Positions 1 through 55,624 of a stretch of DNA of 55,624 nucleotides are shown here, in pieces. The translations under genes were made by a program, and so were the position numbers. Each line of letters opens with the position of its first letter. Position 1 is the first letter of the stretch. Below the pieces are notes generated by a model. The model was not told the DNA's origin. It ran no database searches and saw only the letters and a program-made list of their open reading frames with translations. The DNA lies in NCBI GenBank assembly GCA_030824555.1, contig JAVBXK010000069.1, positions 1-55,624 on the forward strand. Direction: 5' to 3'. The DNA comes from a bacterium. GTDB lineage: Bacteria; Pseudomonadota; Gammaproteobacteria; Burkholderiales; Burkholderiaceae_C.

Positions 1-750
1 ATGAAGGTACTCGTCCCCGTCAAACGCGTGGTGGACTACAACGTGAAAGTCCGTGTCAAAGCGGACGGCAGCGGCATGGACATCGCCAACGTCAAGATGA
101 GCATGAACCCCTTTGACGAGATTGCCGTTGAAGAAGCCGTGCGCCTGAAAGAAAAAGGCGTGGTGAGTGAAGTCATCGTCGTCTCCTGCGGCGTGACCCA
201 ATGCCAGGAAACCCTGCGCACCGCCATGGCCATCGGCGCAGACCGGGCCATCCTGGTGGAAAGCGCAGACGAGCTGCAGCCATTGGCCGTGGCCAAACTC
301 CTCGCCGCACTGGTGGCCAAAGAACAACCCGGTCTCATCATCCTGGGCAAACAAGCCATTGACGACGATGCCAACCAGGTCGGCCAGATGCTTGCTGCGC
401 TGACCGACCTGCCCCAAGCCACTTTCGCCTCCAAAGTTGAAGTGGCCGATGGCAAAGCGACAGTGACCCGCGAAATCGACGGCGGCCTCGAAACACTGGC
501 GCTCAGCCTGCCAGCCGTCATCACCACCGACCTGCGCCTGAACGAACCCCGCTACGTCACCCTGCCCAACATCATGAAGGCCAAGAAAAAGCCTTTGGAA
601 ACCGTGAGCCCCGCAGCCCTGGGTGTGGACGTCGCCCCCCGTCTCAAAACCCTCAAAGTCACCGAACCCGCAGGCCGCAAAGCCGGCATCAAGGTCGCTG
701 ACGTGGCAGCCCTTGTGGACAAGCTCAAGAACGAAGCCAAGGTGATCTGA
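1..750 (+). CDS. etfB: Electron transfer flavoprotein beta subunit
   Basis: Small subunit of the soluble heterodimeric electron transfer flavoprotein, which takes electrons from acyl-CoA and other flavin dehydrogenases and passes them to ETF-ubiquinone oxidoreductase. The 249-residue product has the usual family length, opens [17 protein letters not shown] and carries the beta-subunit signature [16 protein letters not shown] near residue 159 (V-x-R-E-x-D-G-G-x-E). The window begins exactly at the ATG, so promoter and ribosome binding site are outside. etfA follows on the same strand after an unusually long 163-base gap that contains a GC-rich hairpin (CCGCCTGCGG) but no ORF I would defend. 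The two genes are probably co-transcribed. Identification is firm. Confidence 0.97.
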
Positions 751-913
751 TCCCCCGCGCCGCCTGCGGCGTCACCCCACGCACTGAGTTGTTGGGGCGA
801 ACCCTGCGGCCTGGCAAAGCCAGTTCCGCGCGTTCCGCTGAAAGCAGGCACGTCACACGCCACACCACTTCATTCGTTTCAGACTCAAGGCTCAGATTCA
901 AGGAACACACACC

Positions 914-1867
914 ATGACCGTACTCGTCATTGCCGAACACGACAACGCATCTATCAAAGGCGCCACCCTCAACACCGTCACCGCAGCCATTGCTTGCGGC
1001 GCAGGCGACGTGCACATCCTCGTTGCAGGCCACAACGCCGGGCCAGCAGCACAAGCCGCAGCGAACATCGCAGGCGTGGCCAAAGTCATCCACGCGGACA
1101 GCGAAGTCCACGCACACGCCCTCGCTGAAAACCTCGCAGCCCAAGTGTTGGCCATCGCCGGTAACTACAGCCACATCCTGTTCGCGGCTACTGCAGCAGG
1201 CAAAAACGCCTCTCCCCGCGTGGCCGCCAAGCTCGATCTCGCACAGATCAGCGAAATCAGCAAAGTGATTCCTGGGAATGGTGGTGGCGCCGACACGTTC
1301 GAGCGCCCCATCTACGCCGGCAACGCCATCGCCACCGTGCAAAGCAGCGATGCCACCAAAGTCATCACCGTGCGTGCAACGGGTTTTGATGCTGCAGCGC
1401 TTTCTGCACAAGCGCAAGCAGCTATTGAAACAGCAGCTGCCGTGGCCGACAGCGGCAAAACCGTCTACAAAGGCAGCGAAATCGCCAAGAACGACCGCCC
1501 CGAACTGACAGCCGCCAAGATCATCGTCAGCGGTGGCCGCGCACTGGGCAGCAGCGAGAAGTTCAACGAAGTGATGACCCCGCTGGCCGACAAGCTCGGT
1601 GCGGCCATCGGTGCCAGCCGCGCGGCGGTGGACGCTGGCTACGCCGCCAACGACTTACAAGTGGGCCAGACCGGCAAGATCGTCGCGCCCCAGCTGTACG
1701 TGGCCTGTGGCATCAGCGGTGCAATCCAGCACTTGGCGGGCATGAAGGACAGCAAGGTGATCGTGGCCATCAACAAAGACCCCGAGGCACCCATCTTCTC
1801 CGTGGCCGACTATGGGCTGGAGGCTGACTTGTTCACGGCTGTGCCTGAGTTGGTCAAGGCGCTTTGA
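914..1867 (+). CDS. etfA: Electron transfer flavoprotein alpha subunit
   Basis: FAD-carrying large subunit of the electron transfer flavoprotein. The protein is 317 residues, normal for the family. Its C-terminal FAD domain contains [13 protein letters not shown] (about residue 196) and the alpha-subunit signature [16 protein letters not shown] (about residue 261), followed by [20 protein letters not shown], which contacts the flavin in known structures. The ATG at 914 follows AAGGAACACACACC, a recognisable ribosome binding site. It pairs with etfB immediately upstream; together they serve beta-oxidation and amino-acid catabolism. A perfect hairpin of the dispersed repeat family begins 8 bases after the stop. 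Confidence 0.97.
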
Positions 1868-1875
1868 AAACAAGA

Positions 1876-1916
1876 GCCTCTATCGCTTTCATATAAAGCG
1901 ATAGAGGCATATTTTG
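1876..1916 (+). repeat. Dispersed hairpin repeat, copy 1 (terminator-like)
   Basis: Perfect 14-base stem GCCTCTATCGCTTT (1876-1889) / AAAGCGATAGAGGC (1895-1908) with a 5-base loop, followed by ATATTTTG. The right arm and T-rich tail match the other copies (AAGCG.TAGAGGCAttttt). Placed 8 bases after etfA, in the same direction, so it probably terminates etfBA. Confidence 0.85.
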
Positions 1917-1938
1917 ATTATAAAAAAGGAGACAAACC

Positions 1939-2955
1939 ATGACCCCTGCCACCATCACCACGACCACCACCCTTACCCGCCGCACCGTTCTTCAGGCCAC
2001 GGCTGCAGGCCTCGCGTCCGCCGCCGTGCCCGCCATGGCCCAAACCGGTGCGGCAGCCGCCTGGCCCAGCCGCCCGATCAAAATCATCGTGCCGTACACG
2101 GCAGGTGGCTTCACCGACCAGATGGCGCGCCTGTTGCAGGTGGGTCTGCAAAAAGCGTTGGGCCAGCCCATCGTCATTGAGAACAAGCCAGGGGCCAACA
2201 GCATCATCGGCGTGGACATGGTGGCCAAGGCCGCGCCCGATGGGCACACCTTTGGCGTGGTCATCGCGGCCTATGCGGCCAATACCAGCCTGTACCCCAA
2301 GTTGCCCTACAACCCGCGCAAAGACCTGGTGGGGGTTTCGCTCATGGGCGTGTCGCCCCTGCTGGCCGCTGTGCCCATCAACGCGCCGTTCAAAAACACC
2401 AAAGAGCTGGTGGCCTACGCCAAGGCCAACCCGGGCAAGATCAGCTTCGGTTCGTCGGGCACGGGTTCGGCCGCGCACCTGACCAGCGAACTGATGAAGG
2501 CACTCACCCAGACCTACATGGTGCACATCCCCTACCGGGGCGCGGCACCCGCGCTGACCGACCTGCTGGGCGGCCAGATTCAGCTGTTTTTCGACGCGCC
2601 CACAGGGCTGATCCAGGCGGGCAAGAGCGGCCGGGTGCGGCTCATCGGTGTCTCCAGCGACAAGCGCCTGCCCGCCGTGCCCGATGTGCCCACGTTTGTG
2701 GAGCAGGGCATTCCGGGCCTGATCGGCAGCACCTGGGCCAGCATGATTGCACCGGCAGGCACGCCGCGCGATGTCGTCAAACGCATGTCGGATGCTGTCA
2801 ACGCCATCATCCACAGCGACGAAACCCGCGCCAAGCTGGAAGCCATGGGCACGTTCGCCGAAGGCACCACGCCCGAAGCCTGCGATGCGTTCATCACCGC
2901 CGAAACGGCCAAGTGGGAAAAGGTGATCAAACAGGCGGGTGTGACGCTGGATTGA
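1939..2955 (+). CDS. Bug-family tripartite tricarboxylate transporter substrate-binding protein
   Basis: Periplasmic solute receptor of the Bug (TctC) family that binds a carboxylate and delivers it to a TctAB-type permease; the ligand cannot be read from sequence. 338 residues, typical. The N terminus has a twin-arginine-like signal, TLTRRTVLQATAAGLASAAV, cleaved after AMAQ. The mature part begins WPSRPIKIIVPYTAGGFTD, the family hallmark (P-Y-x-A-G-G ligand loop), and later has VHIPYRGAAPALTDLLGGQI, also diagnostic. AAAAAAGGAGACAAACC before the ATG is a strong ribosome binding site. No TctA/TctB permease is adjacent, which is common for these receptors in Burkholderiales. The gene is separated from etfA by a hairpin repeat, so it is likely its own unit. 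Confidence 0.93.
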   Translation: MTPATITTTTTLTRRTVLQATAAGLASAAVPAMAQTGAAAAWPSRPIKIIVPYTAGGFTDQMARLLQVGLQKALGQPIVIENKPGANSIIGVDMVAKAAPDGHTFGVVIAAYAANTSLYPKLPYNPRKDLVGVSLMGVSPLLAAVPINAPFKNTKELVAYAKANPGKISFGSSGTGSAAHLTSELMKALTQTYMVHIPYRGAAPALTDLLGGQIQLFFDAPTGLIQAGKSGRVRLIGVSSDKRLPAVPDVPTFVEQGIPGLIGSTWASMIAPAGTPRDVVKRMSDAVNAIIHSDETRAKLEAMGTFAEGTTPEACDAFITAETAKWEKVIKQAGVTLD

Positions 2956-2987
2956 GACAGTGGCCAATTGGCCTGCAAGCCCTCTAC

Positions 2988-4817
2988 TCAGTTGTCCTGG
3001 GTGCCTGGGTTGACCTGCCCGGCCCGTTCAGCCCGCTCCCGCGCCATCTGCTCCTCCAGCTGCTGCCGCCCTTGCCGGGCCACGGCAATCAGTTTGGAAC
3101 GGTCTTTGTGGTGGGGGTACATGTCTGCCAGCAGTTGGGTGTTGTGCTGTTTGAAGCGCTGGGCTACCGTCAGGGCCTCGTCGGCGGTCAGCCCCAGCGC
3201 CTGCAACACGCGTTGGCCGGTGCTGAGGCTGCTTTCAAACAGCTCGCGGTCCAGTTCGGTCACGCCACGGTCGCGCAGGGCGTTCCAGTGGGTCACGTCG
3301 CGGGCGCGGGCCACCAGCTTCAGGTGCGGGAAGTGCTCGCGCGCCAGGTCCACCACGGCCAGGGACTGCGCCACATCGTCCACCGCCACCACCAGCACTT
3401 GTGCCGTTTCGGCCCCTGCGGTGCGCAGCAGGTCCAGCCGCGACGCGTCGCCGTAAAACACCTGGTAGCCAAAGGCGCGGGCACTTTCCACCATGCCCGC
3501 GTCGTGCTCCAGCACCGTGGCGGGCAGGCCCTGGGCGCTGAGCATGCGCGCCACGATTTGCCCGTAGCGGCCAAAGCCCGCGATGATGGTGGGGGCCGAC
3601 TGTGGTTCGGCCAGCTCTTGCAGCGTGGTGGTTTCGCAGTTGGCAAAACGCGGCAGCAGCCAGCGCGTGAGGGCGGCCAACAGCAGCGGGCTCAGCAACA
3701 TGGACAACGCCACCGCACCCACCAGCAGCGAGGCGGTTTCGGCCGCAATGGCCTTGGCCCCGGCAGCGGCCTGGAACACCACAAACGCAAACTCGCCGCC
3801 CTGGGCCAGCAACAGCACCAGCACGGGCCGCTCGGCCACCGGAATGCCCATGGCCCGCGCCAGCAGCCAGATGACCACGCCTTTGACGGCCAGAAAACCC
3901 AGCACCACGCCCAGCATGAGCCCCGGTTGGGCCAGCAGCACACCGAAGTCGATGCTCATGCCCACGGCCATGAAAAACAGGCCCAGCAGCAGGCCCTTGA
4001 AAGGTTCGATGTCGGTTTCCAGCTCGTGCCGGTATTCGCTGTCGGCCAGCAGCACCCCGGCCAGGAACGCGCCCAACGCCATCGACAGCCCCACCACCTG
4101 CATGAGCGCGGCCACGGCCACCACCAGCAACAGCGCGGCGGCGGTGAAAATTTCGGGCGTGCCACTCTTGGCCATGGCGCGCAGCAGGGGCCGCAGCAGG
4201 GTGCGGCCACCCAGCACCACACCACCGATCACGCCAATGATTTTGATAGCTTCCCACGCTTTATCTGTAAGCGGTAGAGGCACATTTTGTGCTGAATCTG
4301 CGGCCAGCAAGGGCAACAGTGCCAGGATGGGGATGGCCGCCACGTCCTGGAACAGCAGAATGGAAAAGCCCGCTTGCCCACCCGCTGTGCCCAGCAGGTT
4401 GCGCTCTTGCATCACCTGCAGCGCAATGGCGGTAGACGACAGAGCCAGCCCCAATGCGGCCACCACTGCCAGCGTGGGCGGCACACCGGCCAGCGCGGCA
4501 GCACCGGTCAGCACGGCGGCGCAACCCAGCACCTGTGCGCTGCCCCAGCCGAAGATGGGGCGGCGCAGCGTCCACAGACGGCGCGGCTCCAGCTCCAGCC
4601 CCACCAAAAACAGCATCAGCACCACGCCCAACTCGGCAAAGTGCAGGATGTGCTCCACCTCGGTCACCAGCTTCAGGCCCCAGGGGCCAATGGCCATGCC
4701 GGCGGCCAGGTAACCCAAAATGGCGCCCAGGCCCAGCGCCCGCGCCAGGGGCACGGCCACCACGGCGGCGCTCAGGTAAACCAGGCTGCTGGTCAGCCAG
4801 TCGGGCAGGTGGCCCAT
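2988..4817 (-). CDS. CPA2-family cation:proton antiporter (KefB/KefC-like) with RCK domain
   Basis: Inner-membrane monovalent cation/proton antiporter, probably K+ efflux or K+/H+ exchange. The 609-residue protein has an exchanger domain of about 12 membrane helices (residues 1-385) beginning LPDWLTSSLVYLSAAVVAVP and including LLFQDVAAIPILALLPLL, whose acidic residue in the QD pair is a family feature. A TrkA-N/RCK nucleotide-binding domain follows (about 400-520) with the Rossmann loop IIAGFGRYGQIVARML. No glutathione-specific residues could be checked. Oddity: the loop and first turns between helices at about residues 177-191 (NVPLPLTDKAWEAIKI) are encoded by a copy of the dispersed hairpin repeat, inserted in frame. 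The gene converges on the Bug receptor gene. Confidence 0.93.
   Translation of the reverse strand: MGHLPDWLTSSLVYLSAAVVAVPLARALGLGAILGYLAAGMAIGPWGLKLVTEVEHILHFAELGVVLMLFLVGLELEPRRLWTLRRPIFGWGSAQVLGCAAVLTGAAALAGVPPTLAVVAALGLALSSTAIALQVMQERNLLGTAGGQAGFSILLFQDVAAIPILALLPLLAADSAQNVPLPLTDKAWEAIKIIGVIGGVVLGGRTLLRPLLRAMAKSGTPEIFTAAALLLVVAVAALMQVVGLSMALGAFLAGVLLADSEYRHELETDIEPFKGLLLGLFFMAVGMSIDFGVLLAQPGLMLGVVLGFLAVKGVVIWLLARAMGIPVAERPVLVLLLAQGGEFAFVVFQAAAGAKAIAAETASLLVGAVALSMLLSPLLLAALTRWLLPRFANCETTTLQELAEPQSAPTIIAGFGRYGQIVARMLSAQGLPATVLEHDAGMVESARAFGYQVFYGDASRLDLLRTAGAETAQVLVVAVDDVAQSLAVVDLAREHFPHLKLVARARDVTHWNALRDRGVTELDRELFESSLSTGQRVLQALGLTADEALTVAQRFKQHNTQLLADMYPHHKDRSKLIAVARQGRQQLEEQMARERAERAGQVNPGTQDN
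4246..4288 (+). repeat. Dispersed hairpin repeat, copy 2, inside the antiporter CDS
   Basis: Reads ATAGCTTCCCACGCTTT then ATCTGTAAGCGGTAGAGGCA and CATTTT, matching the family at both the ATAGCTnC start and the AAGCGGTAGAGGCA end. It lies entirely within the antiporter gene on the opposite strand and adds codons without breaking the frame. Confidence 0.8.
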
Positions 4818-4849
4818 GGGTCAGCGGCGGCGGTGTGCGGCAGGCGGTG

Positions 4850-5437
4850 TCACACCCCGAACGGGCGCACACCGATGAGCAGGCCATGCGCCCAGAACGC
4901 GAACACGGCCCAAGCGGCCATGCCCACGCCCACCGTCAGCAGCGTGCGGCTGGCCAGGCTGTGGGTCAGTTCGCTGGCCACCACGGCCGCGGCATCGCGC
5001 AGGCGTGCCGCCCGGAAAGACAGCACCGCCCACACCAGAAAGCTGCCAAACAGCACCACGTCGGCCAGGTTGCCGTTGCACAGCAGGTGGGCCAGCGCCC
5101 ACACCTTCACGCTCAGCACCATGGGGTGCTTCAAGCGCTGTTTCAGCGCGTTGCGCGGCACGTAGGCGGCGGTCAGCAGCACGAACGACAGCAGCATCAG
5201 CAGCGACGCCGCGTGGCGCGTGGCCACGGGGGGCACCCACAGCACCACAGGCGTTTGCCGGGCCACGCCGTAGCCCCACACCAGCAGCGCAAACCCCACC
5301 ACCGAGATGAGCGAGTACGTGCCTTTCCAGGCCGCCTCGCCCAGCGTGTTCAGCCGCTGCTGCCGCCAGTCATCGGCCACGATGCGTGCCGAATGGATGC
5401 CCAGGAACAAGATCAGGCCAAGGACGAGGTAGGTCAT
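4850..5437 (-). CDS. NnrU family membrane protein
   Basis: Integral membrane protein of the NnrU/isoprenoid-methyltransferase-like fold (related to 15-cis-zeta-carotene isomerase), linked in some denitrifiers to nitrite/nitric oxide metabolism; its biochemical role is not settled. 195 residues with about five or six hydrophobic helices, beginning MTYLVLGLILFLGIHSARIV (the conserved H in LGIHS) and carrying the family segment RNALKQRLKHPMVLSVKVWA with the conserved HP, plus ALAHLLCNGNLADVVLFGSF. Its stop lies 32 bases from the start of the antiporter gene on the same strand, so the two may be co-transcribed. Nothing else in this window is denitrification-related. Confidence 0.85.
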   Translation of the reverse strand: MTYLVLGLILFLGIHSARIVADDWRQQRLNTLGEAAWKGTYSLISVVGFALLVWGYGVARQTPVVLWVPPVATRHAASLLMLLSFVLLTAAYVPRNALKQRLKHPMVLSVKVWALAHLLCNGNLADVVLFGSFLVWAVLSFRAARLRDAAAVVASELTHSLASRTLLTVGVGMAAWAVFAFWAHGLLIGVRPFGV

Positions 5438-5578
5438 GAGGGTGTGGTGGCAGTTGGAACGGGTGACCGCATTATGCGAAGCTGCCGAATGCCCCGTGGA
5501 ATGCCGGTTGAATGGCGGTGATCAGTCGGGCAACGCAGCTGCCTGATTCCTGGGCATCATGGCATTCCCGAGGCTGCC

Positions 5579-8296
5579 ATGGCCATGGAGCGGGCTACCA
5601 TGCACACCATGCGAACCTGCTTGTTCACCGCTGCGAATGGACGTGCCCTGTGGGCTGTGGTGTGGTTCATGGCGTGCACGCTGCTGCCAGCCCATGCCCA
5701 GGTCCGCAAGCCCGGGTTCGACGAGGTGTTCAGCGCACTGGGGGCGCCCACCCTGCTCATCGAGCCGGGCAGTGGCCAGATCGTCGATGCCAACCCTGCT
5801 GCCGCCACGTTCTACGGGCATGGCCAGGACACGCTGCGGGCCATGCGCATCCAGGCCATCAACACCCTGACCGACCAGCAAGTGGCCCAGGAGCGGCAGC
5901 TGGCGGCCAGTCAGGGGCGCAACTTTTTCATCTTCCGCCACCGCCTGGCCGATGGGTCGGTGCGCACGGTGCACGTGAACTCGCGGCCCATCGAGGTGGA
6001 GGGGCGTCGCCTGCTGTTGTCGGTGATTGCCGACGCCACACCGAACGCCTCCGATGAAGAAACCATGGCGCACTACCACCGGCGCCTGGAAGAGATGGTG
6101 GACACCCAGACGCGCCAGATCGAACAAAGCCGCGTCACCCAGGCCTGGGTGCTGGGGGCGGCCCTGTTGCTCCAGGCCGGTCTCATTGCCTACCTCTGGG
6201 TCAGTCGGCGCCACAGCCGGCAGTTGCAGCGCCAACTGCTGTCCACCCGCAACCACCTGCAGGCCACGCTCAATGCGGTGCCAGATCTGTTGTTCGAGGT
6301 GGATGCCAGCGGGGTGTTTGTCAGCGTGCACACGGCGCAGCAGGACAACCTGTTTCGCACCCCCGGCGAGTTTCTGGGCCGCACGCTGGAAGAGGTGTTG
6401 CCCCCAGCTGTGGCCGCGATGGCGCGCCAGGCCATGGACGGGGCGGCCCTGCACGGCACCTCGGCGGGCCACGAATACACGCTGTCGTTCCCGGGCGGCG
6501 AGCGCCATTTCGAGTTGTCTGTGGCGGCCAAACCGGGCACGGCGGACGAGAGGGCCGGGTTCGTGCTGATCGCGCGTGACGTGACCCAGCGCAAGGCCGA
6601 TCAGGCGCGTTTGCAGCTGGCGGCCAGCGTGTTCACCCATGCGCGTGAGGGCATCGTCATCACCGATGTGCAGGGCCGCATCGTGGACGTGAACGACACC
6701 TTCACCCGCATCACCGGCTATGCCGCCGACGAGGTGCTGGGCCAGCTGCCCAGCCTGCTCAAATCCGACCGGCAACCCCCCGAGTTCTACCAGTCCATGT
6801 GGCAGGCACTGGCCGACAAAGGCCACTGGTACGGCGAGCTGTGGAACCGCCGCAAGGACGGCAGCCTGTACGCCGAAATGCTCACCATCGGCACGGTGTA
6901 CGGTGACCAGGGTCAGCCGCAGAACTACGTGGGCCTGTTCAGCGACATCACCACCCAGAAAGAGCACCAGCAGGAGCTGGAGCACATTGCCCATTTCGAC
7001 GCCCTCACCGGCCTGCCCAACCGTGTGCTGTTGTCTGACCGCTTGCGCCAGGCCATGGCCCATTGCCTGCGTTCGGGCCAGCCGCTGGCCGTGGTGTTCC
7101 TGGACCTGGACGGTTTCAAGGCGGTGAACGACCGTCACGGCCACGAGATGGGCGACTTGCTGCTGATCGGGCTGGCCCAGCGGCTCAACGCCACTTTGCG
7201 CGATGGTGACACCCTGGCCCGCATCGGGGGCGATGAATTCGTGGCGGTGCTGGTGGGGCTGGAGGCCGCCACCGACAGCGCCCTGGTGCTGCAGCGCATG
7301 CTGCAGGCCGCCGCCGACCCGGTGACGCTGGAGGGTGGGCTGACGCTGCAGGTATCGGCCAGTCTGGGGGTGACGCTGTTCCCGCAGGACGCGGTGGACG
7401 CCGAGCAGCTCATGCGCCACGCCGACCAGGCCATGTACCAGGCCAAGCAGGCGGGCAAAAACCGCTACCACCTGTTCGACATTGCCAACGACGCTGCCAT
7501 CAAAACGCGTACCGAGCGCCTGGAGCGCGTGGTGCGCGCCTTGCGGGGCCGCGAACTGGTTCTGCACTACCAGCCCAAAGTCAACATGCGCACAGGCGAA
7601 CTGGTGGGTGCCGAGGCACTGGTGCGCTGGCAACACCCCCAGGAAGGGCTGTTGCCGCCCAGCCGTTTTCTGCCCGCGCTGGAGGGCCTGCCCGTGTCGG
7701 CCGAGCTGGACGAGTGGGTGCTGGACGAAGCGTTTGCACAGCTCACCCGCTGGCAAGCCCAGGGGTTTGACGTGCCCGTGAGCGTGAACGTGACCGCCGC
7801 GTCACTGCAGAACGCCGGGTTTGTGCAGCGCCTGCAGACCCGCCTGGCGCAATGCCCTGGCCTGTCTGCCGGGCATATCGAGCTGGAGGTGCTGGAAACC
7901 TGCGCCCTGGAAGACCTGGTGGGCACAGCCGATGTCATGCATGCCTGCCGAGGCATTGGGGTGACATTTGCGCTCGACGACTTCGGGACCGGGTATTCGT
8001 CGCTCACCTACCTGCGCCGCCTGCCTGCCGATCTGCTCAAGATAGACCAGAGTTTCGTGCGCGACATGCTGGACGATCCCGACGACCTGGCCATTGTCCA
8101 GGGCATCATGGGCCTGGCCCTGGCCTTTCGGCGCACCGTCATCGCCGAAGGGGTGGAGACCCTGGCCCACGGGCAAAGGCTGCTGGAGCTGGGGTGCGAG
8201 CTGGGGCAGGGGTATGGCATCGCACGCCCCATGCCCCCAGACGCATTGCCCGCCTGGGCCGCGCAATGGGCTGCGGCCCCGGTGTGGCAGGCCTGA
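5579..8296 (+). CDS. PAS-GGDEF-EAL cyclic-di-GMP signalling protein with signal sequence
   Basis: Membrane-anchored c-di-GMP turnover protein, 905 residues. Order: signal peptide ending ACTLLPAHAQ (about residue 41), PAS (50-150), short coiled coil (EETMAHYHRRLEEMVDTQT), transmembrane helix (about 185-205), second PAS (220-335), third PAS with PAC (345-465), GGDEF (470-630) and EAL (640-900). The GGDEF signature RIGGDEFVA is intact and the EAL domain keeps EALVRW, DDFGTGYSS and KIDQSFV, so both diguanylate cyclase and phosphodiesterase activity are possible. Starts at 5600 (better-spaced GGAG) or 5609 would shorten only the region ahead of the signal peptide. The first PAS is probably periplasmic, making this a likely sensor of an extracytoplasmic cue. 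Confidence 0.93.
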   Translation: MAMERATMHTMRTCLFTAANGRALWAVVWFMACTLLPAHAQVRKPGFDEVFSALGAPTLLIEPGSGQIVDANPAAATFYGHGQDTLRAMRIQAINTLTDQQVAQERQLAASQGRNFFIFRHRLADGSVRTVHVNSRPIEVEGRRLLLSVIADATPNASDEETMAHYHRRLEEMVDTQTRQIEQSRVTQAWVLGAALLLQAGLIAYLWVSRRHSRQLQRQLLSTRNHLQATLNAVPDLLFEVDASGVFVSVHTAQQDNLFRTPGEFLGRTLEEVLPPAVAAMARQAMDGAALHGTSAGHEYTLSFPGGERHFELSVAAKPGTADERAGFVLIARDVTQRKADQARLQLAASVFTHAREGIVITDVQGRIVDVNDTFTRITGYAADEVLGQLPSLLKSDRQPPEFYQSMWQALADKGHWYGELWNRRKDGSLYAEMLTIGTVYGDQGQPQNYVGLFSDITTQKEHQQELEHIAHFDALTGLPNRVLLSDRLRQAMAHCLRSGQPLAVVFLDLDGFKAVNDRHGHEMGDLLLIGLAQRLNATLRDGDTLARIGGDEFVAVLVGLEAATDSALVLQRMLQAAADPVTLEGGLTLQVSASLGVTLFPQDAVDAEQLMRHADQAMYQAKQAGKNRYHLFDIANDAAIKTRTERLERVVRALRGRELVLHYQPKVNMRTGELVGAEALVRWQHPQEGLLPPSRFLPALEGLPVSAELDEWVLDEAFAQLTRWQAQGFDVPVSVNVTAASLQNAGFVQRLQTRLAQCPGLSAGHIELEVLETCALEDLVGTADVMHACRGIGVTFALDDFGTGYSSLTYLRRLPADLLKIDQSFVRDMLDDPDDLAIVQGIMGLALAFRRTVIAEGVETLAHGQRLLELGCELGQGYGIARPMPPDALPAWAAQWAAAPVWQA

Positions 8297-8395
8297 GGGC
8301 CCGCAAAGCAAGTTCACTGAAAAGACACCAATTCGCCTTCTCTGTGACAAAAACATTCATCAAAGTGACACCTCCATTCACACAGGAGGTTTTGC

Positions 8396-9019
8396 ATGCT
8401 GAATTTCATGGACAAGGTGCGCATCCTGCGCTGGGACGATCACCGCTACTACCACCAGTGCCGCATCAACCAGACGTTGCACCTGATCAGCGCCGTCAGC
8501 TTTCTGGTGGCGTATGGGCTGCTGTTCATCGATCCGGCTTGGGCGGGCATCGTGGGGTGGCTGGTCGGGATGGTGTCGCGCCAGTCGGGCCACATCTTTT
8601 TCGAGCCACGGGGGCACGACCGCATCCACGACGTGTCCTATGAACACAAGGAAAGCATCAAGGCGGGCTACAACATGCGCCGCAAGGGCATCCTGATTGG
8701 CGTGTGGCTGGCGCTGCCCGCACTGCTGGCGCTGAGCCCCAGCCTGTTCGGGCTGATCGAACCGGCTGGCGACTTCAACGGGTATGTCCACAACGTCGGG
8801 CTGGCGTGGTTGACGCTGGGTGCCTCGGGCGTGGCACTGCGCACCGTGCACCTGTTCTTTCTGCGCGGCCCTTCATGGGGTCTGGCATGGGCATTCAAAA
8901 TCCTGTCCGACCCCTTTCACAACATCGACATCTACTGGCGTTCGCCCTTGGCATTGCTCAGCGGTCAACGGTACGACCCGCTGGAGGATGCTGCCCAGCA
9001 CACCGCGCAGCAAGGTTGA
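8396..9019 (+). CDS. Conserved multi-pass membrane protein, Mpo1/DUF962-like
   Basis: 207-residue protein with four or five hydrophobic stretches. The first third reads YHQCRINQTLHLISAVSFLV, later GMVSRQSGHIFFEPRG, which resembles the conserved H-x-N-x3-H and Q-x2-GH-x3-E pattern of the DUF962/Mpo1-like dioxygenase family (histidines binding iron in the yeast enzyme). The middle (YEHKESIKAGYNMRRKGILI) and C-terminal HNIDIYWRSPLALL segments look family-specific. An ideal ribosome binding site, ACACAGGAGGTTTTGC, precedes the ATG. It stands alone between the c-di-GMP gene and the convergent HupE-like gene. The relation to Mpo1 is inference from the spacing of the histidines. Confidence 0.7.
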   Translation: MLNFMDKVRILRWDDHRYYHQCRINQTLHLISAVSFLVAYGLLFIDPAWAGIVGWLVGMVSRQSGHIFFEPRGHDRIHDVSYEHKESIKAGYNMRRKGILIGVWLALPALLALSPSLFGLIEPAGDFNGYVHNVGLAWLTLGASGVALRTVHLFFLRGPSWGLAWAFKILSDPFHNIDIYWRSPLALLSGQRYDPLEDAAQHTAQQG

Positions 9020-9034
9020 TGGGCTGAAGCCCCC

Positions 9035-10225
9035 TCAGCCCAGCCGCGTCAGCACCCAGTAGCTGCCCACCACCAGCGCCAGCAGCGATGCCAGCGCGGG
9101 CACCTGCTGACCCACCACGCCCGCTGGCCAGGTGCGGTGGGGCTGCGGCGGGAAGGCATTTGCGGTTGCGGCCCTGGCTGCTGCCTGCTGCAGCCGCGTC
9201 GGCAGCGTGCGGGCAAGCAGCCCGGCTGCGCGCAGCACCGCCAGCACAGCTACCAGACACAGCGCCTGCCCCAGTTCGATGCCCAGATTGAAGCCCAGCA
9301 GGCTGGCCAGCTGGTAGCTGCCGTGCAGGCCCATGTCGGCCATGGCCGACGCAAACCCCAGCCCGTGCAACAGGCCACAGGCAAACACCACGGCAGCCTG
9401 CCAGGTGGTGGACCTTGCCTGGGCGTGCCGTTTGACCCCGTTGGCGAGGTTCAGCCCCGCCATCAGCACGATGCTGGCCGCAATGAGCGGCTCCACCACC
9501 GCAGGGTTCACCGTCACCCAGCCTAGCAGGCCCAGCGTGAGCGTGATGCTGTGCGCCAGCGTGAAGCTGGTCAGCACCGCCAGCCAGTAGCGCCACCCTG
9601 CACCGGCCACGATGATGGTCACCAGAAACAGCACGTGGTCGGCACCCAGCACGATGTGCTCAACCCCGGTTGCCACGTAGTCGGCAAACACCTGCAGTGG
9701 CGTGCGAAAGAAACGGTGCGTGGTGTGGCCGGGGCGCAGCACGGCGGCCTCGGTCACGTCGCCACGGCTGACTTTCAGGGTGAGTTGCTGTTCGGCCGCT
9801 GAGGTGCCAAACAGATCGGTGTCCAGGCTCAGCGCGGTGGGCACGGCGCGGAATTTGAACTTCAGCAGCGCCAGAAAGTGTGCGGCGCCAGGGTCGGCCA
9901 ACAGGTTCACCAGCACCACCACGCCGTCTTCGGCCTGCGGCGTGTGGGCTGCGTTGAACAGGTGCAGGCCATCGGTCACGCGCTGTTGAATGGCGGTAGC
10001 CTGCGCGCGCAGCTCGGTGTCGGACAGCTGCCCGTCGCCATCGGTGTCGGCCTGTGGGACCAGCGAGGCGGGCAGGGCCAGCACCGCAAACACAGCGTCG
10101 CCCACCACGTTGAGCGTGCCTTGCTGCGCGGGCATCAGGTGCGCCCATGTCGGGCTGGCGAACAGGCCTGCCAGACACAAGGCGCTGGCAGCCCATTTGC
10201 GGATGAAAAACATCACGTCACACAT
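9035..10225 (-). CDS. HupE/UreJ-type membrane protein with N-terminal EF-hand-like loop
   Basis: 396 residues. A Sec signal peptide (ends PTWAH) is followed by a periplasmic domain of about 170 residues holding one EF-hand loop, DTDGDGQLSDTE (residues 60-71), then six or seven membrane helices typical of HupE/UreJ_2: VATGVEHIVLGADHVLFLVT, TLAHSITLTLGLLG and CGLLHGLGFASAM. HupE/UreJ proteins transport nickel or cobalt; whether this long EF-hand subgroup does is unknown, and no nickel enzyme genes are nearby. GGAGG spaced eight bases from the ATG at 10225 decides the start. The gene begins 22 bases after the YHYH lipoprotein gene and is probably in the same operon. Confidence 0.88.
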   Translation of the reverse strand: MCDVMFFIRKWAASALCLAGLFASPTWAHLMPAQQGTLNVVGDAVFAVLALPASLVPQADTDGDGQLSDTELRAQATAIQQRVTDGLHLFNAAHTPQAEDGVVVLVNLLADPGAAHFLALLKFKFRAVPTALSLDTDLFGTSAAEQQLTLKVSRGDVTEAAVLRPGHTTHRFFRTPLQVFADYVATGVEHIVLGADHVLFLVTIIVAGAGWRYWLAVLTSFTLAHSITLTLGLLGWVTVNPAVVEPLIAASIVLMAGLNLANGVKRHAQARSTTWQAAVVFACGLLHGLGFASAMADMGLHGSYQLASLLGFNLGIELGQALCLVAVLAVLRAAGLLARTLPTRLQQAAARAATANAFPPQPHRTWPAGVVGQQVPALASLLALVVGSYWVLTRLG

Positions 10226-10247
10226 GGTGTTGGCCTCCGCCCGGCAC

Positions 10248-11708
10248 TCAGCGTGGTGGAGGTGGGCCGCCTGCGCCCGGTCCTGTCGCTGTGGCTGGTG
10301 CCGTGCCCTTCACGCAGCGTTGCAGGTAGGGATAGGTGTCGGTGGCGTAGTAGTGGTAGGTGCCGTTGGGGAACTCGGGTGTCACGCCCACACGGCCGTT
10401 GCATTCGTCCAAATCGCCCAGCCCGGCCACGTATTCGTGGTCTTGCAAAAAGGTGCCCATCGGGTACAGGCTGGTGGCTGGGCGGCCCGCGTCGGGCGTG
10501 GTTTTGATGCGGTAGCTGCCGGTCATGACCTTGATGGCCGAGCCCGCGTCGTTGGCGGTGGTGTAGCCGTAGCGCGCGTAGATGGGAAAGCCGTCGGATG
10601 CCCAACCGATCAGCGTCATGGCCTGGCCCTTGTTCAGCTTGGCAATGTAGCCCTCGGGCATGCCGTGGTAGTGGTAGGCCCCGCCCGGTTGCACATGGGC
10701 GTTGCTGCTGTCGGTGCCAAACTTGAACGAGGTTTGCCCCAGCGCCTCCATGCGCCACGCGCCCGAGCCGCCCACCAGGCTGCAACCGGTGCCAGCGTTG
10801 TCGCAGGTGCCGCCGGTGTTGGGGTCCAGCTTCACGCCGTTCATCACATACCCCACGATCTGCGTGGCCGTGCCCGTGGTGCTGGTCACGGCAGGTGACA
10901 GCGTGGCCGATACCGACACGGTCTGTGCCGTGATGGCGTTGGGGTTGTCGGCATTCGGAAAGACACCCACAGCGTGGTCGGGCACACCGTTTGCCGTCAG
11001 CAGGCGCTGCGTGCTGTTGCAGGTCCAGCTGGACGTGCTGTTCGCATTGACCGATGCGCTGCTGTTGAAGGCGTTCACGCTTTCAGCGCAGCGTATGCCT
11101 GCCGTGGATGCGTTGGTGACCGGGTTGGCCACGGCCGTGCAGGTTGAAGGGAACACCTTGCAATTGAAGCTTGCGAGCGAGCCCAGCGTGGCCAGGGCGT
11201 TGCCTGTGACGGGGCCCAGCACATACACCGTGCCGTTGGCCACACCCAGGTAGGTTTGGGTTTCGGGGTAGTGGCGCAGCACATAGGGCGGCACGGCGGT
11301 GTTGGCCTTGTGCCCTGGAAAGAGGCTGGGGTAGGTGGTTTCAGCCCAGTCGAACAACACGGTTTCATTCAGCGTGGTGACCGCCTTCGCCTGCTGCGTG
11401 GCGGCGGCGCGGGTCTCTGACAGCACCGTTGAGGCGCGCAGGCACTCTCCTGCTACCAGGGTGTATGAGCCGGCCTGCGTGCCGCTGCAATAGGCCGCAT
11501 CCACCACAGCGGCCTGAGGTGACTGCATGTCTGGGCTGCCACCGCCTCCACACGCCGCCAGCAGCAGCACGTTTGCGAGCGCGCCCAAAGCGGTTGCGCT
11601 GCGCCAGCCCCACCTGGGAGGCTGAGAAAACGGGCGTGCGGTCCGGCGTTTGCTCATGAGGGCAACGACCCGTGAGATCTGTTGCCAAGTGGTTTGCGAT
11701 GGGTACAC
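10248..11708 (-). CDS. YHYH-domain lipoprotein
   Basis: Secreted or outer-membrane lipoprotein of unknown function, up to 486 residues. A hydrophobic stretch ends in the lipobox LLAAC followed by GGGGS. A first module (FDWAETTYPSLFPGH to YLGVANGTVYVLGPV) is a repeat I recognise from Comamonadaceae lipoproteins. The C-terminal half contains the name-giving GGAYHYHGMPEGY and a second NGTYHYYAT, both typical of the YHYH domain, and is rich in paired cysteines. AGGAGA lies seven bases before the GTG at 11708, but that start puts 57 residues ahead of the lipid cysteine. The ATG at 11657 gives a more normal signal peptide. The gene precedes the HupE-like gene by 22 bases. Confidence 0.85.
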   Translation of the reverse strand: MYPSQTTWQQISRVVALMSKRRTARPFSQPPRWGWRSATALGALANVLLLAACGGGGSPDMQSPQAAVVDAAYCSGTQAGSYTLVAGECLRASTVLSETRAAATQQAKAVTTLNETVLFDWAETTYPSLFPGHKANTAVPPYVLRHYPETQTYLGVANGTVYVLGPVTGNALATLGSLASFNCKVFPSTCTAVANPVTNASTAGIRCAESVNAFNSSASVNANSTSSWTCNSTQRLLTANGVPDHAVGVFPNADNPNAITAQTVSVSATLSPAVTSTTGTATQIVGYVMNGVKLDPNTGGTCDNAGTGCSLVGGSGAWRMEALGQTSFKFGTDSSNAHVQPGGAYHYHGMPEGYIAKLNKGQAMTLIGWASDGFPIYARYGYTTANDAGSAIKVMTGSYRIKTTPDAGRPATSLYPMGTFLQDHEYVAGLGDLDECNGRVGVTPEFPNGTYHYYATDTYPYLQRCVKGTAPATATGPGAGGPPPPR

Positions 11709-11713
11709 GACAT
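11654..11713 (-). other. Possible 19-codon leader ORF ahead of the YHYH gene
   Basis: An ATG at 11713 opens a 19-codon frame (MSCTHRKPLGNRSHGSLPS) whose TGA overlaps the internal ATG at 11657 of the YHYH gene as ATGA, an arrangement often used for translational coupling. Its AGGAG is only two bases from the ATG, too close, while it is well spaced for the GTG at 11708. The leader may therefore be coincidental. Confidence 0.3.
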
Positions 11714-11840
11714 CTCTCCTGAAAAATCCATGACAGACCCCGATGTTGGAACCGGAATGTGGAGGAAATGTGGAGGCAATGCTGTGTGTGACGGTTTTTG
11801 TGGTCCAACCGCTCCCGCTGAACGCGCGTCGCCGTACCGA

Positions 11841-12194
11841 TCAGGCCTTCTTCAAAAACTCGGCCTTCAGCATGAAGGCACCCTGGTCGGTTTTGCAGTC
11901 CACCTCGTGGTCGCCAGCGCCTTCGGGCAGGCGGATGCTTTTCACCTTGGTGCCTTTTTTCAGCACGATGGACGAGCCCTTGACCTTCAGGTCTTTGATC
12001 AGGATGACCGCGTCACCCGTGGCCAGCGGTGTGCCGTTGCTGTCGCGCACCACGGTGTCGGCTTCAGCCTCGGCATCTGCTTCGGCGGCCATGGGCCATT
12101 CGTGGGTGCAGTCGGGGCAAACCCAGTTGCTGCCATCGGGGTAGGTGTTTTCGAGCCCGCAGACGGGGCATGGGGGGGCGATTTGTGTGCTCAT
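11841..12194 (-). CDS. yjdM: Zinc-ribbon protein YjdM (PhnA family)
   Basis: Small cytoplasmic protein of the YjdM/PhnA family; in E. coli it is historically linked to alkylphosphonate genes, but its role is unresolved. 117 residues from MSTQIAPPCPVCG. The N-terminal zinc ribbon has CPVCG and WVCPDCTHEW, and the C-terminal beta domain has GDAVILIKDLKVKGSSIVLK and ends VDCKTDQGAFMLKAEFLKKA, both diagnostic. The start at 12194 is preferred because the longer reading would add 21 residues with no family resemblance. It lies between a small ferredoxin gene and the YHYH gene on the same strand. No phosphonate genes are nearby. Confidence 0.92.
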   Translation of the reverse strand: MSTQIAPPCPVCGLENTYPDGSNWVCPDCTHEWPMAAEADAEAEADTVVRDSNGTPLATGDAVILIKDLKVKGSSIVLKKGTKVKSIRLPEGAGDHEVDCKTDQGAFMLKAEFLKKA

Positions 12195-12292
12195 GCGGGC
12201 AGTGTAAGCGGTGGTTCGCGGGTGCCTGCTGGCCCACAGACCGTGCGCGACACACACCGGAGGCTGCCATCAGGCTTGCCTGTGGCAATGGG

Positions 12293-12568
12293 TCAGGGGT
12301 TTGTTTTTCGCACCATGTCGATGGCACCAAACGGGCACCTCACCGCGCACAGCGCACAACCGGTGCAGGCCGCAGCGTCGTGCAGCACGGACCGTTTGCG
12401 CCCGCCGGGCTCGGGCGTGTGCAGCGACAGCACATGTGGCGCACAAACGGCCACACACCAGCCACAGCCGGTGCAACGCTGCGGCGCGATCGCTGGCAGC
12501 GCTTTGGCACCGGGGCGTTGCCGGGGGCTGGCTGCAGGATCGGGGACAGGAAGGGGGGATTCATCCAC
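12293..12568 (-). CDS. Small 2[4Fe-4S] ferredoxin-type protein
   Basis: 91-residue soluble iron-sulphur protein with two clostridial-type clusters: CTGCGWCVAVC with a following CAP (about residue 32) and CTGCALCAVRCPF (about residue 68). Likely an electron carrier or a subunit-like adaptor; partner unknown. The first cluster motif is C-x2-C-x2-C-x3-C and ends in AP instead of the usual P, which is common. A proline-rich N-terminal tail of about 28 residues precedes the fold. It is followed downstream by yjdM and lies after the AlkD gene with a dispersed repeat in between, so it may have its own promoter. Confidence 0.8.
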   Translation of the reverse strand: MDESPLPVPDPAASPRQRPGAKALPAIAPQRCTGCGWCVAVCAPHVLSLHTPEPGGRKRSVLHDAAACTGCALCAVRCPFGAIDMVRKTNP

Positions 12569-12632
12569 CCGCTCATTGTGCTTGCATGCCCTGCGCGCAC
12601 CTCACATGTATGCCACGGGTTCTTCAGAAACA

Positions 12633-12676
12633 ATAGCTGCTTATGCAATATGAATAAGCGCTGAAGCCATTTTTTG
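12633..12676 (+). repeat. Dispersed hairpin repeat, copy 3
   Basis: ATAGCTGCTTATGCAATATG then AATAAGCGCTGAAGCCATTTTTTG. Begins with the full consensus ATAGCTGCTT and ends with GCCATTTTTT. It fills the gap between the AlkD stop (12679) and the ferredoxin start (12568), oriented against both genes. Confidence 0.8.
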
Positions 12677-12678
12677 CT

Positions 12679-13395
12679 TCAAATGTGCTTCGTGGCTTCC
12701 CGCGCGGTCAGCGCTGAAAGCTGCGTGGCGTGTGCGTCCACGAACCCGCGCACCTGTGCGGGCTGCGTGCGGGCAAAGTCACGCAGTGCCCAGCCGATGG
12801 CTTTGCGGATGAAGAAGTCGGTTTCGGGTGCCAGTGCCAGCGCATACTCAAACAGGCGCCTTGTGTCGGTGGCCTCGCGCCAGCCCAACTGGTGCAGCAT
12901 GGCAATGCGGCGCACCCACAGGCTGGGGTGGTGCAGTGCCTGGTCCATGCAGGCTTGGGCGTCGGGTGCCGTGGGCAGCGCGGCTTTCACCACATCGCCC
13001 ACCACACCAGCCAGTGCGTCCACGGTGTCCCACCAGGGCTCGCGTTGGGCCAAGGCCAGCAGCACGGGCACGTCGGCCAGGCTCAACCGCTTTGCGTGCC
13101 TGGCCAGTGCTTCCACTGCCGCGTAGCGGAATTCGCGCTCGGGTAATGCCCACAACGCATGTGCCGTGGCCAGCAACTCATCATGCGTGGGTTGCCACTT
13201 GCCTGCGCCCGTAACGGCGGCCACAGCCGCACGCCGGGGCGTGGCCTGCAGCCCCAAAAAGCTGAACTGGTTCTTCATGTACGCCTGCATGGGCGCAGCC
13301 TGTGCGGGGTTGGCCAGGGCGCGCAGCGCGTGCTCGATGGCTTGAGCCCGGGCCGTTTGCGAATGCGGGGTGGCGTTGGACACGGGCAGAGACAA
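12679..13395 (-). CDS. AlkD-like DNA alkylation repair protein
   Basis: HEAT-like-repeat DNA glycosylase family that excises N3- and N7-alkylated purines without base flipping. 238 residues, all helical, beginning with the family pattern MQAYMKNQFSFLGLQATPRR, then ALPEREFRYAAVEALARHAK and WWDTVDALAGVVGDVV, which carries the conserved W-D-x-V-D active-site segment, and later LWVRRIAMLHQLGWREATD and DFFIRKAIGWALRDFARTQP. All landmarks of AlkD are present, so the enzyme is probably active. It begins eight bases after the VF530-type gene, so the two are co-transcribed. A dispersed repeat abuts its stop codon. Confidence 0.92.
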   Translation of the reverse strand: MSLPVSNATPHSQTARAQAIEHALRALANPAQAAPMQAYMKNQFSFLGLQATPRRAAVAAVTGAGKWQPTHDELLATAHALWALPEREFRYAAVEALARHAKRLSLADVPVLLALAQREPWWDTVDALAGVVGDVVKAALPTAPDAQACMDQALHHPSLWVRRIAMLHQLGWREATDTRRLFEYALALAPETDFFIRKAIGWALRDFARTQPAQVRGFVDAHATQLSALTAREATKHI

Positions 13396-13403
13396 GTCGG
13401 TGG

Positions 13404-13634
13404 CTACCGCCTGCGCCGGTTGTTCATCATGAAGCGGTAGGCGGTTTCCACCTTGTCACGCGCCCAGGGCGTTTTGCGCAGGAACGACAGGCTGGACTTG
13501 ATGCTGGGGTCGATGACAAAACAGCGGATGTGGATGCGCTGCGCCAGGCCGTCCCAGCCGTGGTGCGCCACCAGTTCGGTCAGCATGGCTTCGAGCGTGA
13601 CACCGTGCAGCGGGTTGTTGGGTTGGTTGTCCAT
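13404..13634 (-). CDS. VF530/DUF2132 family small DNA-binding protein
   Basis: 76-residue protein from [18 protein letters not shown]. It matches the VF530 family (solved as a small helical DNA-binding fold) across its length: [20 protein letters not shown] and the near-invariant [20 protein letters not shown]. Function is not known; members are small, conserved and common in Proteobacteria. The start at 13634 is chosen because the upstream nine codons do not match the family. It overlaps no gene and directly precedes the AlkD gene, suggesting a shared transcript and perhaps a role near DNA. Confidence 0.9.
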
Positions 13635-13728
13635 AGCCGGGCATTGTCCACACTTCAACACTTGCCACGCTCATCGATCCGCACCGATATGGGTACGATG
13701 TCCATTTGACCGATAGCAGGGAGCACAG

Positions 13729-14148
13729 ATGAACACACTTTCCGGCGCGATCTTGATGTTGGCATGCCTGACGGGGATGTCCGTTGCCGCCCAGACAACG
13801 TCTTCAGCAACAGGGCAGGTCGCCACGGCGCTACCCACAGCCACGGCCACTGCTGCCGAGCACGAGAAACCCAGCGCGGTCGTTGCAACTTCTTTTCAGA
13901 CCTACTTGTTGAGTCGTTCGACAGGGGCAAGTGTGTTTTTGAGTGCAGTGCCCATTGGGGTGTTCAACCGTTTGACTGCTGGGGCTGTTTTGACGGCACT
14001 TGGATGCACGGCCCAAGGGGTTTCTTCAACGGGTGGAAGTTACTTCGACAACTTCAACTGTCTTTCCTATAACGGAACCGTGACAGTCAACTGGTTGTCG
14101 GGTGATTTCAGTGTGCCGACAGTGACGTACTACTACAACGTGCCTTGA
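13729..14148 (+). CDS. Small secreted protein of unknown function
   Basis: 139 residues. A Sec signal peptide (LSGAILMLACLTGMSVAAQ) is followed by an Ala/Thr-rich stretch and a conserved-looking C-terminal part with two cysteines (ALGCTAQGV and NFNCLSYNG), probably a disulphide, and an aromatic end TVTYYYNVP. I do not recognise a family. It is transcribed away from the VF530/AlkD unit and ends just before a bidirectional hairpin. Codon use is less GC-rich at the third position than in its neighbours, which may point to a recent arrival. Confidence 0.65.
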   Translation: MNTLSGAILMLACLTGMSVAAQTTSSATGQVATALPTATATAAEHEKPSAVVATSFQTYLLSRSTGASVFLSAVPIGVFNRLTAGAVLTALGCTAQGVSSTGGSYFDNFNCLSYNGTVTVNWLSGDFSVPTVTYYYNVP

Positions 14149-14178
14149 TCCGGTGACCCAAATGGGGTGACGGATCAA
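14145..14178. terminator. Hairpin between convergent genes
   Basis: TTGATCCG (14145-14152) pairs with CGGATCAA (14171-14178), with an inner CCC/GGG extension. It overlaps the TGA at 14146-14148 and separates the small secreted protein gene from the convergent oxidoreductase gene, so it can serve both. No T-run is present. Confidence 0.55.
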
Positions 14179-14204
14179 GCCGCCGCAACCTGCGCAGCAA
14201 GCCT

Positions 14205-14870
14205 TCAGGCGTGAATGTGCGCTGACTCGATGATGCGTTCGCCTGGCTTCGCAGCCAGTGCAGCCTGCAGCAGCGTGTGTGCAATGGCGCTGGCCGCCAC
14301 GGGCCGGTAGCCTGCGGGAATCAAAGGCCCCAGCAGGCGTGACACCCACAGCCCCACACGCTCGCCGGGGCGGCTGGTTGCACGCTGCGCGTCGATCAGC
14401 GACGGCCGCACCACGGTGTAGCTGGCAAAGCCCAACTTGCGCAGTCCTTCTTCAGCCTGGTGCTTGGTGCGCAAATAAAAATTGCCGTTGGCACTGGCCC
14501 CGAGCGACGAGTTGAGCGCCATGCTGCGTGCGCCCCGCTGTTGCGCTGCGCGGCCCAGTGCAAGGGGCAAATCACGGTCGATGGCGGCAAAGGCCGCTTG
14601 CGAACCCGCCTGTTTGAGGGTGCTGCCCAGCGCGCACACCACTGCATCTATCGCCAAGCCATTCAAGACCTGTTCAGGCTGCGCAAAGTCAGTCACAAGG
14701 TTCACCAGCTTGGGGTGTGCAGGCAGGGCACGGCGCGTGGGGGCCACCACCTGGCTGACCTGGGGGTGCCGCAAGGCCATGCGCAGCACCTCGCTGCCCA
14801 CTGCGCCGGTGGCACCCAGCAACAACAGCCGAACCTGATTGGCTTGGAGGGCGGTGGATGTGGGTGGCAT
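14205..14870 (-). CDS. NAD(P)H-binding atypical SDR-like oxidoreductase
   Basis: 221-residue Rossmann-fold protein of the NAD(P)-binding/HTATIP2-like group. The N terminus reads VRLLLLGATGAVGSEVLRMA (G-x-x-G-x-x-G) and the body includes DAVVCALGSTLKQAGSQAAF and the internal MALNSSLGASANGNFYLRTK with the conserved S and Y-x3-K (Y-L-R-T-K). Members act as oxidoreductases or redox sensors; substrate unknown. It starts five bases after the DUF3820 gene and is in the same transcript. The C terminus (GYRPVAASAIAHTLLQAAL) matches the helical end of the family. Confidence 0.87.
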   Translation of the reverse strand: MPPTSTALQANQVRLLLLGATGAVGSEVLRMALRHPQVSQVVAPTRRALPAHPKLVNLVTDFAQPEQVLNGLAIDAVVCALGSTLKQAGSQAAFAAIDRDLPLALGRAAQQRGARSMALNSSLGASANGNFYLRTKHQAEEGLRKLGFASYTVVRPSLIDAQRATSRPGERVGLWVSRLLGPLIPAGYRPVAASAIAHTLLQAALAAKPGERIIESAHIHA

Positions 14871-14875
14871 GGGTG

Positions 14876-15091
14876 TCAGCGCAGGGGCCGCAACAGATCT
14901 CGCAGGCCGTTGTGGTCAATGGTTTGCATCAGGGCCAGCAGGCGGCCCAGCTCGCCTTTGGGAAACCCCTCACGGGCAAACCAGTTCAGGTAGTTGCCGG
15001 GCAGGTCGGCCAGCACGCGCCCGGCGTGTTTGCCGTAGGGCATGGGGGTGGATACCAGTTTCAGCAGCAGGGCGGGGTCGAGCGGGTTCAT
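14876..15091 (-). CDS. DUF3820 family protein
   Basis: 71-residue protein, full length for the family. Diagnostic segments are MPYGKHAGRVLADLPGNYLN and WFAREGFPKGELGRLLALMQ. The fold resembles a helical module found also in exonuclease-associated proteins (quorum-sensing-regulated virulence factor), but no activity is established. The start MNPLDPALLLKLVSTP is clear. It lies directly upstream of the Rossmann oxidoreductase gene and 45 bases from the stop of the MASE3-GGDEF-EAL gene on the same strand. Confidence 0.88.
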   Translation of the reverse strand: MNPLDPALLLKLVSTPMPYGKHAGRVLADLPGNYLNWFAREGFPKGELGRLLALMQTIDHNGLRDLLRPLR

Positions 15092-15136
15092 GTGCCCCGA
15101 TATTGTCTGCTCACCGCGTGGTGTGCGAGCGTGCCG

Positions 15137-17665
15137 TTATGCAACCCCTGCCTGCGCGGGGGGCTTCAGCAAATGTGTCAGCTCATGGGCCGGCAGGGCC
15201 TTGGAAAACAGCCAGCCCTGGTAGGTTTCGCAGCCGTGGGCGCGCAGGAAGTCGAGCTGTGCCTGTGTTTCCACACCTTCGGCCACCAGCGAGCGGCCCA
15301 GGTTCTTGGCCAACCCGATGATGGTCAGCGAGATGGCCACGTCGTCTGCATCATGTGGCACGCCGTCCATGAAGCTCTTGTCGATTTTCAATTCCCTGAC
15401 TGGCAATGCCTTCAGGTACGACAGCGACGAGTAACCCGTGCCGAAGTCGTCGAGTGCAACGCTGCAACCCAGCGACACCAGTGCGTTGAGCTGGTCGCGT
15501 GCATGCTCGGGCTGCGCCATGGCCGCAGACTCGGTGATTTCAATCAGCAGCCATTGGGCTTGTGTACCCGTGCGCTGAAGCACCTGGGTGACTTTTTCCG
15601 GCAAATCCCGTTGCCGGAATTGTTGGGCCGACATGTTGACGGCTACCTGCAACGGGGTGCCGTTGGCCACCCAGACTGCAATTTGCTGGCAAGCCGTTTC
15701 CAGCACCCACTGCGACAACGGCAAGATCAACCCCGTGGCTTCGGCCACCGGGATGAAGCGGGCGGGCGACACCTGGCCCAGCTCGGCATCGTGCCAGCGC
15801 AGCAGTGCTTCGGCGCCCACGATCTCACCTGTCTGCACGTCGACCTGAGGCTGATAGTGCAGTTGCAAGTTGCCTTGCAAAATGGCTTCTTTCAGGCGCG
15901 TGTGGATCTGCATGTCTTCATGGACGCGCTTGTCCATTTCTTTCGAGTACAGCGAGTAGGTGCCGCGCCCTGCTTCTTTGGCTCGGTACATGGCCATGTC
16001 GGCAAAACGCAGCAGCGAGTCGCTGTCGGTGGCGTCATCGGGGTAGAACGCCAGCCCCATGCTGGCACCGGTGTACACATCCTGGTCGTTGACCCGGTAG
16101 GCCGCCTCCAGCGCTGCCAGCAACTTGGTGGCGACAGCGGCCGCTTCGTCGGTGCCGGTCAGGTCGGTCAGCAGAATGGCAAATTCGTCTCCACCCAGCC
16201 GGGCCATCAGGTCGTTTTCGCGCAGGGCCAGGCGCATGCGCACGCTCACCTGCACCAGCAAGGCGTCACCGGCTGCATGGCCCAGGCTGTCATTGACGTG
16301 TTTGAAATCATCCAGGTCCAGGAACAGCACGGCGGTGCGCAAGCCCGTGCGTGCCGAGCGCAACAGCGTCTGGGTCAGCTGCAGGCGAAACAGCCAGCGG
16401 TTGGGCAGGTTGGTCAGCTCGTCATGCGTGGCCTGGTGTTTCAGCGATTCTTCAAATTTCTTGCGCTCGGTCAGGTCGCGCAGGTAGGCAATGGCGAACT
16501 GCTGGCCTTCGTCCCGAAAGTGCCCCAGGGCAATGTCCACGGGCAGCATGTGTCCGTCCGCGCGCAGCAGCTTCAGGTCCAGCGAGCCCATGCCACGCGG
16601 TTGAGGTGAATTGAAATACGTCCGCAGGTGCCCCCCATGGCGCTCGCGCAAATGCTCGGGCAGGAAGATGTCTACGTTGCGCCCCGTCAGCTCGTCGGCA
16701 CGGAAGCCGCTGAGCGCCTCCATGGCCGGGTTGACCATCAGGATGGTGCCCGCCGTATCGATCCACAAAATGCCGTCAGGGGCGGCGTCGAGGATCAGTT
16801 CTTCGCGTTGCAGCTGCACCTCCATGCGCTCCAGTGGGCGACGCAGCGCCTCGTTGAAGGTGGCGTGGAACAGGTAAAGGTAGGCGGCCACCTTGTAGGC
16901 ATGGCCGATGGCGTTGGCAGCATCCTGGTCACGCACGCCCAGCTGCGTGAAGAACAATTCGGATGCCGCTGACAGCGCTGCAGCAAAGGCCAATGCCATC
17001 ATGCATTCTTGTGCCAGCAATGTGCGCCGCTGCCACAACGCCCCAAGCGTCAACAGGTGCATGGCCACAATCAGCCATTCGAGTTGAATTTTCAGGTCGG
17101 TCAGGCCTTGTCCTGCCACAAACAATGCAGGCAGCTCGTCGGGTCGGAAAAGCCCCAGCCAGCCCAGCACTGCCACCACCGACAGCATCACCGCAACGGC
17201 CATGCGTTTTCTCGGCAAGGACACGTCCGCCACCCGGGGCAACAGCATGTATACCAGCAGGCCACCCGCCGCCAGCATCCGCGCAGCCAGCCAGAAAAAC
17301 ATCGACTTTTGCGGGGAGTTGGGCGTGATCACGTCTGGCATGCCGACGTAGCTCAGGGTGTGCAGCAAATCGAGCAGGCCCACACCCAGGTACACCACGC
17401 CCAGCAGCACCACCGCACTTTTGCGTACCGAAAAAATGGCCCTGTACCCGGTCACGAAAATCAGAAGGGCCACCACCACGGCAAACAGCTCAATGGCGGT
17501 GTGAAACGCCACGAACGTGGCCGCGTCAAAGACCGTGGGCTGAACCGCGTGGCTCACCCACCACAGCAATGGCCCGCTGGCGAACAGCAGCATGCAGCCA
17601 ATGGCCAGCTGGTAGGGGTGCGCATGCTGCACGGTCAGGTGCAGCCCGTCTTTACGCTGTGGCAT
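15137..17665 (-). CDS. MASE3-PAS-GGDEF-EAL cyclic-di-GMP protein
   Basis: 842-residue inner-membrane c-di-GMP enzyme. Residues 15-270 form a MASE3-type sensory domain of about seven helices (VSHAVQPTVFDAATFVAFHT; GVGLLDLLHTLSYVGMPD with the characteristic DLLHTLSYxGMP). A PAS/PAC domain (290-410; ILDAAPDGILWIDTAGTILM) follows, then GGDEF with intact LGGDEFAIL (about residue 489) and EAL with EALLRW (about 618), DDFGTGYSSL and KIDKSFMDG. Both catalytic cores look competent. Upstream on the same strand, 68 bases away, is the Aer-like chemoreceptor gene, so the pair may respond jointly to a redox or membrane-borne signal. Confidence 0.94.
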   Translation of the reverse strand: MPQRKDGLHLTVQHAHPYQLAIGCMLLFASGPLLWWVSHAVQPTVFDAATFVAFHTAIELFAVVVALLIFVTGYRAIFSVRKSAVVLLGVVYLGVGLLDLLHTLSYVGMPDVITPNSPQKSMFFWLAARMLAAGGLLVYMLLPRVADVSLPRKRMAVAVMLSVVAVLGWLGLFRPDELPALFVAGQGLTDLKIQLEWLIVAMHLLTLGALWQRRTLLAQECMMALAFAAALSAASELFFTQLGVRDQDAANAIGHAYKVAAYLYLFHATFNEALRRPLERMEVQLQREELILDAAPDGILWIDTAGTILMVNPAMEALSGFRADELTGRNVDIFLPEHLRERHGGHLRTYFNSPQPRGMGSLDLKLLRADGHMLPVDIALGHFRDEGQQFAIAYLRDLTERKKFEESLKHQATHDELTNLPNRWLFRLQLTQTLLRSARTGLRTAVLFLDLDDFKHVNDSLGHAAGDALLVQVSVRMRLALRENDLMARLGGDEFAILLTDLTGTDEAAAVATKLLAALEAAYRVNDQDVYTGASMGLAFYPDDATDSDSLLRFADMAMYRAKEAGRGTYSLYSKEMDKRVHEDMQIHTRLKEAILQGNLQLHYQPQVDVQTGEIVGAEALLRWHDAELGQVSPARFIPVAEATGLILPLSQWVLETACQQIAVWVANGTPLQVAVNMSAQQFRQRDLPEKVTQVLQRTGTQAQWLLIEITESAAMAQPEHARDQLNALVSLGCSVALDDFGTGYSSLSYLKALPVRELKIDKSFMDGVPHDADDVAISLTIIGLAKNLGRSLVAEGVETQAQLDFLRAHGCETYQGWLFSKALPAHELTHLLKPPAQAGVA

Positions 17666-17733
17666 CGTGGGTGCCTGCGGGGGCGCTGGTATCCGGGCTC
17701 AGCAATCGACTGTGTACCGCTCGCATGGTGACA

Positions 17734-19281
17734 TCAGGCAGAGAACACTTTGACGGCTTCTACCAGCCGCTGCGACCGTTCTCCCAGGCCAACGGCTGCG
17801 GCGGTGCTCTGCTCGACCATCGTGGCGTTTTGCTGCGTCATCTGGTCAAGTTGTGCCACAGCCTGGCTGACCTGAGCGATGCCGTCGGACTGCTCCTTGG
17901 ACGCCACGGTGATTTCGGTCATCAGGTCGTTGACGCGTTGCACCTGTTGCACCAGCTCCTGCAAGGTGGCACCGGCGGTGGCCACCAGACGGGTGCCGTC
18001 GGCCACGTTCTGCACCGAGTTGTCGATCAGCCCCTTGATTTCCTTGGCAGCGGCGGCAGACCGGCCCGCCAGGTTGCGCACCTCACTGGCCACCACTGCA
18101 AAACCGCGTCCGGCTTCACCGGCCCGCGCAGCTTCGACGGCTGCGTTGAGCGCCAGGATGTTGGTCTGGAAGGCGATGCCGTCAATCACCTGAATGATGG
18201 CGGCAATGTGTTTGCTGGACGTTGAAATCAGCCCCATGGTGGACTCCACCTGCCCCATGGCTGCGCCGCCCCTTGCGGCCACTTCGGTCGCCGCGTGGGC
18301 AAACTCGCTGGCCTGTTGTGCCGCGTCGGCGTTCTGACGCACCGAGGCGGTTTGTTGCTCCATGGCGGCAGCCGTCTGTTCCAGGTTGGCCGCAGCCTGT
18401 TCGGTCCGGCTGGACAACTCCACCGTGTTCGACGCAATGTGCTGGCTGGCAGCCTCCATGCTCCTGGCTTGCTCGTGCACGTCGTCCAGCAGGGCGTGCA
18501 GGTTCAAGCCTGACTGGTTGATGGCCCGTGCAATCAAGCCCACATCGTCAGCCCTGTTCATGTGTACGCCAGTTCCTTTTTCGCCATTGGCCACTTGTTG
18601 GGCCAGTGCGCGGATAGCGTGCAGCGGAGAAGTGACCTGTGCCTCGATGAACCCGTTGGCCGCCAGCAAGCCCACTGCCAGCAAAGCACCCAGGGTGACC
18701 AGTGTGGGCATGTCCAGATTGGCGGCAGCCATGGCCAGCCCCATCAATGTGCCGACGGCCAGCAAGGGCAGACGCACACGCCAGGCGGTTGGCAGCCATT
18801 GCAGGGTGCTGAGCACACTCAATACACCGGTGCGAACGACCAGCCCCCTGTGGAAAGCCAAGCCATTGGCCGTTCCCGCCTTGAAACGGGCGTACAGCTC
18901 GCTTGCCGCATTGACCTCCTCACGGGAAGGCTTGGTTCGGACCGACACATACCCCACCAACTTGCCGTTGCGGCGCATGGGCGAGGCGTTGGCGCGTACC
19001 CAGTAGTGGTCGCCCGATTTACGGCGGTTTTTGACCAGGGCTGTCCAGGACTGGCCTTCTTTCAGGCTGCTCCACATGTCGGCAAATGCTTCGGCAGGCA
19101 TGTCCGGGTGTCGCACGATGTTGTGCGGCTGCCCTGTCAATTCTTCCAGCGCATACCCGCTGGTGCGGACGAAGGCCGCATTCGCGTACATGAGGTGACT
19201 CGATGTGTCCGTCGTGGACAGCAAGGTCTCGTGGTCCGGGAAATTGTGTTCTTGTTGTGTGACCGGTAGGTTGGTTCTCAT
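17734..19281 (-). CDS. Aer-like methyl-accepting chemotaxis protein with PAS domain
   Basis: 515-residue chemoreceptor. An N-terminal PAS domain (15-110: [60 protein letters not shown]) is the FAD-type PAS seen in Aer aerotaxis receptors. Two closely spaced membrane segments (165-205), a HAMP region, and a long signalling coiled coil follow, with the conserved hairpin tip [20 protein letters not shown] near residue 394 that binds CheA/CheW. There is no large periplasmic domain, in line with sensing redox or energy state from the cytoplasm. No che operon is in the window. It probably shares a promoter region with the downstream GGDEF-EAL gene. Confidence 0.94.
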
Positions 19282-19321
19282 GCGTGCCCTTGTGTCAGTC
19301 GTGTCGGATTCGATTCAAAGT

Positions 19322-19342
19322 CCTGGCCAAAGTAAGGCCAGG
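19322..19342. terminator. Hairpin between response regulator and chemoreceptor genes
   Basis: Perfect 7-base stem CCTGGCC / GGCCAGG with loop AAAGTAA, inside the 193-base gap between the response-regulator stop (19475) and the chemoreceptor start (19281). Possible terminator for the two-component operon; no T-run. I see nothing else in this gap. Confidence 0.4.
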
Positions 19343-19474
19343 CCGAATGCGCCCTGACAAAAAAGCATGTTGCATGCCCGCTCAACCACGGGCTATCGGG
19401 CAATTCCGGTTTTGTTGTCAGACAAGGTGTGTGCCATGTCAGGCAATTCCTATATCAACCCCGGCGGGGCACGC

Positions 19475-20107
19475 TCACACTTCAATGCCGTGGGCCAATG
19501 CATAGCGAATCAGGTCAGCCAGGTTGGCCAGGTTGAGCTTTTCCATCAACCGCATCTTGTGTGTGCTGACGGTTTTGTTGCTGATGGCCAGCATGCTGGC
19601 AATGTCATTCACGCCATGGCCGGCTGCCAGCAACCTCAGCACCTCCCATTCGCGGTTGGACAGCTGGTTGTGCGGGGGAAGCAGTGCATCGGATGCCACG
19701 TCGAACACCATCTTTTCGGCCAGCTCGGGGGAGATGTATTTGCCATGGGCAGCCACCTTGCGCACGGCTTGCAGCAAGGTGTCGGGTTCGCAGTCTTTGG
19801 TGATGAAACCATTGGCCCCGGCTTTGAGCACGCGTGAGGCAATCTGCGGTTCGTTGTGCATGCTCAGCACCAGAATGGGCAGCATCGGATGGTGCACACG
19901 GATGCGGCCCAGCAACTCGGCACCGCCAATGCCGGGCATGTTCAGGTCCAGCAGCAGCAGGTCGAAGGTGATGTCCCGCAACACCTCCAGCACCTGTTGC
20001 CCGTTTTCGGCCTCACCGACGACGCACACATCGGGTGTCAGCGCAAAAATCTGCTTCAGACCGCTGCGCATGATGGCGTGGTCGTCGGCAATGAACAGTC
20101 TGATCAC
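19475..20107 (-). CDS. NarL/FixJ-type response regulator
   Basis: 210-residue DNA-binding response regulator. The receiver domain has the acidic pair DD at residues 8-9, the phosphoacceptor D54 in LLLLDLNMPG and the usual T/S and K positions (LSMHN; FITKD). The C-terminal LuxR helix-turn-helix reads LSNREWEVLRLLAAGHGVND and IASMLAISNKTVSTHKMRLM. The ATG overlaps the end of the histidine kinase gene by four bases (ATGA), so the two are translationally coupled and form a cognate pair. Target genes are unknown; the adjacent chemotaxis and c-di-GMP genes are candidates. Confidence 0.95.
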   Translation of the reverse strand: MIRLFIADDHAIMRSGLKQIFALTPDVCVVGEAENGQQVLEVLRDITFDLLLLDLNMPGIGGAELLGRIRVHHPMLPILVLSMHNEPQIASRVLKAGANGFITKDCEPDTLLQAVRKVAAHGKYISPELAEKMVFDVASDALLPPHNQLSNREWEVLRLLAAGHGVNDIASMLAISNKTVSTHKMRLMEKLNLANLADLIRYALAHGIEV

Positions 20108-22671
20108 GTTGCATCTTCTTTCATCTGGTCTGCGTAAAGCGGAATGCTGACAGAAACCACGGTGCCCCTGCCGGGCGTGCTGCTGACGTCTACCCGTCCC
20201 TTCAGTGCCAGCGCCCGTTCCTGCATGCCCAGCAGGCCGAACGACTGTTTTCGCGTGGCAGCCGCCACGTCAAAACCCTGCCCGTTGTCGCGCACTTCCA
20301 TGTGCAAGTGATCGCCCTGCTGGCGACACGAGATGTTGGCCCGGGTGGCCCGCGCGTAACGCGACACGTTGGTCAGCGACTCCTGGGCAATGCGAAACAC
20401 CACCATGGTCCGGGCCTCGTCCAGCACCAGGTCGGCTTCGTCATGGTCCAGCGTGCACACCAGGTGACTGCGCTGGCTGAATTCGTCGCAAAGCCACTCC
20501 AGTGCAGGTATCAAACCCAGGTCAAGCACGGCAGGGCGAAGGTTCATGACAACGTCGCGCACGCCCTGAATGGCCTTGTCCACCAGCGCCTTCATGTCTT
20601 GTACTTTGGGCTGCAGCGCCGGGCAGTGGGCCCCGTACAAAGGCACCAGCATGGCAATGTCCATGCGCAGCGCCGTCAGCAGCTGGCCCAGCTCGTCGTG
20701 CACCTCGCGGGCAATGTGTTTGCGCTCTTCTTCCCGCAGTCCTTCGGTCTGCGCTGCCAGTTCACGCAAGCGCTGGCGGGAGCGTGTGAGCTCGGCGTTC
20801 AACGTGATCAGGGCGGCTTCGGCGTTTTTCCGCTCCGAAATGTCGTACAGGGTGCCCACGTAGTTGGTGATGCCCCCTTCTGCATCCTTCACGGCTGAAA
20901 TGCTCAGCCAGAAGGGCACCAGGTTGCCAGGTTTTGATTTGTCCCACACCTCGCCTTGCCACTTGCCGTTGGCGGCAATGGTCTTCCACATATGCGCGTA
21001 AAAGCCAGCGTCATGCTGACCGGACTGCAGCAGTTTGGGTGTGCGGCCCAATACCTCGGAAGGGGTGTACCCCGTGAACCGGGTGAACGCACGGTTGACC
21101 TGAAGAATGATGCCCCTGGCGTCGGTCACCATCACGGCATTTTCCGAGTCGAATGCGGTGGCCGCAATGCGCAGTTTGTTTTCAGTGTGTTTGCGTTCAG
21201 TGATGTCCGTGTGTGTGATGACGGCGCCCCCTTCGGGCAGATGCAAAGGGGTCACCGCCATGCTGAACCAGCGCGGTGCGTCAGGCCCGTGGCAGGGGTA
21301 TTCAAGCTCGAATCCCGGCGACTGTCCCGACAGCACGGCCTGTATGCGTTGGGCCACATCGTCCACATTGCTTTGCGGCGAGCAAGCCGACAGGTAGTTG
21401 GCACCGACGCCAATGCCCTGCGCACAACTCGGGTGGGACGCACCCGTCGCGTCTGCGTTGTCCACACCAAATTGCTGCCACGCGGCATTGGCCGCCACGA
21501 TGACGCCACTGGCGTCCAGCACGCAGATTTCGGTGGTCATGGAGTTCAGCACGGCCAACTTGAACGCTTCGCTGCTGGCCAACGCCTGTTCACGCTGTGT
21601 CAACGTGACCAGCAAGCTGTTGAACCCGTCAATCAGGTTGCCGATTTCATCTGGCTGCGCGATGGGTAAGGCTTGAATCGGCTGTGTGCCCGTGCGCTGT
21701 GTGGACAGCGTGTCAATGGCATCGAGCATGGGAGACAACTGGCGTTTGAGCATCCACCACGTCAGCGCACCCAGCAAAAGCGACAGCAACAGCGTGGCTT
21801 GCAGCAGCCGGGATTGCAGGCGCTCGGCGGGGGCGAATACCTCGGTGGCAGGGAACTCGATGGCCATGTACCACCCGGCTGACGGGATCCACCTGGCGGC
21901 CACCAGCATCTCGTCGCCACGGGCGTTTACCACCACGCCATGGCCGTCCTGCCCGTTCGCAAACCGGTCGAACAATGCAGATGAACCGATGCCTGGCAGC
22001 GGTTGCATGATGCGTGCCTTGTCAGAGCTGGTAACGTACAGGTTGTGCGCCGGGGCTGCCAGCAGCGTCGCCCCTTTCTGGCTGTGGTTGCCATCTATCA
22101 GTTTGTCAAGGAAATTGGGTTTGCCCAGGTTGATGGTGCCCACCAGCACCCCCACCGGTTTGTGCCCGGCGTCCCGGATGGGGACGGACAGGCTGAAGAC
22201 AGGCGCCTTCAGTGTTTTGCCCAGGGCCGGGCGACCGATGAACGCAATGCCTTCCTGCAGCGGCACCGACACGGACGTGCGGTCCATGTAATTGGTGCCG
22301 ATGCGGTCCGGCGCGTGAGGGAAGTCGGCCATGGCCGTGCCGTCTTGTCCGGCCACGAACAGGCCGCCGTTGAAGTGGCTTTGAAGCAGCTCACGGCTGG
22401 CAATGTCTGCCTGGACGGCAGCGGGGCCTTGTGCCATGACTGGGCCGATGTGCCTGGCGGCCAGCTCCAGCGCCACGAGCCGGTCGGTCAGTTCGCTCTC
22501 GACACTGCTTGCCATCGACGTGACGTTGGTCAACTGTTGCTCGCCGATCAGTTGCTGTATGTCGTCGCGCAGCGTCAGCCGGGCGTAGATGAACAGCGTC
22601 CAGATGCCCACCAGAAATGCCGCCAGCGTGAACAGGGTGACACGCGTCTTCAGCGACGCTTGCTTGAACAT
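20104..22671 (-). CDS. NarL-type sensor histidine kinase with Cache, HAMP and two PAS domains
   Basis: 855-residue membrane sensor kinase. A transmembrane helix (10-30) precedes a large periplasmic dCache-like domain (about 35-275; FSLSVPIRDAGHKPVGVLVG is the typical Cache strand). A second membrane helix (TLLLSLLLGALTWWML) leads into a HAMP region, PAS (about 370-490), PAS/PAC (about 500-620: FTRFTGYTPSEVLGRTPKLL) and a HisKA_3 dimerisation helix, EEERKHIAREVHDELGQLL, with the phosphorylated H near residue 657. The ATPase domain carries the N box (ESLTNVSRYARA) and DNGQGFD. Its start lies nine bases after the YkgJ gene. The partner is the response regulator overlapping its 3' end. The Cache domain suggests a small periplasmic ligand. 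Confidence 0.94.
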   Translation of the reverse strand: MFKQASLKTRVTLFTLAAFLVGIWTLFIYARLTLRDDIQQLIGEQQLTNVTSMASSVESELTDRLVALELAARHIGPVMAQGPAAVQADIASRELLQSHFNGGLFVAGQDGTAMADFPHAPDRIGTNYMDRTSVSVPLQEGIAFIGRPALGKTLKAPVFSLSVPIRDAGHKPVGVLVGTINLGKPNFLDKLIDGNHSQKGATLLAAPAHNLYVTSSDKARIMQPLPGIGSSALFDRFANGQDGHGVVVNARGDEMLVAARWIPSAGWYMAIEFPATEVFAPAERLQSRLLQATLLLSLLLGALTWWMLKRQLSPMLDAIDTLSTQRTGTQPIQALPIAQPDEIGNLIDGFNSLLVTLTQREQALASSEAFKLAVLNSMTTEICVLDASGVIVAANAAWQQFGVDNADATGASHPSCAQGIGVGANYLSACSPQSNVDDVAQRIQAVLSGQSPGFELEYPCHGPDAPRWFSMAVTPLHLPEGGAVITHTDITERKHTENKLRIAATAFDSENAVMVTDARGIILQVNRAFTRFTGYTPSEVLGRTPKLLQSGQHDAGFYAHMWKTIAANGKWQGEVWDKSKPGNLVPFWLSISAVKDAEGGITNYVGTLYDISERKNAEAALITLNAELTRSRQRLRELAAQTEGLREEERKHIAREVHDELGQLLTALRMDIAMLVPLYGAHCPALQPKVQDMKALVDKAIQGVRDVVMNLRPAVLDLGLIPALEWLCDEFSQRSHLVCTLDHDEADLVLDEARTMVVFRIAQESLTNVSRYARATRANISCRQQGDHLHMEVRDNGQGFDVAAATRKQSFGLLGMQERALALKGRVDVSSTPGRGTVVSVSIPLYADQMKEDAT

Positions 22672-22679
22672 GCCCGCCC

Positions 22680-23093
22680 TCAGCGCGTCTTGCTGGGTAC
22701 CTTGGCGCCAAAGGCGCAGTAACCGGCGCGCGGGCTTTTTTGCTGGGGGTGCATGCGGCAGGTGTCGGGGCGCTGCTCGTACACCGTGCAGCGGCGGGTG
22801 GTGGCGTCCAGGAAGGTGCAGTCACCATCGGCGCGGCGCGCCATGGTGAATATTTCGGCCTTGCTGTTGAACCGGTCGATCACCCTGGCTTTTTGCAGCC
22901 GTTTGGCAATGCGTGCGGGGTCTTCGTTTTCGGCCTCGAAGGCATCTACAAGGCCCAGCCGCACCAGGTCGCGCACGCGCACTTCCAGCGGCATGGTGCA
23001 GCAGTTGGCCTGGCAGCTGTCGCACATGCCCGCACGGTAGCGCGTCCAGGTTTCGGAACGGTCAACGTCAACGGTTTGAATGGGTGAGCGCAT
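22680..23093 (-). CDS. YkgJ-family cysteine-cluster protein
   Basis: 137-residue protein with the YkgJ zinc/iron-chelating pattern: CDSCQANCCTMPLEV near the N terminus (C-x2-C-x3-C-C) and CTFLDATTRRCTVYEQRPDT with a following CRMHP in the C-terminal half (C-x10-C-x8-C). Members are thought to bind a metal or Fe-S centre, but the reaction is unknown. The start at 23093 (MRSPIQTVDVDRSETW) is preferred, since the longer frame adds residues unlike the family. It sits between the DnaJ-like gene (26 bases) and the histidine kinase gene (9 bases), all in one direction, so it is likely part of a larger operon. Confidence 0.88.
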   Translation of the reverse strand: MRSPIQTVDVDRSETWTRYRAGMCDSCQANCCTMPLEVRVRDLVRLGLVDAFEAENEDPARIAKRLQKARVIDRFNSKAEIFTMARRADGDCTFLDATTRRCTVYEQRPDTCRMHPQQKSPRAGYCAFGAKVPSKTR

Positions 23094-23119
23094 GGGTGGA
23101 GTGTGAGGGCAAGAAAGGA

Positions 23120-24190
23120 TCAGCCGGGTTGCCAGCTTGCCAGGCGGCGTGCCCATTGGCCCAAAGCTTGGGTGTCGTCAGCCTGAGCGGTTTGGGTGGA
23201 GCTGGCAATCAACTGGTCCAGCAACGCGGCTTGCTGCGGGTCGTCCAGCGGCGGAAACACCGGGGTCACCCGCACCATGAAGTCGCCCCTGGGGCCGTTG
23301 GACGTGGCAGGGAAGCCCTTGCCCGCCAGCCGGTACACCAGCGCATCGCGGTTCAGGCGCATGTGTTGCAGGCCATCGGGGGTGGGCACGTCCACCCAGC
23401 GCCCGGTCATCCAGGCATAGCCGTTGACTGGCATTTCGCAGCGCAGCACGCCGTTGTCGTCCAGGGTGAACAGCGGGTGGGGCTCGATCTCGATGGCCAG
23501 CTCAAGGTCCACCTCCAAGTCGCCATGGCGGGCTGCGGGCACGTTCAGCACATGGCCGTCACGCGTGCCCGCCGGAAAGCGCACGCGGCGGCGGTACGAC
23601 ACGGTTTGCGTGCCGGTGCTTTCGCACGGCTCGCACGGCGCGCGCTGGCGGCCATCGCCGCTGCAATCTGGGCATTCTTCTTCGTTCCACGACCAGCCGA
23701 ACAACACCGCCTTGCGGACCGACCCTTTGCCACGGCAGGTGGGGCAGGCTGTGGCCAGCACGCGTTGGCCGGTGCCCACGCAGGTGGGGCAGGTCTGTTG
23801 GAACTGCCCGCGCACCGTGCGTGTGCAGCCCAGGCAGGCCTCTTCCAGAGACAGGCGCACTTTGCGCACGTAAGGCGGGCGGTGGGGTTTTGCCTGCGGG
23901 TCGGCCTGTGGGCGGGCGCTGCCGTGGGCGGGTGCTTCGGGTTGCGGCGAATCAGCCCCATAGGTGCTGTCGGTGCTGTCAGCTGGCGCGTCGCTGGCCA
24001 ACTTGCCTTCGCGCACCAGGCGGATGTGCTGGTAGGCCTTGTTGATGGCCTGCATGCGCTGCACGGCCTCGGCTGCCGGGTTGCGGTCGGGGTGCCAGGT
24101 GGCCACCAGTTTGCGCCAAGTGGCCTTCAGCTCGGCATCGCTGGCGCTGTGGTCCAGGCCCAATGCCCGGTAGGCTTCCTTGGTTTCCAT
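23120..24190 (-). CDS. DnaJ-like co-chaperone with zinc-finger domain
   Basis: 356 residues. The J domain at 1-65 has the conserved HPD (LVATWHPDRNPAAE), needed to stimulate Hsp70. After a Pro/Ala-rich linker comes a zinc-finger region with CxxC pairs: CLGC, CPTCVGTG, CPTCRGKG, CPDCSGDG and CEPCESTG, then a C-terminal substrate-binding-like domain (VRFPAGTRDGHVLNVPAARH; VDLELAIEIEPHPLFTLDDN). It differs from canonical DnaJ in lacking the Gly/Phe region and in having five CxxC units, so it is a specialised DnaJ-like protein and not the housekeeping DnaJ. Neighbours downstream are ykgJ and the sensor kinase. Confidence 0.88.
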   Translation of the reverse strand: METKEAYRALGLDHSASDAELKATWRKLVATWHPDRNPAAEAVQRMQAINKAYQHIRLVREGKLASDAPADSTDSTYGADSPQPEAPAHGSARPQADPQAKPHRPPYVRKVRLSLEEACLGCTRTVRGQFQQTCPTCVGTGQRVLATACPTCRGKGSVRKAVLFGWSWNEEECPDCSGDGRQRAPCEPCESTGTQTVSYRRRVRFPAGTRDGHVLNVPAARHGDLEVDLELAIEIEPHPLFTLDDNGVLRCEMPVNGYAWMTGRWVDVPTPDGLQHMRLNRDALVYRLAGKGFPATSNGPRGDFMVRVTPVFPPLDDPQQAALLDQLIASSTQTAQADDTQALGQWARRLASWQPG

Positions 24191-24253
24191 GGCGTGGTTT
24201 GCGTCGGTGGGCTGGAATGTGTGTGTGGTGCGTGTGCGTGGCGCGCGTGCGGG

Positions 24254-25153
24254 CTACAGCGCACGCGCCCAGGCTGGCCGCAGCCCCGCGTGTTGCGGCT
24301 GCTCGATGGCCGTGCGCACCTGGGCCAGCATGCGCTCTTTTTCAGCGCCCAGCGTGCCCTTCAGCACCAGCCAGTTTGAAGCATGGTCGCTGCGGAACAC
24401 CGTGCGCTTGAGTTCAGTGGCTTGCAAAAACTGCGCCATTTCGGCAAACAGACCGGGCAAATCGCAAGGCTCCCACTCGGGGTAGTTGGCCCGAAACCGT
24501 GCCTCGCCTTGGGGGAAGCTCACCACCAGCGTGGCCAGAAACTCGGGCTGCGCGACGTTGGCCAGTCGTGCCGAGTTCAGCGCATGCTGTTGCGAATGCG
24601 CCCGCCCGCCCAGGCCGTTGAGCAGCATGACCGAGCGGCTGATGCCCGCCTCGCCCAGCTTGCACAGCGCATCGGCGGTGGAGGCAAAGGTTTCGCCCTT
24701 GTTCACCTTTTGCAGCACCTCGTCGTCGCCCGATTCGGCCCCCACATACGCCAGCGACAGCCCGGCCTGACGCAGCTCGGTCAGCTCGGCCACCGTTTTG
24801 TGGCGCACGTTGCGCGGCAGGCAATAGCTGGAAATGCGTCGCACCTGCGGCATGTGGGTGCGGATGGCGTCCAGCACCGTCATCAGGCGGCGGGTGGACA
24901 GCGCCAGCGCATCGCCATCGCCCAGAAACACGCGTGCCACCTGGCCGCCCAACATTGCGGCACTGCGCTCGATGGACCGCAGCGTTTCGTCCTCGTCGCG
25001 CAGCGCAAACTTCTTTTGCGGCGCGGTGTACATCTCGCAATAGGTGCACTTGTTCCACGAGCAACCGTTGGTCACCGGCAGGATCAGCGAATCGGCCTCG
25101 CTCGGCGGGCGAAACACCGGTTCGATGTAGCGAATGGGGAAAGCGTTGTTCAC
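24254..25153 (-). CDS. Radical SAM protein
   Basis: 299-residue radical S-adenosylmethionine enzyme of unknown substrate. The cluster motif near the N terminus reads NGCSWNKCTYCEMYT, a C-x4-C-x2-C spacing found in one radical SAM branch (B12-binding-less, Elp3-like core). Other core elements are VFLGDGDALALS (SAM-binding GDG), ISSYCLPRNVRHKTVAELTE and LAYVGAESGDDEVLQKVNKG, typical of the Elp3/MiaB-type barrel. The GTG at 25153 (VNNAFPIRYIEPVFRPPSEA) is the preferred start because codons before it have no family resemblance and the frame upstream is antisense to the MFS gene. It is divergent from that transporter and 63 bases upstream of the DnaJ-like gene. Confidence 0.85.
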   Translation of the reverse strand: MNNAFPIRYIEPVFRPPSEADSLILPVTNGCSWNKCTYCEMYTAPQKKFALRDEDETLRSIERSAAMLGGQVARVFLGDGDALALSTRRLMTVLDAIRTHMPQVRRISSYCLPRNVRHKTVAELTELRQAGLSLAYVGAESGDDEVLQKVNKGETFASTADALCKLGEAGISRSVMLLNGLGGRAHSQQHALNSARLANVAQPEFLATLVVSFPQGEARFRANYPEWEPCDLPGLFAEMAQFLQATELKRTVFRSDHASNWLVLKGTLGAEKERMLAQVRTAIEQPQHAGLRPAWARAL

Positions 25154-25255
25154 GGGTGGCGGTCGGGGGCAAAACGGTATTGTCCCTTGTCGCCACGCTT
25201 TGTGGTGGCGCACGCCCGACAGGCGGTCACGCCGCCAGCGGTTCAAATACCGCCC

Positions 25256-26464
25256 ATGACGCAAAACCCTCTTGTCGTTGCCTTCACTGGCATGCTGGCG
25301 CTGGCTGCGGCCATGGGCATCGGCCGGTTTGCCTTCACGCCGCTGCTGCCCATGATGCTGCACGACGGCGTGATCGCCCTGCCCCAGGCCAGCTGGCTGG
25401 CCACCGCCAACTACCTCGGCTACTGGCTGGGGGCCATTGCCTGCGCGTTTCAGCCGTGGTTGTGGGCACGCTTTGTGGGCAAGGGGCTGGCCATGACCGT
25501 GGTCATCCGGGTGGGGCTGGTGGCCACCGTGGTGCTCACGTTGGCCATGGCTTTGCCCTGGCCGCAGGGCTGGGCGGCCATGCGCCTGCTGGCGGGTGTG
25601 GCCAGTGCGTTGGTGTTTGTGTACACCTCCAGCTGGTGCCTGGCGCGGCTGGCGGCCCTGGGTGCACCCCGGCTGGCGGGGCTCATTTACGTCGGGCCGG
25701 GGCTGGGCATTGTGGTCAGCGGCCTGTCGGCCACGGCCATGGTGGCCGGGCAGCTGACGGCGGCCACCGGCTGGGCCCTTTTTGGGGTGTTGGCTTTGGT
25801 GCTGACGGGTGCTGTGTGGCGGCAGTTGCAAGGCCCGGTGTCGTCGGCCGCAGTGGCCCATGTGGCCCCCACGCCGGCGCGCTGGGGTGGCATGGCGCTG
25901 CTGGTGGGGGCGTATGGGCTGGCGGGGTTTGGCTACATCATCAGCGCCACGTTTTTGCCGGTGATTGCGCGGCAGGTGCTGCCGGGGTCCATCTGGCTGG
26001 ACCTGTTTTGGCCCATCTTCGGCTTGGCCGTGGCCCTGGGCGCACTGTTGACCATGCGCGTGCCCCCGCACTGGGACCGCCGCCACCTGCTGATGGTCTG
26101 CTACGTGCTGCAGGGTGCCGGGGTCATGGTGGGCATGTGGTGGCCCACGCTGGCCGGGTTTGCGCTGGGCAGTTTGCTGCTGGGCCTGCCGTTCACGGCC
26201 ATTACTTTGTTTGCCATGCAAGAGGTGCGGCGCGTGCGGCCCGCCGATGCGTCGGTGTTCATCGGGCTGCTGACCGCCGCCTACGGCCTGGGCCAGATTG
26301 CCGGGCCGGCGCTGGTGGCGTGGTTGCTGGCGCGCAACGCCACCCCGCAGGCGGGGTTCGATGCCTCGCTGCAAGTGGCTGCGGCTGCGCTGCTGGTGGG
26401 CACGGTGCTGTATGCGGTGCTGGCCAGGGTAGAGACCAACGGGTCGATATCAAACAAACCATAG
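25256..26464 (+). CDS. YbfB/YjiJ-family MFS transporter
   Basis: 402-residue major facilitator with about 12 helices, beginning MTQNPLVVAFTGMLALAAAM, then GIGRFAFTPLLPMMLHDGVI, the hallmark of the YbfB/YjiJ family (G-x-G-R-F-x-Y/F-T-P-x-L-P-x-M). Other matching segments are ASWLATANYLGYWLGAIACA and GLIYVGPGLGIVVSGLS. Substrate unknown; relatives export small drugs or sugars. The start at 25256 is chosen at the first family residues; the open frame extends upstream only through antisense of the radical SAM gene. The TAG stop lies in the first bases of a dispersed repeat copy. Confidence 0.9.
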   Translation: MTQNPLVVAFTGMLALAAAMGIGRFAFTPLLPMMLHDGVIALPQASWLATANYLGYWLGAIACAFQPWLWARFVGKGLAMTVVIRVGLVATVVLTLAMALPWPQGWAAMRLLAGVASALVFVYTSSWCLARLAALGAPRLAGLIYVGPGLGIVVSGLSATAMVAGQLTAATGWALFGVLALVLTGAVWRQLQGPVSSAAVAHVAPTPARWGGMALLVGAYGLAGFGYIISATFLPVIARQVLPGSIWLDLFWPIFGLAVALGALLTMRVPPHWDRRHLLMVCYVLQGAGVMVGMWWPTLAGFALGSLLLGLPFTAITLFAMQEVRRVRPADASVFIGLLTAAYGLGQIAGPALVAWLLARNATPQAGFDASLQVAAAALLVGTVLYAVLARVETNGSISNKP

Positions 26465-26501
26465 CAACGAATGACGTATATAAGGCGACGGGTGCCATTT
26501 T
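26461..26501 (+). repeat. Dispersed hairpin repeat, copy 4 (degenerate)
   Basis: ATAGCAACGAATGACGTATA then TAAGGCGACGGGTGCCATTTT. Keeps ATAGC at the start and GCCATTTT at the end but the stem is degraded. Its first bases complete the TAG stop of the MFS gene (26462-26464). The rest of the 262-base gap to the first Fic gene holds only the palindrome listed next. Confidence 0.5.
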
Positions 26502-26666
26502 CAATCATTAATTTTGCGCAGAGCTGGGTGTGCTGTCTGCAAGCTGCCAGCAGAGACCGTTGTTTGCCAGCCTGATAGCAGCCAGTCACGTTGGCCGTGT
26601 AGCCCGGCATGGCCCACATGGTTGGGGCTGCCACACACCATGCAAGCCAGCTTGCCTTGCACCGAA

Positions 26667-26692
26667 ACACGTTAAAGAATGTTTTAATGTGT
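26667..26692. promoter_or_regulatory. Palindromic operator candidate upstream of the first Fic gene
   Basis: ACACGTTAAA (26667-26676) and TTTAATGTGT (26683-26692) form an inverted repeat with one mismatch and a 6-base spacer, 34 bases before the Fic ATG. Likely the binding site of a dimeric winged-helix regulator, possibly the Fic protein itself. Confidence 0.55.
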
Positions 26693-26726
26693 CGACTTCC
26701 CATTCAAGCCTGCTTTCAACCACACC

Positions 26727-27899
26727 ATGGCCCCGCGCATCACAGGCACTTACATCACGTCCACCACCACCGGCGAAGCCGTGCGCGCCTTTGTGCCCGC
26801 ACCCTTGCCGCCCGCTGCACCTCCGTTGAACGCTGCCGATTTCGGCCAGGCCAACCGCGCGGCCGAAATGGCCCTGGCACGCTTGGCCGGGGTGGCGGGG
26901 TTGGTGCCGTCGGTGGACTGGTTGCTGTACAGCGCCATCCGCAAAGAAGCGCTGCTGACGTCGCAAATTGAAGGCACCCAGGCCACGCTGGTTGACCTGT
27001 TCAACAACGAAGCAGGCCAAACCCTGGCCAACCCTGACGACGTGGAGGAAGTCACCAACTACCTGCGCGCCTTCCACCATGTGCAAAGCCAGCTCCGCAG
27101 CCCCGATGGCCTGCCACTGAGCGTGCGCCTGCTGTGCCAGGCCCACCGCCTGCTGATGGACGGCGTGCGCGGGGCCGGGCGGCAACCCGGCGAGCTGCGG
27201 CAATCGCAAAACTGGATCGGTGGCACCCGGCCCGGCAATGCCGTTTTTGTGCCACCGCCACCTCAGCAAGTGCCCGCCTTGCTGGCCGATCTGGAGCGCT
27301 TCATCCACTCCCCACTGGCCGATACCGGGCACGACACAACCGCATTGCCCCCGCTGGTGCGGATTGCGCTGGTGCATGTGCAGTTTGAAACCATTCACCC
27401 GTTCCTGGATGGCAACGGGCGCATGGGCCGGTTGCTGATTGCGGCACTCATCGAGCAATGGGGTCTGCTGCCCGAGCCCCTGATGTACGTGAGCGGTTTT
27501 CTCAAACAACATCAGGCCGAGTACTACCGCCGCCTGGGTGCCGTGCGCACCGATGGCGACTGGGAGGGCTGGGTGGCCTTTTTCCTGGAAGGCGTGGCCG
27601 TGGCCGCCGAGCAGGCCGAGCGCAGCATCGTCGCGCTGGCCAGCCTCATCAACGCAGACCGCCGCCGCCTGTTGCAAACACCCAGGGCCACCACCGCCAG
27701 CCTGCGCCTGTTCGAGCTGCTGCCCGCCATGCCACGCTTCTCCATCGAACAGGTGCGCCAGCGGCTGGACACCACCTTCCCCACCGCCACCGCCGCCGTC
27801 AAACTGCTGCAAGACCTGGGGCTGGTCACCGAACAGACCGGCCAGAAAAAGCACCGCCTGTTCAGCTACCAGGCGTATGTGGCGTTGCTGAGTGACTGA
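26727..27899 (+). CDS. Fic-domain protein with C-terminal winged helix (catalytic motif intact)
   Basis: 390-residue Fic protein, predicted to transfer AMP from ATP to a protein hydroxyl. The Fic motif is complete, [18 protein letters not shown] (about residues 214-231). An inhibitory helix is in the N-terminal part: [16 protein letters not shown] has the (S/T)xxxE(G/N) form of a class II Fic. An N-terminal Fic/DOC domain precedes it ([20 protein letters not shown]). The C-terminal 65 residues look like a winged helix ([40 protein letters not shown]), as in Fic proteins of the SO4266 type. An inverted repeat lies upstream, suggesting autoregulation. The acylphosphatase gene follows after four bases. 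Confidence 0.92.
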
Positions 27900-27903
27900 A
27901 GGC

Positions 27904-28188
27904 ATGACCACCACCACCCAACACCTGCGCATCACCGGCCGCGTGCAAGGCGTGGGCTACCGCTGGCACATGGCGCGCCAGGCCCGTGCGCTGGGTCTGA
28001 CTGGCTGGGTGCGCAACCGGCACGACGGCAGCGTGGAAGCCCAGGCCACCGGCCCGGCAGACGCCGTACAGGCGCTGGTGGACTGGGCACACCACGGCCC
28101 CGAGCTGGCGCGGGTGGATGGGGTGGTGGTCAGCACGCCGGATGCAGCTGAACCGTGCCTGGGGTTTGAGCAGCGGGAGACGGTTTGA
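27904..28188 (+). CDS. Acylphosphatase
   Basis: 94-residue acylphosphatase, which hydrolyses carboxyl-phosphate mixed anhydrides. The active-site loop [20 protein letters not shown] provides the catalytic arginine (R in GYR), and [19 protein letters not shown] gives the catalytic asparagine (N of VRN) and the family signature. Length and fold order are standard. The start at 27904 ([10 protein letters not shown]) fits the family better than the ATG 12 bases earlier, which lies in the Fic stop region. It begins four bases after the Fic gene, so it is translationally linked to it, an unusual partner. Confidence 0.94.
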
Positions 28189-28202
28189 GGGCCTTTTTGG
28201 TG

Positions 28203-28244
28203 ATAGCAAAGAATGTCACCAATCAAGCGGTGGAGGCCTTTTTT
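28203..28244 (+). repeat. Dispersed hairpin repeat, copy 5
   Basis: ATAGCAAAGAATGTCACCAA then TCAAGCGGTGGAGGCCTTTTTT. Lies 14 bases after the acylphosphatase stop in the same direction. It is nearly identical to copy 6 at 29784, so the second Fic gene is bracketed by a direct repeat pair. Confidence 0.8.
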
Positions 28245-28300
28245 ACTTGTGAGATGAAGGTAAAGCCATTGCGCAGACCCGGTATCTGATTCCGCCCGTT

Positions 28301-28361
28301 GTGGCGCGATAATCTCAATCGCGCCACTTAAAATGGCGCAATATTGCTTTTATCGCGCCAC
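28301..28361. promoter_or_regulatory. Double palindromic operator candidate upstream of the second Fic gene
   Basis: GTGGCGCGAT (28301-28310) and ATCGCGCCAC (28318-28327) are perfect 10-base inverted arms with a 7-base spacer. A second, imperfect pair follows: ATGGCGCAAT (28333-28342) and ATCGCGCCAC (28352-28361). The last arm is 14 bases from the ATG at 28376, in position to repress. Confidence 0.65.
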
Positions 28362-28375
28362 AAAAGGCCACACAC

Positions 28376-29797
28376 ATGCCACGAACCCTGCCTGCAGTGG
28401 GTCTTGACTCACTGGTTGAACTGATCGCCGCTCACCCGGACGGGCTGGGTATCGAGGCCATTGCAAAACTGAATGGCGACTCTGTCGCCAGGCGAACGCT
28501 GCAGCGCCGGTTGGCCCTGCTGGTCAGCCAGGGTCGGATTCAAACAACGGGCGAGGCGCGCTCCACGCGTTACCTGCGCCAGCCACACACTACCCAAGCC
28601 AACATGGCAGTCCGTCTAAATGCAGACGGTGCAGCTGCCTCGGCGGCAGCAGTTGACGAGGCCTATGTGCCCATTTCGCCAGAAGGGGCCGAGATCAAAG
28701 CCTTTGTGCGCCAACCCCGCACCCAGCGCCCCCCTGTTGGCTACCGCGTGGCGTTTCTGCAGCAATACCAGCCCAACCAAACCGCCTATCTGCCGCCCGG
28801 TCTGCGCGAGCAACTGCACGCCATGGGCCGGTCCCCGGCTGAGCAAACACCCGCAGGCACCTTTGCCAGGGACATCCTCAACCGCCTGTTGATTGACTTG
28901 TCTTGGGCATCGTCGCAACTGGAGGGGAACACCTACAGCCGCTTGGACACCGAGCGTCTGATCGAGTTTGGACAGGCAGCGCAAGGCAAAGGCGCGCTGG
29001 AAACCCAAATGATCCTGAACCACAAGCAGGCCATTGAGTATCTGGTGCTGGACCCGGCAAACGCCAGGCTGTCACCCGACACCCTCATCGCGCTGCACGC
29101 CTTCCTGGCCGACGGCCTGATGGCCGACCCCTCTGCGGTGGGCCGCCTTCGCCGCCGTGCCGTGGAAATTGGCGGCAGCGTGTACCTGCCCGTTGCGCTG
29201 CCTCAGCGGCTGGAAGAACTGTTTGGCATCGTCGTCCAGATGGCGGCGGATATTCAAGACCCTTTCGAGCAGGCCTTCTTCCTCATGGTGCACCTGCCCT
29301 ATCTGCAGCCGTTTGAAGACGTGAACAAGCCGGTGTCCCGTCTGGCGGCCAACATCCCGTTCATCCGGCACAACCTGTGTCCGCTGTCGTTCATTGATGT
29401 GTCGCAAAAGGCCTATGTGGACGCCATGATTGGGGTGTACGAACTCAACCGAATCGAACTGCTGCGCGACGTTTTTGTGTGGGCCTACGAGCGCTCGTGC
29501 CAGCACTACGTGGCCGTTCAGCAGAACCTGGTGCTGCCCGACCTGTTCCGGCTGCGCTACCGGCAGGCCTTGAGCGAAGTGGTTGCCGCCCTGGTGAAAG
29601 GCGACGAGGCCGCCACAGCCGCCAATGTGGCAAACAAACTGCCCAGCGTCGTGGCAGAAGCCGACCAGCGCGATTTCATTCAACTGGTGTTGCAGGAGTT
29701 TGCCGCCTTGCACCCTGGCAACGCCGTGCGCTTTGGCATCAGGCCGCTGGAGCTGGCCGTGTGGAGGGGTAAACATGGCAGTGATAGCAAAGACTGA
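28376..29797 (+). CDS. wHTH-Fic protein with degenerate active site (paralogue A)
   Basis: 473 residues. N-terminal winged helix (10-70: LVELIAAHPDGLGIEAIAKL; RRTLQRRLALLVSQGRIQTT), then a Fic/DOC N-terminal region and Fic core. An inhibitory-type motif SSQLEGNTYSRLD is kept. The Fic loop reads YLQPFEDVNKPVSRLAANIP where HPFxxGNGRxxR is expected: catalytic H is Q, both glycines are V and K, and the first R is P. AMP transfer by the known mechanism is therefore unlikely. Two palindromes upstream suggest it is a transcription regulator that controls itself. Its close paralogue is at 35954. The stop codon falls in a dispersed repeat. Confidence 0.88.
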   Translation: MPRTLPAVGLDSLVELIAAHPDGLGIEAIAKLNGDSVARRTLQRRLALLVSQGRIQTTGEARSTRYLRQPHTTQANMAVRLNADGAAASAAAVDEAYVPISPEGAEIKAFVRQPRTQRPPVGYRVAFLQQYQPNQTAYLPPGLREQLHAMGRSPAEQTPAGTFARDILNRLLIDLSWASSQLEGNTYSRLDTERLIEFGQAAQGKGALETQMILNHKQAIEYLVLDPANARLSPDTLIALHAFLADGLMADPSAVGRLRRRAVEIGGSVYLPVALPQRLEELFGIVVQMAADIQDPFEQAFFLMVHLPYLQPFEDVNKPVSRLAANIPFIRHNLCPLSFIDVSQKAYVDAMIGVYELNRIELLRDVFVWAYERSCQHYVAVQQNLVLPDLFRLRYRQALSEVVAALVKGDEAATAANVANKLPSVVAEADQRDFIQLVLQEFAALHPGNAVRFGIRPLELAVWRGKHGSDSKD

Positions 29798-29825
29798 TGC
29801 CAGTCAAGCAGTGGGGCCACATTTC
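29784..29825 (+). repeat. Dispersed hairpin repeat, copy 6
   Basis: ATAGCAAAGACTGATGCCAG then TCAAGCAGTGGGGCCACATTT. Overlaps the last codons of the Fic gene and supplies its TGA (29795-29797). Closely matches copy 5 at 28203. Confidence 0.75.
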
Positions 29826-29868
29826 ACTTCGTGTCAACCCAGCAAGCGGCCAACAGCCGACAACTGCC

Positions 29869-30057
29869 TCAGACGGTCTTCGGCCAGTTGATCTGCACTT
29901 TGCGGCTTTGCCCGATGCAGTTCCGCAAACACAGGTTGATGAGGCTTTGGCAGGGAACGCCCGCTTCGTCTGCCATGCGCTTGAAACAGGCCACCACATC
30001 CTCGGACAGGGGGAAACGAACTGACAAAAACAATAGCAAAAAACAGGAGCGATTCAC
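29869..30057 (-). pseudogene. Remnant of a BrnA/CopG-type antitoxin
   Basis: The C-terminal part of this 62-codon frame reads FPLSEDVVACFKRMADEAGV then PCQSLINLCLRNCI, which resembles the DNA-binding or oligomerising end of BrnA-like antitoxins (V-x-x-F-x3-A-x-x-A-G-V-P-Y-Q-S-L-I-N-x-Y-L). The 5' part (NRSCFLLLFLSV) is encoded by TTTTTTGCTATTGTTTTT, which resembles an edge of the dispersed repeat, so the true start is missing. No toxin partner is present. I read it as a truncated gene; an expressed short form cannot be excluded. Confidence 0.4.
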
Positions 30058-30213
30058 GCTTTATTTGTTTGCCTGATCGGCATTTTCAGCATCTGAAAAA
30101 CAAGCGATTTTCTGCAATTTTTCACTGAAACGCCTCAAACTGACCGCCAGAAGCGCTGTTGGCGTGCGGGCGAGCTGTTTTTCAGGAAAATTGAGTGTAT
30201 TTTGATAAGAAAA

Positions 30214-30260
30214 ATAGCCTGTATCGCTTTAAATAAAAGCGTAAGCAGCTCACATTTTTT
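30214..30260 (+). repeat. Dispersed hairpin repeat, copy 7
   Basis: ATAGCCTGTATCGCTTTAAA then TAAAAGCGTAAGCAGCTCACATTTTTT. GCTTT/AAAGC stem retained; the TAGAGGC part is changed to TAAGCAGC. Lies in the gene-free stretch after the second Fic gene. Confidence 0.65.
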
Positions 30261-30403
30261 GCTCTTGTTTTTGGGGTTTTGTGCCGGGCAACGCGACGCG
30301 TCAAATACCCGCCAAGTTACTGAGGTGCCCTTGTCAGCTGTGGCCGGTGAAAACCGGGTCACCGCAGCGGCCCAGGTAAAGCCCTGGGTTAAACAAATTG
30401 CAA

Positions 30404-31333
30404 TCAAACCCGCGCTGGGGTTTTGAACACGTTCTGGCGGTTCCAGCCAATGAACGCTGCTCCTGGCAACAGCTCGGGCGACTGGGGCCGCAGCAGCGGC
30501 TGGCCGTGGTGCTTCAACTCGCCATTCAACCCGCGGGTACCCGCAATGGCGTGGCGGCTGAACACAATGCGCAAGTCGCCCGGCTCCAGCGTGAAGGCGC
30601 CCAAGTCAAACAGCTTGTGGTGCAGGGCGCACAGCGACAGGCCGTTGGCCTCCACATCCGGCCCGCCAGCGGTGTGCCACTGAATGTGCGCTGCCTCCAG
30701 CCCGGCAGACACGTTGCCAATGCGCAAGTCAAACCCGCACACGCAGCAGCGGTGTTCGTAGGCAAGCAGCACCTGTTCTCTGAACCGTGCGCTGCGTGAA
30801 CGCTTTGCACCCGCGCCGTAGGTGGGCGAAGCGCTGTCGCGAACCTCCGGCGCTGGCGCTGACAAATCAAGCCCCAGCACCGCCGCAATGTCGGCATGCA
30901 GCGTGGGCGGAAAGTAAGCCTCCAGCACCCGCAGCGCCACGCGCACCAGCAGCTCGGGCTGCGCACGCAGCGCGGCATCCACCTCGGGTGCAAATCCTGC
31001 TTGCACGCCGTCCTGGCGCAGCTCGGACAGATTGGGCGTGGCTCCCAGCGCGCGGTTGACCAGCGTGGCTGGGCCGTTGACCTGCCACAGTGCACGGTCC
31101 AGGTGCCAGAACGGATAGTGGCGGCTTTTGGCCGCGCCAGATGGCCCGAACTCGGCCAGCAGGTTCTGCAAAGGTTGATCCACCTCGGCAAACGGCACCA
31201 GCCGCGCTTCGCCCCGCTGAATGCGGGAAAGCGCCAGCAGCACCAACAGCGGTTTGTGCGGGGCATAGCGTCCATTGTTCTGGGCACGCCGCAGGCCCTC
31301 GAACAGGGCTATGGTTTGGTCTGCGTTCAGCAT
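30404..31333 (-). CDS. Phosphorothioate-DNA-binding SBD-HNH endonuclease (type IV restriction-like)
   Basis: 309 residues. The N-terminal domain (about 1-165) matches the sulfur-binding domain of ScoMcrA-type enzymes: NNGRYAPHKPLLVLLALSRI, then SRHYPFWHLDRALWQVNG, with the P-H-K-P-L and Y-P-F-W-x-L landmarks. The C-terminal HNH nuclease reads YEHRCCVCGFDLRIGNVS, GLEAAHIQWHTAGGPDVEAN and LSLCALHHKLFDLGAFTLEP (C-x2-C, AAHI, and ALHHKLFD). Such proteins cut DNA bearing phosphorothioate backbones. The window has no dnd genes, so it would act against modified invading DNA. It is the last gene of a four-gene minus-strand cassette, 36 bases after the NERD gene. Confidence 0.87.
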   Translation of the reverse strand: MLNADQTIALFEGLRRAQNNGRYAPHKPLLVLLALSRIQRGEARLVPFAEVDQPLQNLLAEFGPSGAAKSRHYPFWHLDRALWQVNGPATLVNRALGATPNLSELRQDGVQAGFAPEVDAALRAQPELLVRVALRVLEAYFPPTLHADIAAVLGLDLSAPAPEVRDSASPTYGAGAKRSRSARFREQVLLAYEHRCCVCGFDLRIGNVSAGLEAAHIQWHTAGGPDVEANGLSLCALHHKLFDLGAFTLEPGDLRIVFSRHAIAGTRGLNGELKHHGQPLLRPQSPELLPGAAFIGWNRQNVFKTPARV

Positions 31334-31369
31334 GGGCGGGCTACGAGCAACGGACTTTGCCGATTTGCA

Positions 31370-32302
31370 TCAAAACTGCACCTGATGGTCACGGCAGTAT
31401 TGCAAACCGCCAAATCGCTTCTCGTTGTTCCAGCAGAACTTGCCCTCTGCGTAGCTGATTTTTTGTCCGCAATGAGCACAAATGAGTTTTTTGCTCGGCG
31501 AGTCGATTTGTGCGGTTGGCATGCGGCCATCCGTTCGCGGTTGGTTTGGAGCTGGACTGGTGGGTATCTGCGGTTGTGGCCTGATGAAATCAGGCAGGGT
31601 CAGCAAGTCAGCCGGGAGATGCTGTCTGAGCAGCATTTCTCCCCATTCGCGGATCGTCTCGGGACTGCGCATATTGCCAAACAGCTTGAGGACACCGATG
31701 GCACCCAGCTCTTTGTCTGCGAAGCGCTTGTGCCAACTTGGAAATTGGTCTGCTTTCATCACTGCACTGCTATCAAAAGCTTTACTGGGTGGCCGGGTGA
31801 TGATGGCTTGCGGCTGCAGCAAAACAATGTGATGAAACGCCATGTTTTCGCCTAATCTCGGCGCGATGCCAAGGGTCTTCAGCAACTGCGACAACACGCG
31901 CTCGTGGCGATGGCTTTGTTCAATCGGTGACGGAATGCCGTATTTCTCACGGCCGTAAACAGCCGTGAACTCGCCCATCTCATTGATGATCAGGCTGCCA
32001 GAGTAGTTTTTCGTTTCGAACAGATACATGCCTGCGGCCCGACTGATGACAAGGTGGTCTATCTGCGCCACTTCACCGTCGACCACAAAGCGCAAGTCAT
32101 GCAAGACGACATGATTGGCGCTGTCTTTGAAGTAGCTGTCCAAATAGAACGCGGCATCGCGCTCGCCTTGTATGCCCTTGACCATCCGTTGGTGTTCGTC
32201 TTTCAGCCAAGTTATCTGCGAGGGTGTGAGTTGCGATGACCGCTGTAACTCTGCCAACAGTTCGAGGCGCTTCGACTTGTCGTCGGCTTTTTTTAGCTGC
32301 AT
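31370..32302 (-). CDS. NERD-domain protein with C-terminal zinc-finger-like tail
   Basis: 310 residues. The nuclease-related domain (about 40-165) has the PD-(D/E)xK-like core: GIQGERDAAFYLDSYF, VAQIDHLVISRAAGMYLFET (D, then the E-x-K of FETKNYSG). The C terminus has ICAHCGQKISYAEGKFCWNN and YCRDHQ, a probable four-ligand zinc site (C-x2-C ... C ... C-x2-H). A Pro/Thr-rich linker (about 235-265) joins the two. NERD proteins are found with helicases, kinases and restriction genes, but their targets are poorly known. It is third in the minus-strand cassette, between the HIT gene and the HNH endonuclease gene. Confidence 0.88.
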   Translation of the reverse strand: MQLKKADDKSKRLELLAELQRSSQLTPSQITWLKDEHQRMVKGIQGERDAAFYLDSYFKDSANHVVLHDLRFVVDGEVAQIDHLVISRAAGMYLFETKNYSGSLIINEMGEFTAVYGREKYGIPSPIEQSHRHERVLSQLLKTLGIAPRLGENMAFHHIVLLQPQAIITRPPSKAFDSSAVMKADQFPSWHKRFADKELGAIGVLKLFGNMRSPETIREWGEMLLRQHLPADLLTLPDFIRPQPQIPTSPAPNQPRTDGRMPTAQIDSPSKKLICAHCGQKISYAEGKFCWNNEKRFGGLQYCRDHQVQF

Positions 32303-32367
32303 GAATTTCTCCCTTTCGTTGTTTATTCAATCACGCACGGTGCGCTGTCTGGTGATGTTTGATGGCC

Positions 32368-32754
32368 TTAAGGCCAGTACTTTGCCTTGTCTGGAATGAC
32401 CCACCGCACGCCCCCGCGTGGGTCGGGCAGATCGCCCGCAAAGCGGGGGATGAGGTGGATGTGCAGGTGCGGCACGGTCTGCCCCGCAGCCGCGCCGTCG
32501 TTGATGCCAATGTTGTAGCCACCGGGCGCGAACTCGGCATCGGTGCCCTGCCTTGCCTCTGCCAGCAGGGCCATCAACCCGTTGCGTTCGTCGTCGGTCA
32601 GATCGAAGAACGAGCCCACATGCCGACGGGGAATGACCAAGGTGTGACCGGGGGAAACGGGAAATGCGTCACGGATGACCCATCCCACGGCGTTGGACAG
32701 GAGGATGCGTTCGGGTGGGAGGTGGCAGAACGGACAGGCAGCAAGTTCGGTCAT
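32368..32754 (-). CDS. HIT-family hydrolase
   Basis: 128-residue histidine-triad protein. It opens MTELAACPFCHLPPERILLS, as in many Hint/HIT proteins, has VIRDAFPVSPGHTLVIPRRH, and ends the fold with the triad QTVPHLHIHLIPRFAGDL (H-x-H-x-H-x2). HIT enzymes cleave nucleotidyl-phosphoramidate or nucleotidyl-protein bonds or dinucleoside polyphosphates; substrate unknown here. The start at 32754 is fixed by the family N terminus; the longer frame runs back into the DUF3883 gene. It is the second gene of the cassette, 16 bases after the DUF3883 gene, and is an unexpected partner for nucleases. Confidence 0.92.
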   Translation of the reverse strand: MTELAACPFCHLPPERILLSNAVGWVIRDAFPVSPGHTLVIPRRHVGSFFDLTDDERNGLMALLAEARQGTDAEFAPGGYNIGINDGAAAGQTVPHLHIHLIPRFAGDLPDPRGGVRWVIPDKAKYWP

Positions 32755-32770
32755 GGGAAGTCCCTGAGCC

Positions 32771-33616
32771 TCAACTGAAACTGGCCCGGTAAGACACCGG
32801 ATCAAGCAGGCAATGGTCGGAAACCTCCCCTGCCAGATCGAACAGGCGGGGTTGCTTGCGGAACTCAAACAAGCGGTAAAGGTGGAATTGCTGCGCAGCC
32901 GTGCGCGAAAAGGTCAGTTCGTTCTTCGACACGAAAAAGGGCGTGTCCTTGCCGAAAGCCGTTGTTTTGACTTCGATGAAACGCTCTCGTCCATCCGGCT
33001 CAAAAGACAAAACGTCGAACCCCAGCCCATCGCCTTGGGATTGCGCCACGTGCTCCACCCGGTCAGCCAGCGTGGATTGGCCAAGCGCGTTCAGCCGCCA
33101 GTGTTCAAACTGCAGCACAAATTCTTCGCCAGCCAAGCCCAGAGATTGGTTCTGGGCCTCCCGCTCCAGATAGTCCCGCTTGATGGCAGGCTTGTTCCAT
33201 TGCCATTCGGGCTGTGCCTCGGCTACGCGCAGCTGGCGGACCGGTGCTTGTGTGAGGGTGTGTGCGAAATCCGCGCCAAGCGGCGTGACCGCAGGCTGCT
33301 GTACGGCGGCCAGCGCGGCCTGATCCAGCATGGAGCGCCGCTTGAGCTGATCCGTGACCACCTCCGCCAGCATGGCTTGGTAGTTGGACCGAGGTTGATA
33401 ACCACGGATGTACGGAATGCCCAGGCGAATGAGGACTGCGCTGATGTTGCAGTGCTTGAACTCGATGGAACCGTCAGAGCGGTTGTTCAACTTTGCTTGC
33501 AAACGTCGCCGATGTTCGGTCTTGCTGTAAGTCTGGCCCGCCAACTCCAAGGTGAGCATTTGCAGGTGGTCTGCAACGATGGCTTCGACTTCTTCTGTTG
33601 ACCAGTGTTGGGGCAT
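32771..33616 (-). CDS. DUF3883 (PD-(D/E)xK nuclease-like) protein
   Basis: 281 residues. The C-terminal part (about 155-265) is a DUF3883 domain: GLAGEEFVLQFEHWRLNALG, LADRVEHVAQSQGDGLGFDV and ERFIEVKTTAFGKDTPFFVS. The D of GFDV and the E-x-K of IEVKTT give a PD-(D/E)xK-type catalytic set. The N-terminal half (WSTEEVEAIVADHLQMLTLE; RSDGSIEFKHCNISAVLIRL with conserved GIPYIRGYQPRSNYQ) matches the usual companion region in these proteins. DUF3883 proteins accompany defence systems. It is the first gene of the four-gene minus-strand cassette, so its promoter lies between 33617 and about 33700. Confidence 0.88.
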   Translation of the reverse strand: MPQHWSTEEVEAIVADHLQMLTLELAGQTYSKTEHRRRLQAKLNNRSDGSIEFKHCNISAVLIRLGIPYIRGYQPRSNYQAMLAEVVTDQLKRRSMLDQAALAAVQQPAVTPLGADFAHTLTQAPVRQLRVAEAQPEWQWNKPAIKRDYLEREAQNQSLGLAGEEFVLQFEHWRLNALGQSTLADRVEHVAQSQGDGLGFDVLSFEPDGRERFIEVKTTAFGKDTPFFVSKNELTFSRTAAQQFHLYRLFEFRKQPRLFDLAGEVSDHCLLDPVSYRASFS

Positions 33617-33650
33617 CTGAGATGGAATGCAGTGAGAAATTTGAAAGGAA

Positions 33651-33863
33651 GTGCATCAAGCGTACCTGATGCCTCTGTTGCCCGCACCTACTCAGATGCT
33701 TTGCGGGCGTGGCCATTTGAGGCCACAGCACATCCGCCTGTTCGTGCGCGACACCAAGCTGAGCCAAGGCACTGCCGCGCCATTCACGTATCACGGGCGT
33801 GCCAACTACGTGACGCACGAAGGCGGCGCACCCATGAGCGTCACGCTGACTGTGCAGAGCTAG
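33651..33863 (+). pseudogene. C-terminal fragment of a DUF3427-type protein
   Basis: In this frame the codons from about 33735 read IRLFVRDTKLSQGTAAPFTY and HGRANYVTHEGGAPMSVTLT, close to the C-terminal end of DUF3427 domains (LFVR ... APFxYLGxxxYxSHEGxxPMxITW) normally attached to a helicase. The upstream codons do not continue the homology, so only the last 45 or so residues survive. It is divergent from the DUF3883 cassette. Bases 33864-34222 after it hold only repeat copy 8 and no defensible gene. Confidence 0.65.
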
Positions 33864-33922
33864 AGCAAGTCATGAATGCGCTGGCAGGCATGGCAAAACT
33901 GATGGATGATTTGCGCAAAACA

Positions 33923-33966
33923 ATAGCTTACTATGACGCCAATAAAGCTGCATAGGCATATTTTGT
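33923..33966 (+). repeat. Dispersed hairpin repeat, copy 8
   Basis: ATAGCTTACTATGACGCCAA then TAAAGCTGCATAGGCATATTTTG. Lies 60 bases after the DUF3427 remnant, same direction; stem imperfect. Confidence 0.65.
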
Positions 33967-34223
33967 TTCACAGTATTGGCGCACAAAGGCTTGAAGTTGT
34001 TGCCACTGCGCTGGCCGTCTTTCAGCCCCGCAACAGCTGCGCAGCGTGCTGTGCGGCCATGCAGTAAAGACGACACCGTGTGGTGCACCCCCCATTGCGT
34101 GCCAGACGAATTGGGCTGGCTCGGCGGGCTTGTTTACCCAGGCTGCCCGAATGCCCGCCTAAACGGGGGGCGCTCAGTAATGGGTGTCTCTACCGCGATT
34201 GGCCCGCGACCCCCACTCGGTCA

Positions 34224-34240
34224 CTCGTCTCGATATCCGC
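34224..34240 (+). repeat. 17-base direct repeat, left copy
   Basis: CTCGTCTCGATATCCGC, identical to 34593-34609. With one mismatch the match extends to GTCnCTCGTCTCGATATCCGC (21 bases). The two copies bracket the DUF4143 remnant. Confidence 0.85.
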
Positions 34241-34257
34241 TGGCGGCAGTCACCACC

Positions 34258-34592
34258 TCATTTGCCAGCCCCAAGCGCGAGCGTTTGCATGGCCACCTGC
34301 AAGGGCATGGCCTCGATGCCGTCGCGCATGGGGTACGCCTCTGTTCCCGGGTACACCAACCATTTCCGGCTGGGTTGAATGTCTTCACAGGCGCTGTGAA
34401 AGCCCCGCTCCACCTTGGGTGCGGTGCTGCGCTTGATTTCAGGGTGCTGGCATGCAAATGGGCGAGCATGGTCCAACACCTGCGCAGCAATTCAGCCCCG
34501 ATGCGGGGGGCGAACTGCGCCACGTCACGCTCCAGACACGTGCGGGTGAAGTCGCGCGGCCACAACACGCTGGCAGCGCCCCGAGTCAGTCG
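34258..34592 (-). pseudogene. Internally deleted DUF4143 ATPase remnant
   Basis: Two pieces of a DUF4143 ATPase survive in different frames. The first (from about 34589) reads LWPRDFTRTCLERDVAQFAP then RIGAELLRRCWTMLAHLHAS, matching the middle of the intact homologue at 38098 (LRWRDMFVATYLDKDIPAMG, LRRLWTMLAHNQG). The second, in the frame ending at 34258, reads HPEIKRSTAPKVERGFHSAC and KWLVYPGTEAYPMRDGIEAM, matching its C terminus (EVKRSSAPTVSKGF; AYPMREGIEVM). The P-loop domain and the central region are gone. The remnant lies between direct repeats. Confidence 0.75.
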
Positions 34593-34807
34593 CTCGTCTC
34601 GATATCCGCAGCCTCATGCCCCGCCTCGGCCAGCGCGGCGGCTATGTCTGCCGGGTCAATCATGCGGGTGTGTTCGGCCCAGGCGCGGTGCTGGGCCAGG
34701 TTCACCCCGGCGTGGCTGATGCAGGGCAGGTCTTGCAGCTCGAACATCACGGCCTCGGCATCGGCCTGTGTCGTCATGGTGGGCAGGGTGAAGGTGGTGG
34801 TGGGCAT
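34586..34807 (-). CDS. Small HMA-like protein lacking CxxC
   Basis: 73 residues. The spacing of hydrophobic residues and glycines (FTLPTMTTQADAEAVMFELQ; DLPCISHAGVNLAQHRAWAE; IDPADIAAALAEAGHEAADI) looks like a heavy-metal-associated ferredoxin-like fold, but the N-terminal metal-binding CxxC is absent and a single Cys follows LP. It could be a metal-chaperone relative that has lost or changed its site. The final codons (ADIETSD) overlap a 17-base direct repeat whose second copy lies 369 bases away. No clear ribosome binding site. A 65-codon gene with a CPPC motif lies 23 bases upstream. Confidence 0.55.
   Translation of the reverse strand: MPTTTFTLPTMTTQADAEAVMFELQDLPCISHAGVNLAQHRAWAEHTRMIDPADIAAALAEAGHEAADIETSD
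34593..34609 (+). repeat. 17-base direct repeat, right copy (within the HMA-like 3' end)
   Basis: CTCGTCTCGATATCCGC, the partner of 34224-34240. It encodes part of the last residues of the HMA-like protein on the minus strand, like a gene 3' end duplicated on insertion. Confidence 0.85.
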
Positions 34808-34830
34808 GGGGACAAGTGGGTGGGGCGAGG

Positions 34831-35028
34831 TCAGGCGGCTTCGTCTCCGGTGCCGATGTGGATGTGGTGGCTCTGCCACCGGTCGGACAGGGTGTGGACC
34901 AACGCGGCTTCGCCATCTGCCAAGTGTCCATCGGCCACCACCACTTCGTGCGCCATGGCCTGCAATTCCACTTGCAGATAGGTGTCTGTGATGCTGCAAG
35001 GGGGGCAGAACATGAGCCAGTTTGCCAT
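34831..35028 (-). CDS. Small CPPC-motif protein of unknown function
   Basis: 65 residues, MANWLMFCPPCSITDTYLQV followed by HEVVVADGHLADGEAALVHT and ending HHIHIGTGDEAA. It has a thioredoxin- or metal-type CPPC near the N terminus and a His-rich HHIHIG near the C terminus. Codon use is GC-rich at third positions, as for a real gene, but there is no good ribosome binding site. An internal ATG at 35013 would also keep the CPPC. It precedes the HMA-like gene by 23 bases, so the two may act together in metal handling. I do not recognise a family. Confidence 0.45.
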   Translation of the reverse strand: MANWLMFCPPCSITDTYLQVELQAMAHEVVVADGHLADGEAALVHTLSDRWQSHHIHIGTGDEAA

Positions 35029-35119
35029 TTGTCAGAACGACAGCGGTCAGCTCGATGTGCGGCATTTTGCAATCAAAAATAGCTTGCATGGTTGCGTGGG
35101 TACGCTGACAATTGCAAGC

Positions 35120-35374
35120 ATGAACAGCAAGCATCGCAAGACACTTGAAGCCATCCTCAGCAAGCCCACACCCACCTCGCTGGAGTGGGCGCGCATTGAA
35201 GCGCTGCTGGTGGCTGTGGGCTGCACGGTGATTGAGGGCAATGGCTCGCGTGTGCGGTTTGTGCTGGGGCAGCATGTGGGCACCTTCCACCGGCCACACC
35301 CGGCCAAAGAGGCCAAGCCATACCAAGTGGCCGATGCCAAAACATTTTTGCAACTGATTGGAGTCACGCCATGA
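35120..35374 (+). CDS. hicA: HicA-type toxin (mRNA interferase)
   Basis: 84-residue toxin with a double-stranded-RNA-binding-like fold that cleaves mRNA. MNSKHRKTLEAILSKPTPTS, then LEWARIEALLVAVGCTVIEG, NGSRVRF and FHRPHPAKEAKPYQV match the HicA subgroup with GSR in place of GSH and the histidine in FHRPHP. The start at 35120 is set by the family N terminus; an upstream in-frame extension lacks homology. The stop overlaps the ATG of hicB (ATGA). The toxin-first order is typical. The promoter region has an imperfect TTGC repeat (35082, 35112). Confidence 0.92.
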   Translation: MNSKHRKTLEAILSKPTPTSLEWARIEALLVAVGCTVIEGNGSRVRFVLGQHVGTFHRPHPAKEAKPYQVADAKTFLQLIGVTP

Positions 35375-35706
35375 GCGCCATGACATACAAGGGCCAAACG
35401 GCCCGCATTGAATACAGCGATGCAGACGGCCTGTTTGTGGGGCGTCTGGTGGGCATCACCGACGTGGTGGGATTTCACGCCGAAACGGTGACCGAGCTGC
35501 GCACCGCCTTTCACGAAGCGGTTGATGACTACCTGGACACATGCGCCAAGATCGGCAAAGCGCCGCAAGCCCCGGCCAGCGGCAAGCTGATGCTGCGCGT
35601 GCCCGCCGAGGTGCACCGCGCTGCCCTGACAGCGGCTGAGGCGGCGGGCACCAGCCTGAACCAGTGGGCCGCCAAGGTGCTGCAACAGGCTGCGGCTCAT
35701 GGGTGA
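35371..35706 (+). CDS. hicB: HicB-type antitoxin
   Basis: 111-residue antitoxin. The N-terminal degenerate RNase H-like HicB domain reads YKGQTARIEYSDADGLFVGR, then GFHAETVTELRTAFHEAVDD. The C-terminal ribbon-helix-helix (KLMLRVPAEVHRAALTAAEA with TSLNQWAAKVLQQAA) binds the hicAB operator. It is translationally coupled to hicA by a 4-base overlap. The HicB antitoxin neutralises HicA and represses the pair. The pair is intact and probably functional, and may stabilise the surrounding accessory region. Confidence 0.94.
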   Translation: MSAMTYKGQTARIEYSDADGLFVGRLVGITDVVGFHAETVTELRTAFHEAVDDYLDTCAKIGKAPQAPASGKLMLRVPAEVHRAALTAAEAAGTSLNQWAAKVLQQAAAHG

Positions 35707-35776
35707 GGCGGTTTGAGGCCAAGGCCGCGCCTGCGCAAAAAGAGGTGCTGATTCGGCTGGTGGTGAGTATGTTGGC

Positions 35777-35818
35777 AAAAAATGCCTCTGTCGCTTGATG
35801 GTATTGCACAGACAGCTC
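35777..35818 (-). repeat. Dispersed hairpin repeat, copy 9 (reverse)
   Basis: On the minus strand reads GAGCTGTCTGTGCAATACCA then TCAAGCGACAGAGGCATTTTTT. Lies 70 bases after hicB, oriented against it. Confidence 0.7.
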
Positions 35819-35863
35819 TTTTTTTGATTGTCTGCTTTGGTTGCCAATACAGGTTCACCCCAT

Positions 35864-35930
35864 AGAGCGACACATTGCGCGACATAATAATGTCGTGCTT
35901 TGTCGCTCTTTTGCGTCATGGCGCGACACA
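35864..35930. promoter_or_regulatory. Nested palindromic operator candidate upstream of the third Fic gene
   Basis: AGAGCGACA (35864-35872) mirrors TGTCGCTCT (35901-35909), and inside them GCGCGACAT (35877-35885) faces ATGTCGTGC (35890-35898). A further GCGCGACACA follows at 35921. The unit repeats GCGACA in both orientations and ends 23 bases before the ATG. Confidence 0.65.
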
Positions 35931-35953
35931 ATTGAGGTCACGAAACCAGAACC

Positions 35954-37366
35954 ATGCCGCGCGCCACACCCACCGAAGAACTCCAGCTGATCGAAACCAT
36001 CCTCGCGGCGCATCCAGGTGGCCTCCGCATTGCCGACCTCGAAGCCGAGATGGCGCGCCAGCAGGGTGCGCAGCTCAACCGACGCACACTGCAGCGCCGC
36101 CTGCAAAAGCTGGTTGACGCGCAACGTCTGGCCACCGAGGGCGACAGCGTTGCGGTGGTGTACCGCCTTGTGCAGGGTGTATCGGCGCAGGCCCTTGCTA
36201 CAGCCACCGTTGCCACAACCGGAACGGCCGAAGCCGAGCTGTACGTGCCAGTGTCGGCAGAAGGTGCCGCCATTCGCGACCAGGTGCGGTTGCCGCTGAT
36301 GCACCGCCGCCCGGTGGGCTACCAGCGTGCCTTTCTGGATGCCTACCAGCCCGGCGAAACGTTTTACCTGCCCCAGTCGCTGCGCCTGCAGTTGCACGAA
36401 ATGGGCCGCACCTCTGCAGCCGAAAGACCGGTCGGCACCTATGCCCGCAACGTGCTGGGCCGGTTGCTGGTCGATCTGTCGTGGGCCTCGTCCAGGTTGG
36501 AGGGCAACACCTACACCCGGCTTGACACGCAGAACCTGATCGAGCGGGGCCAGGTGGCCACCGGCAAAGATGCCATCGAAACGCAGATGATCCTGAATCA
36601 CAAGGCGGCCATCGAAATGCTGATCGACGGGGCCGACGAGGTGGGCTTTGATGCCTTCACCTTCAAAAACCTGCATGCTGTCTTGTCGCAAGACTTGCTG
36701 CGCGACCCGCTGTCCAGTGGCCGGTTGCGCAGGCGGCCGGTGGACGTTTCGGGCACGGTGTTTCTGCCGTTGGCCTTGCCGCAGGTGATTGAAGACAGCT
36801 TTGCGCTGCTGCTGGCCAAGGCGGCTGCCATTACAGATCCGTTCGAACAGGCGTTTTTTCTGATGGTGCAGTTGCCGTATTTGCAGCCGTTTGAAGATGT
36901 GAACAAGCGCGTGTCGCGCATAGGGGCCAACCTGCCGTTGATCCTGCATAACCTGTGCCCGCTGTCGTTTGTGGACGTGCCGGAGCGTGCCTACGTGGAG
37001 GGCACGCTGGGGGTGTACGAGCTCAACCGGGTGGAGCTGCTGCGCGACGTGTTTGTGTGGGCCTACGAACGTTCGTGCCAACGCTACCTGGCCATCACCC
37101 AAACCATGGTGGAGCCCGACCCGCTGAAGATCAAATACCGCGAGGCGCTGATTCTGGCGGTGCAGTCAGTGGTGACAGGGCTGCGGCTGCCGAGCCCGGC
37201 TGTCATGGCGGAACTGGCCCAAGCCCACGCTGCGGTACCAGACCGTGCGGCATTTGCAGACATGCTGGGTGCCGCATTGCAGCAGTTGCATGAGGGCAGC
37301 ATTGCCCGCTACCGGCTGCGCCGCTCCGAATATCTGGCATGGCGGGCAGTCAAGCAACCGGGCTGA
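35954..37366 (+). CDS. wHTH-Fic protein with degenerate active site (paralogue B)
   Basis: 470 residues, a close paralogue of the protein at 28376 along its length (for example LYVPVSAEGAAIRDQVRLPL; RLLVDLSWASSRLEGNTYTR; ETQMILNHKAAIEMLI). Same order: winged helix (10-75; NRRTLQRRLQKLVDAQRLAT), Fic N-terminal region with an SxxxEGN inhibitory helix, and Fic core. The loop is YLQPFEDVNKRVSRIGANLP: catalytic H is Q and the two glycines are V and K, but both arginines are kept, so it is less decayed than paralogue A. A dense palindrome array lies upstream. Function is inferred as a transcription regulator with a non-catalytic or altered Fic fold. Confidence 0.88.
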   Translation: MPRATPTEELQLIETILAAHPGGLRIADLEAEMARQQGAQLNRRTLQRRLQKLVDAQRLATEGDSVAVVYRLVQGVSAQALATATVATTGTAEAELYVPVSAEGAAIRDQVRLPLMHRRPVGYQRAFLDAYQPGETFYLPQSLRLQLHEMGRTSAAERPVGTYARNVLGRLLVDLSWASSRLEGNTYTRLDTQNLIERGQVATGKDAIETQMILNHKAAIEMLIDGADEVGFDAFTFKNLHAVLSQDLLRDPLSSGRLRRRPVDVSGTVFLPLALPQVIEDSFALLLAKAAAITDPFEQAFFLMVQLPYLQPFEDVNKRVSRIGANLPLILHNLCPLSFVDVPERAYVEGTLGVYELNRVELLRDVFVWAYERSCQRYLAITQTMVEPDPLKIKYREALILAVQSVVTGLRLPSPAVMAELAQAHAAVPDRAAFADMLGAALQQLHEGSIARYRLRRSEYLAWRAVKQPG

Positions 37367-37449
37367 CCCGAACCCCCACATGCCACAAGCCCACTCCCAG
37401 CCCGCTAACCTGCTTGCCATGTTTTCAGCCGTTGACTGAAGGGCTCCAC

Positions 37450-38085
37450 ATGGCTTCAACACCAACAGGTTCTTGTGCCGTTCCACCCCTGTTCACCCGT
37501 CGCCGCCTGTTGCAGGCCGGAGCGCTGGGTGCCCTGTCTGCCGTGGCTGCCAGCCCGTTGTCGGGCCGCGCCATGGCCGCCAGCGACGACACCGCTGCGC
37601 TGCTGCGCCGGGGCGGGGTGGTGGTGGCGTTTCGGCATGCGCTGGCACCGGGCACGTTTGACCCACCCAACTTCAAGCTGGGTGACTGCAGCACCCAGCG
37701 CAACCTGAGCGCCGAGGGGCGCGAGCAGGCCCGGCGCCTGGGCGCGTGGTTTGCAGCGCAGGGGCTGCGGCCTGACAGCGTGCGCAGCAGCCCCTGGTGC
37801 CGCTGCATGGACACAGCCACGCTGGCGTTTGGCGCGGCGCAGGCGTGGGAAGCCCTGGCCTCGCCCGTGGGCAGCCCCGAGACCACCACGGCTGACAGGC
37901 TGGCGCAGTTGCGCACCGCGCTGGTTCAAGCCACGCAGCGGCCGGGCCGCTTTGCGGTGTGGGTCACGCATATGTTTGTGCTGGCTGACTTGGTGGGGGC
38001 CAACACCACCTCGGGCGAAGGGCTGGTGCTGCAGGCCGATGCGGCGGGCAAGCCGGTGCTGCTGGGGCGGTTGGTGGTGGCGTAG
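37450..38085 (+). CDS. Secreted histidine phosphatase family protein (Tat signal)
   Basis: 211-residue protein of the histidine (phosphoglycerate mutase-like) phosphatase superfamily. The signal has a twin-arginine motif, FTRRRLLQAGALGALSAVAA, and the mature protein has VVVAFRHALAPGTFDPPNFK (R-H catalytic motif, here RHA in place of RHG), LSAEGREQARRLGAWFAAQG, SVRSSPWCRCMDTATLAFG and the second catalytic histidine in VWVTHMFVLADL. Similar lipoprotein-like RHALAPG proteins are common in Burkholderiales; substrate unknown. The ATG at 37450 is chosen to place the RR signal at the N terminus. It lies 83 bases after the third Fic gene, same strand. Confidence 0.9.
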   Translation: MASTPTGSCAVPPLFTRRRLLQAGALGALSAVAASPLSGRAMAASDDTAALLRRGGVVVAFRHALAPGTFDPPNFKLGDCSTQRNLSAEGREQARRLGAWFAAQGLRPDSVRSSPWCRCMDTATLAFGAAQAWEALASPVGSPETTTADRLAQLRTALVQATQRPGRFAVWVTHMFVLADLVGANTTSGEGLVLQADAAGKPVLLGRLVVA

Positions 38086-38097
38086 CGCTTGGGTGGG

Positions 38098-39279
38098 TCA
38101 GGCGCTCTGCGCCAGCAGACTGGCTGCTGCCAGCGGATTCATGACTTCTATGCCCTCGCGCATGGGGTAGGCCTCGGCCACTGGTGCTACCAGCAGTTTG
38201 CGTGTGGCGCCCACATCGGCCGCTGCCAAATAGAAGCCTTTGGACACCGTGGGGGCCGACGAACGTTTGACTTCCACCACCCAGGTCTGGCCGTTGCGCA
38301 GTTGCAGCACCAGGTCGGCCTCAGCCCCGTGGCTGGTGCGGTAGAAGCTGGCCTCCGCTTGCGGGGCTGCGGCCAGCAGTTGCTCGATGACAAAGCCCTC
38401 CCAGCTGCTGCCCGCCACGGGGTGGCCCAGCACATCGTCCAGCGTCTGCAAATCCAGCAGGGCGTGCACCACGCCGCTGTCGCGCACATACACCTTGGGC
38501 GATCGCACCAGGCGCTTGCCCACGTTGCCGCTCCACGCAGGCAGGCGGCGCACCAGCATCAGGTCGCACAGCAGATCGATGTAGCGGGCCACCGTCTGGC
38601 CGCTGATGGCCAGTGAAGCGGCCAATTTGGAAGCATCGAGCAACTCGCCTTGGTTGTGAGCCAGCATGGTCCACAGGCGGCGCAACGTGGTGCTGGGAAT
38701 GCGCGGTCCCATCGCGGGAATGTCTTTGTCCAGGTAAGTGGCCACGAACATGTCGCGCCAGCGCAGGCTGGCCGAGTCGTCTGCCGCCAGCCAAGACAGC
38801 GGAAACCCGCCGCGCACCCACAGGCTGTTCATGTCGGTGGGGGTGGCCGTGGGCGCAAACACCTCACGCAGTTGAAACGGGGGCAGTTCCAATTGGGCCA
38901 CACGGCCAGCCAAACTCTCGCTGGTTTGTTGCAACAGCACGCCCGATGCCGAGCCCAACAGCAGGTACTGGCCCGCCATTTCGCCGTCACGGCGGCGCTG
39001 GTCGATGACCGAACGCAACACGGCAAACAGCTCGGGCTGGCGCTGCACTTCGTCCAGGATCACCAGCTGATGGCGGTGGGCCTGCAAGAAGGCCTCGGGG
39101 TCATCCAGCTGGCGCTGGGCCGAGGGCAGTTCCAGATCCAGATAGTAGGCATTGGGGTGCTGGCTTTTGGCCTCGAACGCCAGTGTGGTCTTGCCTGCCT
39201 GGCGCGGGCCCAACAGCACCACGGCCGGGAACTGGGCCAGCAAGTCGGTCAGTTGGGCTTGGGCTAGGCGGGTGAACAT
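38098..39279 (-). CDS. AAA ATPase with DUF4143 domain
   Basis: 393 residues. The N-terminal P-loop reads VVLLGPRQAGKTTLAFEAKS, Walker B VILDEVQRQPELFAVLRSVI, and a sensor/arginine region follows (LLLGSASGVLLQQTSESLAG). The middle has ATYLDKDIPAMGPRIPSTTL and LRRLWTMLAHNQGELLDASK with a helix-turn-helix (SGQTVARYIDLLCDLMLVRR). The C-terminal DUF4143 is a nuclease-like fold (HGAEADLVLQLRNGQTWVVE then VKRSSAPTVSKGF). Such ATPases are common in mobile or toxin-rich regions with unknown function. A palindrome immediately upstream suggests self-repression. A broken relative lies at 34258. Confidence 0.9.
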   Translation of the reverse strand: MFTRLAQAQLTDLLAQFPAVVLLGPRQAGKTTLAFEAKSQHPNAYYLDLELPSAQRQLDDPEAFLQAHRHQLVILDEVQRQPELFAVLRSVIDQRRRDGEMAGQYLLLGSASGVLLQQTSESLAGRVAQLELPPFQLREVFAPTATPTDMNSLWVRGGFPLSWLAADDSASLRWRDMFVATYLDKDIPAMGPRIPSTTLRRLWTMLAHNQGELLDASKLAASLAISGQTVARYIDLLCDLMLVRRLPAWSGNVGKRLVRSPKVYVRDSGVVHALLDLQTLDDVLGHPVAGSSWEGFVIEQLLAAAPQAEASFYRTSHGAEADLVLQLRNGQTWVVEVKRSSAPTVSKGFYLAAADVGATRKLLVAPVAEAYPMREGIEVMNPLAAASLLAQSA

Positions 39280-39281
39280 CA

Positions 39282-39314
39282 GTGTATTTTATCTATGAAT
39301 TGGTAAAAATACAC
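39282..39314. promoter_or_regulatory. Palindromic operator candidate at the ATPase start
   Basis: GTGTATTTT (39282-39290) and AAAATACAC (39306-39314), perfect 9-base arms with a 15-base spacer, two bases upstream of the ATG of the DUF4143 ATPase gene. A repressor bound here would block initiation. Confidence 0.6.
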
Positions 39315-39443
39315 GGTTGTAAGATGGAGTGCCAGCTTGCCGTGCCGGCACATTCTTCTTGTTCCCTCAGAACCTGTCTTGAGGGTTGAGCCAGCCCCCG
39401 CCCGGAAAGCCGTACTCATTCGCTGACTGTCAAATATGCGATG

Positions 39444-39485
39444 AAAAGCGCCTTATCCGCTTTATTGGCAGAAAGTTATTGCTAT
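39444..39485 (-). repeat. Dispersed hairpin repeat, copy 10 (reverse)
   Basis: On the minus strand reads ATAGCAATAACTTTCTGCCA then ATAAAGCGGATAAGGCGCTTTT. Six bases after the LysR stop in the LysR direction, so it may terminate that gene. Confidence 0.7.
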
Positions 39486-39491
39486 AAAAAG

Positions 39492-40391
39492 TCAAACTAC
39501 CCCAGCCATGGCAACCACCCACTTGGGCAGCTGTTCGCGCACGATCCGCAGGGCAGGTGCTGCCTGCTGGCGGCTGAGGGTGACCAGGCCGAAGCGGGCG
39601 GTGGCGTCCAGCGCGGGCGTTACGTCCAGCCTGACCAGGTCGGCGGCCACGGCCACCACGGTCAGCACCACGGCGTTGCTGCGCCGGGCCACGTCGACGA
39701 TGCTCATGGTTTCGTCGCAGCGCAGGGTCACCAGGTCGTCGGGGTTGGCCTGGGGGCCGTAACGGGCCATCAACATGCGGGCCACTTCGTCACTCAAAGG
39801 GGTGGACGCAATGGGGTAGGCCATCAGCTCGGCCAGTGTGGCCGGGCGGCCGGTTTGCGTCAGCGGGTGGTCGGGGCGGGCCAGAAAACCGGCTTGCAGC
39901 TCGAAGGTGTGGGTGGTTTGCAAGTCTGACGAGGGGCGCATGGAGCGGATGTCGACGATGGCCGCATCCAGCTTCTGGTCGCGCAACGCCGCCAGCAGCA
40001 CGGTGGTGTTGCCGCGCGAGATGTCGATGTGCAGGCGGGGGTGGTGCTGGGCCATGTGCAGCATCAGCGGCGTGGACAGCAGCGCGCCGGGGCCCGAGCT
40101 GAGGCCCATGCGCAGCGTGCCGCTCAGCCCCGCATGCAGTTCTTTGCCGGTTTGCTTCAGGGCCTCGGCATCGCTGACCAGCCGCTGGGCGCGTTGCAGC
40201 ACCTCGGCACCCAATGGCGTGAGGGTGATCCGCCGCCCCAGGCGGTTGAACAGCTGCCCGCCCAGTTCGTCTTCCAGGCTCTGGATGCTGCGGGTCAATG
40301 CAGGTTGGGTCAGGAAAACGGCTTTGGCAGCCTGCACATACGACCCCGATTCCGCCAGCGCCACGAAGTGCCGCAACTGCACCAGTGTCAT
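39492..40391 (-). CDS. LysR-family transcriptional regulator
   Basis: 299 residues from MTLVQLRHFVALAESGSYVQ. The N-terminal helix-turn-helix (AAKAVFLTQPALTRSIQSLE, DELGGQLFNRLGRRITLT) is classic. The periplasmic-binding-protein-like effector domain follows, with RMGLSSGPGALLSTPLMLHM. The gene is divergent from the M20 amidohydrolase and Bug receptor genes, with a TTGAT-C-ATCAA palindrome in the 103-base gap, so it most likely regulates them in response to an amide or carboxylate. The start at 40391 is chosen at MTLVQLRHF because the four extra codons upstream are not typical. Confidence 0.94.
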   Translation of the reverse strand: MTLVQLRHFVALAESGSYVQAAKAVFLTQPALTRSIQSLEDELGGQLFNRLGRRITLTPLGAEVLQRAQRLVSDAEALKQTGKELHAGLSGTLRMGLSSGPGALLSTPLMLHMAQHHPRLHIDISRGNTTVLLAALRDQKLDAAIVDIRSMRPSSDLQTTHTFELQAGFLARPDHPLTQTGRPATLAELMAYPIASTPLSDEVARMLMARYGPQANPDDLVTLRCDETMSIVDVARRSNAVVLTVVAVAADLVRLDVTPALDATARFGLVTLSRQQAAPALRIVREQLPKWVVAMAGVV

Positions 40392-40419
40392 CAAAACCTC
40401 CACTCAAACTCATGGGTTG

Positions 40420-40430
40420 TTGATCATCAA
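40420..40430. promoter_or_regulatory. LysR-type binding site candidate
   Basis: TTGAT-C-ATCAA, a short palindrome in the gap between the LysR gene and the M20 hydrolase gene, at a position where LysR-type regulators bind. Confidence 0.45.
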
Positions 40431-40494
40431 TGCATTGGACTTTACGTCAGTGCGTTCCTAACATGCAACAAAGTTCACATCAGGAGCCCTTGCC

Positions 40495-41664
40495 TTGGAA
40501 CACCTCAGCCCCGCTGCCATGGATGAATTCACCCGCATCCGGCGCGACATCCATCGCCACCCCGAGTTGGCGTTTGACGAGCACCGCACCAGTGCGCTGG
40601 TGGCCGAGAAGCTGGCGTCGTGGGGCTACGCGGTCACCACGGGCCTGGGTAGCACGGGCGTGGTGGGGCAGCTGCGGCGCGGCAACTCGGCGCGCACCAT
40701 CGGCCTGCGGGCCGACATGGATGCGTTGTCCATCACCGAAGCCTCGGGCGCTGCCTGGAGCAGTTGCCACCACGGTGTGATGCACGCCTGCGGCCACGAC
40801 GGGCACACCGCCATGCTGCTGGCCGCCGCACAGCACCTGGCTGTGCACGGCAGGTTTGACGGCACGCTGAACCTGATTTTTCAGCCCGCCGAAGAAGGCG
40901 GTGGCGGTGCGCTGAAGATGATGGCAGACGGGCTGTTCGACCGCTTCCCGTGCGACGCCATTTTTGCCATGCACAACATGCCGGGCATTGAGCAGGGGCA
41001 GTTGGTGTTTCGCAGCGGGTCGACCATGGCATCGTCAGACTACGCCACCGTCACGCTGCATGGGGTGGGCGGTCACGGGGCCATGCCGCACAAGGCCACC
41101 GACGTGGTGGTGGCTGCTGCCTCGCTGGTGATGGCGCTGCAAACCATCGTGTCGCGCAACGTGGACCCGCTGCAGCCTGCGGTGGTGACGGTGGGGGCCA
41201 TTCACGCGGGCCAAGCCAACAACGTGATCCCGGCCACGGCCACGCTGGAGATCAGCCTGCGGGCGCTGGACCCCCAAGTGCGCCGCGACATGGAGCAGCG
41301 CATCAAAAGCCTGGTGGCCTTGCAGGCAGAAAGCTTTGGTGTGCGTGCCGAAGTCGATTGGCGCCAAGGCTATGCCGTGCTGGTGAACGACGCCACCCAA
41401 ACCGCCCGTGCGCTGGCGGTGGCGCAGCGGCATTTTCCGGCTGCCCAGGTCAACCCCAACGGCCCCATGCTGACCGGCAGCGAAGACTTTGCTTTCATGC
41501 TGGAGCGTGTGCCCGGCTGCTACCTGTTCATTGGCAACGGTGCGGGCGGGCAAATGGGCGCGTGCATGGTGCACAACCCTGGCTACGACTTCAACGACCA
41601 CATCCTGCCCATTGGCGCGGCCTACTGGATCGCGCTGGTGCAAGACCTGCTTTCCCCACACTGA
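40495..41664 (+). CDS. M20 amidohydrolase (hippurate hydrolase/aminoacylase-like)
   Basis: 389-residue zinc or manganese amidohydrolase of the M20D group that removes an acyl group from an N-acyl amino acid. Metal and catalytic landmarks are HACGHDGHTAML (H and D), FQPAEEGGGGA (catalytic E-E), FAMHNMPG (H) and MVHNPGYDFND (late H), with RRDIHRHPELAFDEHRTS at the start. TTG at 40495 is preferred because AGGAG precedes it by nine bases (CAGGAGCCCTTGCC); the next in-frame start is an ATG at 40519. The Bug receptor gene follows after 27 bases. Substrate is unproven. Confidence 0.92.
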   Translation: MEHLSPAAMDEFTRIRRDIHRHPELAFDEHRTSALVAEKLASWGYAVTTGLGSTGVVGQLRRGNSARTIGLRADMDALSITEASGAAWSSCHHGVMHACGHDGHTAMLLAAAQHLAVHGRFDGTLNLIFQPAEEGGGGALKMMADGLFDRFPCDAIFAMHNMPGIEQGQLVFRSGSTMASSDYATVTLHGVGGHGAMPHKATDVVVAAASLVMALQTIVSRNVDPLQPAVVTVGAIHAGQANNVIPATATLEISLRALDPQVRRDMEQRIKSLVALQAESFGVRAEVDWRQGYAVLVNDATQTARALAVAQRHFPAAQVNPNGPMLTGSEDFAFMLERVPGCYLFIGNGAGGQMGACMVHNPGYDFNDHILPIGAAYWIALVQDLLSPH

Positions 41665-41691
41665 TTCCACACCACATCAGGAGACAACACC

Positions 41692-42684
41692 ATGACAACA
41701 CACTTCAAAACACTCATCACCGCAGCGGCCATTGCCCTGTCAGCCTTCACTGGCGCGGTCCACGCGCAGGCCTTTCCGACCAAGCCCGTGTCGCTGGTGG
41801 TGCCGTACCCGGCCGGGGGCCTGTCTGACGTGATTGCCCGCTCGGTCAACACCACGCTGGGCAAGCACATGGGTCAGCCTGTGATGGTTGAAAACTTAGG
41901 CGGTGCCAGCGGCGCCATTGCCGCACAGAAGGTGCTGAACAGCCCCGGCGACGGCTACCAGGTGTTTCAGGGCTCGCCCAACGAGTTGATTCTGGCGCCG
42001 CTGGCCATTGCCAGCATCAAGTTCAAGAGTGAAGACTTTCGCCTGATCCAGATGATTTCAACGGCCCAGATTGCATTCCTGGCCCGCAAGGACATTGGTG
42101 CCAGCAATGTGGACGAGTTTCTGGACCTGGCCCGCAAGGCTGCCCAGCAAGGCCGCCCCTTGACGTACGCCAGCGTGGGCCCCGGCTCGTTCTACCACCT
42201 GCTGGGCGAACAGTTGTCCAAGGTCTCGGGCATTCCCATGATCCATGTGCCCTACAAGGGCGCGGCACCGGCCGAGCTGGACCTGATGGCCGGCAACGTC
42301 GATATCTTCCTGGCGCCCTACGGCAAAAAGTACGACGAAATGCACAAAAAGGGCACGGTCAAGGTGCTGGCCATGCTCAACAGCGAGCGGCTGGACAGCA
42401 CCAAGGCCTACCCCGCCATCAGCGAAAGCAAGCAACTCAAAGATTTCACGTTCAACATCTGGACGGGTTACTTTGTGAAGAAAGACACGCCCGAAGCCGT
42501 GGTGACGGTGCTGCACAAAGCCATCTCTGAAACGCTGGGCGACGCCGGTGTGCACCAGGCGCTGGAAGCCAACAGCCAGTTGCTGCCCAAGCCCCAGACG
42601 CTGGCGGCGGCAGACAAGGTGTATGCGGATGGCATCAGCCAGTTCAGGGGCATTGCCAAGTCCATCAACCTGCAACCGCAGTAA
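41692..42684 (+). CDS. Bug-family substrate-binding protein
   Basis: 330-residue periplasmic receptor with a Sec signal (AAAIALSAFTGAVHA, cut before QAFP). The mature N terminus reads FPTKPVSLVVPYPAGGLSDV, with the PYPAGG ligand loop, then MVENLGGASGAIAAQKVLNS and IHVPYKGAAPAELDLMAGNV, both diagnostic. AGGAGACAACACC precedes the ATG. It probably binds the N-acyl amino acid or its product handled by the neighbouring M20 hydrolase, both under the divergent LysR regulator. No permease genes are nearby. Confidence 0.93.
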   Translation: MTTHFKTLITAAAIALSAFTGAVHAQAFPTKPVSLVVPYPAGGLSDVIARSVNTTLGKHMGQPVMVENLGGASGAIAAQKVLNSPGDGYQVFQGSPNELILAPLAIASIKFKSEDFRLIQMISTAQIAFLARKDIGASNVDEFLDLARKAAQQGRPLTYASVGPGSFYHLLGEQLSKVSGIPMIHVPYKGAAPAELDLMAGNVDIFLAPYGKKYDEMHKKGTVKVLAMLNSERLDSTKAYPAISESKQLKDFTFNIWTGYFVKKDTPEAVVTVLHKAISETLGDAGVHQALEANSQLLPKPQTLAAADKVYADGISQFRGIAKSINLQPQ

Positions 42685-42703
42685 CCGTACAGTACGCAAA
42701 CCA

Positions 42704-42897
42704 CCGATCGGGAGAGCCCGGCCCCCACCACGGGAGGCTGGCGCCGAAGGAGCAACCGCCCCGGAAACTCTCAGGCAAACGGACCGATCGGTGTTTTTCA
42801 CACTCTGAAGAGTGGCCAGGATTCGTCCCCTGGCCCACCGCAGGAGCAAGCCTGGCCCCACGTGGCCACGGTGAATCTCTCAGGTCGCAAACAGAGG
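42704..42897 (+). promoter_or_regulatory. Tandem glycine riboswitch
   Basis: Two glycine aptamers in series. The first is closed by CCGATCGG (42704-42711) and CCGATCGG (42784-42791) and has the conserved GGGAGAGCCCG, GCGCCGAAGGAGCAACC and GGAAACTCTCAGGCAAACGG. The second is closed by CTCTG (42803-42807) and CAGAG (42892-42896) and has AGGATTCGTCCC, CCGCAGGAGCAAGCC and GTGAATCTCTCAGGTCGCAA. In this class the two aptamers bind glycine, sometimes cooperatively. It lies in the leader of the DadA-like oxidase gene. Confidence 0.93.
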
Positions 42898-42945
42898 GGG
42901 CCACTGCCCGCACATCCTGTGCGGTCGGTGCCCCTGTTTTTGTTT
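42896..42945 (+). terminator. Expression-platform terminator of the glycine riboswitch
   Basis: Perfect stem CCGCACA (42908-42914) / TGTGCGG (42918-42924) with a longer outer pairing GGGGGCCACTG with CGGTGCCCC, then GTTTTTGTTT (42936-42945). Its outer left arm overlaps the closing strand of the second aptamer, so glycine binding could prevent the terminator and turn the gene on. Confidence 0.75.
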
Positions 42946-42971
42946 GACGGCATTGAAAAGAGAGAAACACC

Positions 42972-44231
42972 ATGGCACACCTCATCGTCATTGGCGGCGG
43001 CATCACCGGCGTCACCAGCGCTTACGCATTGGCCCGTCAGGGCCACCAGGTCACCCTTGTTGAAAAGCACCGCTACGCGGGCATGGAAACCAGCCACGCC
43101 AACGGCGGGCAGTTGTCCGCATCGAACGCAGAGGTGTGGACGCACCCGTCCACCCTCATCAAAGGCCTGAAGTGGATGCTCAAACCCGACGCCCCGCTGC
43201 TGGTCAACCCCAGGCCCACTTGGCACAAGCTGAGCTGGTTTGCCGAGTTCGTTGCGTCCATCCCGAAGTACCGCGACAACACGGTGGCCACCGCCCGCCT
43301 GGCCATTGCCGCGCGCGAGCACCTGTTTGGTTGGGCCAAAGCCGAAGGCATTGACTTTGACCTGAAGCAGCAAGGCATCCTGCACATCTACCGAGACCGC
43401 GCCGGGTTCGAGCACGCGGGCGAAGTGTCCCAACTGCTGGCCGAAGGTGGCCTGCCGCGCCGGGCGGTCACGCCCGACGAGATGCGCGCCATCGAGCCCA
43501 CCCTGCAAGGCCAGTACTTTGGTGGCTATTTCACCGAGAGTGACAGCACGGGCGACATCCACAAGTTCACCTACGGGCTGAGCCAGGCTTGCGAGCGCCT
43601 GGGTGTGAGGCTGGTCACTGGCCACGAAGTGGCACGCGTGCACAGCACCGGCCAGACTGCATCGGTGACGCTGACCAACGGCGACGTGCTGACCGCCGAT
43701 GCGGTGGTGGTGTGCGCCGGTGTGCACAGCCGCAACTTGGGGGCACAACTGGGCGACCGGCTGAACGTGTACCCGGTCAAGGGCTACTCCATCACCGTGA
43801 TGCTGAACGACGCGCAAAGCCAGGCCGCTGCCCCCAACGTGAGCCTGCTGGACGACGAAACCAAGCTGGTGACCAGCCGTCTGGGTGTTGACCGCTTCCG
43901 GGTGGCGGGCACAGCCGAGTTCAACGGCATCAACCACGACATCCGTGCCGACCGCATACGGCCGTTGGTGAACTGGGTGAACCAGTGCTTCCCAGGCGTC
44001 AGCACGCGCCGCGTGGAGCCCTGGGCGGGCCTGCGCCCCATGATGCCGAACATGATGCCCCGCGTGGGCCCCGGCCGCCTGCCCAACGTGTTCTACAACA
44101 CCGGGCACGGCCACCTGGGGTGGACGCTGTCGGCAATCACGGCGCACCAGCTGGCGGGCCATGTGGACGGGTGGGCGCGCCAGACCCAGCCCGTGTTGCA
44201 CCACGCCCAGTTGGGCCGCGTCACTGGCTGA
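42972..44231 (+). CDS. DadA-like FAD-dependent amino acid oxidase/dehydrogenase
   Basis: 419-residue flavoprotein of the DAO family, most like D-amino-acid dehydrogenase small subunit. FAD-binding fold: LIVIGGGITGVTSAYALARQ then GHQVTLVEK, HANGGQLSASNAEVW, and C-terminal GLRPMMPNMMPRVG and TGHGHLGWTLSAITAHQLAG. It probably oxidises a D-amino acid or glycine to the keto acid or glyoxylate and ammonia, passing electrons to a quinone. Control by a tandem glycine riboswitch argues for glycine or a precursor (sarcosine, D-alanine) as the substrate. The 3' end overlaps the convergent TlpA-like gene by 11 bases. Confidence 0.92.
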   Translation: MAHLIVIGGGITGVTSAYALARQGHQVTLVEKHRYAGMETSHANGGQLSASNAEVWTHPSTLIKGLKWMLKPDAPLLVNPRPTWHKLSWFAEFVASIPKYRDNTVATARLAIAAREHLFGWAKAEGIDFDLKQQGILHIYRDRAGFEHAGEVSQLLAEGGLPRRAVTPDEMRAIEPTLQGQYFGGYFTESDSTGDIHKFTYGLSQACERLGVRLVTGHEVARVHSTGQTASVTLTNGDVLTADAVVVCAGVHSRNLGAQLGDRLNVYPVKGYSITVMLNDAQSQAAAPNVSLLDDETKLVTSRLGVDRFRVAGTAEFNGINHDIRADRIRPLVNWVNQCFPGVSTRRVEPWAGLRPMMPNMMPRVGPGRLPNVFYNTGHGHLGWTLSAITAHQLAGHVDGWARQTQPVLHHAQLGRVTG

Positions 44232-45615
44232 TTTCGCGCAACTTCTCCAGCATGTCAGGGCTGTCCCACACCGCGCCGGTGTTGATGCTGTACCGCACGC
44301 GCCCGCTGCGGTCGATCAGAAAGCTGCTGGGGAAGGCGAACACCTTCCAGGCTTTGGACACTTGGCCGTCGCGGTCCATCAGCACGGGGAAGTCCATGGG
44401 CACCTTTTTGCGAAAGGCGTTCATGATGGCTTCGGTGTCTTTGTACGACACGGAAACGATAGCAAACCGTTCTTTGTCCAATTGCGCCAGCGCCCGGTTC
44501 ATGCTGGGTATTTCTTCCACGCAGTGGGGGCACCAGGTGGCCCAGAAGGTGAGCAACAGGGCTTTGCCTGCGTGGTCGCGCTTCAGGTCAACGTCTTTGC
44601 CGTCAATGTCTTTCAGGCGGATGTCTTGCAATGCCACGCCCTCGACCGGCACCAGCCCGGCGGCGATGGTGCTTTGGGGTTCGGTGCTGGCGTCGTAGGG
44701 CGGCAGTGCGGCCACCTGAAAGCCCTGGCTTTGGCGCGCTTCGCGCATGGCCTTGTCGGCATCGGTCAGCAACTGGGCCATGTGGGCCGACATGGTGCGG
44801 ATGTTCTGGAACTTGTATATGCCGTCGGTGGTGGCGGCCACGCGCTCCAGCCGCACCAGGCTGCCGCCTTCGCGCAGGGCGGCCACGGTGTCGTCAATGG
44901 TGCTGGCCTGTGCACCCAGCTCGGGCTGCACCACGGTGATGGGCAAGGCGGTGTGCCGCGCAATGGGGAACAGCACCCGCTCGCGCCCGGCCACGGGCGT
45001 GTTGACGTACAGGCTGGGATACAGCAGCACCACATGGGCCAGTTGGGCCCGTTCGGCCTCGCTGGCCTGGGCTTGCCACTGGCGCAGGCCGCGCAGCAGG
45101 GGCACACTGGCCACGTCCATGGTCACGAGGGTGATGCGGGCAAACCGTTTGCCAAGCTGGGCCATCAGGGGCGGCACGAAATCGCCGCTGTGGTTGCGCA
45201 TGGCCACGCGGTCGCGCTCCATGAAAAGGGCATCGGGCGTGTCGATGTACCAGACCGCACTGTGCGGGTGGGCACGGGCCAGGTGTTGCATGACCAGCGC
45301 ATCGCCGTTGTTGGGCACCGACGGTTCGCCTAAAAACAGGAAAACGTGCGAACCGTCGGCCTGGGGGCTGGCGACGGTGTGCACGGTCAGGGTGTCAGCG
45401 TCCAGAACAAGGGGCTGCTGCGGCAGCGCCTTCCACAGGTCGCGGTCGGTGTAGCGGTAGGCGGGCTCGGGTGCCGACTCGGATGCTGGGCGCTGGCAAC
45501 CGCCGAGCAAAACGACCAAGGCGACAGCAAAGAGCCAAAGCAGCAACGCCAGGCACCCCCGCTGGGCCTGGTGGGTGGGTGGTGTGTGCATGGGCACCAC
45601 ATTTCGGTGTGTCAT
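44221..45615 (-). CDS. Lipoprotein fusion: alpha/beta-hydrolase-like domain plus TlpA thioredoxin
   Basis: 464 residues. A lipoprotein signal (CLALLLWLFAVALVVLLGGC) is followed by a domain of about 260 residues that looks like a degenerate alpha/beta hydrolase (GSHVFLFLGEPSVPNNGDAL; HVVLLYPSLYVNTPVAGRER), similar to DUF3530-like proteins. The last 140 residues are a TlpA/ResA-type thioredoxin: LLTFWATWCPHCVEEIPSMN with the redox pair CPHC, and VFAFPSSFLIDRSGRVRYSI. It would reduce or oxidise disulphides in the periplasm. A start at 45591 (MHTPPTH) is also possible. The domain combination is unusual. Confidence 0.85.
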   Translation of the reverse strand: MTHRNVVPMHTPPTHQAQRGCLALLLWLFAVALVVLLGGCQRPASESAPEPAYRYTDRDLWKALPQQPLVLDADTLTVHTVASPQADGSHVFLFLGEPSVPNNGDALVMQHLARAHPHSAVWYIDTPDALFMERDRVAMRNHSGDFVPPLMAQLGKRFARITLVTMDVASVPLLRGLRQWQAQASEAERAQLAHVVLLYPSLYVNTPVAGRERVLFPIARHTALPITVVQPELGAQASTIDDTVAALREGGSLVRLERVAATTDGIYKFQNIRTMSAHMAQLLTDADKAMREARQSQGFQVAALPPYDASTEPQSTIAAGLVPVEGVALQDIRLKDIDGKDVDLKRDHAGKALLLTFWATWCPHCVEEIPSMNRALAQLDKERFAIVSVSYKDTEAIMNAFRKKVPMDFPVLMDRDGQVSKAWKVFAFPSSFLIDRSGRVRYSINTGAVWDSPDMLEKLREISQ

Positions 45616-45687
45616 GGGTAAAACAGTCTATGTCTTGCTGCAGCGTCTGCAAGCAGGTGCGCCCTGTTCGCCACCATAATCAATGCC

Positions 45688-46110
45688 ATGTCCAAGCTTC
45701 CCTCACCGGCTCAGTTGCCACCTGCCGACGCTGAAAAGCCGTCGGACGGCACCGTGCCTGCCGTCAAAGGGTTCAATGCCGAAGAAACCACGCATTTCCA
45801 AGCCCGCATGCCCAAGGCGCCGGAGTGGTTTTGCTCGTTTCTGGCCAGCAACAAGCGCGAAACGCGGCGCTTCCGTGACGAGCTGGCCCACATCAAAGGC
45901 GCTTGGCCGCTGCTGATGAAAGAGCGGCGCGGTGGCAAGTGGACCGACGAGGACAAAGCCCGCCTCCAGACCATGGTGCGCTCGGCATCGTCGGTCAGCC
46001 CTTACCTGGCCATTTGGGCCATTCCGGGGTCGATGGCGTTGCTGCCTTTTCTGGCCTGGTACCTCGACCGCAAGCGCAAAGGGCGGTCCCCAAGCCCTGA
46101 CCGGCCCTGA
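45688..46110 (+). CDS. LETM1-like single-helix protein
   Basis: 140 residues. The C-terminal part (VSPYLAIWAIPGSMALLPFL then AWYLDRKRKGR) has one hydrophobic segment with a PGS motif, as in LETM1-like bacterial proteins. The N-terminal part is Pro/Glu-rich and soluble (EETTHFQARMPKAPEWFCSF; ETRRFRDELAHIKGAWPLLM). No activity is known for these. It starts 72 bases from the divergent TlpA-like gene. The ATG at 45688 is the first plausible start in frame. I am fairly sure it is a real gene but not of its function. Confidence 0.65.
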   Translation: MSKLPSPAQLPPADAEKPSDGTVPAVKGFNAEETTHFQARMPKAPEWFCSFLASNKRETRRFRDELAHIKGAWPLLMKERRGGKWTDEDKARLQTMVRSASSVSPYLAIWAIPGSMALLPFLAWYLDRKRKGRSPSPDRP

Positions 46111-46143
46111 CGCGGTGCTGTCTGGTGGGGTTCCCGCCCGCCG

Positions 46144-46191
46144 CAAACGCCCCGCATCCGGCACGGTGGCCGAAGCCGGGGCAGGCGTTTG
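46144..46191. terminator. Hairpin after the LETM1-like gene
   Basis: CAAACGCC (46144-46151) and GGCGTTTG (46184-46191) are perfect arms, with an inner CCGGC/GCCGG pair. The loop is long and there is no T-run. I see no gene in the rest of the 200-base gap to 46312. Confidence 0.5.
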
Positions 46192-46311
46192 ACGATGGGT
46201 TGCAGGGCACACGCAGCCACACCGCCTGCCAGACCTTGGGCGCGAGGTCACGGCGGCTGCGTTTCACGATGAGACAGGGCACACACAGCTGTGCCGCAAA
46301 GGTTGATGACC

Positions 46312-46893
46312 ATGAGCAGCTTTTTTGAACCAGGCATTCCCGAACCAGGTATTTCCGAGCCTGGCATTTATCTCGCGGGTCCGACCGTGTTTTTCCGGGA
46401 GGCCGAATCGGCATTTGCTGCTTTGGCGCAGTTGTGCCGGGCGCGGCACCTGCACCCGGTGCAACCGGCCGAGCCCGTCGATGCGGATGGGCAGGTGCTG
46501 CAAGGTGCCGCCGCAGCCAGGCACCTGTTTGTGCAGAACACCCTGCGCATCCGCGCGGCGGCAGGTGTGTTGGCTGATCTGCGCCCGTTCAGGGGCGAGC
46601 TGGAGCCCGACAGCGGCACGGTGTTCGAGGTGGGTTTTGCCCATGCGCTGGGCAAACCGGTGGCGGCGGTGCTGGCCGACACGCGGGATTGGGGCGCACG
46701 GGTCAGATCGGTGTGCGGCACGGGTGAACCGGGGCCTGCGGGCTTGGAAATGGATGGCCGCTACGACATGCTGATCGAAGACTTCGGCGGGCCTTTGAAC
46801 CTGATGCTGTCCGAGTCGTGCCACGTGTTTCACGACGCGGCATCGGCACTGGACTGGTTGGCAGCGGCCACCCGAGGTGGTGCGGGGCGGTAG
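46312..46893 (+). CDS. Nucleoside 2-deoxyribosyltransferase family protein
   Basis: 193-residue protein of the nucleoside 2-deoxyribosyltransferase superfamily, which exchanges bases on 2'-deoxynucleosides or hydrolyses N-glycosidic bonds. Landmarks are GIYLAGPTVFF (substrate loop), LVQ-like FVQNTLRIRAAAGVLADLRP and the catalytic glutamate region DSGTVFEVGFAHALGKPVAA (E in FEVGFA). AAAGG lies ten bases before the ATG at 46312; an ATG at 46306 is also possible. The N terminus has a Pro/Glu repeat (FEPGIPEPGISEPGI) that looks like a short tandem duplication. The SDR gene begins 16 bases later. Confidence 0.88.
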   Translation: MSSFFEPGIPEPGISEPGIYLAGPTVFFREAESAFAALAQLCRARHLHPVQPAEPVDADGQVLQGAAAARHLFVQNTLRIRAAAGVLADLRPFRGELEPDSGTVFEVGFAHALGKPVAAVLADTRDWGARVRSVCGTGEPGPAGLEMDGRYDMLIEDFGGPLNLMLSESCHVFHDAASALDWLAAATRGGAGR

Positions 46894-46909
46894 GTTCAAG
46901 GTCGTCAGC

Positions 46910-47632
46910 ATGACACTTCCACAACCCACCCAAGCGTCCGTGATGCTGCATTTGCGTGACGGTTACCGCGCGCTGGTGATCGGCGCATCCGGTGCCATCG
47001 GCCAGGCTTTTTGCGATGCATTGCGTCGCGACACACGCTGTGCTGCGGTGGTGCCACTGACGCGCACCCACCCCCAACCGTGGGATTTGAGGGATGAAGC
47101 CAGCATCGCCGCGTTGGCAATGAGCATGACCGGGCCATTCCATCTGGTGGTCGATGCCACGGGTGCCTTGACCATTGATGGCCGCGGACCGGAGAAACGC
47201 CTGCCTGACTTGGATGCCAATGGGCTGGTCGCCAGCTTGCAGGTCAATGCCATCGGCCTGTTGCTGCTGTTGCGCCACCTCAGCCCCATGATGGCCCGTG
47301 GGGAGCGGGTGGTGTGGGCCAAGCTGTCAGCGCGGGTGGGGAGCATCGAAGACAACCGCAAAGGCGGCTGGTACAGCTACCGCATGGCCAAAGCAGCGTT
47401 GAACCAGGGTCTGCAGACGGCCGCCATCGAACTGGCCAGGCAGCGGCCGGCCCTCGTTGTGGCTGCGCTGCAACCGGGTACGGTCCGCTCGCCTTTGAGC
47501 CAACCTTTTGTGGGTGATGCTGCGACTGCACCCGCCGAATCGGTTGCCGGTCTGCTGAGCGCCCTTGACAGGCTGGAGCCGACTGGGCGCGCTCATTTTG
47601 TGGACCACGCAGGTCAGTCGATTCCCTGGTGA
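46910..47632 (+). CDS. SDR-family oxidoreductase
   Basis: 240-residue short-chain dehydrogenase, similar to the CsgA/C-factor-like group. Rossmann loop YRALVIGASGAIGQAFCDAL, then HLVVDATGALTIDG, the N and S region (SLQVNAIGLLLLLRHLSPMM; VVWAKLSARVGSIEDNRKGG), catalytic YSYRMAKAALNQGLQTAAIE (Y-x3-K) and VVAALQPGTVRSPLSQPF. Substrate unknown. Start at 46910 (MTLPQPTQAS) 16 bases after the deoxyribosyltransferase gene suggests a shared transcript. A perfect hairpin overlaps its stop. Confidence 0.9.
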   Translation: MTLPQPTQASVMLHLRDGYRALVIGASGAIGQAFCDALRRDTRCAAVVPLTRTHPQPWDLRDEASIAALAMSMTGPFHLVVDATGALTIDGRGPEKRLPDLDANGLVASLQVNAIGLLLLLRHLSPMMARGERVVWAKLSARVGSIEDNRKGGWYSYRMAKAALNQGLQTAAIELARQRPALVVAALQPGTVRSPLSQPFVGDAATAPAESVAGLLSALDRLEPTGRAHFVDHAGQSIPW

Positions 47633-47651
47633 ATGCATGGATTCACCAGGG
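47624..47651 (+). terminator. Perfect hairpin overlapping the SDR stop codon
   Basis: CCCTGGTGAAT (47624-47634) pairs with ATTCACCAGGG (47641-47651) around a 6-base loop, an 11-base perfect stem that includes the TGA stop (47630-47632). No T-run; a terminator or mRNA-stability structure. Confidence 0.6.
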
Positions 47652-47732
47652 CCTCACGGGGCATTCGAAAGCTGCACCAGGACAATCCCATGCGCAAGCC
47701 CAGTCTCTCAATCCACTCAGCCAGGTCAAGCC

Positions 47733-49388
47733 ATGAACATGCCCACCGAAGCCCACCCCGCCTGCGTCGATCTGATGTCTGGCGATGCCTACCGGGATTC
47801 GCTGCGCGGCTACCACCCCAAGGTGTTTGTCGACGGGCGCGAGGTGGCCAGCGTGGCCGACGAGCCCGCGCTGCGGCCCGGCGTGAATGCGCTGGCCTTT
47901 ACCTACGACTTTGCGCGGAACCCTGAGTGGGCACCCATTGCGCTGGCCACGCAGGCCAGCCGCAACCGCGTTGTACCCCGCATGCTGCACGTGAACGAGT
48001 CGGCCGGTGACCTGTTGAACAAACTGGAAGCCGTGCGTGTGCTGTGTCAGGAAACCGGCTGCGCCCAGCGCTACCTGGCCCACGATGCCTTGAACGGCCT
48101 GGCGCAGGTGACGGCGCACATCGACGACGCCACCGGCAGCACCGAACACCGCGCCCGCTTTGCGGCCTACCTGGCGCACGTGCAGGACAACGACCTGTCG
48201 CTGGGCATTGCCATGACCGATGCCAAGGGTGACCGCAGCAAAAAGCCCCACCAGCAGGCCAACGCCGACACCTATGTGCACATCGTGGAGCGCAGTGCAA
48301 AGGGCATCGTCATCAGCGGCACCAAGGCCATCGTGACGGGTGCGCCCTATATGCATGAACTGCTGGTCATGCCCAGCCGCAACATGGGGCCGGACGATGC
48401 CGACTTTGCCGTGTGCTGCGCGGTGCGGGTGGATGCACCGGGCATCACCATGGTCTCGCGCCCGGCGGGGCGGCCCGGCGAGAAGCTGGAGCATGGCGAT
48501 GCATTGTTTTCGCGCAAGTACGGCCAGGCGACAGCGGTGATTTTGTTTGACAAGGTGTTTGTGCCGTGGGAGCGCGTGTTTTACGCGGGCGACTGGGCAC
48601 ACAGCCAGGTGCTGACCTACAGCTACGCCACCCACCACCGCCACAGTTGCATTGCCGCGCGGGCCGGGTTTGGGGACTTGCTGATCGGGGCGGGTGCTCT
48701 GATGTGCGAGGCCAATGGGCTGGACCCCGCCACCAAGCACAACCTGCGCGAGCCCATGGTGGAGCTCATCACCATCACCGAAGGGTTTTTTGCCTGCGGG
48801 GTGGCGGCCAGCGTGTACGCCACGGCCGACCCGCACAGCGGCACCTTCATGCCCGACCCTGTGTTCAGCAACATTGGCAAGCTGCTGCTGGCGACAAAAA
48901 TTTACGACATGCACCGCCTGGCGCACGAGGTGTCGGGCGGGCTCATCGTTGCCCTGCCCGGCCCGGACGAAGACCACAACCCGGCCACCGCCGCCAGGCT
49001 GTCAGAGGTGTTGCAGGCTTCGCCCGACATCCCGTATGAAAAGCGCATTCAGACAGCGCGCTTCATTGAAGACCTGACCGCGTCGTACCAGGGCGGCTGG
49101 TACTCCACCATCAGCCTGCACGGTGGGGGCTCGCCCGCTGCCATGAAGCAGGAAATCTGGCGCAACTATCCCGTCGGCTCCAAGGTGGAGCTGGTGGAGC
49201 GCCTGCTGGAGCGCGGCGTGCTGCACGACGACAAGCGTGCCATCACCCAGAACAGGCAGCCCGGCCGCTGCTGCGACACCGGCTGCACCGCACTGGGCCA
49301 GCCCGTGATGGTGCCCTTGCCCGTAACCGGTCATGCTGACCCACGGGGGAAAGAGGCCGGGCAGACAGGTTTGCCTGAAGGACACTGA
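47733..49388 (+). CDS. HpaB/4-hydroxybutyryl-CoA-dehydratase superfamily protein
   Basis: 551-residue homologue of the flavin-dependent 4-hydroxyphenylacetate 3-monooxygenase and [4Fe-4S]-flavin 4-hydroxybutyryl-CoA dehydratase family. It opens MSGDAYRDSLRGYHPKVFVD as in the family. It has LCQETGCAQRYLAHDALNGL, DLSLGIAMTDAKGDRSKKPH and GIVISGTKAIVTGAPYMHEL (flavin site), then DKVFVPWERVFYAGDW and YATHHRHSCIAARAGFGDLL. Cys/His positions recall the dehydratase cluster ligands, but I could not confirm their spacing, and no CoA genes are nearby. The C terminus has RQPGRCCDTGCTALG. Four bases separate it from the phosphatase gene. Confidence 0.83.
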   Translation: MNMPTEAHPACVDLMSGDAYRDSLRGYHPKVFVDGREVASVADEPALRPGVNALAFTYDFARNPEWAPIALATQASRNRVVPRMLHVNESAGDLLNKLEAVRVLCQETGCAQRYLAHDALNGLAQVTAHIDDATGSTEHRARFAAYLAHVQDNDLSLGIAMTDAKGDRSKKPHQQANADTYVHIVERSAKGIVISGTKAIVTGAPYMHELLVMPSRNMGPDDADFAVCCAVRVDAPGITMVSRPAGRPGEKLEHGDALFSRKYGQATAVILFDKVFVPWERVFYAGDWAHSQVLTYSYATHHRHSCIAARAGFGDLLIGAGALMCEANGLDPATKHNLREPMVELITITEGFFACGVAASVYATADPHSGTFMPDPVFSNIGKLLLATKIYDMHRLAHEVSGGLIVALPGPDEDHNPATAARLSEVLQASPDIPYEKRIQTARFIEDLTASYQGGWYSTISLHGGGSPAAMKQEIWRNYPVGSKVELVERLLERGVLHDDKRAITQNRQPGRCCDTGCTALGQPVMVPLPVTGHADPRGKEAGQTGLPEGH

Positions 49389-49392
49389 GCAC

Positions 49393-49899
49393 ATGACGAA
49401 ACCAAACCCATTGCAGTCTGCGGGCCCATTCGCTGTGCTGTTTGTTTGCATGGGCAACATCTGCCGCAGTCCGACGGCGCACGGCGTGTTCCGGCACAAG
49501 GTCCAAGTGTTGGGGTTGGCAGAACTGATCGACGTGGACTCGGCGGGCACCCACAACTACCACCCCGACAGCCCGCCCGACGGCCGCTCGCAGGCGCATG
49601 CCGCCAAGCGGGGCTACGACCTGTCAGACCTGCGTGCCCGTCAGGTGACGCATGAAGACTTTGACCGATTCGACCTCATTCTGGTCATGGACCACGACAA
49701 CTTGCGCGCCTTGCTGGACAGGTGCCCGCCCACCCACCGCAGCAAGGTTCAACGCCTGACCACCTATTGCACCCGTCACAAAAGCCCTGTCGTGCCCGAC
49801 CCCTATTACGGCGGTGCGCAAGGCTTCGAGCAGGTGCTGGACCTGATCGAGGATGCCTGCGAGGGGGTGCTGAAGGCGGTCATGGCGCAGAGGGCGTGA
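49393..49899 (+). CDS. Low-molecular-weight protein tyrosine phosphatase
   Basis: 168-residue cytoplasmic phosphatase. The P-loop CMGNICRSP (C-x5-R-S) is near the N terminus in AVLFVCMGNICRSPTAHGVF, with the general-acid aspartate in VVPDPYYGGAQGFEQVL and conserved ARQVTHEDFDRFDLILVMDH. It dephosphorylates tyrosine-phosphorylated proteins; in Burkholderiales such genes are common, often in isolation. The ATG at 49393 follows the superfamily dehydratase-like gene by four bases, an unexpected coupling. The gene converges on jetD. Confidence 0.94.
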   Translation: MTKPNPLQSAGPFAVLFVCMGNICRSPTAHGVFRHKVQVLGLAELIDVDSAGTHNYHPDSPPDGRSQAHAAKRGYDLSDLRARQVTHEDFDRFDLILVMDHDNLRALLDRCPPTHRSKVQRLTTYCTRHKSPVVPDPYYGGAQGFEQVLDLIEDACEGVLKAVMAQRA

Positions 49900-49945
49900 C
49901 ACCGGGTTGCGGTCTCGTGCGCCCTTGACGTTTCGGGCACTGTCT

Positions 49946-51217
49946 CTACGTACCCCACCGCCACTGGGTCACGGCATCTGCCACCGCTTGGGGCGACACA
50001 AATTCCTGTTCCAGCCGCCCGCGAACGAGGGTGCGCAGGTGTTGGTTCAGCGCGGCTTCAGCGGGCATCCAGATACCGCTCGGCTCACCGCTGGCAGCAA
50101 CCGGTTCGGGCACCGCCAGGTGGGCGTGCGCATCGAAGGTGGTGCGGTCCATCAGCAGTGCGTGCAAGTGGGGCAGGTGGCTGCGGGCGGTGGCCAGCAT
50201 GGCCAGGCCCCAGGTGTCCAGGTCGCCCCAGTAGGCCACTTGGCGACTTTGCAGCCAGGGCGCGGCCAGCCAGCCCAGGTTGAGCCCGGCCCCCAGGATG
50301 GCCACGGTGTCGGCCAGCGGCTGGGGCAGCTGGTGCAGGCAACGCTCGTTTTCCACCAGCAGGATGTGGCTGGCCGCCAGGGGCGTGGCGTGCAGTTCGG
50401 TGGCGGGCACGCGCTGGCGGGCGAAGGGCAGCAGGCCGGGGGCCAGCGGGGCCACCAGCAGCCAGTGCTCGCCTTCTGCGCAGGCACCCAGAAAGGCGGT
50501 CAGGCCCTGGGCGCTGGCTTCGCCGTCAAAGCGCACGTCCAGCAAGGCCGTCAGCAGGCTGGCGTGGCGCTCGAAAAACTTGCTGTCGTTGCCCGCCAAG
50601 GCCAGCGCCCGCAGGGGCTTGCCTTGGGCACAGCCGGGCTCCAATTGCAACGTCATGCGGGCGGCGGTGATGACGTCGGCTTCGGGTACGCCGCGCCACA
50701 AGGCCAGCCTGCGCAGCAGCAGGCGGTGAAAGGCAGGGTCCACCCGGCTCAGTACGGACTGCAACGCCTGGTAGTCGGCCCACACGGCGGTGCCTGCAGG
50801 GCCACCGAAGCGGGCGATGGCGGCCATGCACTCGGACGGGCGGGCCAGTACCCAGTGGGTGGGCACCTGCACTGCGGCACTGCCGCCCCGGTAGCGGCGG
50901 GCCTCCCACACCACGGTGCCCACGGGAGGGTGAGTGGGGTGGCGTTCAGCCCAGGCGTTCACAGCTTCGGGTTGCCCACTGGGTGGTCGGGGGGCAGGGG
51001 TCGCGTTCACGGGACTTCCTGCCACGGCCTGCCACTGCTGCAAGTGCTGGCGCAGCGCGGCGCTGTCATCCAGAAAGGTGGTGGCATCAGGCAGGCCGAT
51101 GGCCAGGCGCAGCGGCCACGCCCCGCTGCCGGGCGCGGGCAGCAGCTGTTGCTCACGCCAGTCGGCACGCTGCCACTGGCGCACCAGCCCTTCGGCGAGT
51201 TGGTGGGGGGATTTCAT
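49946..51217 (-). CDS. jetD: Wadjet system subunit JetD (DUF3322-DUF2220, Toprim-like nuclease)
   Basis: 423 residues. The N-terminal DUF3322 part reads SPHQLAEGLVRQWQRADWRE then LRLAIGLPDATTFLDDSAAL. The C-terminal DUF2220 has a Toprim-like nuclease core, ILLVENERCLHQLPQPLADT and VAYWGDLDTWGLAMLATARS (W-G-D-x-D acidic pair). JetD cleaves plasmid DNA extruded by the JetABC SMC complex. The start at 51217 (MKSPHQL) is preferred; the longer frame goes into jetC. It is the last gene of the operon, 71 bases after jetC, with a dispersed repeat in the gap. Confidence 0.93.
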   Translation of the reverse strand: MKSPHQLAEGLVRQWQRADWREQQLLPAPGSGAWPLRLAIGLPDATTFLDDSAALRQHLQQWQAVAGSPVNATPAPRPPSGQPEAVNAWAERHPTHPPVGTVVWEARRYRGGSAAVQVPTHWVLARPSECMAAIARFGGPAGTAVWADYQALQSVLSRVDPAFHRLLLRRLALWRGVPEADVITAARMTLQLEPGCAQGKPLRALALAGNDSKFFERHASLLTALLDVRFDGEASAQGLTAFLGACAEGEHWLLVAPLAPGLLPFARQRVPATELHATPLAASHILLVENERCLHQLPQPLADTVAILGAGLNLGWLAAPWLQSRQVAYWGDLDTWGLAMLATARSHLPHLHALLMDRTTFDAHAHLAVPEPVAASGEPSGIWMPAEAALNQHLRTLVRGRLEQEFVSPQAVADAVTQWRWGT

Positions 51218-51260
51218 GGGTGAGCGTGAAACCAATAAGCGAAATACGTTGTCGAAATCA

Positions 51261-51304
51261 ATAGCTGCTTGCGCTTTATGTAAAAGCGCTAGAGGCTGAT
51301 TTGG
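51261..51304 (+). repeat. Dispersed hairpin repeat, copy 11 (canonical)
   Basis: ATAGCTGCTTGCGCTTTATG then TAAAAGCGCTAGAGGCTGATTT, the cleanest copy: stem GCGCTTT (51271-51277) / AAAGCGC (51283-51289). It spans the jetC 3' end and supplies its TAG (51289-51291). Confidence 0.85.
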
Positions 51305-54300
51305 CTTGAAATTTTGCGTTGGTTGGCATGGGCGTTCAACTCTTCCCAACTCAGGCAGGCCAGGGTGGCCTGGGCACCGCGCCTGTGTACCAGCACGGCG
51401 CTGCGGGTGTGGTTGCGCAGCAGGCGCAGTTCTTTGTTGGGCGTGACGAACAAGGCGTGCAGGCCAAACTCGCGCAGCGCCTGGATGATGCGGGTGGCCA
51501 CGGCAGCCGAGCTTTTGGAGAAGGCTTCGTCCAGCACGATGGTGCCAAACAGCGGTGCCTTGCGCCCCGGCGGGCACAGCGCGTAGCTGAGCGAGGCGGT
51601 CAGCACATAGCTGGCGATGATTTCTTTTTCGCCCCCGCTGCCGCCTTGCGAGCCGGTGCGCCGCTCCAGCACTTGGCCCGTGGCGCGGTCGATCACATGC
51701 ACCGCAAACTGCAGCCGGTAGCGGGCATCCAGCAGGGCTTGGGCGGCTTTGGAGCGGCGGTTGGTGGCGTGCTCGCGCAGCAGTTGCACCATGGCTTGCA
51801 GCGCCTGGTAGTGGCTGGTGCCGCCGTCGTCGCGCAGGCGCTCGCTGCGCAGGCGGGCCATGGCTTTGTACAGGTCTTGCAACACGGGGTGAACCACGGG
51901 CTGCGGGTCGAGCTGGAGGGTGCGGCCCGGCTGAAAATCCACCCGCTGCAGCGTGCGGTTGAGGTCGGCTATGCGCTCGCTGATCTCGGCCACCTGGGCA
52001 TCGATGCCGCGCAGCAGGGTGCTCACGCCCTGGTCAGACGCGTTGTTCAGGTAGTCCTGAAACTGCGCACGTTTGGCCGGCAGGTCTTCTTCTTCCAGCA
52101 CGCGCAGGCGCTCCTGGTAGTGCGGCAGGGCCTCCACTTCCTGCGCCTGCTCGGCCAGTGCGCCCCGGTCTTCTTTCTGGGCACGGCCCATCTGGCGGAT
52201 GATGTCTTTGTGCAGCTCGGCTTGCTGTTTGCTGAGTGTCTGGACGTGTTGGGTGGTTTGGGCCAGCGTCTGGCGTTCCTGGGGTTCCAGGGTGTCGCAG
52301 GCCAAAGCCGATGGTTCAAAGGCAGGCATCAGCAGGGGCAGCAAGGCATCGGCATCGCTGGCTGAGCCGGTGGTGGCCATGTGTGTGGCGGCTGCGGCAA
52401 GGGCCAGGGTGGTGGTGGGCAGCGATGCCGTTGCCGCGGCCTGCTCGGCCACACGGGTGGCGTAGTCCTGCTGTTTTTTCTGGGCTTGCCGGTGCTCGGT
52501 GTGTGCGGTGGCGTGCTGGTTTTCCAGGTCGCGCAGGACATCGTCGGCTTGCCGGGATTGCTCGCTGGCGGCTTCCCAGCGGGCCTTGGCTTGCGCGGTG
52601 TCGGACTGCGGGTTGAGCAGGGCGGCCAGCTTGGCTTGCAGTTGTTGCAGCAGGGCGTGGGCGGCGGGCACGTCCAGGTCTTCAAAGCGCAGGGTCAACA
52701 GCTGCCGCCACAGGCTGAGTTGCGCGGTGGCGTGGGCCTGTGCCGTTTGTGCGGCTTTTTTGGCCTGGTCCAGGGTTTGCCAGGCTTGGGTTTGGGTGTG
52801 GATCTGTTGCGTCAGGTGGGCCAGCCGGTCGCGGTTGTCAAAGCCGGTCAGCTTGTCGTCTTCAAGGCGCTTGTGGTCTTGTTTGTCAAATTGCTGGGCC
52901 TTGCCCGACATGAGGCCCTGCTGGGTCATGGCGTGTGGGGTGTGGCGCAGGACTTCGGGGCTGTCCACACAGTGGCGGTCTTGTTCGCGCAGCAACTGGC
53001 GCAGCGCGCCTTGCAGCGGGTGGGGCTTGAGGTTGAGTTTGGTGCAGAAACCATCGGCCCAGAAGGTTTCGGTTTGCTTGGGTTCCTTGGCCTCCAGCAG
53101 GCGCACGTGCAGGTGGTTGTGCCGCTGGTTGACCCAGTGCAGGGCCGGTGCAATGGAATCGGGCGGCACGAGGATGCGCAGACGCTGGGCACCTAAGGCA
53201 CGCTCGATGGCACCACGCCACGCTTGCTGGTTTTTTTGCACCTCCACCAGCTCGGCCAGAAAGGGCAGGTCGTCTGGCGGCAGCTTGAGTTGCTCGGCCA
53301 GCGCGGCGCGAAAGGCGGGGAACTCGGGCGGCAGGTTGGAGCCAGGGCGCTGGCGCACGGCATCCAGTTCGGTTTGCAGGCGCTGCAATTCGGCATGGGC
53401 GTTGCGCTCGGCGGTCACGGCCTCTTCAGTGGTGGCTTGCAGTTCGGCTTGCTTGGCTTGCAGTTGTTGCATGGCCCCTTCGGCCTGCTGCTGGTGCTGG
53501 GCCAGCATGGCGGCGTTGAGCGGGCCGCTGCCCGACAGGCCCAGGTTGCGCAGTAACAGGTGGCAGTCGGCCAGGTGGGCTTGCTTTCGTGCCACCTCGG
53601 TTTGCTGGGTGGCGATGCTGTGTTCAAGCAGTTTGATATCGCCACCGCCTGTGCGCAGGTACAGCCCGTGCAGGTGCTGTTCGTGGGTGCGGGCTTGGTC
53701 CAGTGCGGTGCGGGCAGTGGCCATGCCTTGCTGGTGCTGGGTCAGGTTGGCTTGCAGCTCGGTGCAACGCGCATCCCACAGCCGGGTGCCTTGTGTGGCA
53801 AACCAGTGCGGCAGGGCGGCGTGCAGGCTGCGCCACTGGTGCAGGCGCAGGTGCAGTTGCTGCTCTTGCAGCGCCATGTCACGCAGGGGCAGCAGGGCCG
53901 TGTATTGGTGGTTGGCCAGTTCCAGCTCGGCGTGGATGGTGGCCAGCTCGTCAAAACTGGCCACCACTTGCAGCGCGTCGTCATAGGCGGCGTGGTCGTC
54001 CAGCACCAGGTCGCGGAAGATCTCGTCGATGCTGTTGAGCTGCTTCAGGCCCGCCGCGCGGTTGAGCAGGGTGAAAGCGTTGGGGCCGACCTCGAAAAAC
54101 CCTTGCAGCCGCGCCAGGTAGGCCGATTTGCTGTTGAACATCTGCAAACCGTCGGTGTGTTTGACCAGTTGGCTCAGGGCGCGGGCACCGCCCCGGTGGT
54201 GCTCTTCCAACCACAGGTCCAGGCTGTGCCCGGTGCCACGGGCAAAGAACCAGCGCCGCGTCAGGTCGGCCACCGATGAGCTGCTGCCTTCAAACCACAG

Positions 54301-54822
54301 CAGGCAGCCGATCAGCACGGCCTCTTTGTCACCATCGGAGCCGTCGGCACCATCGACCTCACCCGCAGCGCTTGCATCATTGGCCCGGGCTTGGGTGTGG
54401 ACTGGGGCTTGTTGGCCCCGCACCAGCCGCGCGGCCATGGCCGTGACGCAACGCCCGGAGCGGGCCAAGTGGTTGCTGTCGTCGCCCGCGTGGCCGGGGC
54501 CGGTGGCACCGCGCACATACGACACCAGGTCGCGGTCGCTTTCGTGTCCGCCGGTGGAGGCCAGGTTGTAGCGGGGGGTGGCGCACAGCAGGGTCATCAG
54601 CGCGTCGATGAGCGTGGTTTTGCCGCTGCCCGTGGGGCCGATGATGGCGGTGTTGCCCACGTCGATGCTGACCTGGTGGCGGCCCGCGAACGCGCCCCAG
54701 TTGTACAGGTGCAGCTCGGCCAGGCGGTAGCCGGGCGGTGCAACGGGTACAACGGGCGTACCCAGCGCGCCCAGGGCACCAGAGGTGGGGGTGGTGCCGT
54801 CAAGCGTCAGCTGGGGGCTCAT
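51289..54822 (-). CDS. jetC: Wadjet system subunit JetC (SMC-like ATPase)
   Basis: 1177-residue SMC/MukB-like motor that loads on and extrudes plasmid DNA. Walker A: NTAIIGPTGSGKTTLIDALM (about residue 60). A long coiled coil in the middle with a hinge around residue 550 (NLPPEFPAFRAALAEQLKLP) is followed by the ABC signature GSGGEKEIIASYVLTASLSY (about 1061) and Walker B GTIVLDEAFSKSSAAVATRI. The ATG at 54822 (MSPQLTLDGTTPTSGAL) overlaps the end of jetB by four bases. The frame stays open upstream, but those codons are antisense to nothing conserved. The last four residues and stop come from a dispersed repeat. Confidence 0.94.
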   Translation of the reverse strand: MSPQLTLDGTTPTSGALGALGTPVVPVAPPGYRLAELHLYNWGAFAGRHQVSIDVGNTAIIGPTGSGKTTLIDALMTLLCATPRYNLASTGGHESDRDLVSYVRGATGPGHAGDDSNHLARSGRCVTAMAARLVRGQQAPVHTQARANDASAAGEVDGADGSDGDKEAVLIGCLLWFEGSSSSVADLTRRWFFARGTGHSLDLWLEEHHRGGARALSQLVKHTDGLQMFNSKSAYLARLQGFFEVGPNAFTLLNRAAGLKQLNSIDEIFRDLVLDDHAAYDDALQVVASFDELATIHAELELANHQYTALLPLRDMALQEQQLHLRLHQWRSLHAALPHWFATQGTRLWDARCTELQANLTQHQQGMATARTALDQARTHEQHLHGLYLRTGGGDIKLLEHSIATQQTEVARKQAHLADCHLLLRNLGLSGSGPLNAAMLAQHQQQAEGAMQQLQAKQAELQATTEEAVTAERNAHAELQRLQTELDAVRQRPGSNLPPEFPAFRAALAEQLKLPPDDLPFLAELVEVQKNQQAWRGAIERALGAQRLRILVPPDSIAPALHWVNQRHNHLHVRLLEAKEPKQTETFWADGFCTKLNLKPHPLQGALRQLLREQDRHCVDSPEVLRHTPHAMTQQGLMSGKAQQFDKQDHKRLEDDKLTGFDNRDRLAHLTQQIHTQTQAWQTLDQAKKAAQTAQAHATAQLSLWRQLLTLRFEDLDVPAAHALLQQLQAKLAALLNPQSDTAQAKARWEAASEQSRQADDVLRDLENQHATAHTEHRQAQKKQQDYATRVAEQAAATASLPTTTLALAAAATHMATTGSASDADALLPLLMPAFEPSALACDTLEPQERQTLAQTTQHVQTLSKQQAELHKDIIRQMGRAQKEDRGALAEQAQEVEALPHYQERLRVLEEEDLPAKRAQFQDYLNNASDQGVSTLLRGIDAQVAEISERIADLNRTLQRVDFQPGRTLQLDPQPVVHPVLQDLYKAMARLRSERLRDDGGTSHYQALQAMVQLLREHATNRRSKAAQALLDARYRLQFAVHVIDRATGQVLERRTGSQGGSGGEKEIIASYVLTASLSYALCPPGRKAPLFGTIVLDEAFSKSSAAVATRIIQALREFGLHALFVTPNKELRLLRNHTRSAVLVHRRGAQATLACLSWEELNAHANQRKISSQISL

Positions 54823-55592
54823 TCGGGTTGCTCCGCAGCAGGCTGGCTGTGGCGCTTCAGCTCGCGCAGGCGTTGCAGCAGGGCTTGCAGGTTCTCGGGG
54901 TTGGCCAGGTGAACGATCATGGGGCGGATGGTGAAGTTGTCCTGCGCATCGACTTTGGACACCACGCCGTGGTCGTGCAGGTTGTCCAGCAGGTTGAGCA
55001 GGCGCTTGCGCTCCTGCATGTCGCTGCCGGTGTGGCCCAGGTAGATTTCCAGCTGGGGCAGCAAGCCGTCCAGGGCGAGCTGCACCGGCACACCCAGGCC
55101 TTGTTCCTGTTCGCGCTGCAAAAACTCGCGCCGCAACATGGCCAGCAGCAGCGATTGCTCCAGCGTCAGGCGTTGGCGGCGCACCAGGGGGTGCGTCCAC
55201 TCGTCTTCTTCGCTGTCGTCGGGTTGGTAGCTGGCGGCCACGGCCACGAAGGCAAGGCCACGCACATCGTCCACCTTGACCGTCAAGTCCAGCGGCTCCA
55301 GCAGCGCGTTGACACGCTCGGTGTCGGTGGCCACTTGTTGAAACTGGGGTTTTTTCAGCGCCCGCTCCAGCAGGCCTGCGCGCAGCAGCTCTTGCACCGC
55401 GCGGCGCAGGCTGGCGGGGGTGGCTGATGGCGTGGTGGGTGAGGCTTCTGCCGACGAGTTGTTCGGCTGCGTGCTGTCTGAATCCATAGCTGCCTGTGCT
55501 TGTCCATTAAGCGGTGGAGGCATTTTTTGTTCAAAACTGGCAGCACCGGCCCACTGGTCAAAGATGTCGGGCGTGTGGGCTGCAGTTGACAT
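54819..55592 (-). CDS. jetB: Wadjet system subunit JetB (DUF4194, MukE-like)
   Basis: 257-residue winged-helix subunit (DUF4194, MukE/ScpB-like) of the JetABC complex. Core segments are AVQELLRAGLLERALKKPQF, LDLTVKVDDVRGLAFVAVAA, LTLEQSLLLAMLRREFLQRE and LLNLLDNLHDHGVVSKVDAQ. A low-complexity linker (SDSTQPNNSSAEASPTTPSA) follows the N terminus. Residues about 21-35 (QKMPPPLNGQAQAA) are encoded by a dispersed repeat; a start at the ATG 55487 would exclude it. Neither start has a strong ribosome binding site. jetC overlaps its end by four bases; jetA (DUF3375) should lie just outside the window. Confidence 0.9.
   Translation of the reverse strand: MSTAAHTPDIFDQWAGAASFEQKMPPPLNGQAQAAMDSDSTQPNNSSAEASPTTPSATPASLRRAVQELLRAGLLERALKKPQFQQVATDTERVNALLEPLDLTVKVDDVRGLAFVAVAASYQPDDSEEDEWTHPLVRRQRLTLEQSLLLAMLRREFLQREQEQGLGVPVQLALDGLLPQLEIYLGHTGSDMQERKRLLNLLDNLHDHGVVSKVDAQDNFTIRPMIVHLANPENLQALLQRLRELKRHSQPAAEQPE
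55486..55530 (+). repeat. Dispersed hairpin repeat, copy 12, at the jetB 5' end
   Basis: ATAGCTGCCTGTGCTTGTCC then ATTAAGCGGTGGAGGCATTTTTTGT. On the minus strand it lies within the first 36 codons of the longer jetB reading, or immediately ahead of the alternative ATG at 55487. Confidence 0.8.
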
Positions 55593-55624
55593 GGTGGTGG
55601 GGTGGTCGGTTGGGTTGGCCGGGG
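55593..55624. other. Window edge
   Basis: 32 bases of GC-rich sequence between the jetB start and the edge of the window. Nothing can be assigned; jetA is expected beyond. Confidence 0.6.

What the first reader, a model, noticed from the sequence alone, without database searches (positions are those of the whole stretch)
30404..33616. Four-gene DUF3883-HIT-NERD-SBD/HNH cassette, candidate defence system
On the minus strand, in tight order (gaps of 16, 65 and 36 bases), lie a DUF3883 nuclease-like protein, a HIT hydrolase, a NERD protein with a zinc-finger tail, and a phosphorothioate-reading HNH endonuclease. Three are nuclease-type and the fourth is a nucleotidyl hydrolase. This set is not a system I can name. 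The SBD suggests it targets phosphorothioated DNA, and the HIT enzyme could act on a nucleotide signal or an adenylylated protein. No dnd genes are present to modify self DNA.
Basis: partly seen in the sequence, partly recalled or inferred. Interest (0 to 1): 0.72.

Follow-up and report, generated by a model that had tools for sequence, protein, structure and literature searches.

The report
Composite restriction locus with HIT partner
Four neighbouring bacterial genes, a likely cutter of sulfur-marked DNA, a HIT-family companion enzyme and two other predicted nucleases, look like a patchwork restriction locus rather than one fixed four-part defence system; the part that recurs elsewhere is the pairing of the HIT enzyme with restriction-type nucleases.

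Summary
The four genes are at the stated coordinates, order and spacing, with catalytic motifs present. The last is a clear SBD-HNH phosphorothioate-dependent Type IV nuclease: NCBIfam 270 bits against a cut-off of 180; best fold matches are sulfur-binding domains; the H/K/Y/P sulfur contacts are kept. Missing dnd genes are normal for such enzymes. The first gene matches PADLOC's candidate PDC-S36. The full set was found in 0 of 298 other genomes of the family sample at E 1e-20. Pairs do recur: HIT directly before SBD-HNH at 7 of 10 full-length relatives, NERD before SBD-HNH at 2 of 10 (one genus), DUF3883 before HIT at 4 of 31. HIT also precedes HNH_4, PLD-helicase or Schlafen-type genes. Reading: a composite Type IV restriction locus built round a HIT-nuclease pair, with NERD and PDC-S36 as usually independent nucleases. 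The HIT function is inference: nucleotide or DNA-end clean-up, perhaps desulfuration of phosphorothioate nucleotides (a HINT1 activity), is testable.

The parts
32771..33616 (-). PDC-S36 protein: N-terminal helical domain + NOV_C/DUF3883 PD-(D/E)XK-like nuclease domain
   Evidence: PADLOC PDC-S36 2.4e-115; Pfam NOV_C 3.5e-22; D201/E215/K217 invariant in 41 rows; model pLDDT 87.9; Foldseek matches all weak (best E 0.08), several of them nucleases
32368..32754 (-). HIT hydrolase of a branch with a C-terminal DPRGGVRW...YW motif; recurrent neighbour of restriction-type nucleases
   Evidence: Pfam HIT 4e-24; triad H96/H98/H100; 42 invariant columns in 13 chosen rows with different partners; contexts
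31370..32302 (-). NERD nuclease-related protein with C-terminal four-Cys, zinc-finger-like tail
   Evidence: Pfam NERD 6e-22; Cys275/278/290/303 and E96-T-K98; 19 other genomes of the family sample carry it, directly before SBD-HNH in 2
30404..31333 (-). SBD-HNH phosphorothioate-dependent (Type IV) restriction endonuclease
   Evidence: NCBIfam NF045808 270 bits, cut-off 180; phmmer to ScoMcrA/SprMcrA SBD and TagI; Foldseek 7cc9/5zmo prob 1.00
33651..33863 (+). Remnant of the C-terminus of a PLD-helicase-DUF3427 type gene, divergent from the cassette
   Evidence: 51% identity over 39 aa, E 2.8e-12, to the C-terminus of the PLD-helicase-DUF3427 protein of L163; no Pfam match on its own

Best explanation
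This is a composite Type IV restriction locus. The SBD-HNH enzyme reads phosphorothioate in incoming foreign DNA and cuts beside it (shown for relatives, inferred here). The HIT hydrolase is a recurrent neighbour of this branch of SBD-HNH enzymes and of several unrelated nucleases; I infer that it does not sense or signal but cleans up nucleotides or DNA ends made by the nuclease. Two routes fit: removing AMP from abortively adenylylated 5' ends, or desulfurating the deoxynucleoside phosphorothioates released from digested phosphorothioate DNA, as human HINT1 does with dGMPS. NERD and PDC-S36 are additional predicted nucleases that usually stand alone and were joined to the pair here, giving layered restriction. 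Shown here: gene content, motifs, pair recurrence, change of partners. Inferred: co-transcription, PT cleavage, HIT substrate, NERD and DUF3883 roles.
For: SBD-HNH assignment by three methods. HIT directly upstream on the same strand at 7 of 10 full-length SBD-HNH relatives found in 299 family and 379 order genomes (two of the seven are in one genome, G266, at like positions of two contigs). Where both occur in a family genome (4 genomes, 0.46 expected) they are adjacent in 4 of 4 (two of the four share a genus). One more pair, L226, in the class sample. HIT precedes HNH_4, MazG-PLD-helicase and Schlafen-type ATPase genes elsewhere; sister HIT genes L166/L167 have different partners. NERD>SBD-HNH in G075 and G180, with DUF3883 tail-to-tail (in G075 only its last 77 residues matched). 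DUF3883>HIT in G117, G201, G261, G297. G117, same genus, keeps DUF3883-HIT, followed 3 bases after the HIT stop by a 54-base SBD-HNH remnant, and had no NERD match. HINT1 hydrolyses dGMPS to dGMP and H2S (PMC8775712, passages).
Against: Distant SBD-HNH enzymes lack HIT: no HIT within 3-4 kb of the five opened of 11 plasmid hits, H24-H28. HIT partners include nucleases without sign of PT reading: HNH_4 against the SBD profile gave probability 1.7%, E 0.029, which weakens the desulfurase route. P0002 is closest to Ap4A phosphorylase and comes nearer to Fhit than to HINT1, and HINT1 acts about 20 times more slowly on dGMPS than on GMPS. Of 23 class-scan HIT loci at about 57% identity or less, 21 had no nuclease recognised directly downstream. 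In the HIT tree the SBD-HNH label is more clustered than in shuffles (5 changes, mean 7.3, as low in 9 of 500), so partner change is not free. Sub-threshold DndC-like matches exist in two SBD-HNH carriers, G266 and G060. Nothing here measures expression or activity.
Confidence: 0.6

Rival explanations
1. The four genes form one integrated defence system in which each protein is required, DUF3883 and NERD being effectors, SBD-HNH the sensor and HIT a regulator.
For: Tight same-strand spacing; every gene has been found beside another of the set somewhere; DUF3883, NERD and SBD-HNH lie together in G180 and, with only a DUF3883 fragment matched, in G075.
Against: Complete set in 0 of 298 other family genomes at E 1e-20. 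27 of 31 other DUF3883 places have no HIT or same-strand SBD-HNH match beside them (one of these 27, in G244, is followed by a distant SBD-like HNH gene), and 17 of 19 NERD places have no SBD-HNH match beside them. G117 keeps DUF3883-HIT with only an HNH remnant.
Confidence: 0.12
2. An unconnected pile-up of single defence genes in a hot spot, with no functional link at all.
For: Flanks hold Fic genes, HicAB, a DUF4143 ATPase and remnants; the window also holds a Wadjet-like set. NERD and DUF3883 are mostly without the others.
Against: HIT-SBD-HNH adjacency in three genera of the family, with 23-35 base gaps between the matches, in two other families of the order and one of the class sample, and repeated HIT-nuclease order with unrelated nucleases.
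Confidence: 0.18
3. HIT degrades a nucleotide signal or de-adenylylates a protein that holds the nucleases inactive, as proposed for ThsC of Thoeris.
For: HIT enzymes act on nucleotides; PADLOC ThsC model E 6.4e-14; the off-switch idea for ThsC is in PMC8565338 (passage). A predicted HTH-nucleotidyltransferase gene (cluster of 3) lies beside HIT in L150 and beside DUF3883 in L057 and L059. A Fic gene with an intact-looking HPFLDGNGR motif lies at 26727-27899 in the window.
Against: That nucleotidyltransferase was seen beside HIT in one locus only, and I saw no other gene cluster that recurs with HIT, by inspection of mostly unannotated clusters. The two Fic genes nearest on either side (28376-29797, 35954-37366) have QPFEDVNK where the canonical motif has a histidine (recalled).
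Confidence: 0.17

Closest known systems
SBD-HNH phosphorothioate-dependent Type IV restriction enzymes (EcoWI, SprMcrA, ScoMcrA; PMC7461809, PMC6224610)
   Same: SBD fold match and sulfur-contact residues H/K/Y/P, HNH motif with ScoMcrA spacing, no DndC found in the genome
   Different: Preceded by NERD and HIT genes in an apparent operon; the A168 position is H77; no SRA domain (unlike ScoMcrA)
PADLOC candidate PDC-S36
   Same: Full-length match of P0001 (383 bits)
   Different: A single-gene candidate in PADLOC (recalled); here upstream of HIT, NERD and SBD-HNH
Thoeris ThsC (HIT family)
   Same: HIT fold in a defence setting
   Different: No ThsA- or ThsB-like domains in the cassette or scanned flanks; partners are DNA nucleases
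SauUSI-type PLD-helicase-DUF3427 Type IV enzymes (PMC3874153)
   Same: Genes of this architecture are another neighbour of this HIT branch, and a remnant lies beside the cassette
   Different: No intact gene of this type in the cassette
Dnd/Ssp phosphorothioate systems
   Same: Phosphorothioate is the likely recognised mark
   Different: No DndC found (Ssp genes not searched); the enzyme would attack, not protect, marked DNA

Membership tests
SBD-HNH PT-dependent Type IV enzyme | Family profile above curated cut-off | tested here: met
   NF045808 270.3 bits, cut-off 180
SBD-HNH PT-dependent Type IV enzyme | Sulfur-binding fold | tested here: met
   Foldseek 7cc9, 5zmo prob 1.00, E 8.6e-6 to 2.5e-5, although the model itself is poor (pLDDT 49, two rows)
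SBD-HNH PT-dependent Type IV enzyme | Sulfur-contact residues H116, R/K117, Y164, P165 | tested here: met
   H26, K27, Y73, P74 by sequence; the less conserved A168 is H77
SBD-HNH PT-dependent Type IV enzyme | HNH catalytic residues | tested here: met
   H216, N230, H239 at the spacing of ScoMcrA H508, N522, H531
SBD-HNH PT-dependent Type IV enzyme | Cuts PT DNA, not unmodified DNA | not testable with these tools
   needs protein
PDC-S36 | Full-length profile match | tested here: met
   residues 3-280 on 5-279 of 280, E 2.4e-115
PDC-S36 | Phage defence activity | not tested
Thoeris (ThsC) | Adjacent ThsA and ThsB | tested here: not met
   Pfam scans of the four cassette proteins and ten other window proteins show no such domains; not every flanking gene was scanned
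Dnd system | DndC present | tested here: not met
   no match in G000 at E 0.001; 0 of 12 genomes over the cut-off, 2 of 12 (G266, G060) with sub-threshold matches. The 14-genome control gave 5 sub-threshold matches and none over the cut-off, so there was no positive control
Single four-gene system | Conserved co-occurrence of all four genes | tested here: not met
   0 of 298 other genomes in the family sample at E 1e-20; a broader survey of all four was not made

The most novel reading that the evidence does not exclude
The HIT protein is a dedicated partner enzyme of phosphorothioate restriction: it converts deoxynucleoside 5'-phosphorothioates released from digested PT DNA to ordinary nucleotides and H2S (or strips adenylylated 5' ends), making a new two-component HIT-nuclease class of Type IV restriction that spread to other nucleases.
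Probability: 0.15. Interest if true: 0.75.

Novelty: new variant of a known kind. Interest (0 to 1): 0.48.

Why it matters
If the HIT-nuclease pairing is functional, Type IV restriction has an enzymatic accessory. I saw no mention of it in the listings and passages of my searches, which covered open-licence papers only and of which I saw only the top rows. How cells handle sulfur-bearing nucleotides after cutting phosphorothioate DNA would become directly testable with one small enzyme.

Tried and rejected
Single-system reading: not supported after the family scan. Viral contigs: pattern scans found no relatives of P0002, P0003 or P0004. HNH_4 partner as a hidden SBD protein: hhalign probability 1.7%, E 0.029, not supported. 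PLD-helicase as SBD homologue: probability 0.1%, not supported. A more distant SBD-like HNH group (L191, L229, L234, L252) is homologous to SBD-HNH, 99.7%, but below the NCBIfam cut-off. Flanking-repeat origin of the cassette: repeats found in 29700-34700 look like chance. Fold of P0001: no Foldseek match at E 0.001. Fold of P0004: low confidence, only two rows. Literature: nine searches; I saw the listed rows, and passages of eight papers. Alignment A1 used P0001 and 40 of the 65 loci; partial or split matches and some close copies were left out by eye. Neighbour gene calls came from my own simple gene caller, which made some false antisense calls (L165, L166, L168), seen by eye and looked at again. 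One search lists only loci whose anchor gene was called (L012, L019, L023, L153 and others are missing there); searches cover them by tblastn. The DUF3883-HIT-HNH_4 and HNH_4 assignments rest on Pfam for L161 and on likeness to it for the others. On re-checking I added, corrected the gap before the G117 remnant to 3 bases, added the nucleotidyltransferase and the intact-looking Fic gene, and raised the signalling rival from 0.15 to 0.17 for that reason.
Full report
What is there. Pfam gives NOV_C, HIT, NERD and HNH_2 with E from 4e-24 to 4.6e-10. Catalytic motifs are present in all four. A DNA search of the own genome found this one place.

The SBD-HNH protein. P0004 matches NCBIfam 'phosphorothioated DNA-binding restriction endonuclease' at 270.3 bits against a cut-off of 180. 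phmmer reaches the SBD structures of ScoMcrA and SprMcrA and the HNH of TagI. A low-confidence model (pLDDT 49) still finds SprMcrA and ScoMcrA sulfur-binding domains first, probability 1.00. The sulfur-contact residues named in PMC6224610 (passages) are H116, R117, Y164, P165 and A168; P0004 has H26, K27, Y73, P74 and H77. That paper says that lysine replaces R117 in most homologues and that A168 is less conserved. In ten aligned rows, P0004 included, H26, K27 and P74 are invariant and Y73 is leucine in two. PMC7461809 (passages) reports that EcoWI, of the same kind, blocks transformation by dnd+ plasmids of its target sequence type and only partly restricts another, and that under 3.6% of such genes lie near dnd genes. 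DndC was not found in this genome; of 12 genomes searched none passed the cut-off, and G266 and G060, which carry SBD-HNH genes, had sub-threshold matches. So missing self-modification is what one expects of an enzyme that attacks modified foreign DNA.

The other three proteins. P0001 is a full-length match to PADLOC PDC-S36. Of 34 invariant columns in 41 rows, 14 lie in the first 80 residues and 20 in the nuclease part. In L063 a homologous N-terminal domain is fused to an HNH domain instead (52% identity over 88 aa; HNH part E 1e-11 to P0004), which suggests a targeting module joined to exchangeable nucleases (inference). The AlphaFold model is good (pLDDT 87.9) but no solved structure matches at E 0.001; the weak matches (E 0.08 and above) include SPARDA, SSO0001, MGME1 and PvuII chains besides non-nucleases. 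P0003 is a NERD protein with four Cys in its tail. P0002 is a HIT protein with the full triad and a C-terminal DPRGGVRW motif that is invariant in 13 chosen relatives.

Are the four a system? In 299 genomes of the family sample (own included), other genomes with a match at E 1e-20 were 31 for P0001, 17 for P0002, 19 for P0003 and 8 for P0004. None of the 298 others had all four. Co-presence in the family sample (no correction for phylogeny): HIT with SBD-HNH in 4 genomes, 0.46 expected, P 4.5e-4, adjacent in 4 of 4; DUF3883 with HIT in 5, 1.77 expected, P 0.022, adjacent in 4 of 5; NERD with SBD-HNH in 2, 0.51 expected, P 0.086, adjacent in 2 of 2 (one genus); DUF3883 with NERD 3 (1.98 expected), HIT with NERD 2 (1.08) and DUF3883 with SBD-HNH 2 (0.83), none significant. 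In G244, DUF3883 is followed by a distant SBD-like HNH gene.

The HIT-nuclease pair. Full-length SBD-HNH relatives outside the window numbered 8 places in the family scan and 2 in the order scan of 379 genomes; three more matches, two in G280 and one in G435, are fragments and were left out. HIT lies directly upstream at 7 of these 10 (G193, G266 twice, G195, G202, G299, G524), NERD at 2 (G075, G180), neither at 1 (G060). Seen from the HIT side, the family scan has 21 other places: next gene SBD-HNH 5, SBD-HNH remnant 1, HNH_4 4, MazG-PLD-helicase 2 (the second, in L166, by likeness to L168), Schlafen group 3 ATPase 1; 7 have no nuclease recognised directly downstream (G123, G239, G025, G152, G165, G243, G049) and 1 (G245:C76) is cut by its contig end. 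In the class scan of 360 genomes, 29 of 37 other places were examined: 1 SBD-HNH, 1 HNH_4, 3 distant SBD-like HNH, 24 with none recognised, some near contig ends. On plasmids, 6 of 23 HIT hits were opened: HNH_4-like genes follow HIT in NC_008759 and NC_006824, an annotated HNH gene precedes it in NZ_CP114769, and H4, H14 and H18 show no annotated nuclease directly next to it (in H18 the next gene is mutY). A tree of 35 HIT proteins mixes partner types: SBD-HNH needs 5 changes (shuffled mean 7.3, as low in 9 of 500, so it is partly clustered), HNH_4 needs 4 (3.9), and the bootstrap had not settled. L166 and L167, supported sisters on short branches, have different partners; both are contig-end loci of one genome, G245, with 6% contamination, so an assembly effect is not excluded. 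Five opened of 11 plasmid SBD-HNH hits (H24-H28; H24 has the coordinates and contig length of the G060 place) have no HIT within 3-4 kb by tblastn. So HIT is a recurrent but optional neighbour.

History of the locus. G117, same genus, has similar flanks with DUF3883 and HIT (89% and 88%), no NERD match, and 3 bases after the HIT stop a 54-base piece of SBD-HNH. G280, same genus, has only broken SBD-HNH pieces. SBD-HNH was therefore probably present in the genus ancestor and has been broken in two of the three sampled genomes; whether NERD was lost or gained cannot be told. A C-terminal remnant of a PLD-helicase-DUF3427 type gene lies just upstream at 33651-33863; SauUSI, of this architecture, is a modification-dependent enzyme in PMC3874153 (passages), and HKD-helicases also accompany Dnd genes in PMC10853773 (passages).

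How it most likely works. SBD-HNH cuts foreign phosphorothioate DNA (inferred from relatives). HIT stays alike while nuclease neighbours change, which fits a substrate produced by nuclease action better than a partner-specific switch (inference). Two chemistries are open: removal of AMP from 5' ends, as aprataxin does (recalled), and desulfuration of nucleoside 5'-phosphorothioates, which HINT1 performs on dGMPS with release of H2S (PMC8775712, passages). The second is attractive beside SBD-HNH but does not explain the HNH_4 and PLD-helicase neighbours, and P0002 is nearer to Ap4A phosphorylase and Fhit than to HINT1. A signalling or protein de-adenylylation role is not excluded: a predicted HTH-nucleotidyltransferase lies beside HIT in L150 and beside DUF3883 in L057 and L059, and the Fic gene at 26727-27899 keeps an HPFLDGNGR motif. 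NERD and PDC-S36 would add further, independent nucleases.

Verdict. Passages were also seen of PMC8565338, PMC13092281 and PMC11090510; the last two held nothing on HIT proteins. Other papers were seen only as listings.

Noticed in passing
window 49946-55622 (-): JetD, SbcC-like ATPase and DUF4194 genes: a Wadjet-like set that runs to the contig end.
   Followed up: partly
window 28376-29797 and 35954-37366 (+): Two Fic-domain proteins with QPFEDVNK in place of the usual histidine motif (recalled), on either side of the cassette; the Fic gene at 26727-27899 has HPFLDGNGR.
   Followed up: no
window 34982-35706 (+): HicA-HicB toxin-antitoxin pair.
   Followed up: no
L158 (G280) 1705-2936: Broken SBD-HNH in a genome of the same genus, with its 3' end present twice inside a 152-base direct duplication.
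   Followed up: partly
L063 433-1491: N-terminal domain of the PDC-S36 family fused to an HNH nuclease instead of the NOV_C nuclease.
   Followed up: partly
L017, L018, L049, L195-L200 and others: PDC-S36 genes near a cluster I read as gyrB (with genes read as dnaA and dnaN), within three genes at 14 of 74 called places, some loci possibly duplicates; a possible insertion hot spot.
   Followed up: partly
L191 9646-10602; L229, L234, L252: A distant SBD-like HNH group below the NCBIfam cut-off, itself next to HIT or PDC-S36 genes.
   Followed up: partly
L150 9234-9848, L057 2352-2993, L059 5883-6578: Predicted nucleotidyltransferase (HTH domain found in L150) beside HIT or PDC-S36 genes.
   Followed up: partly
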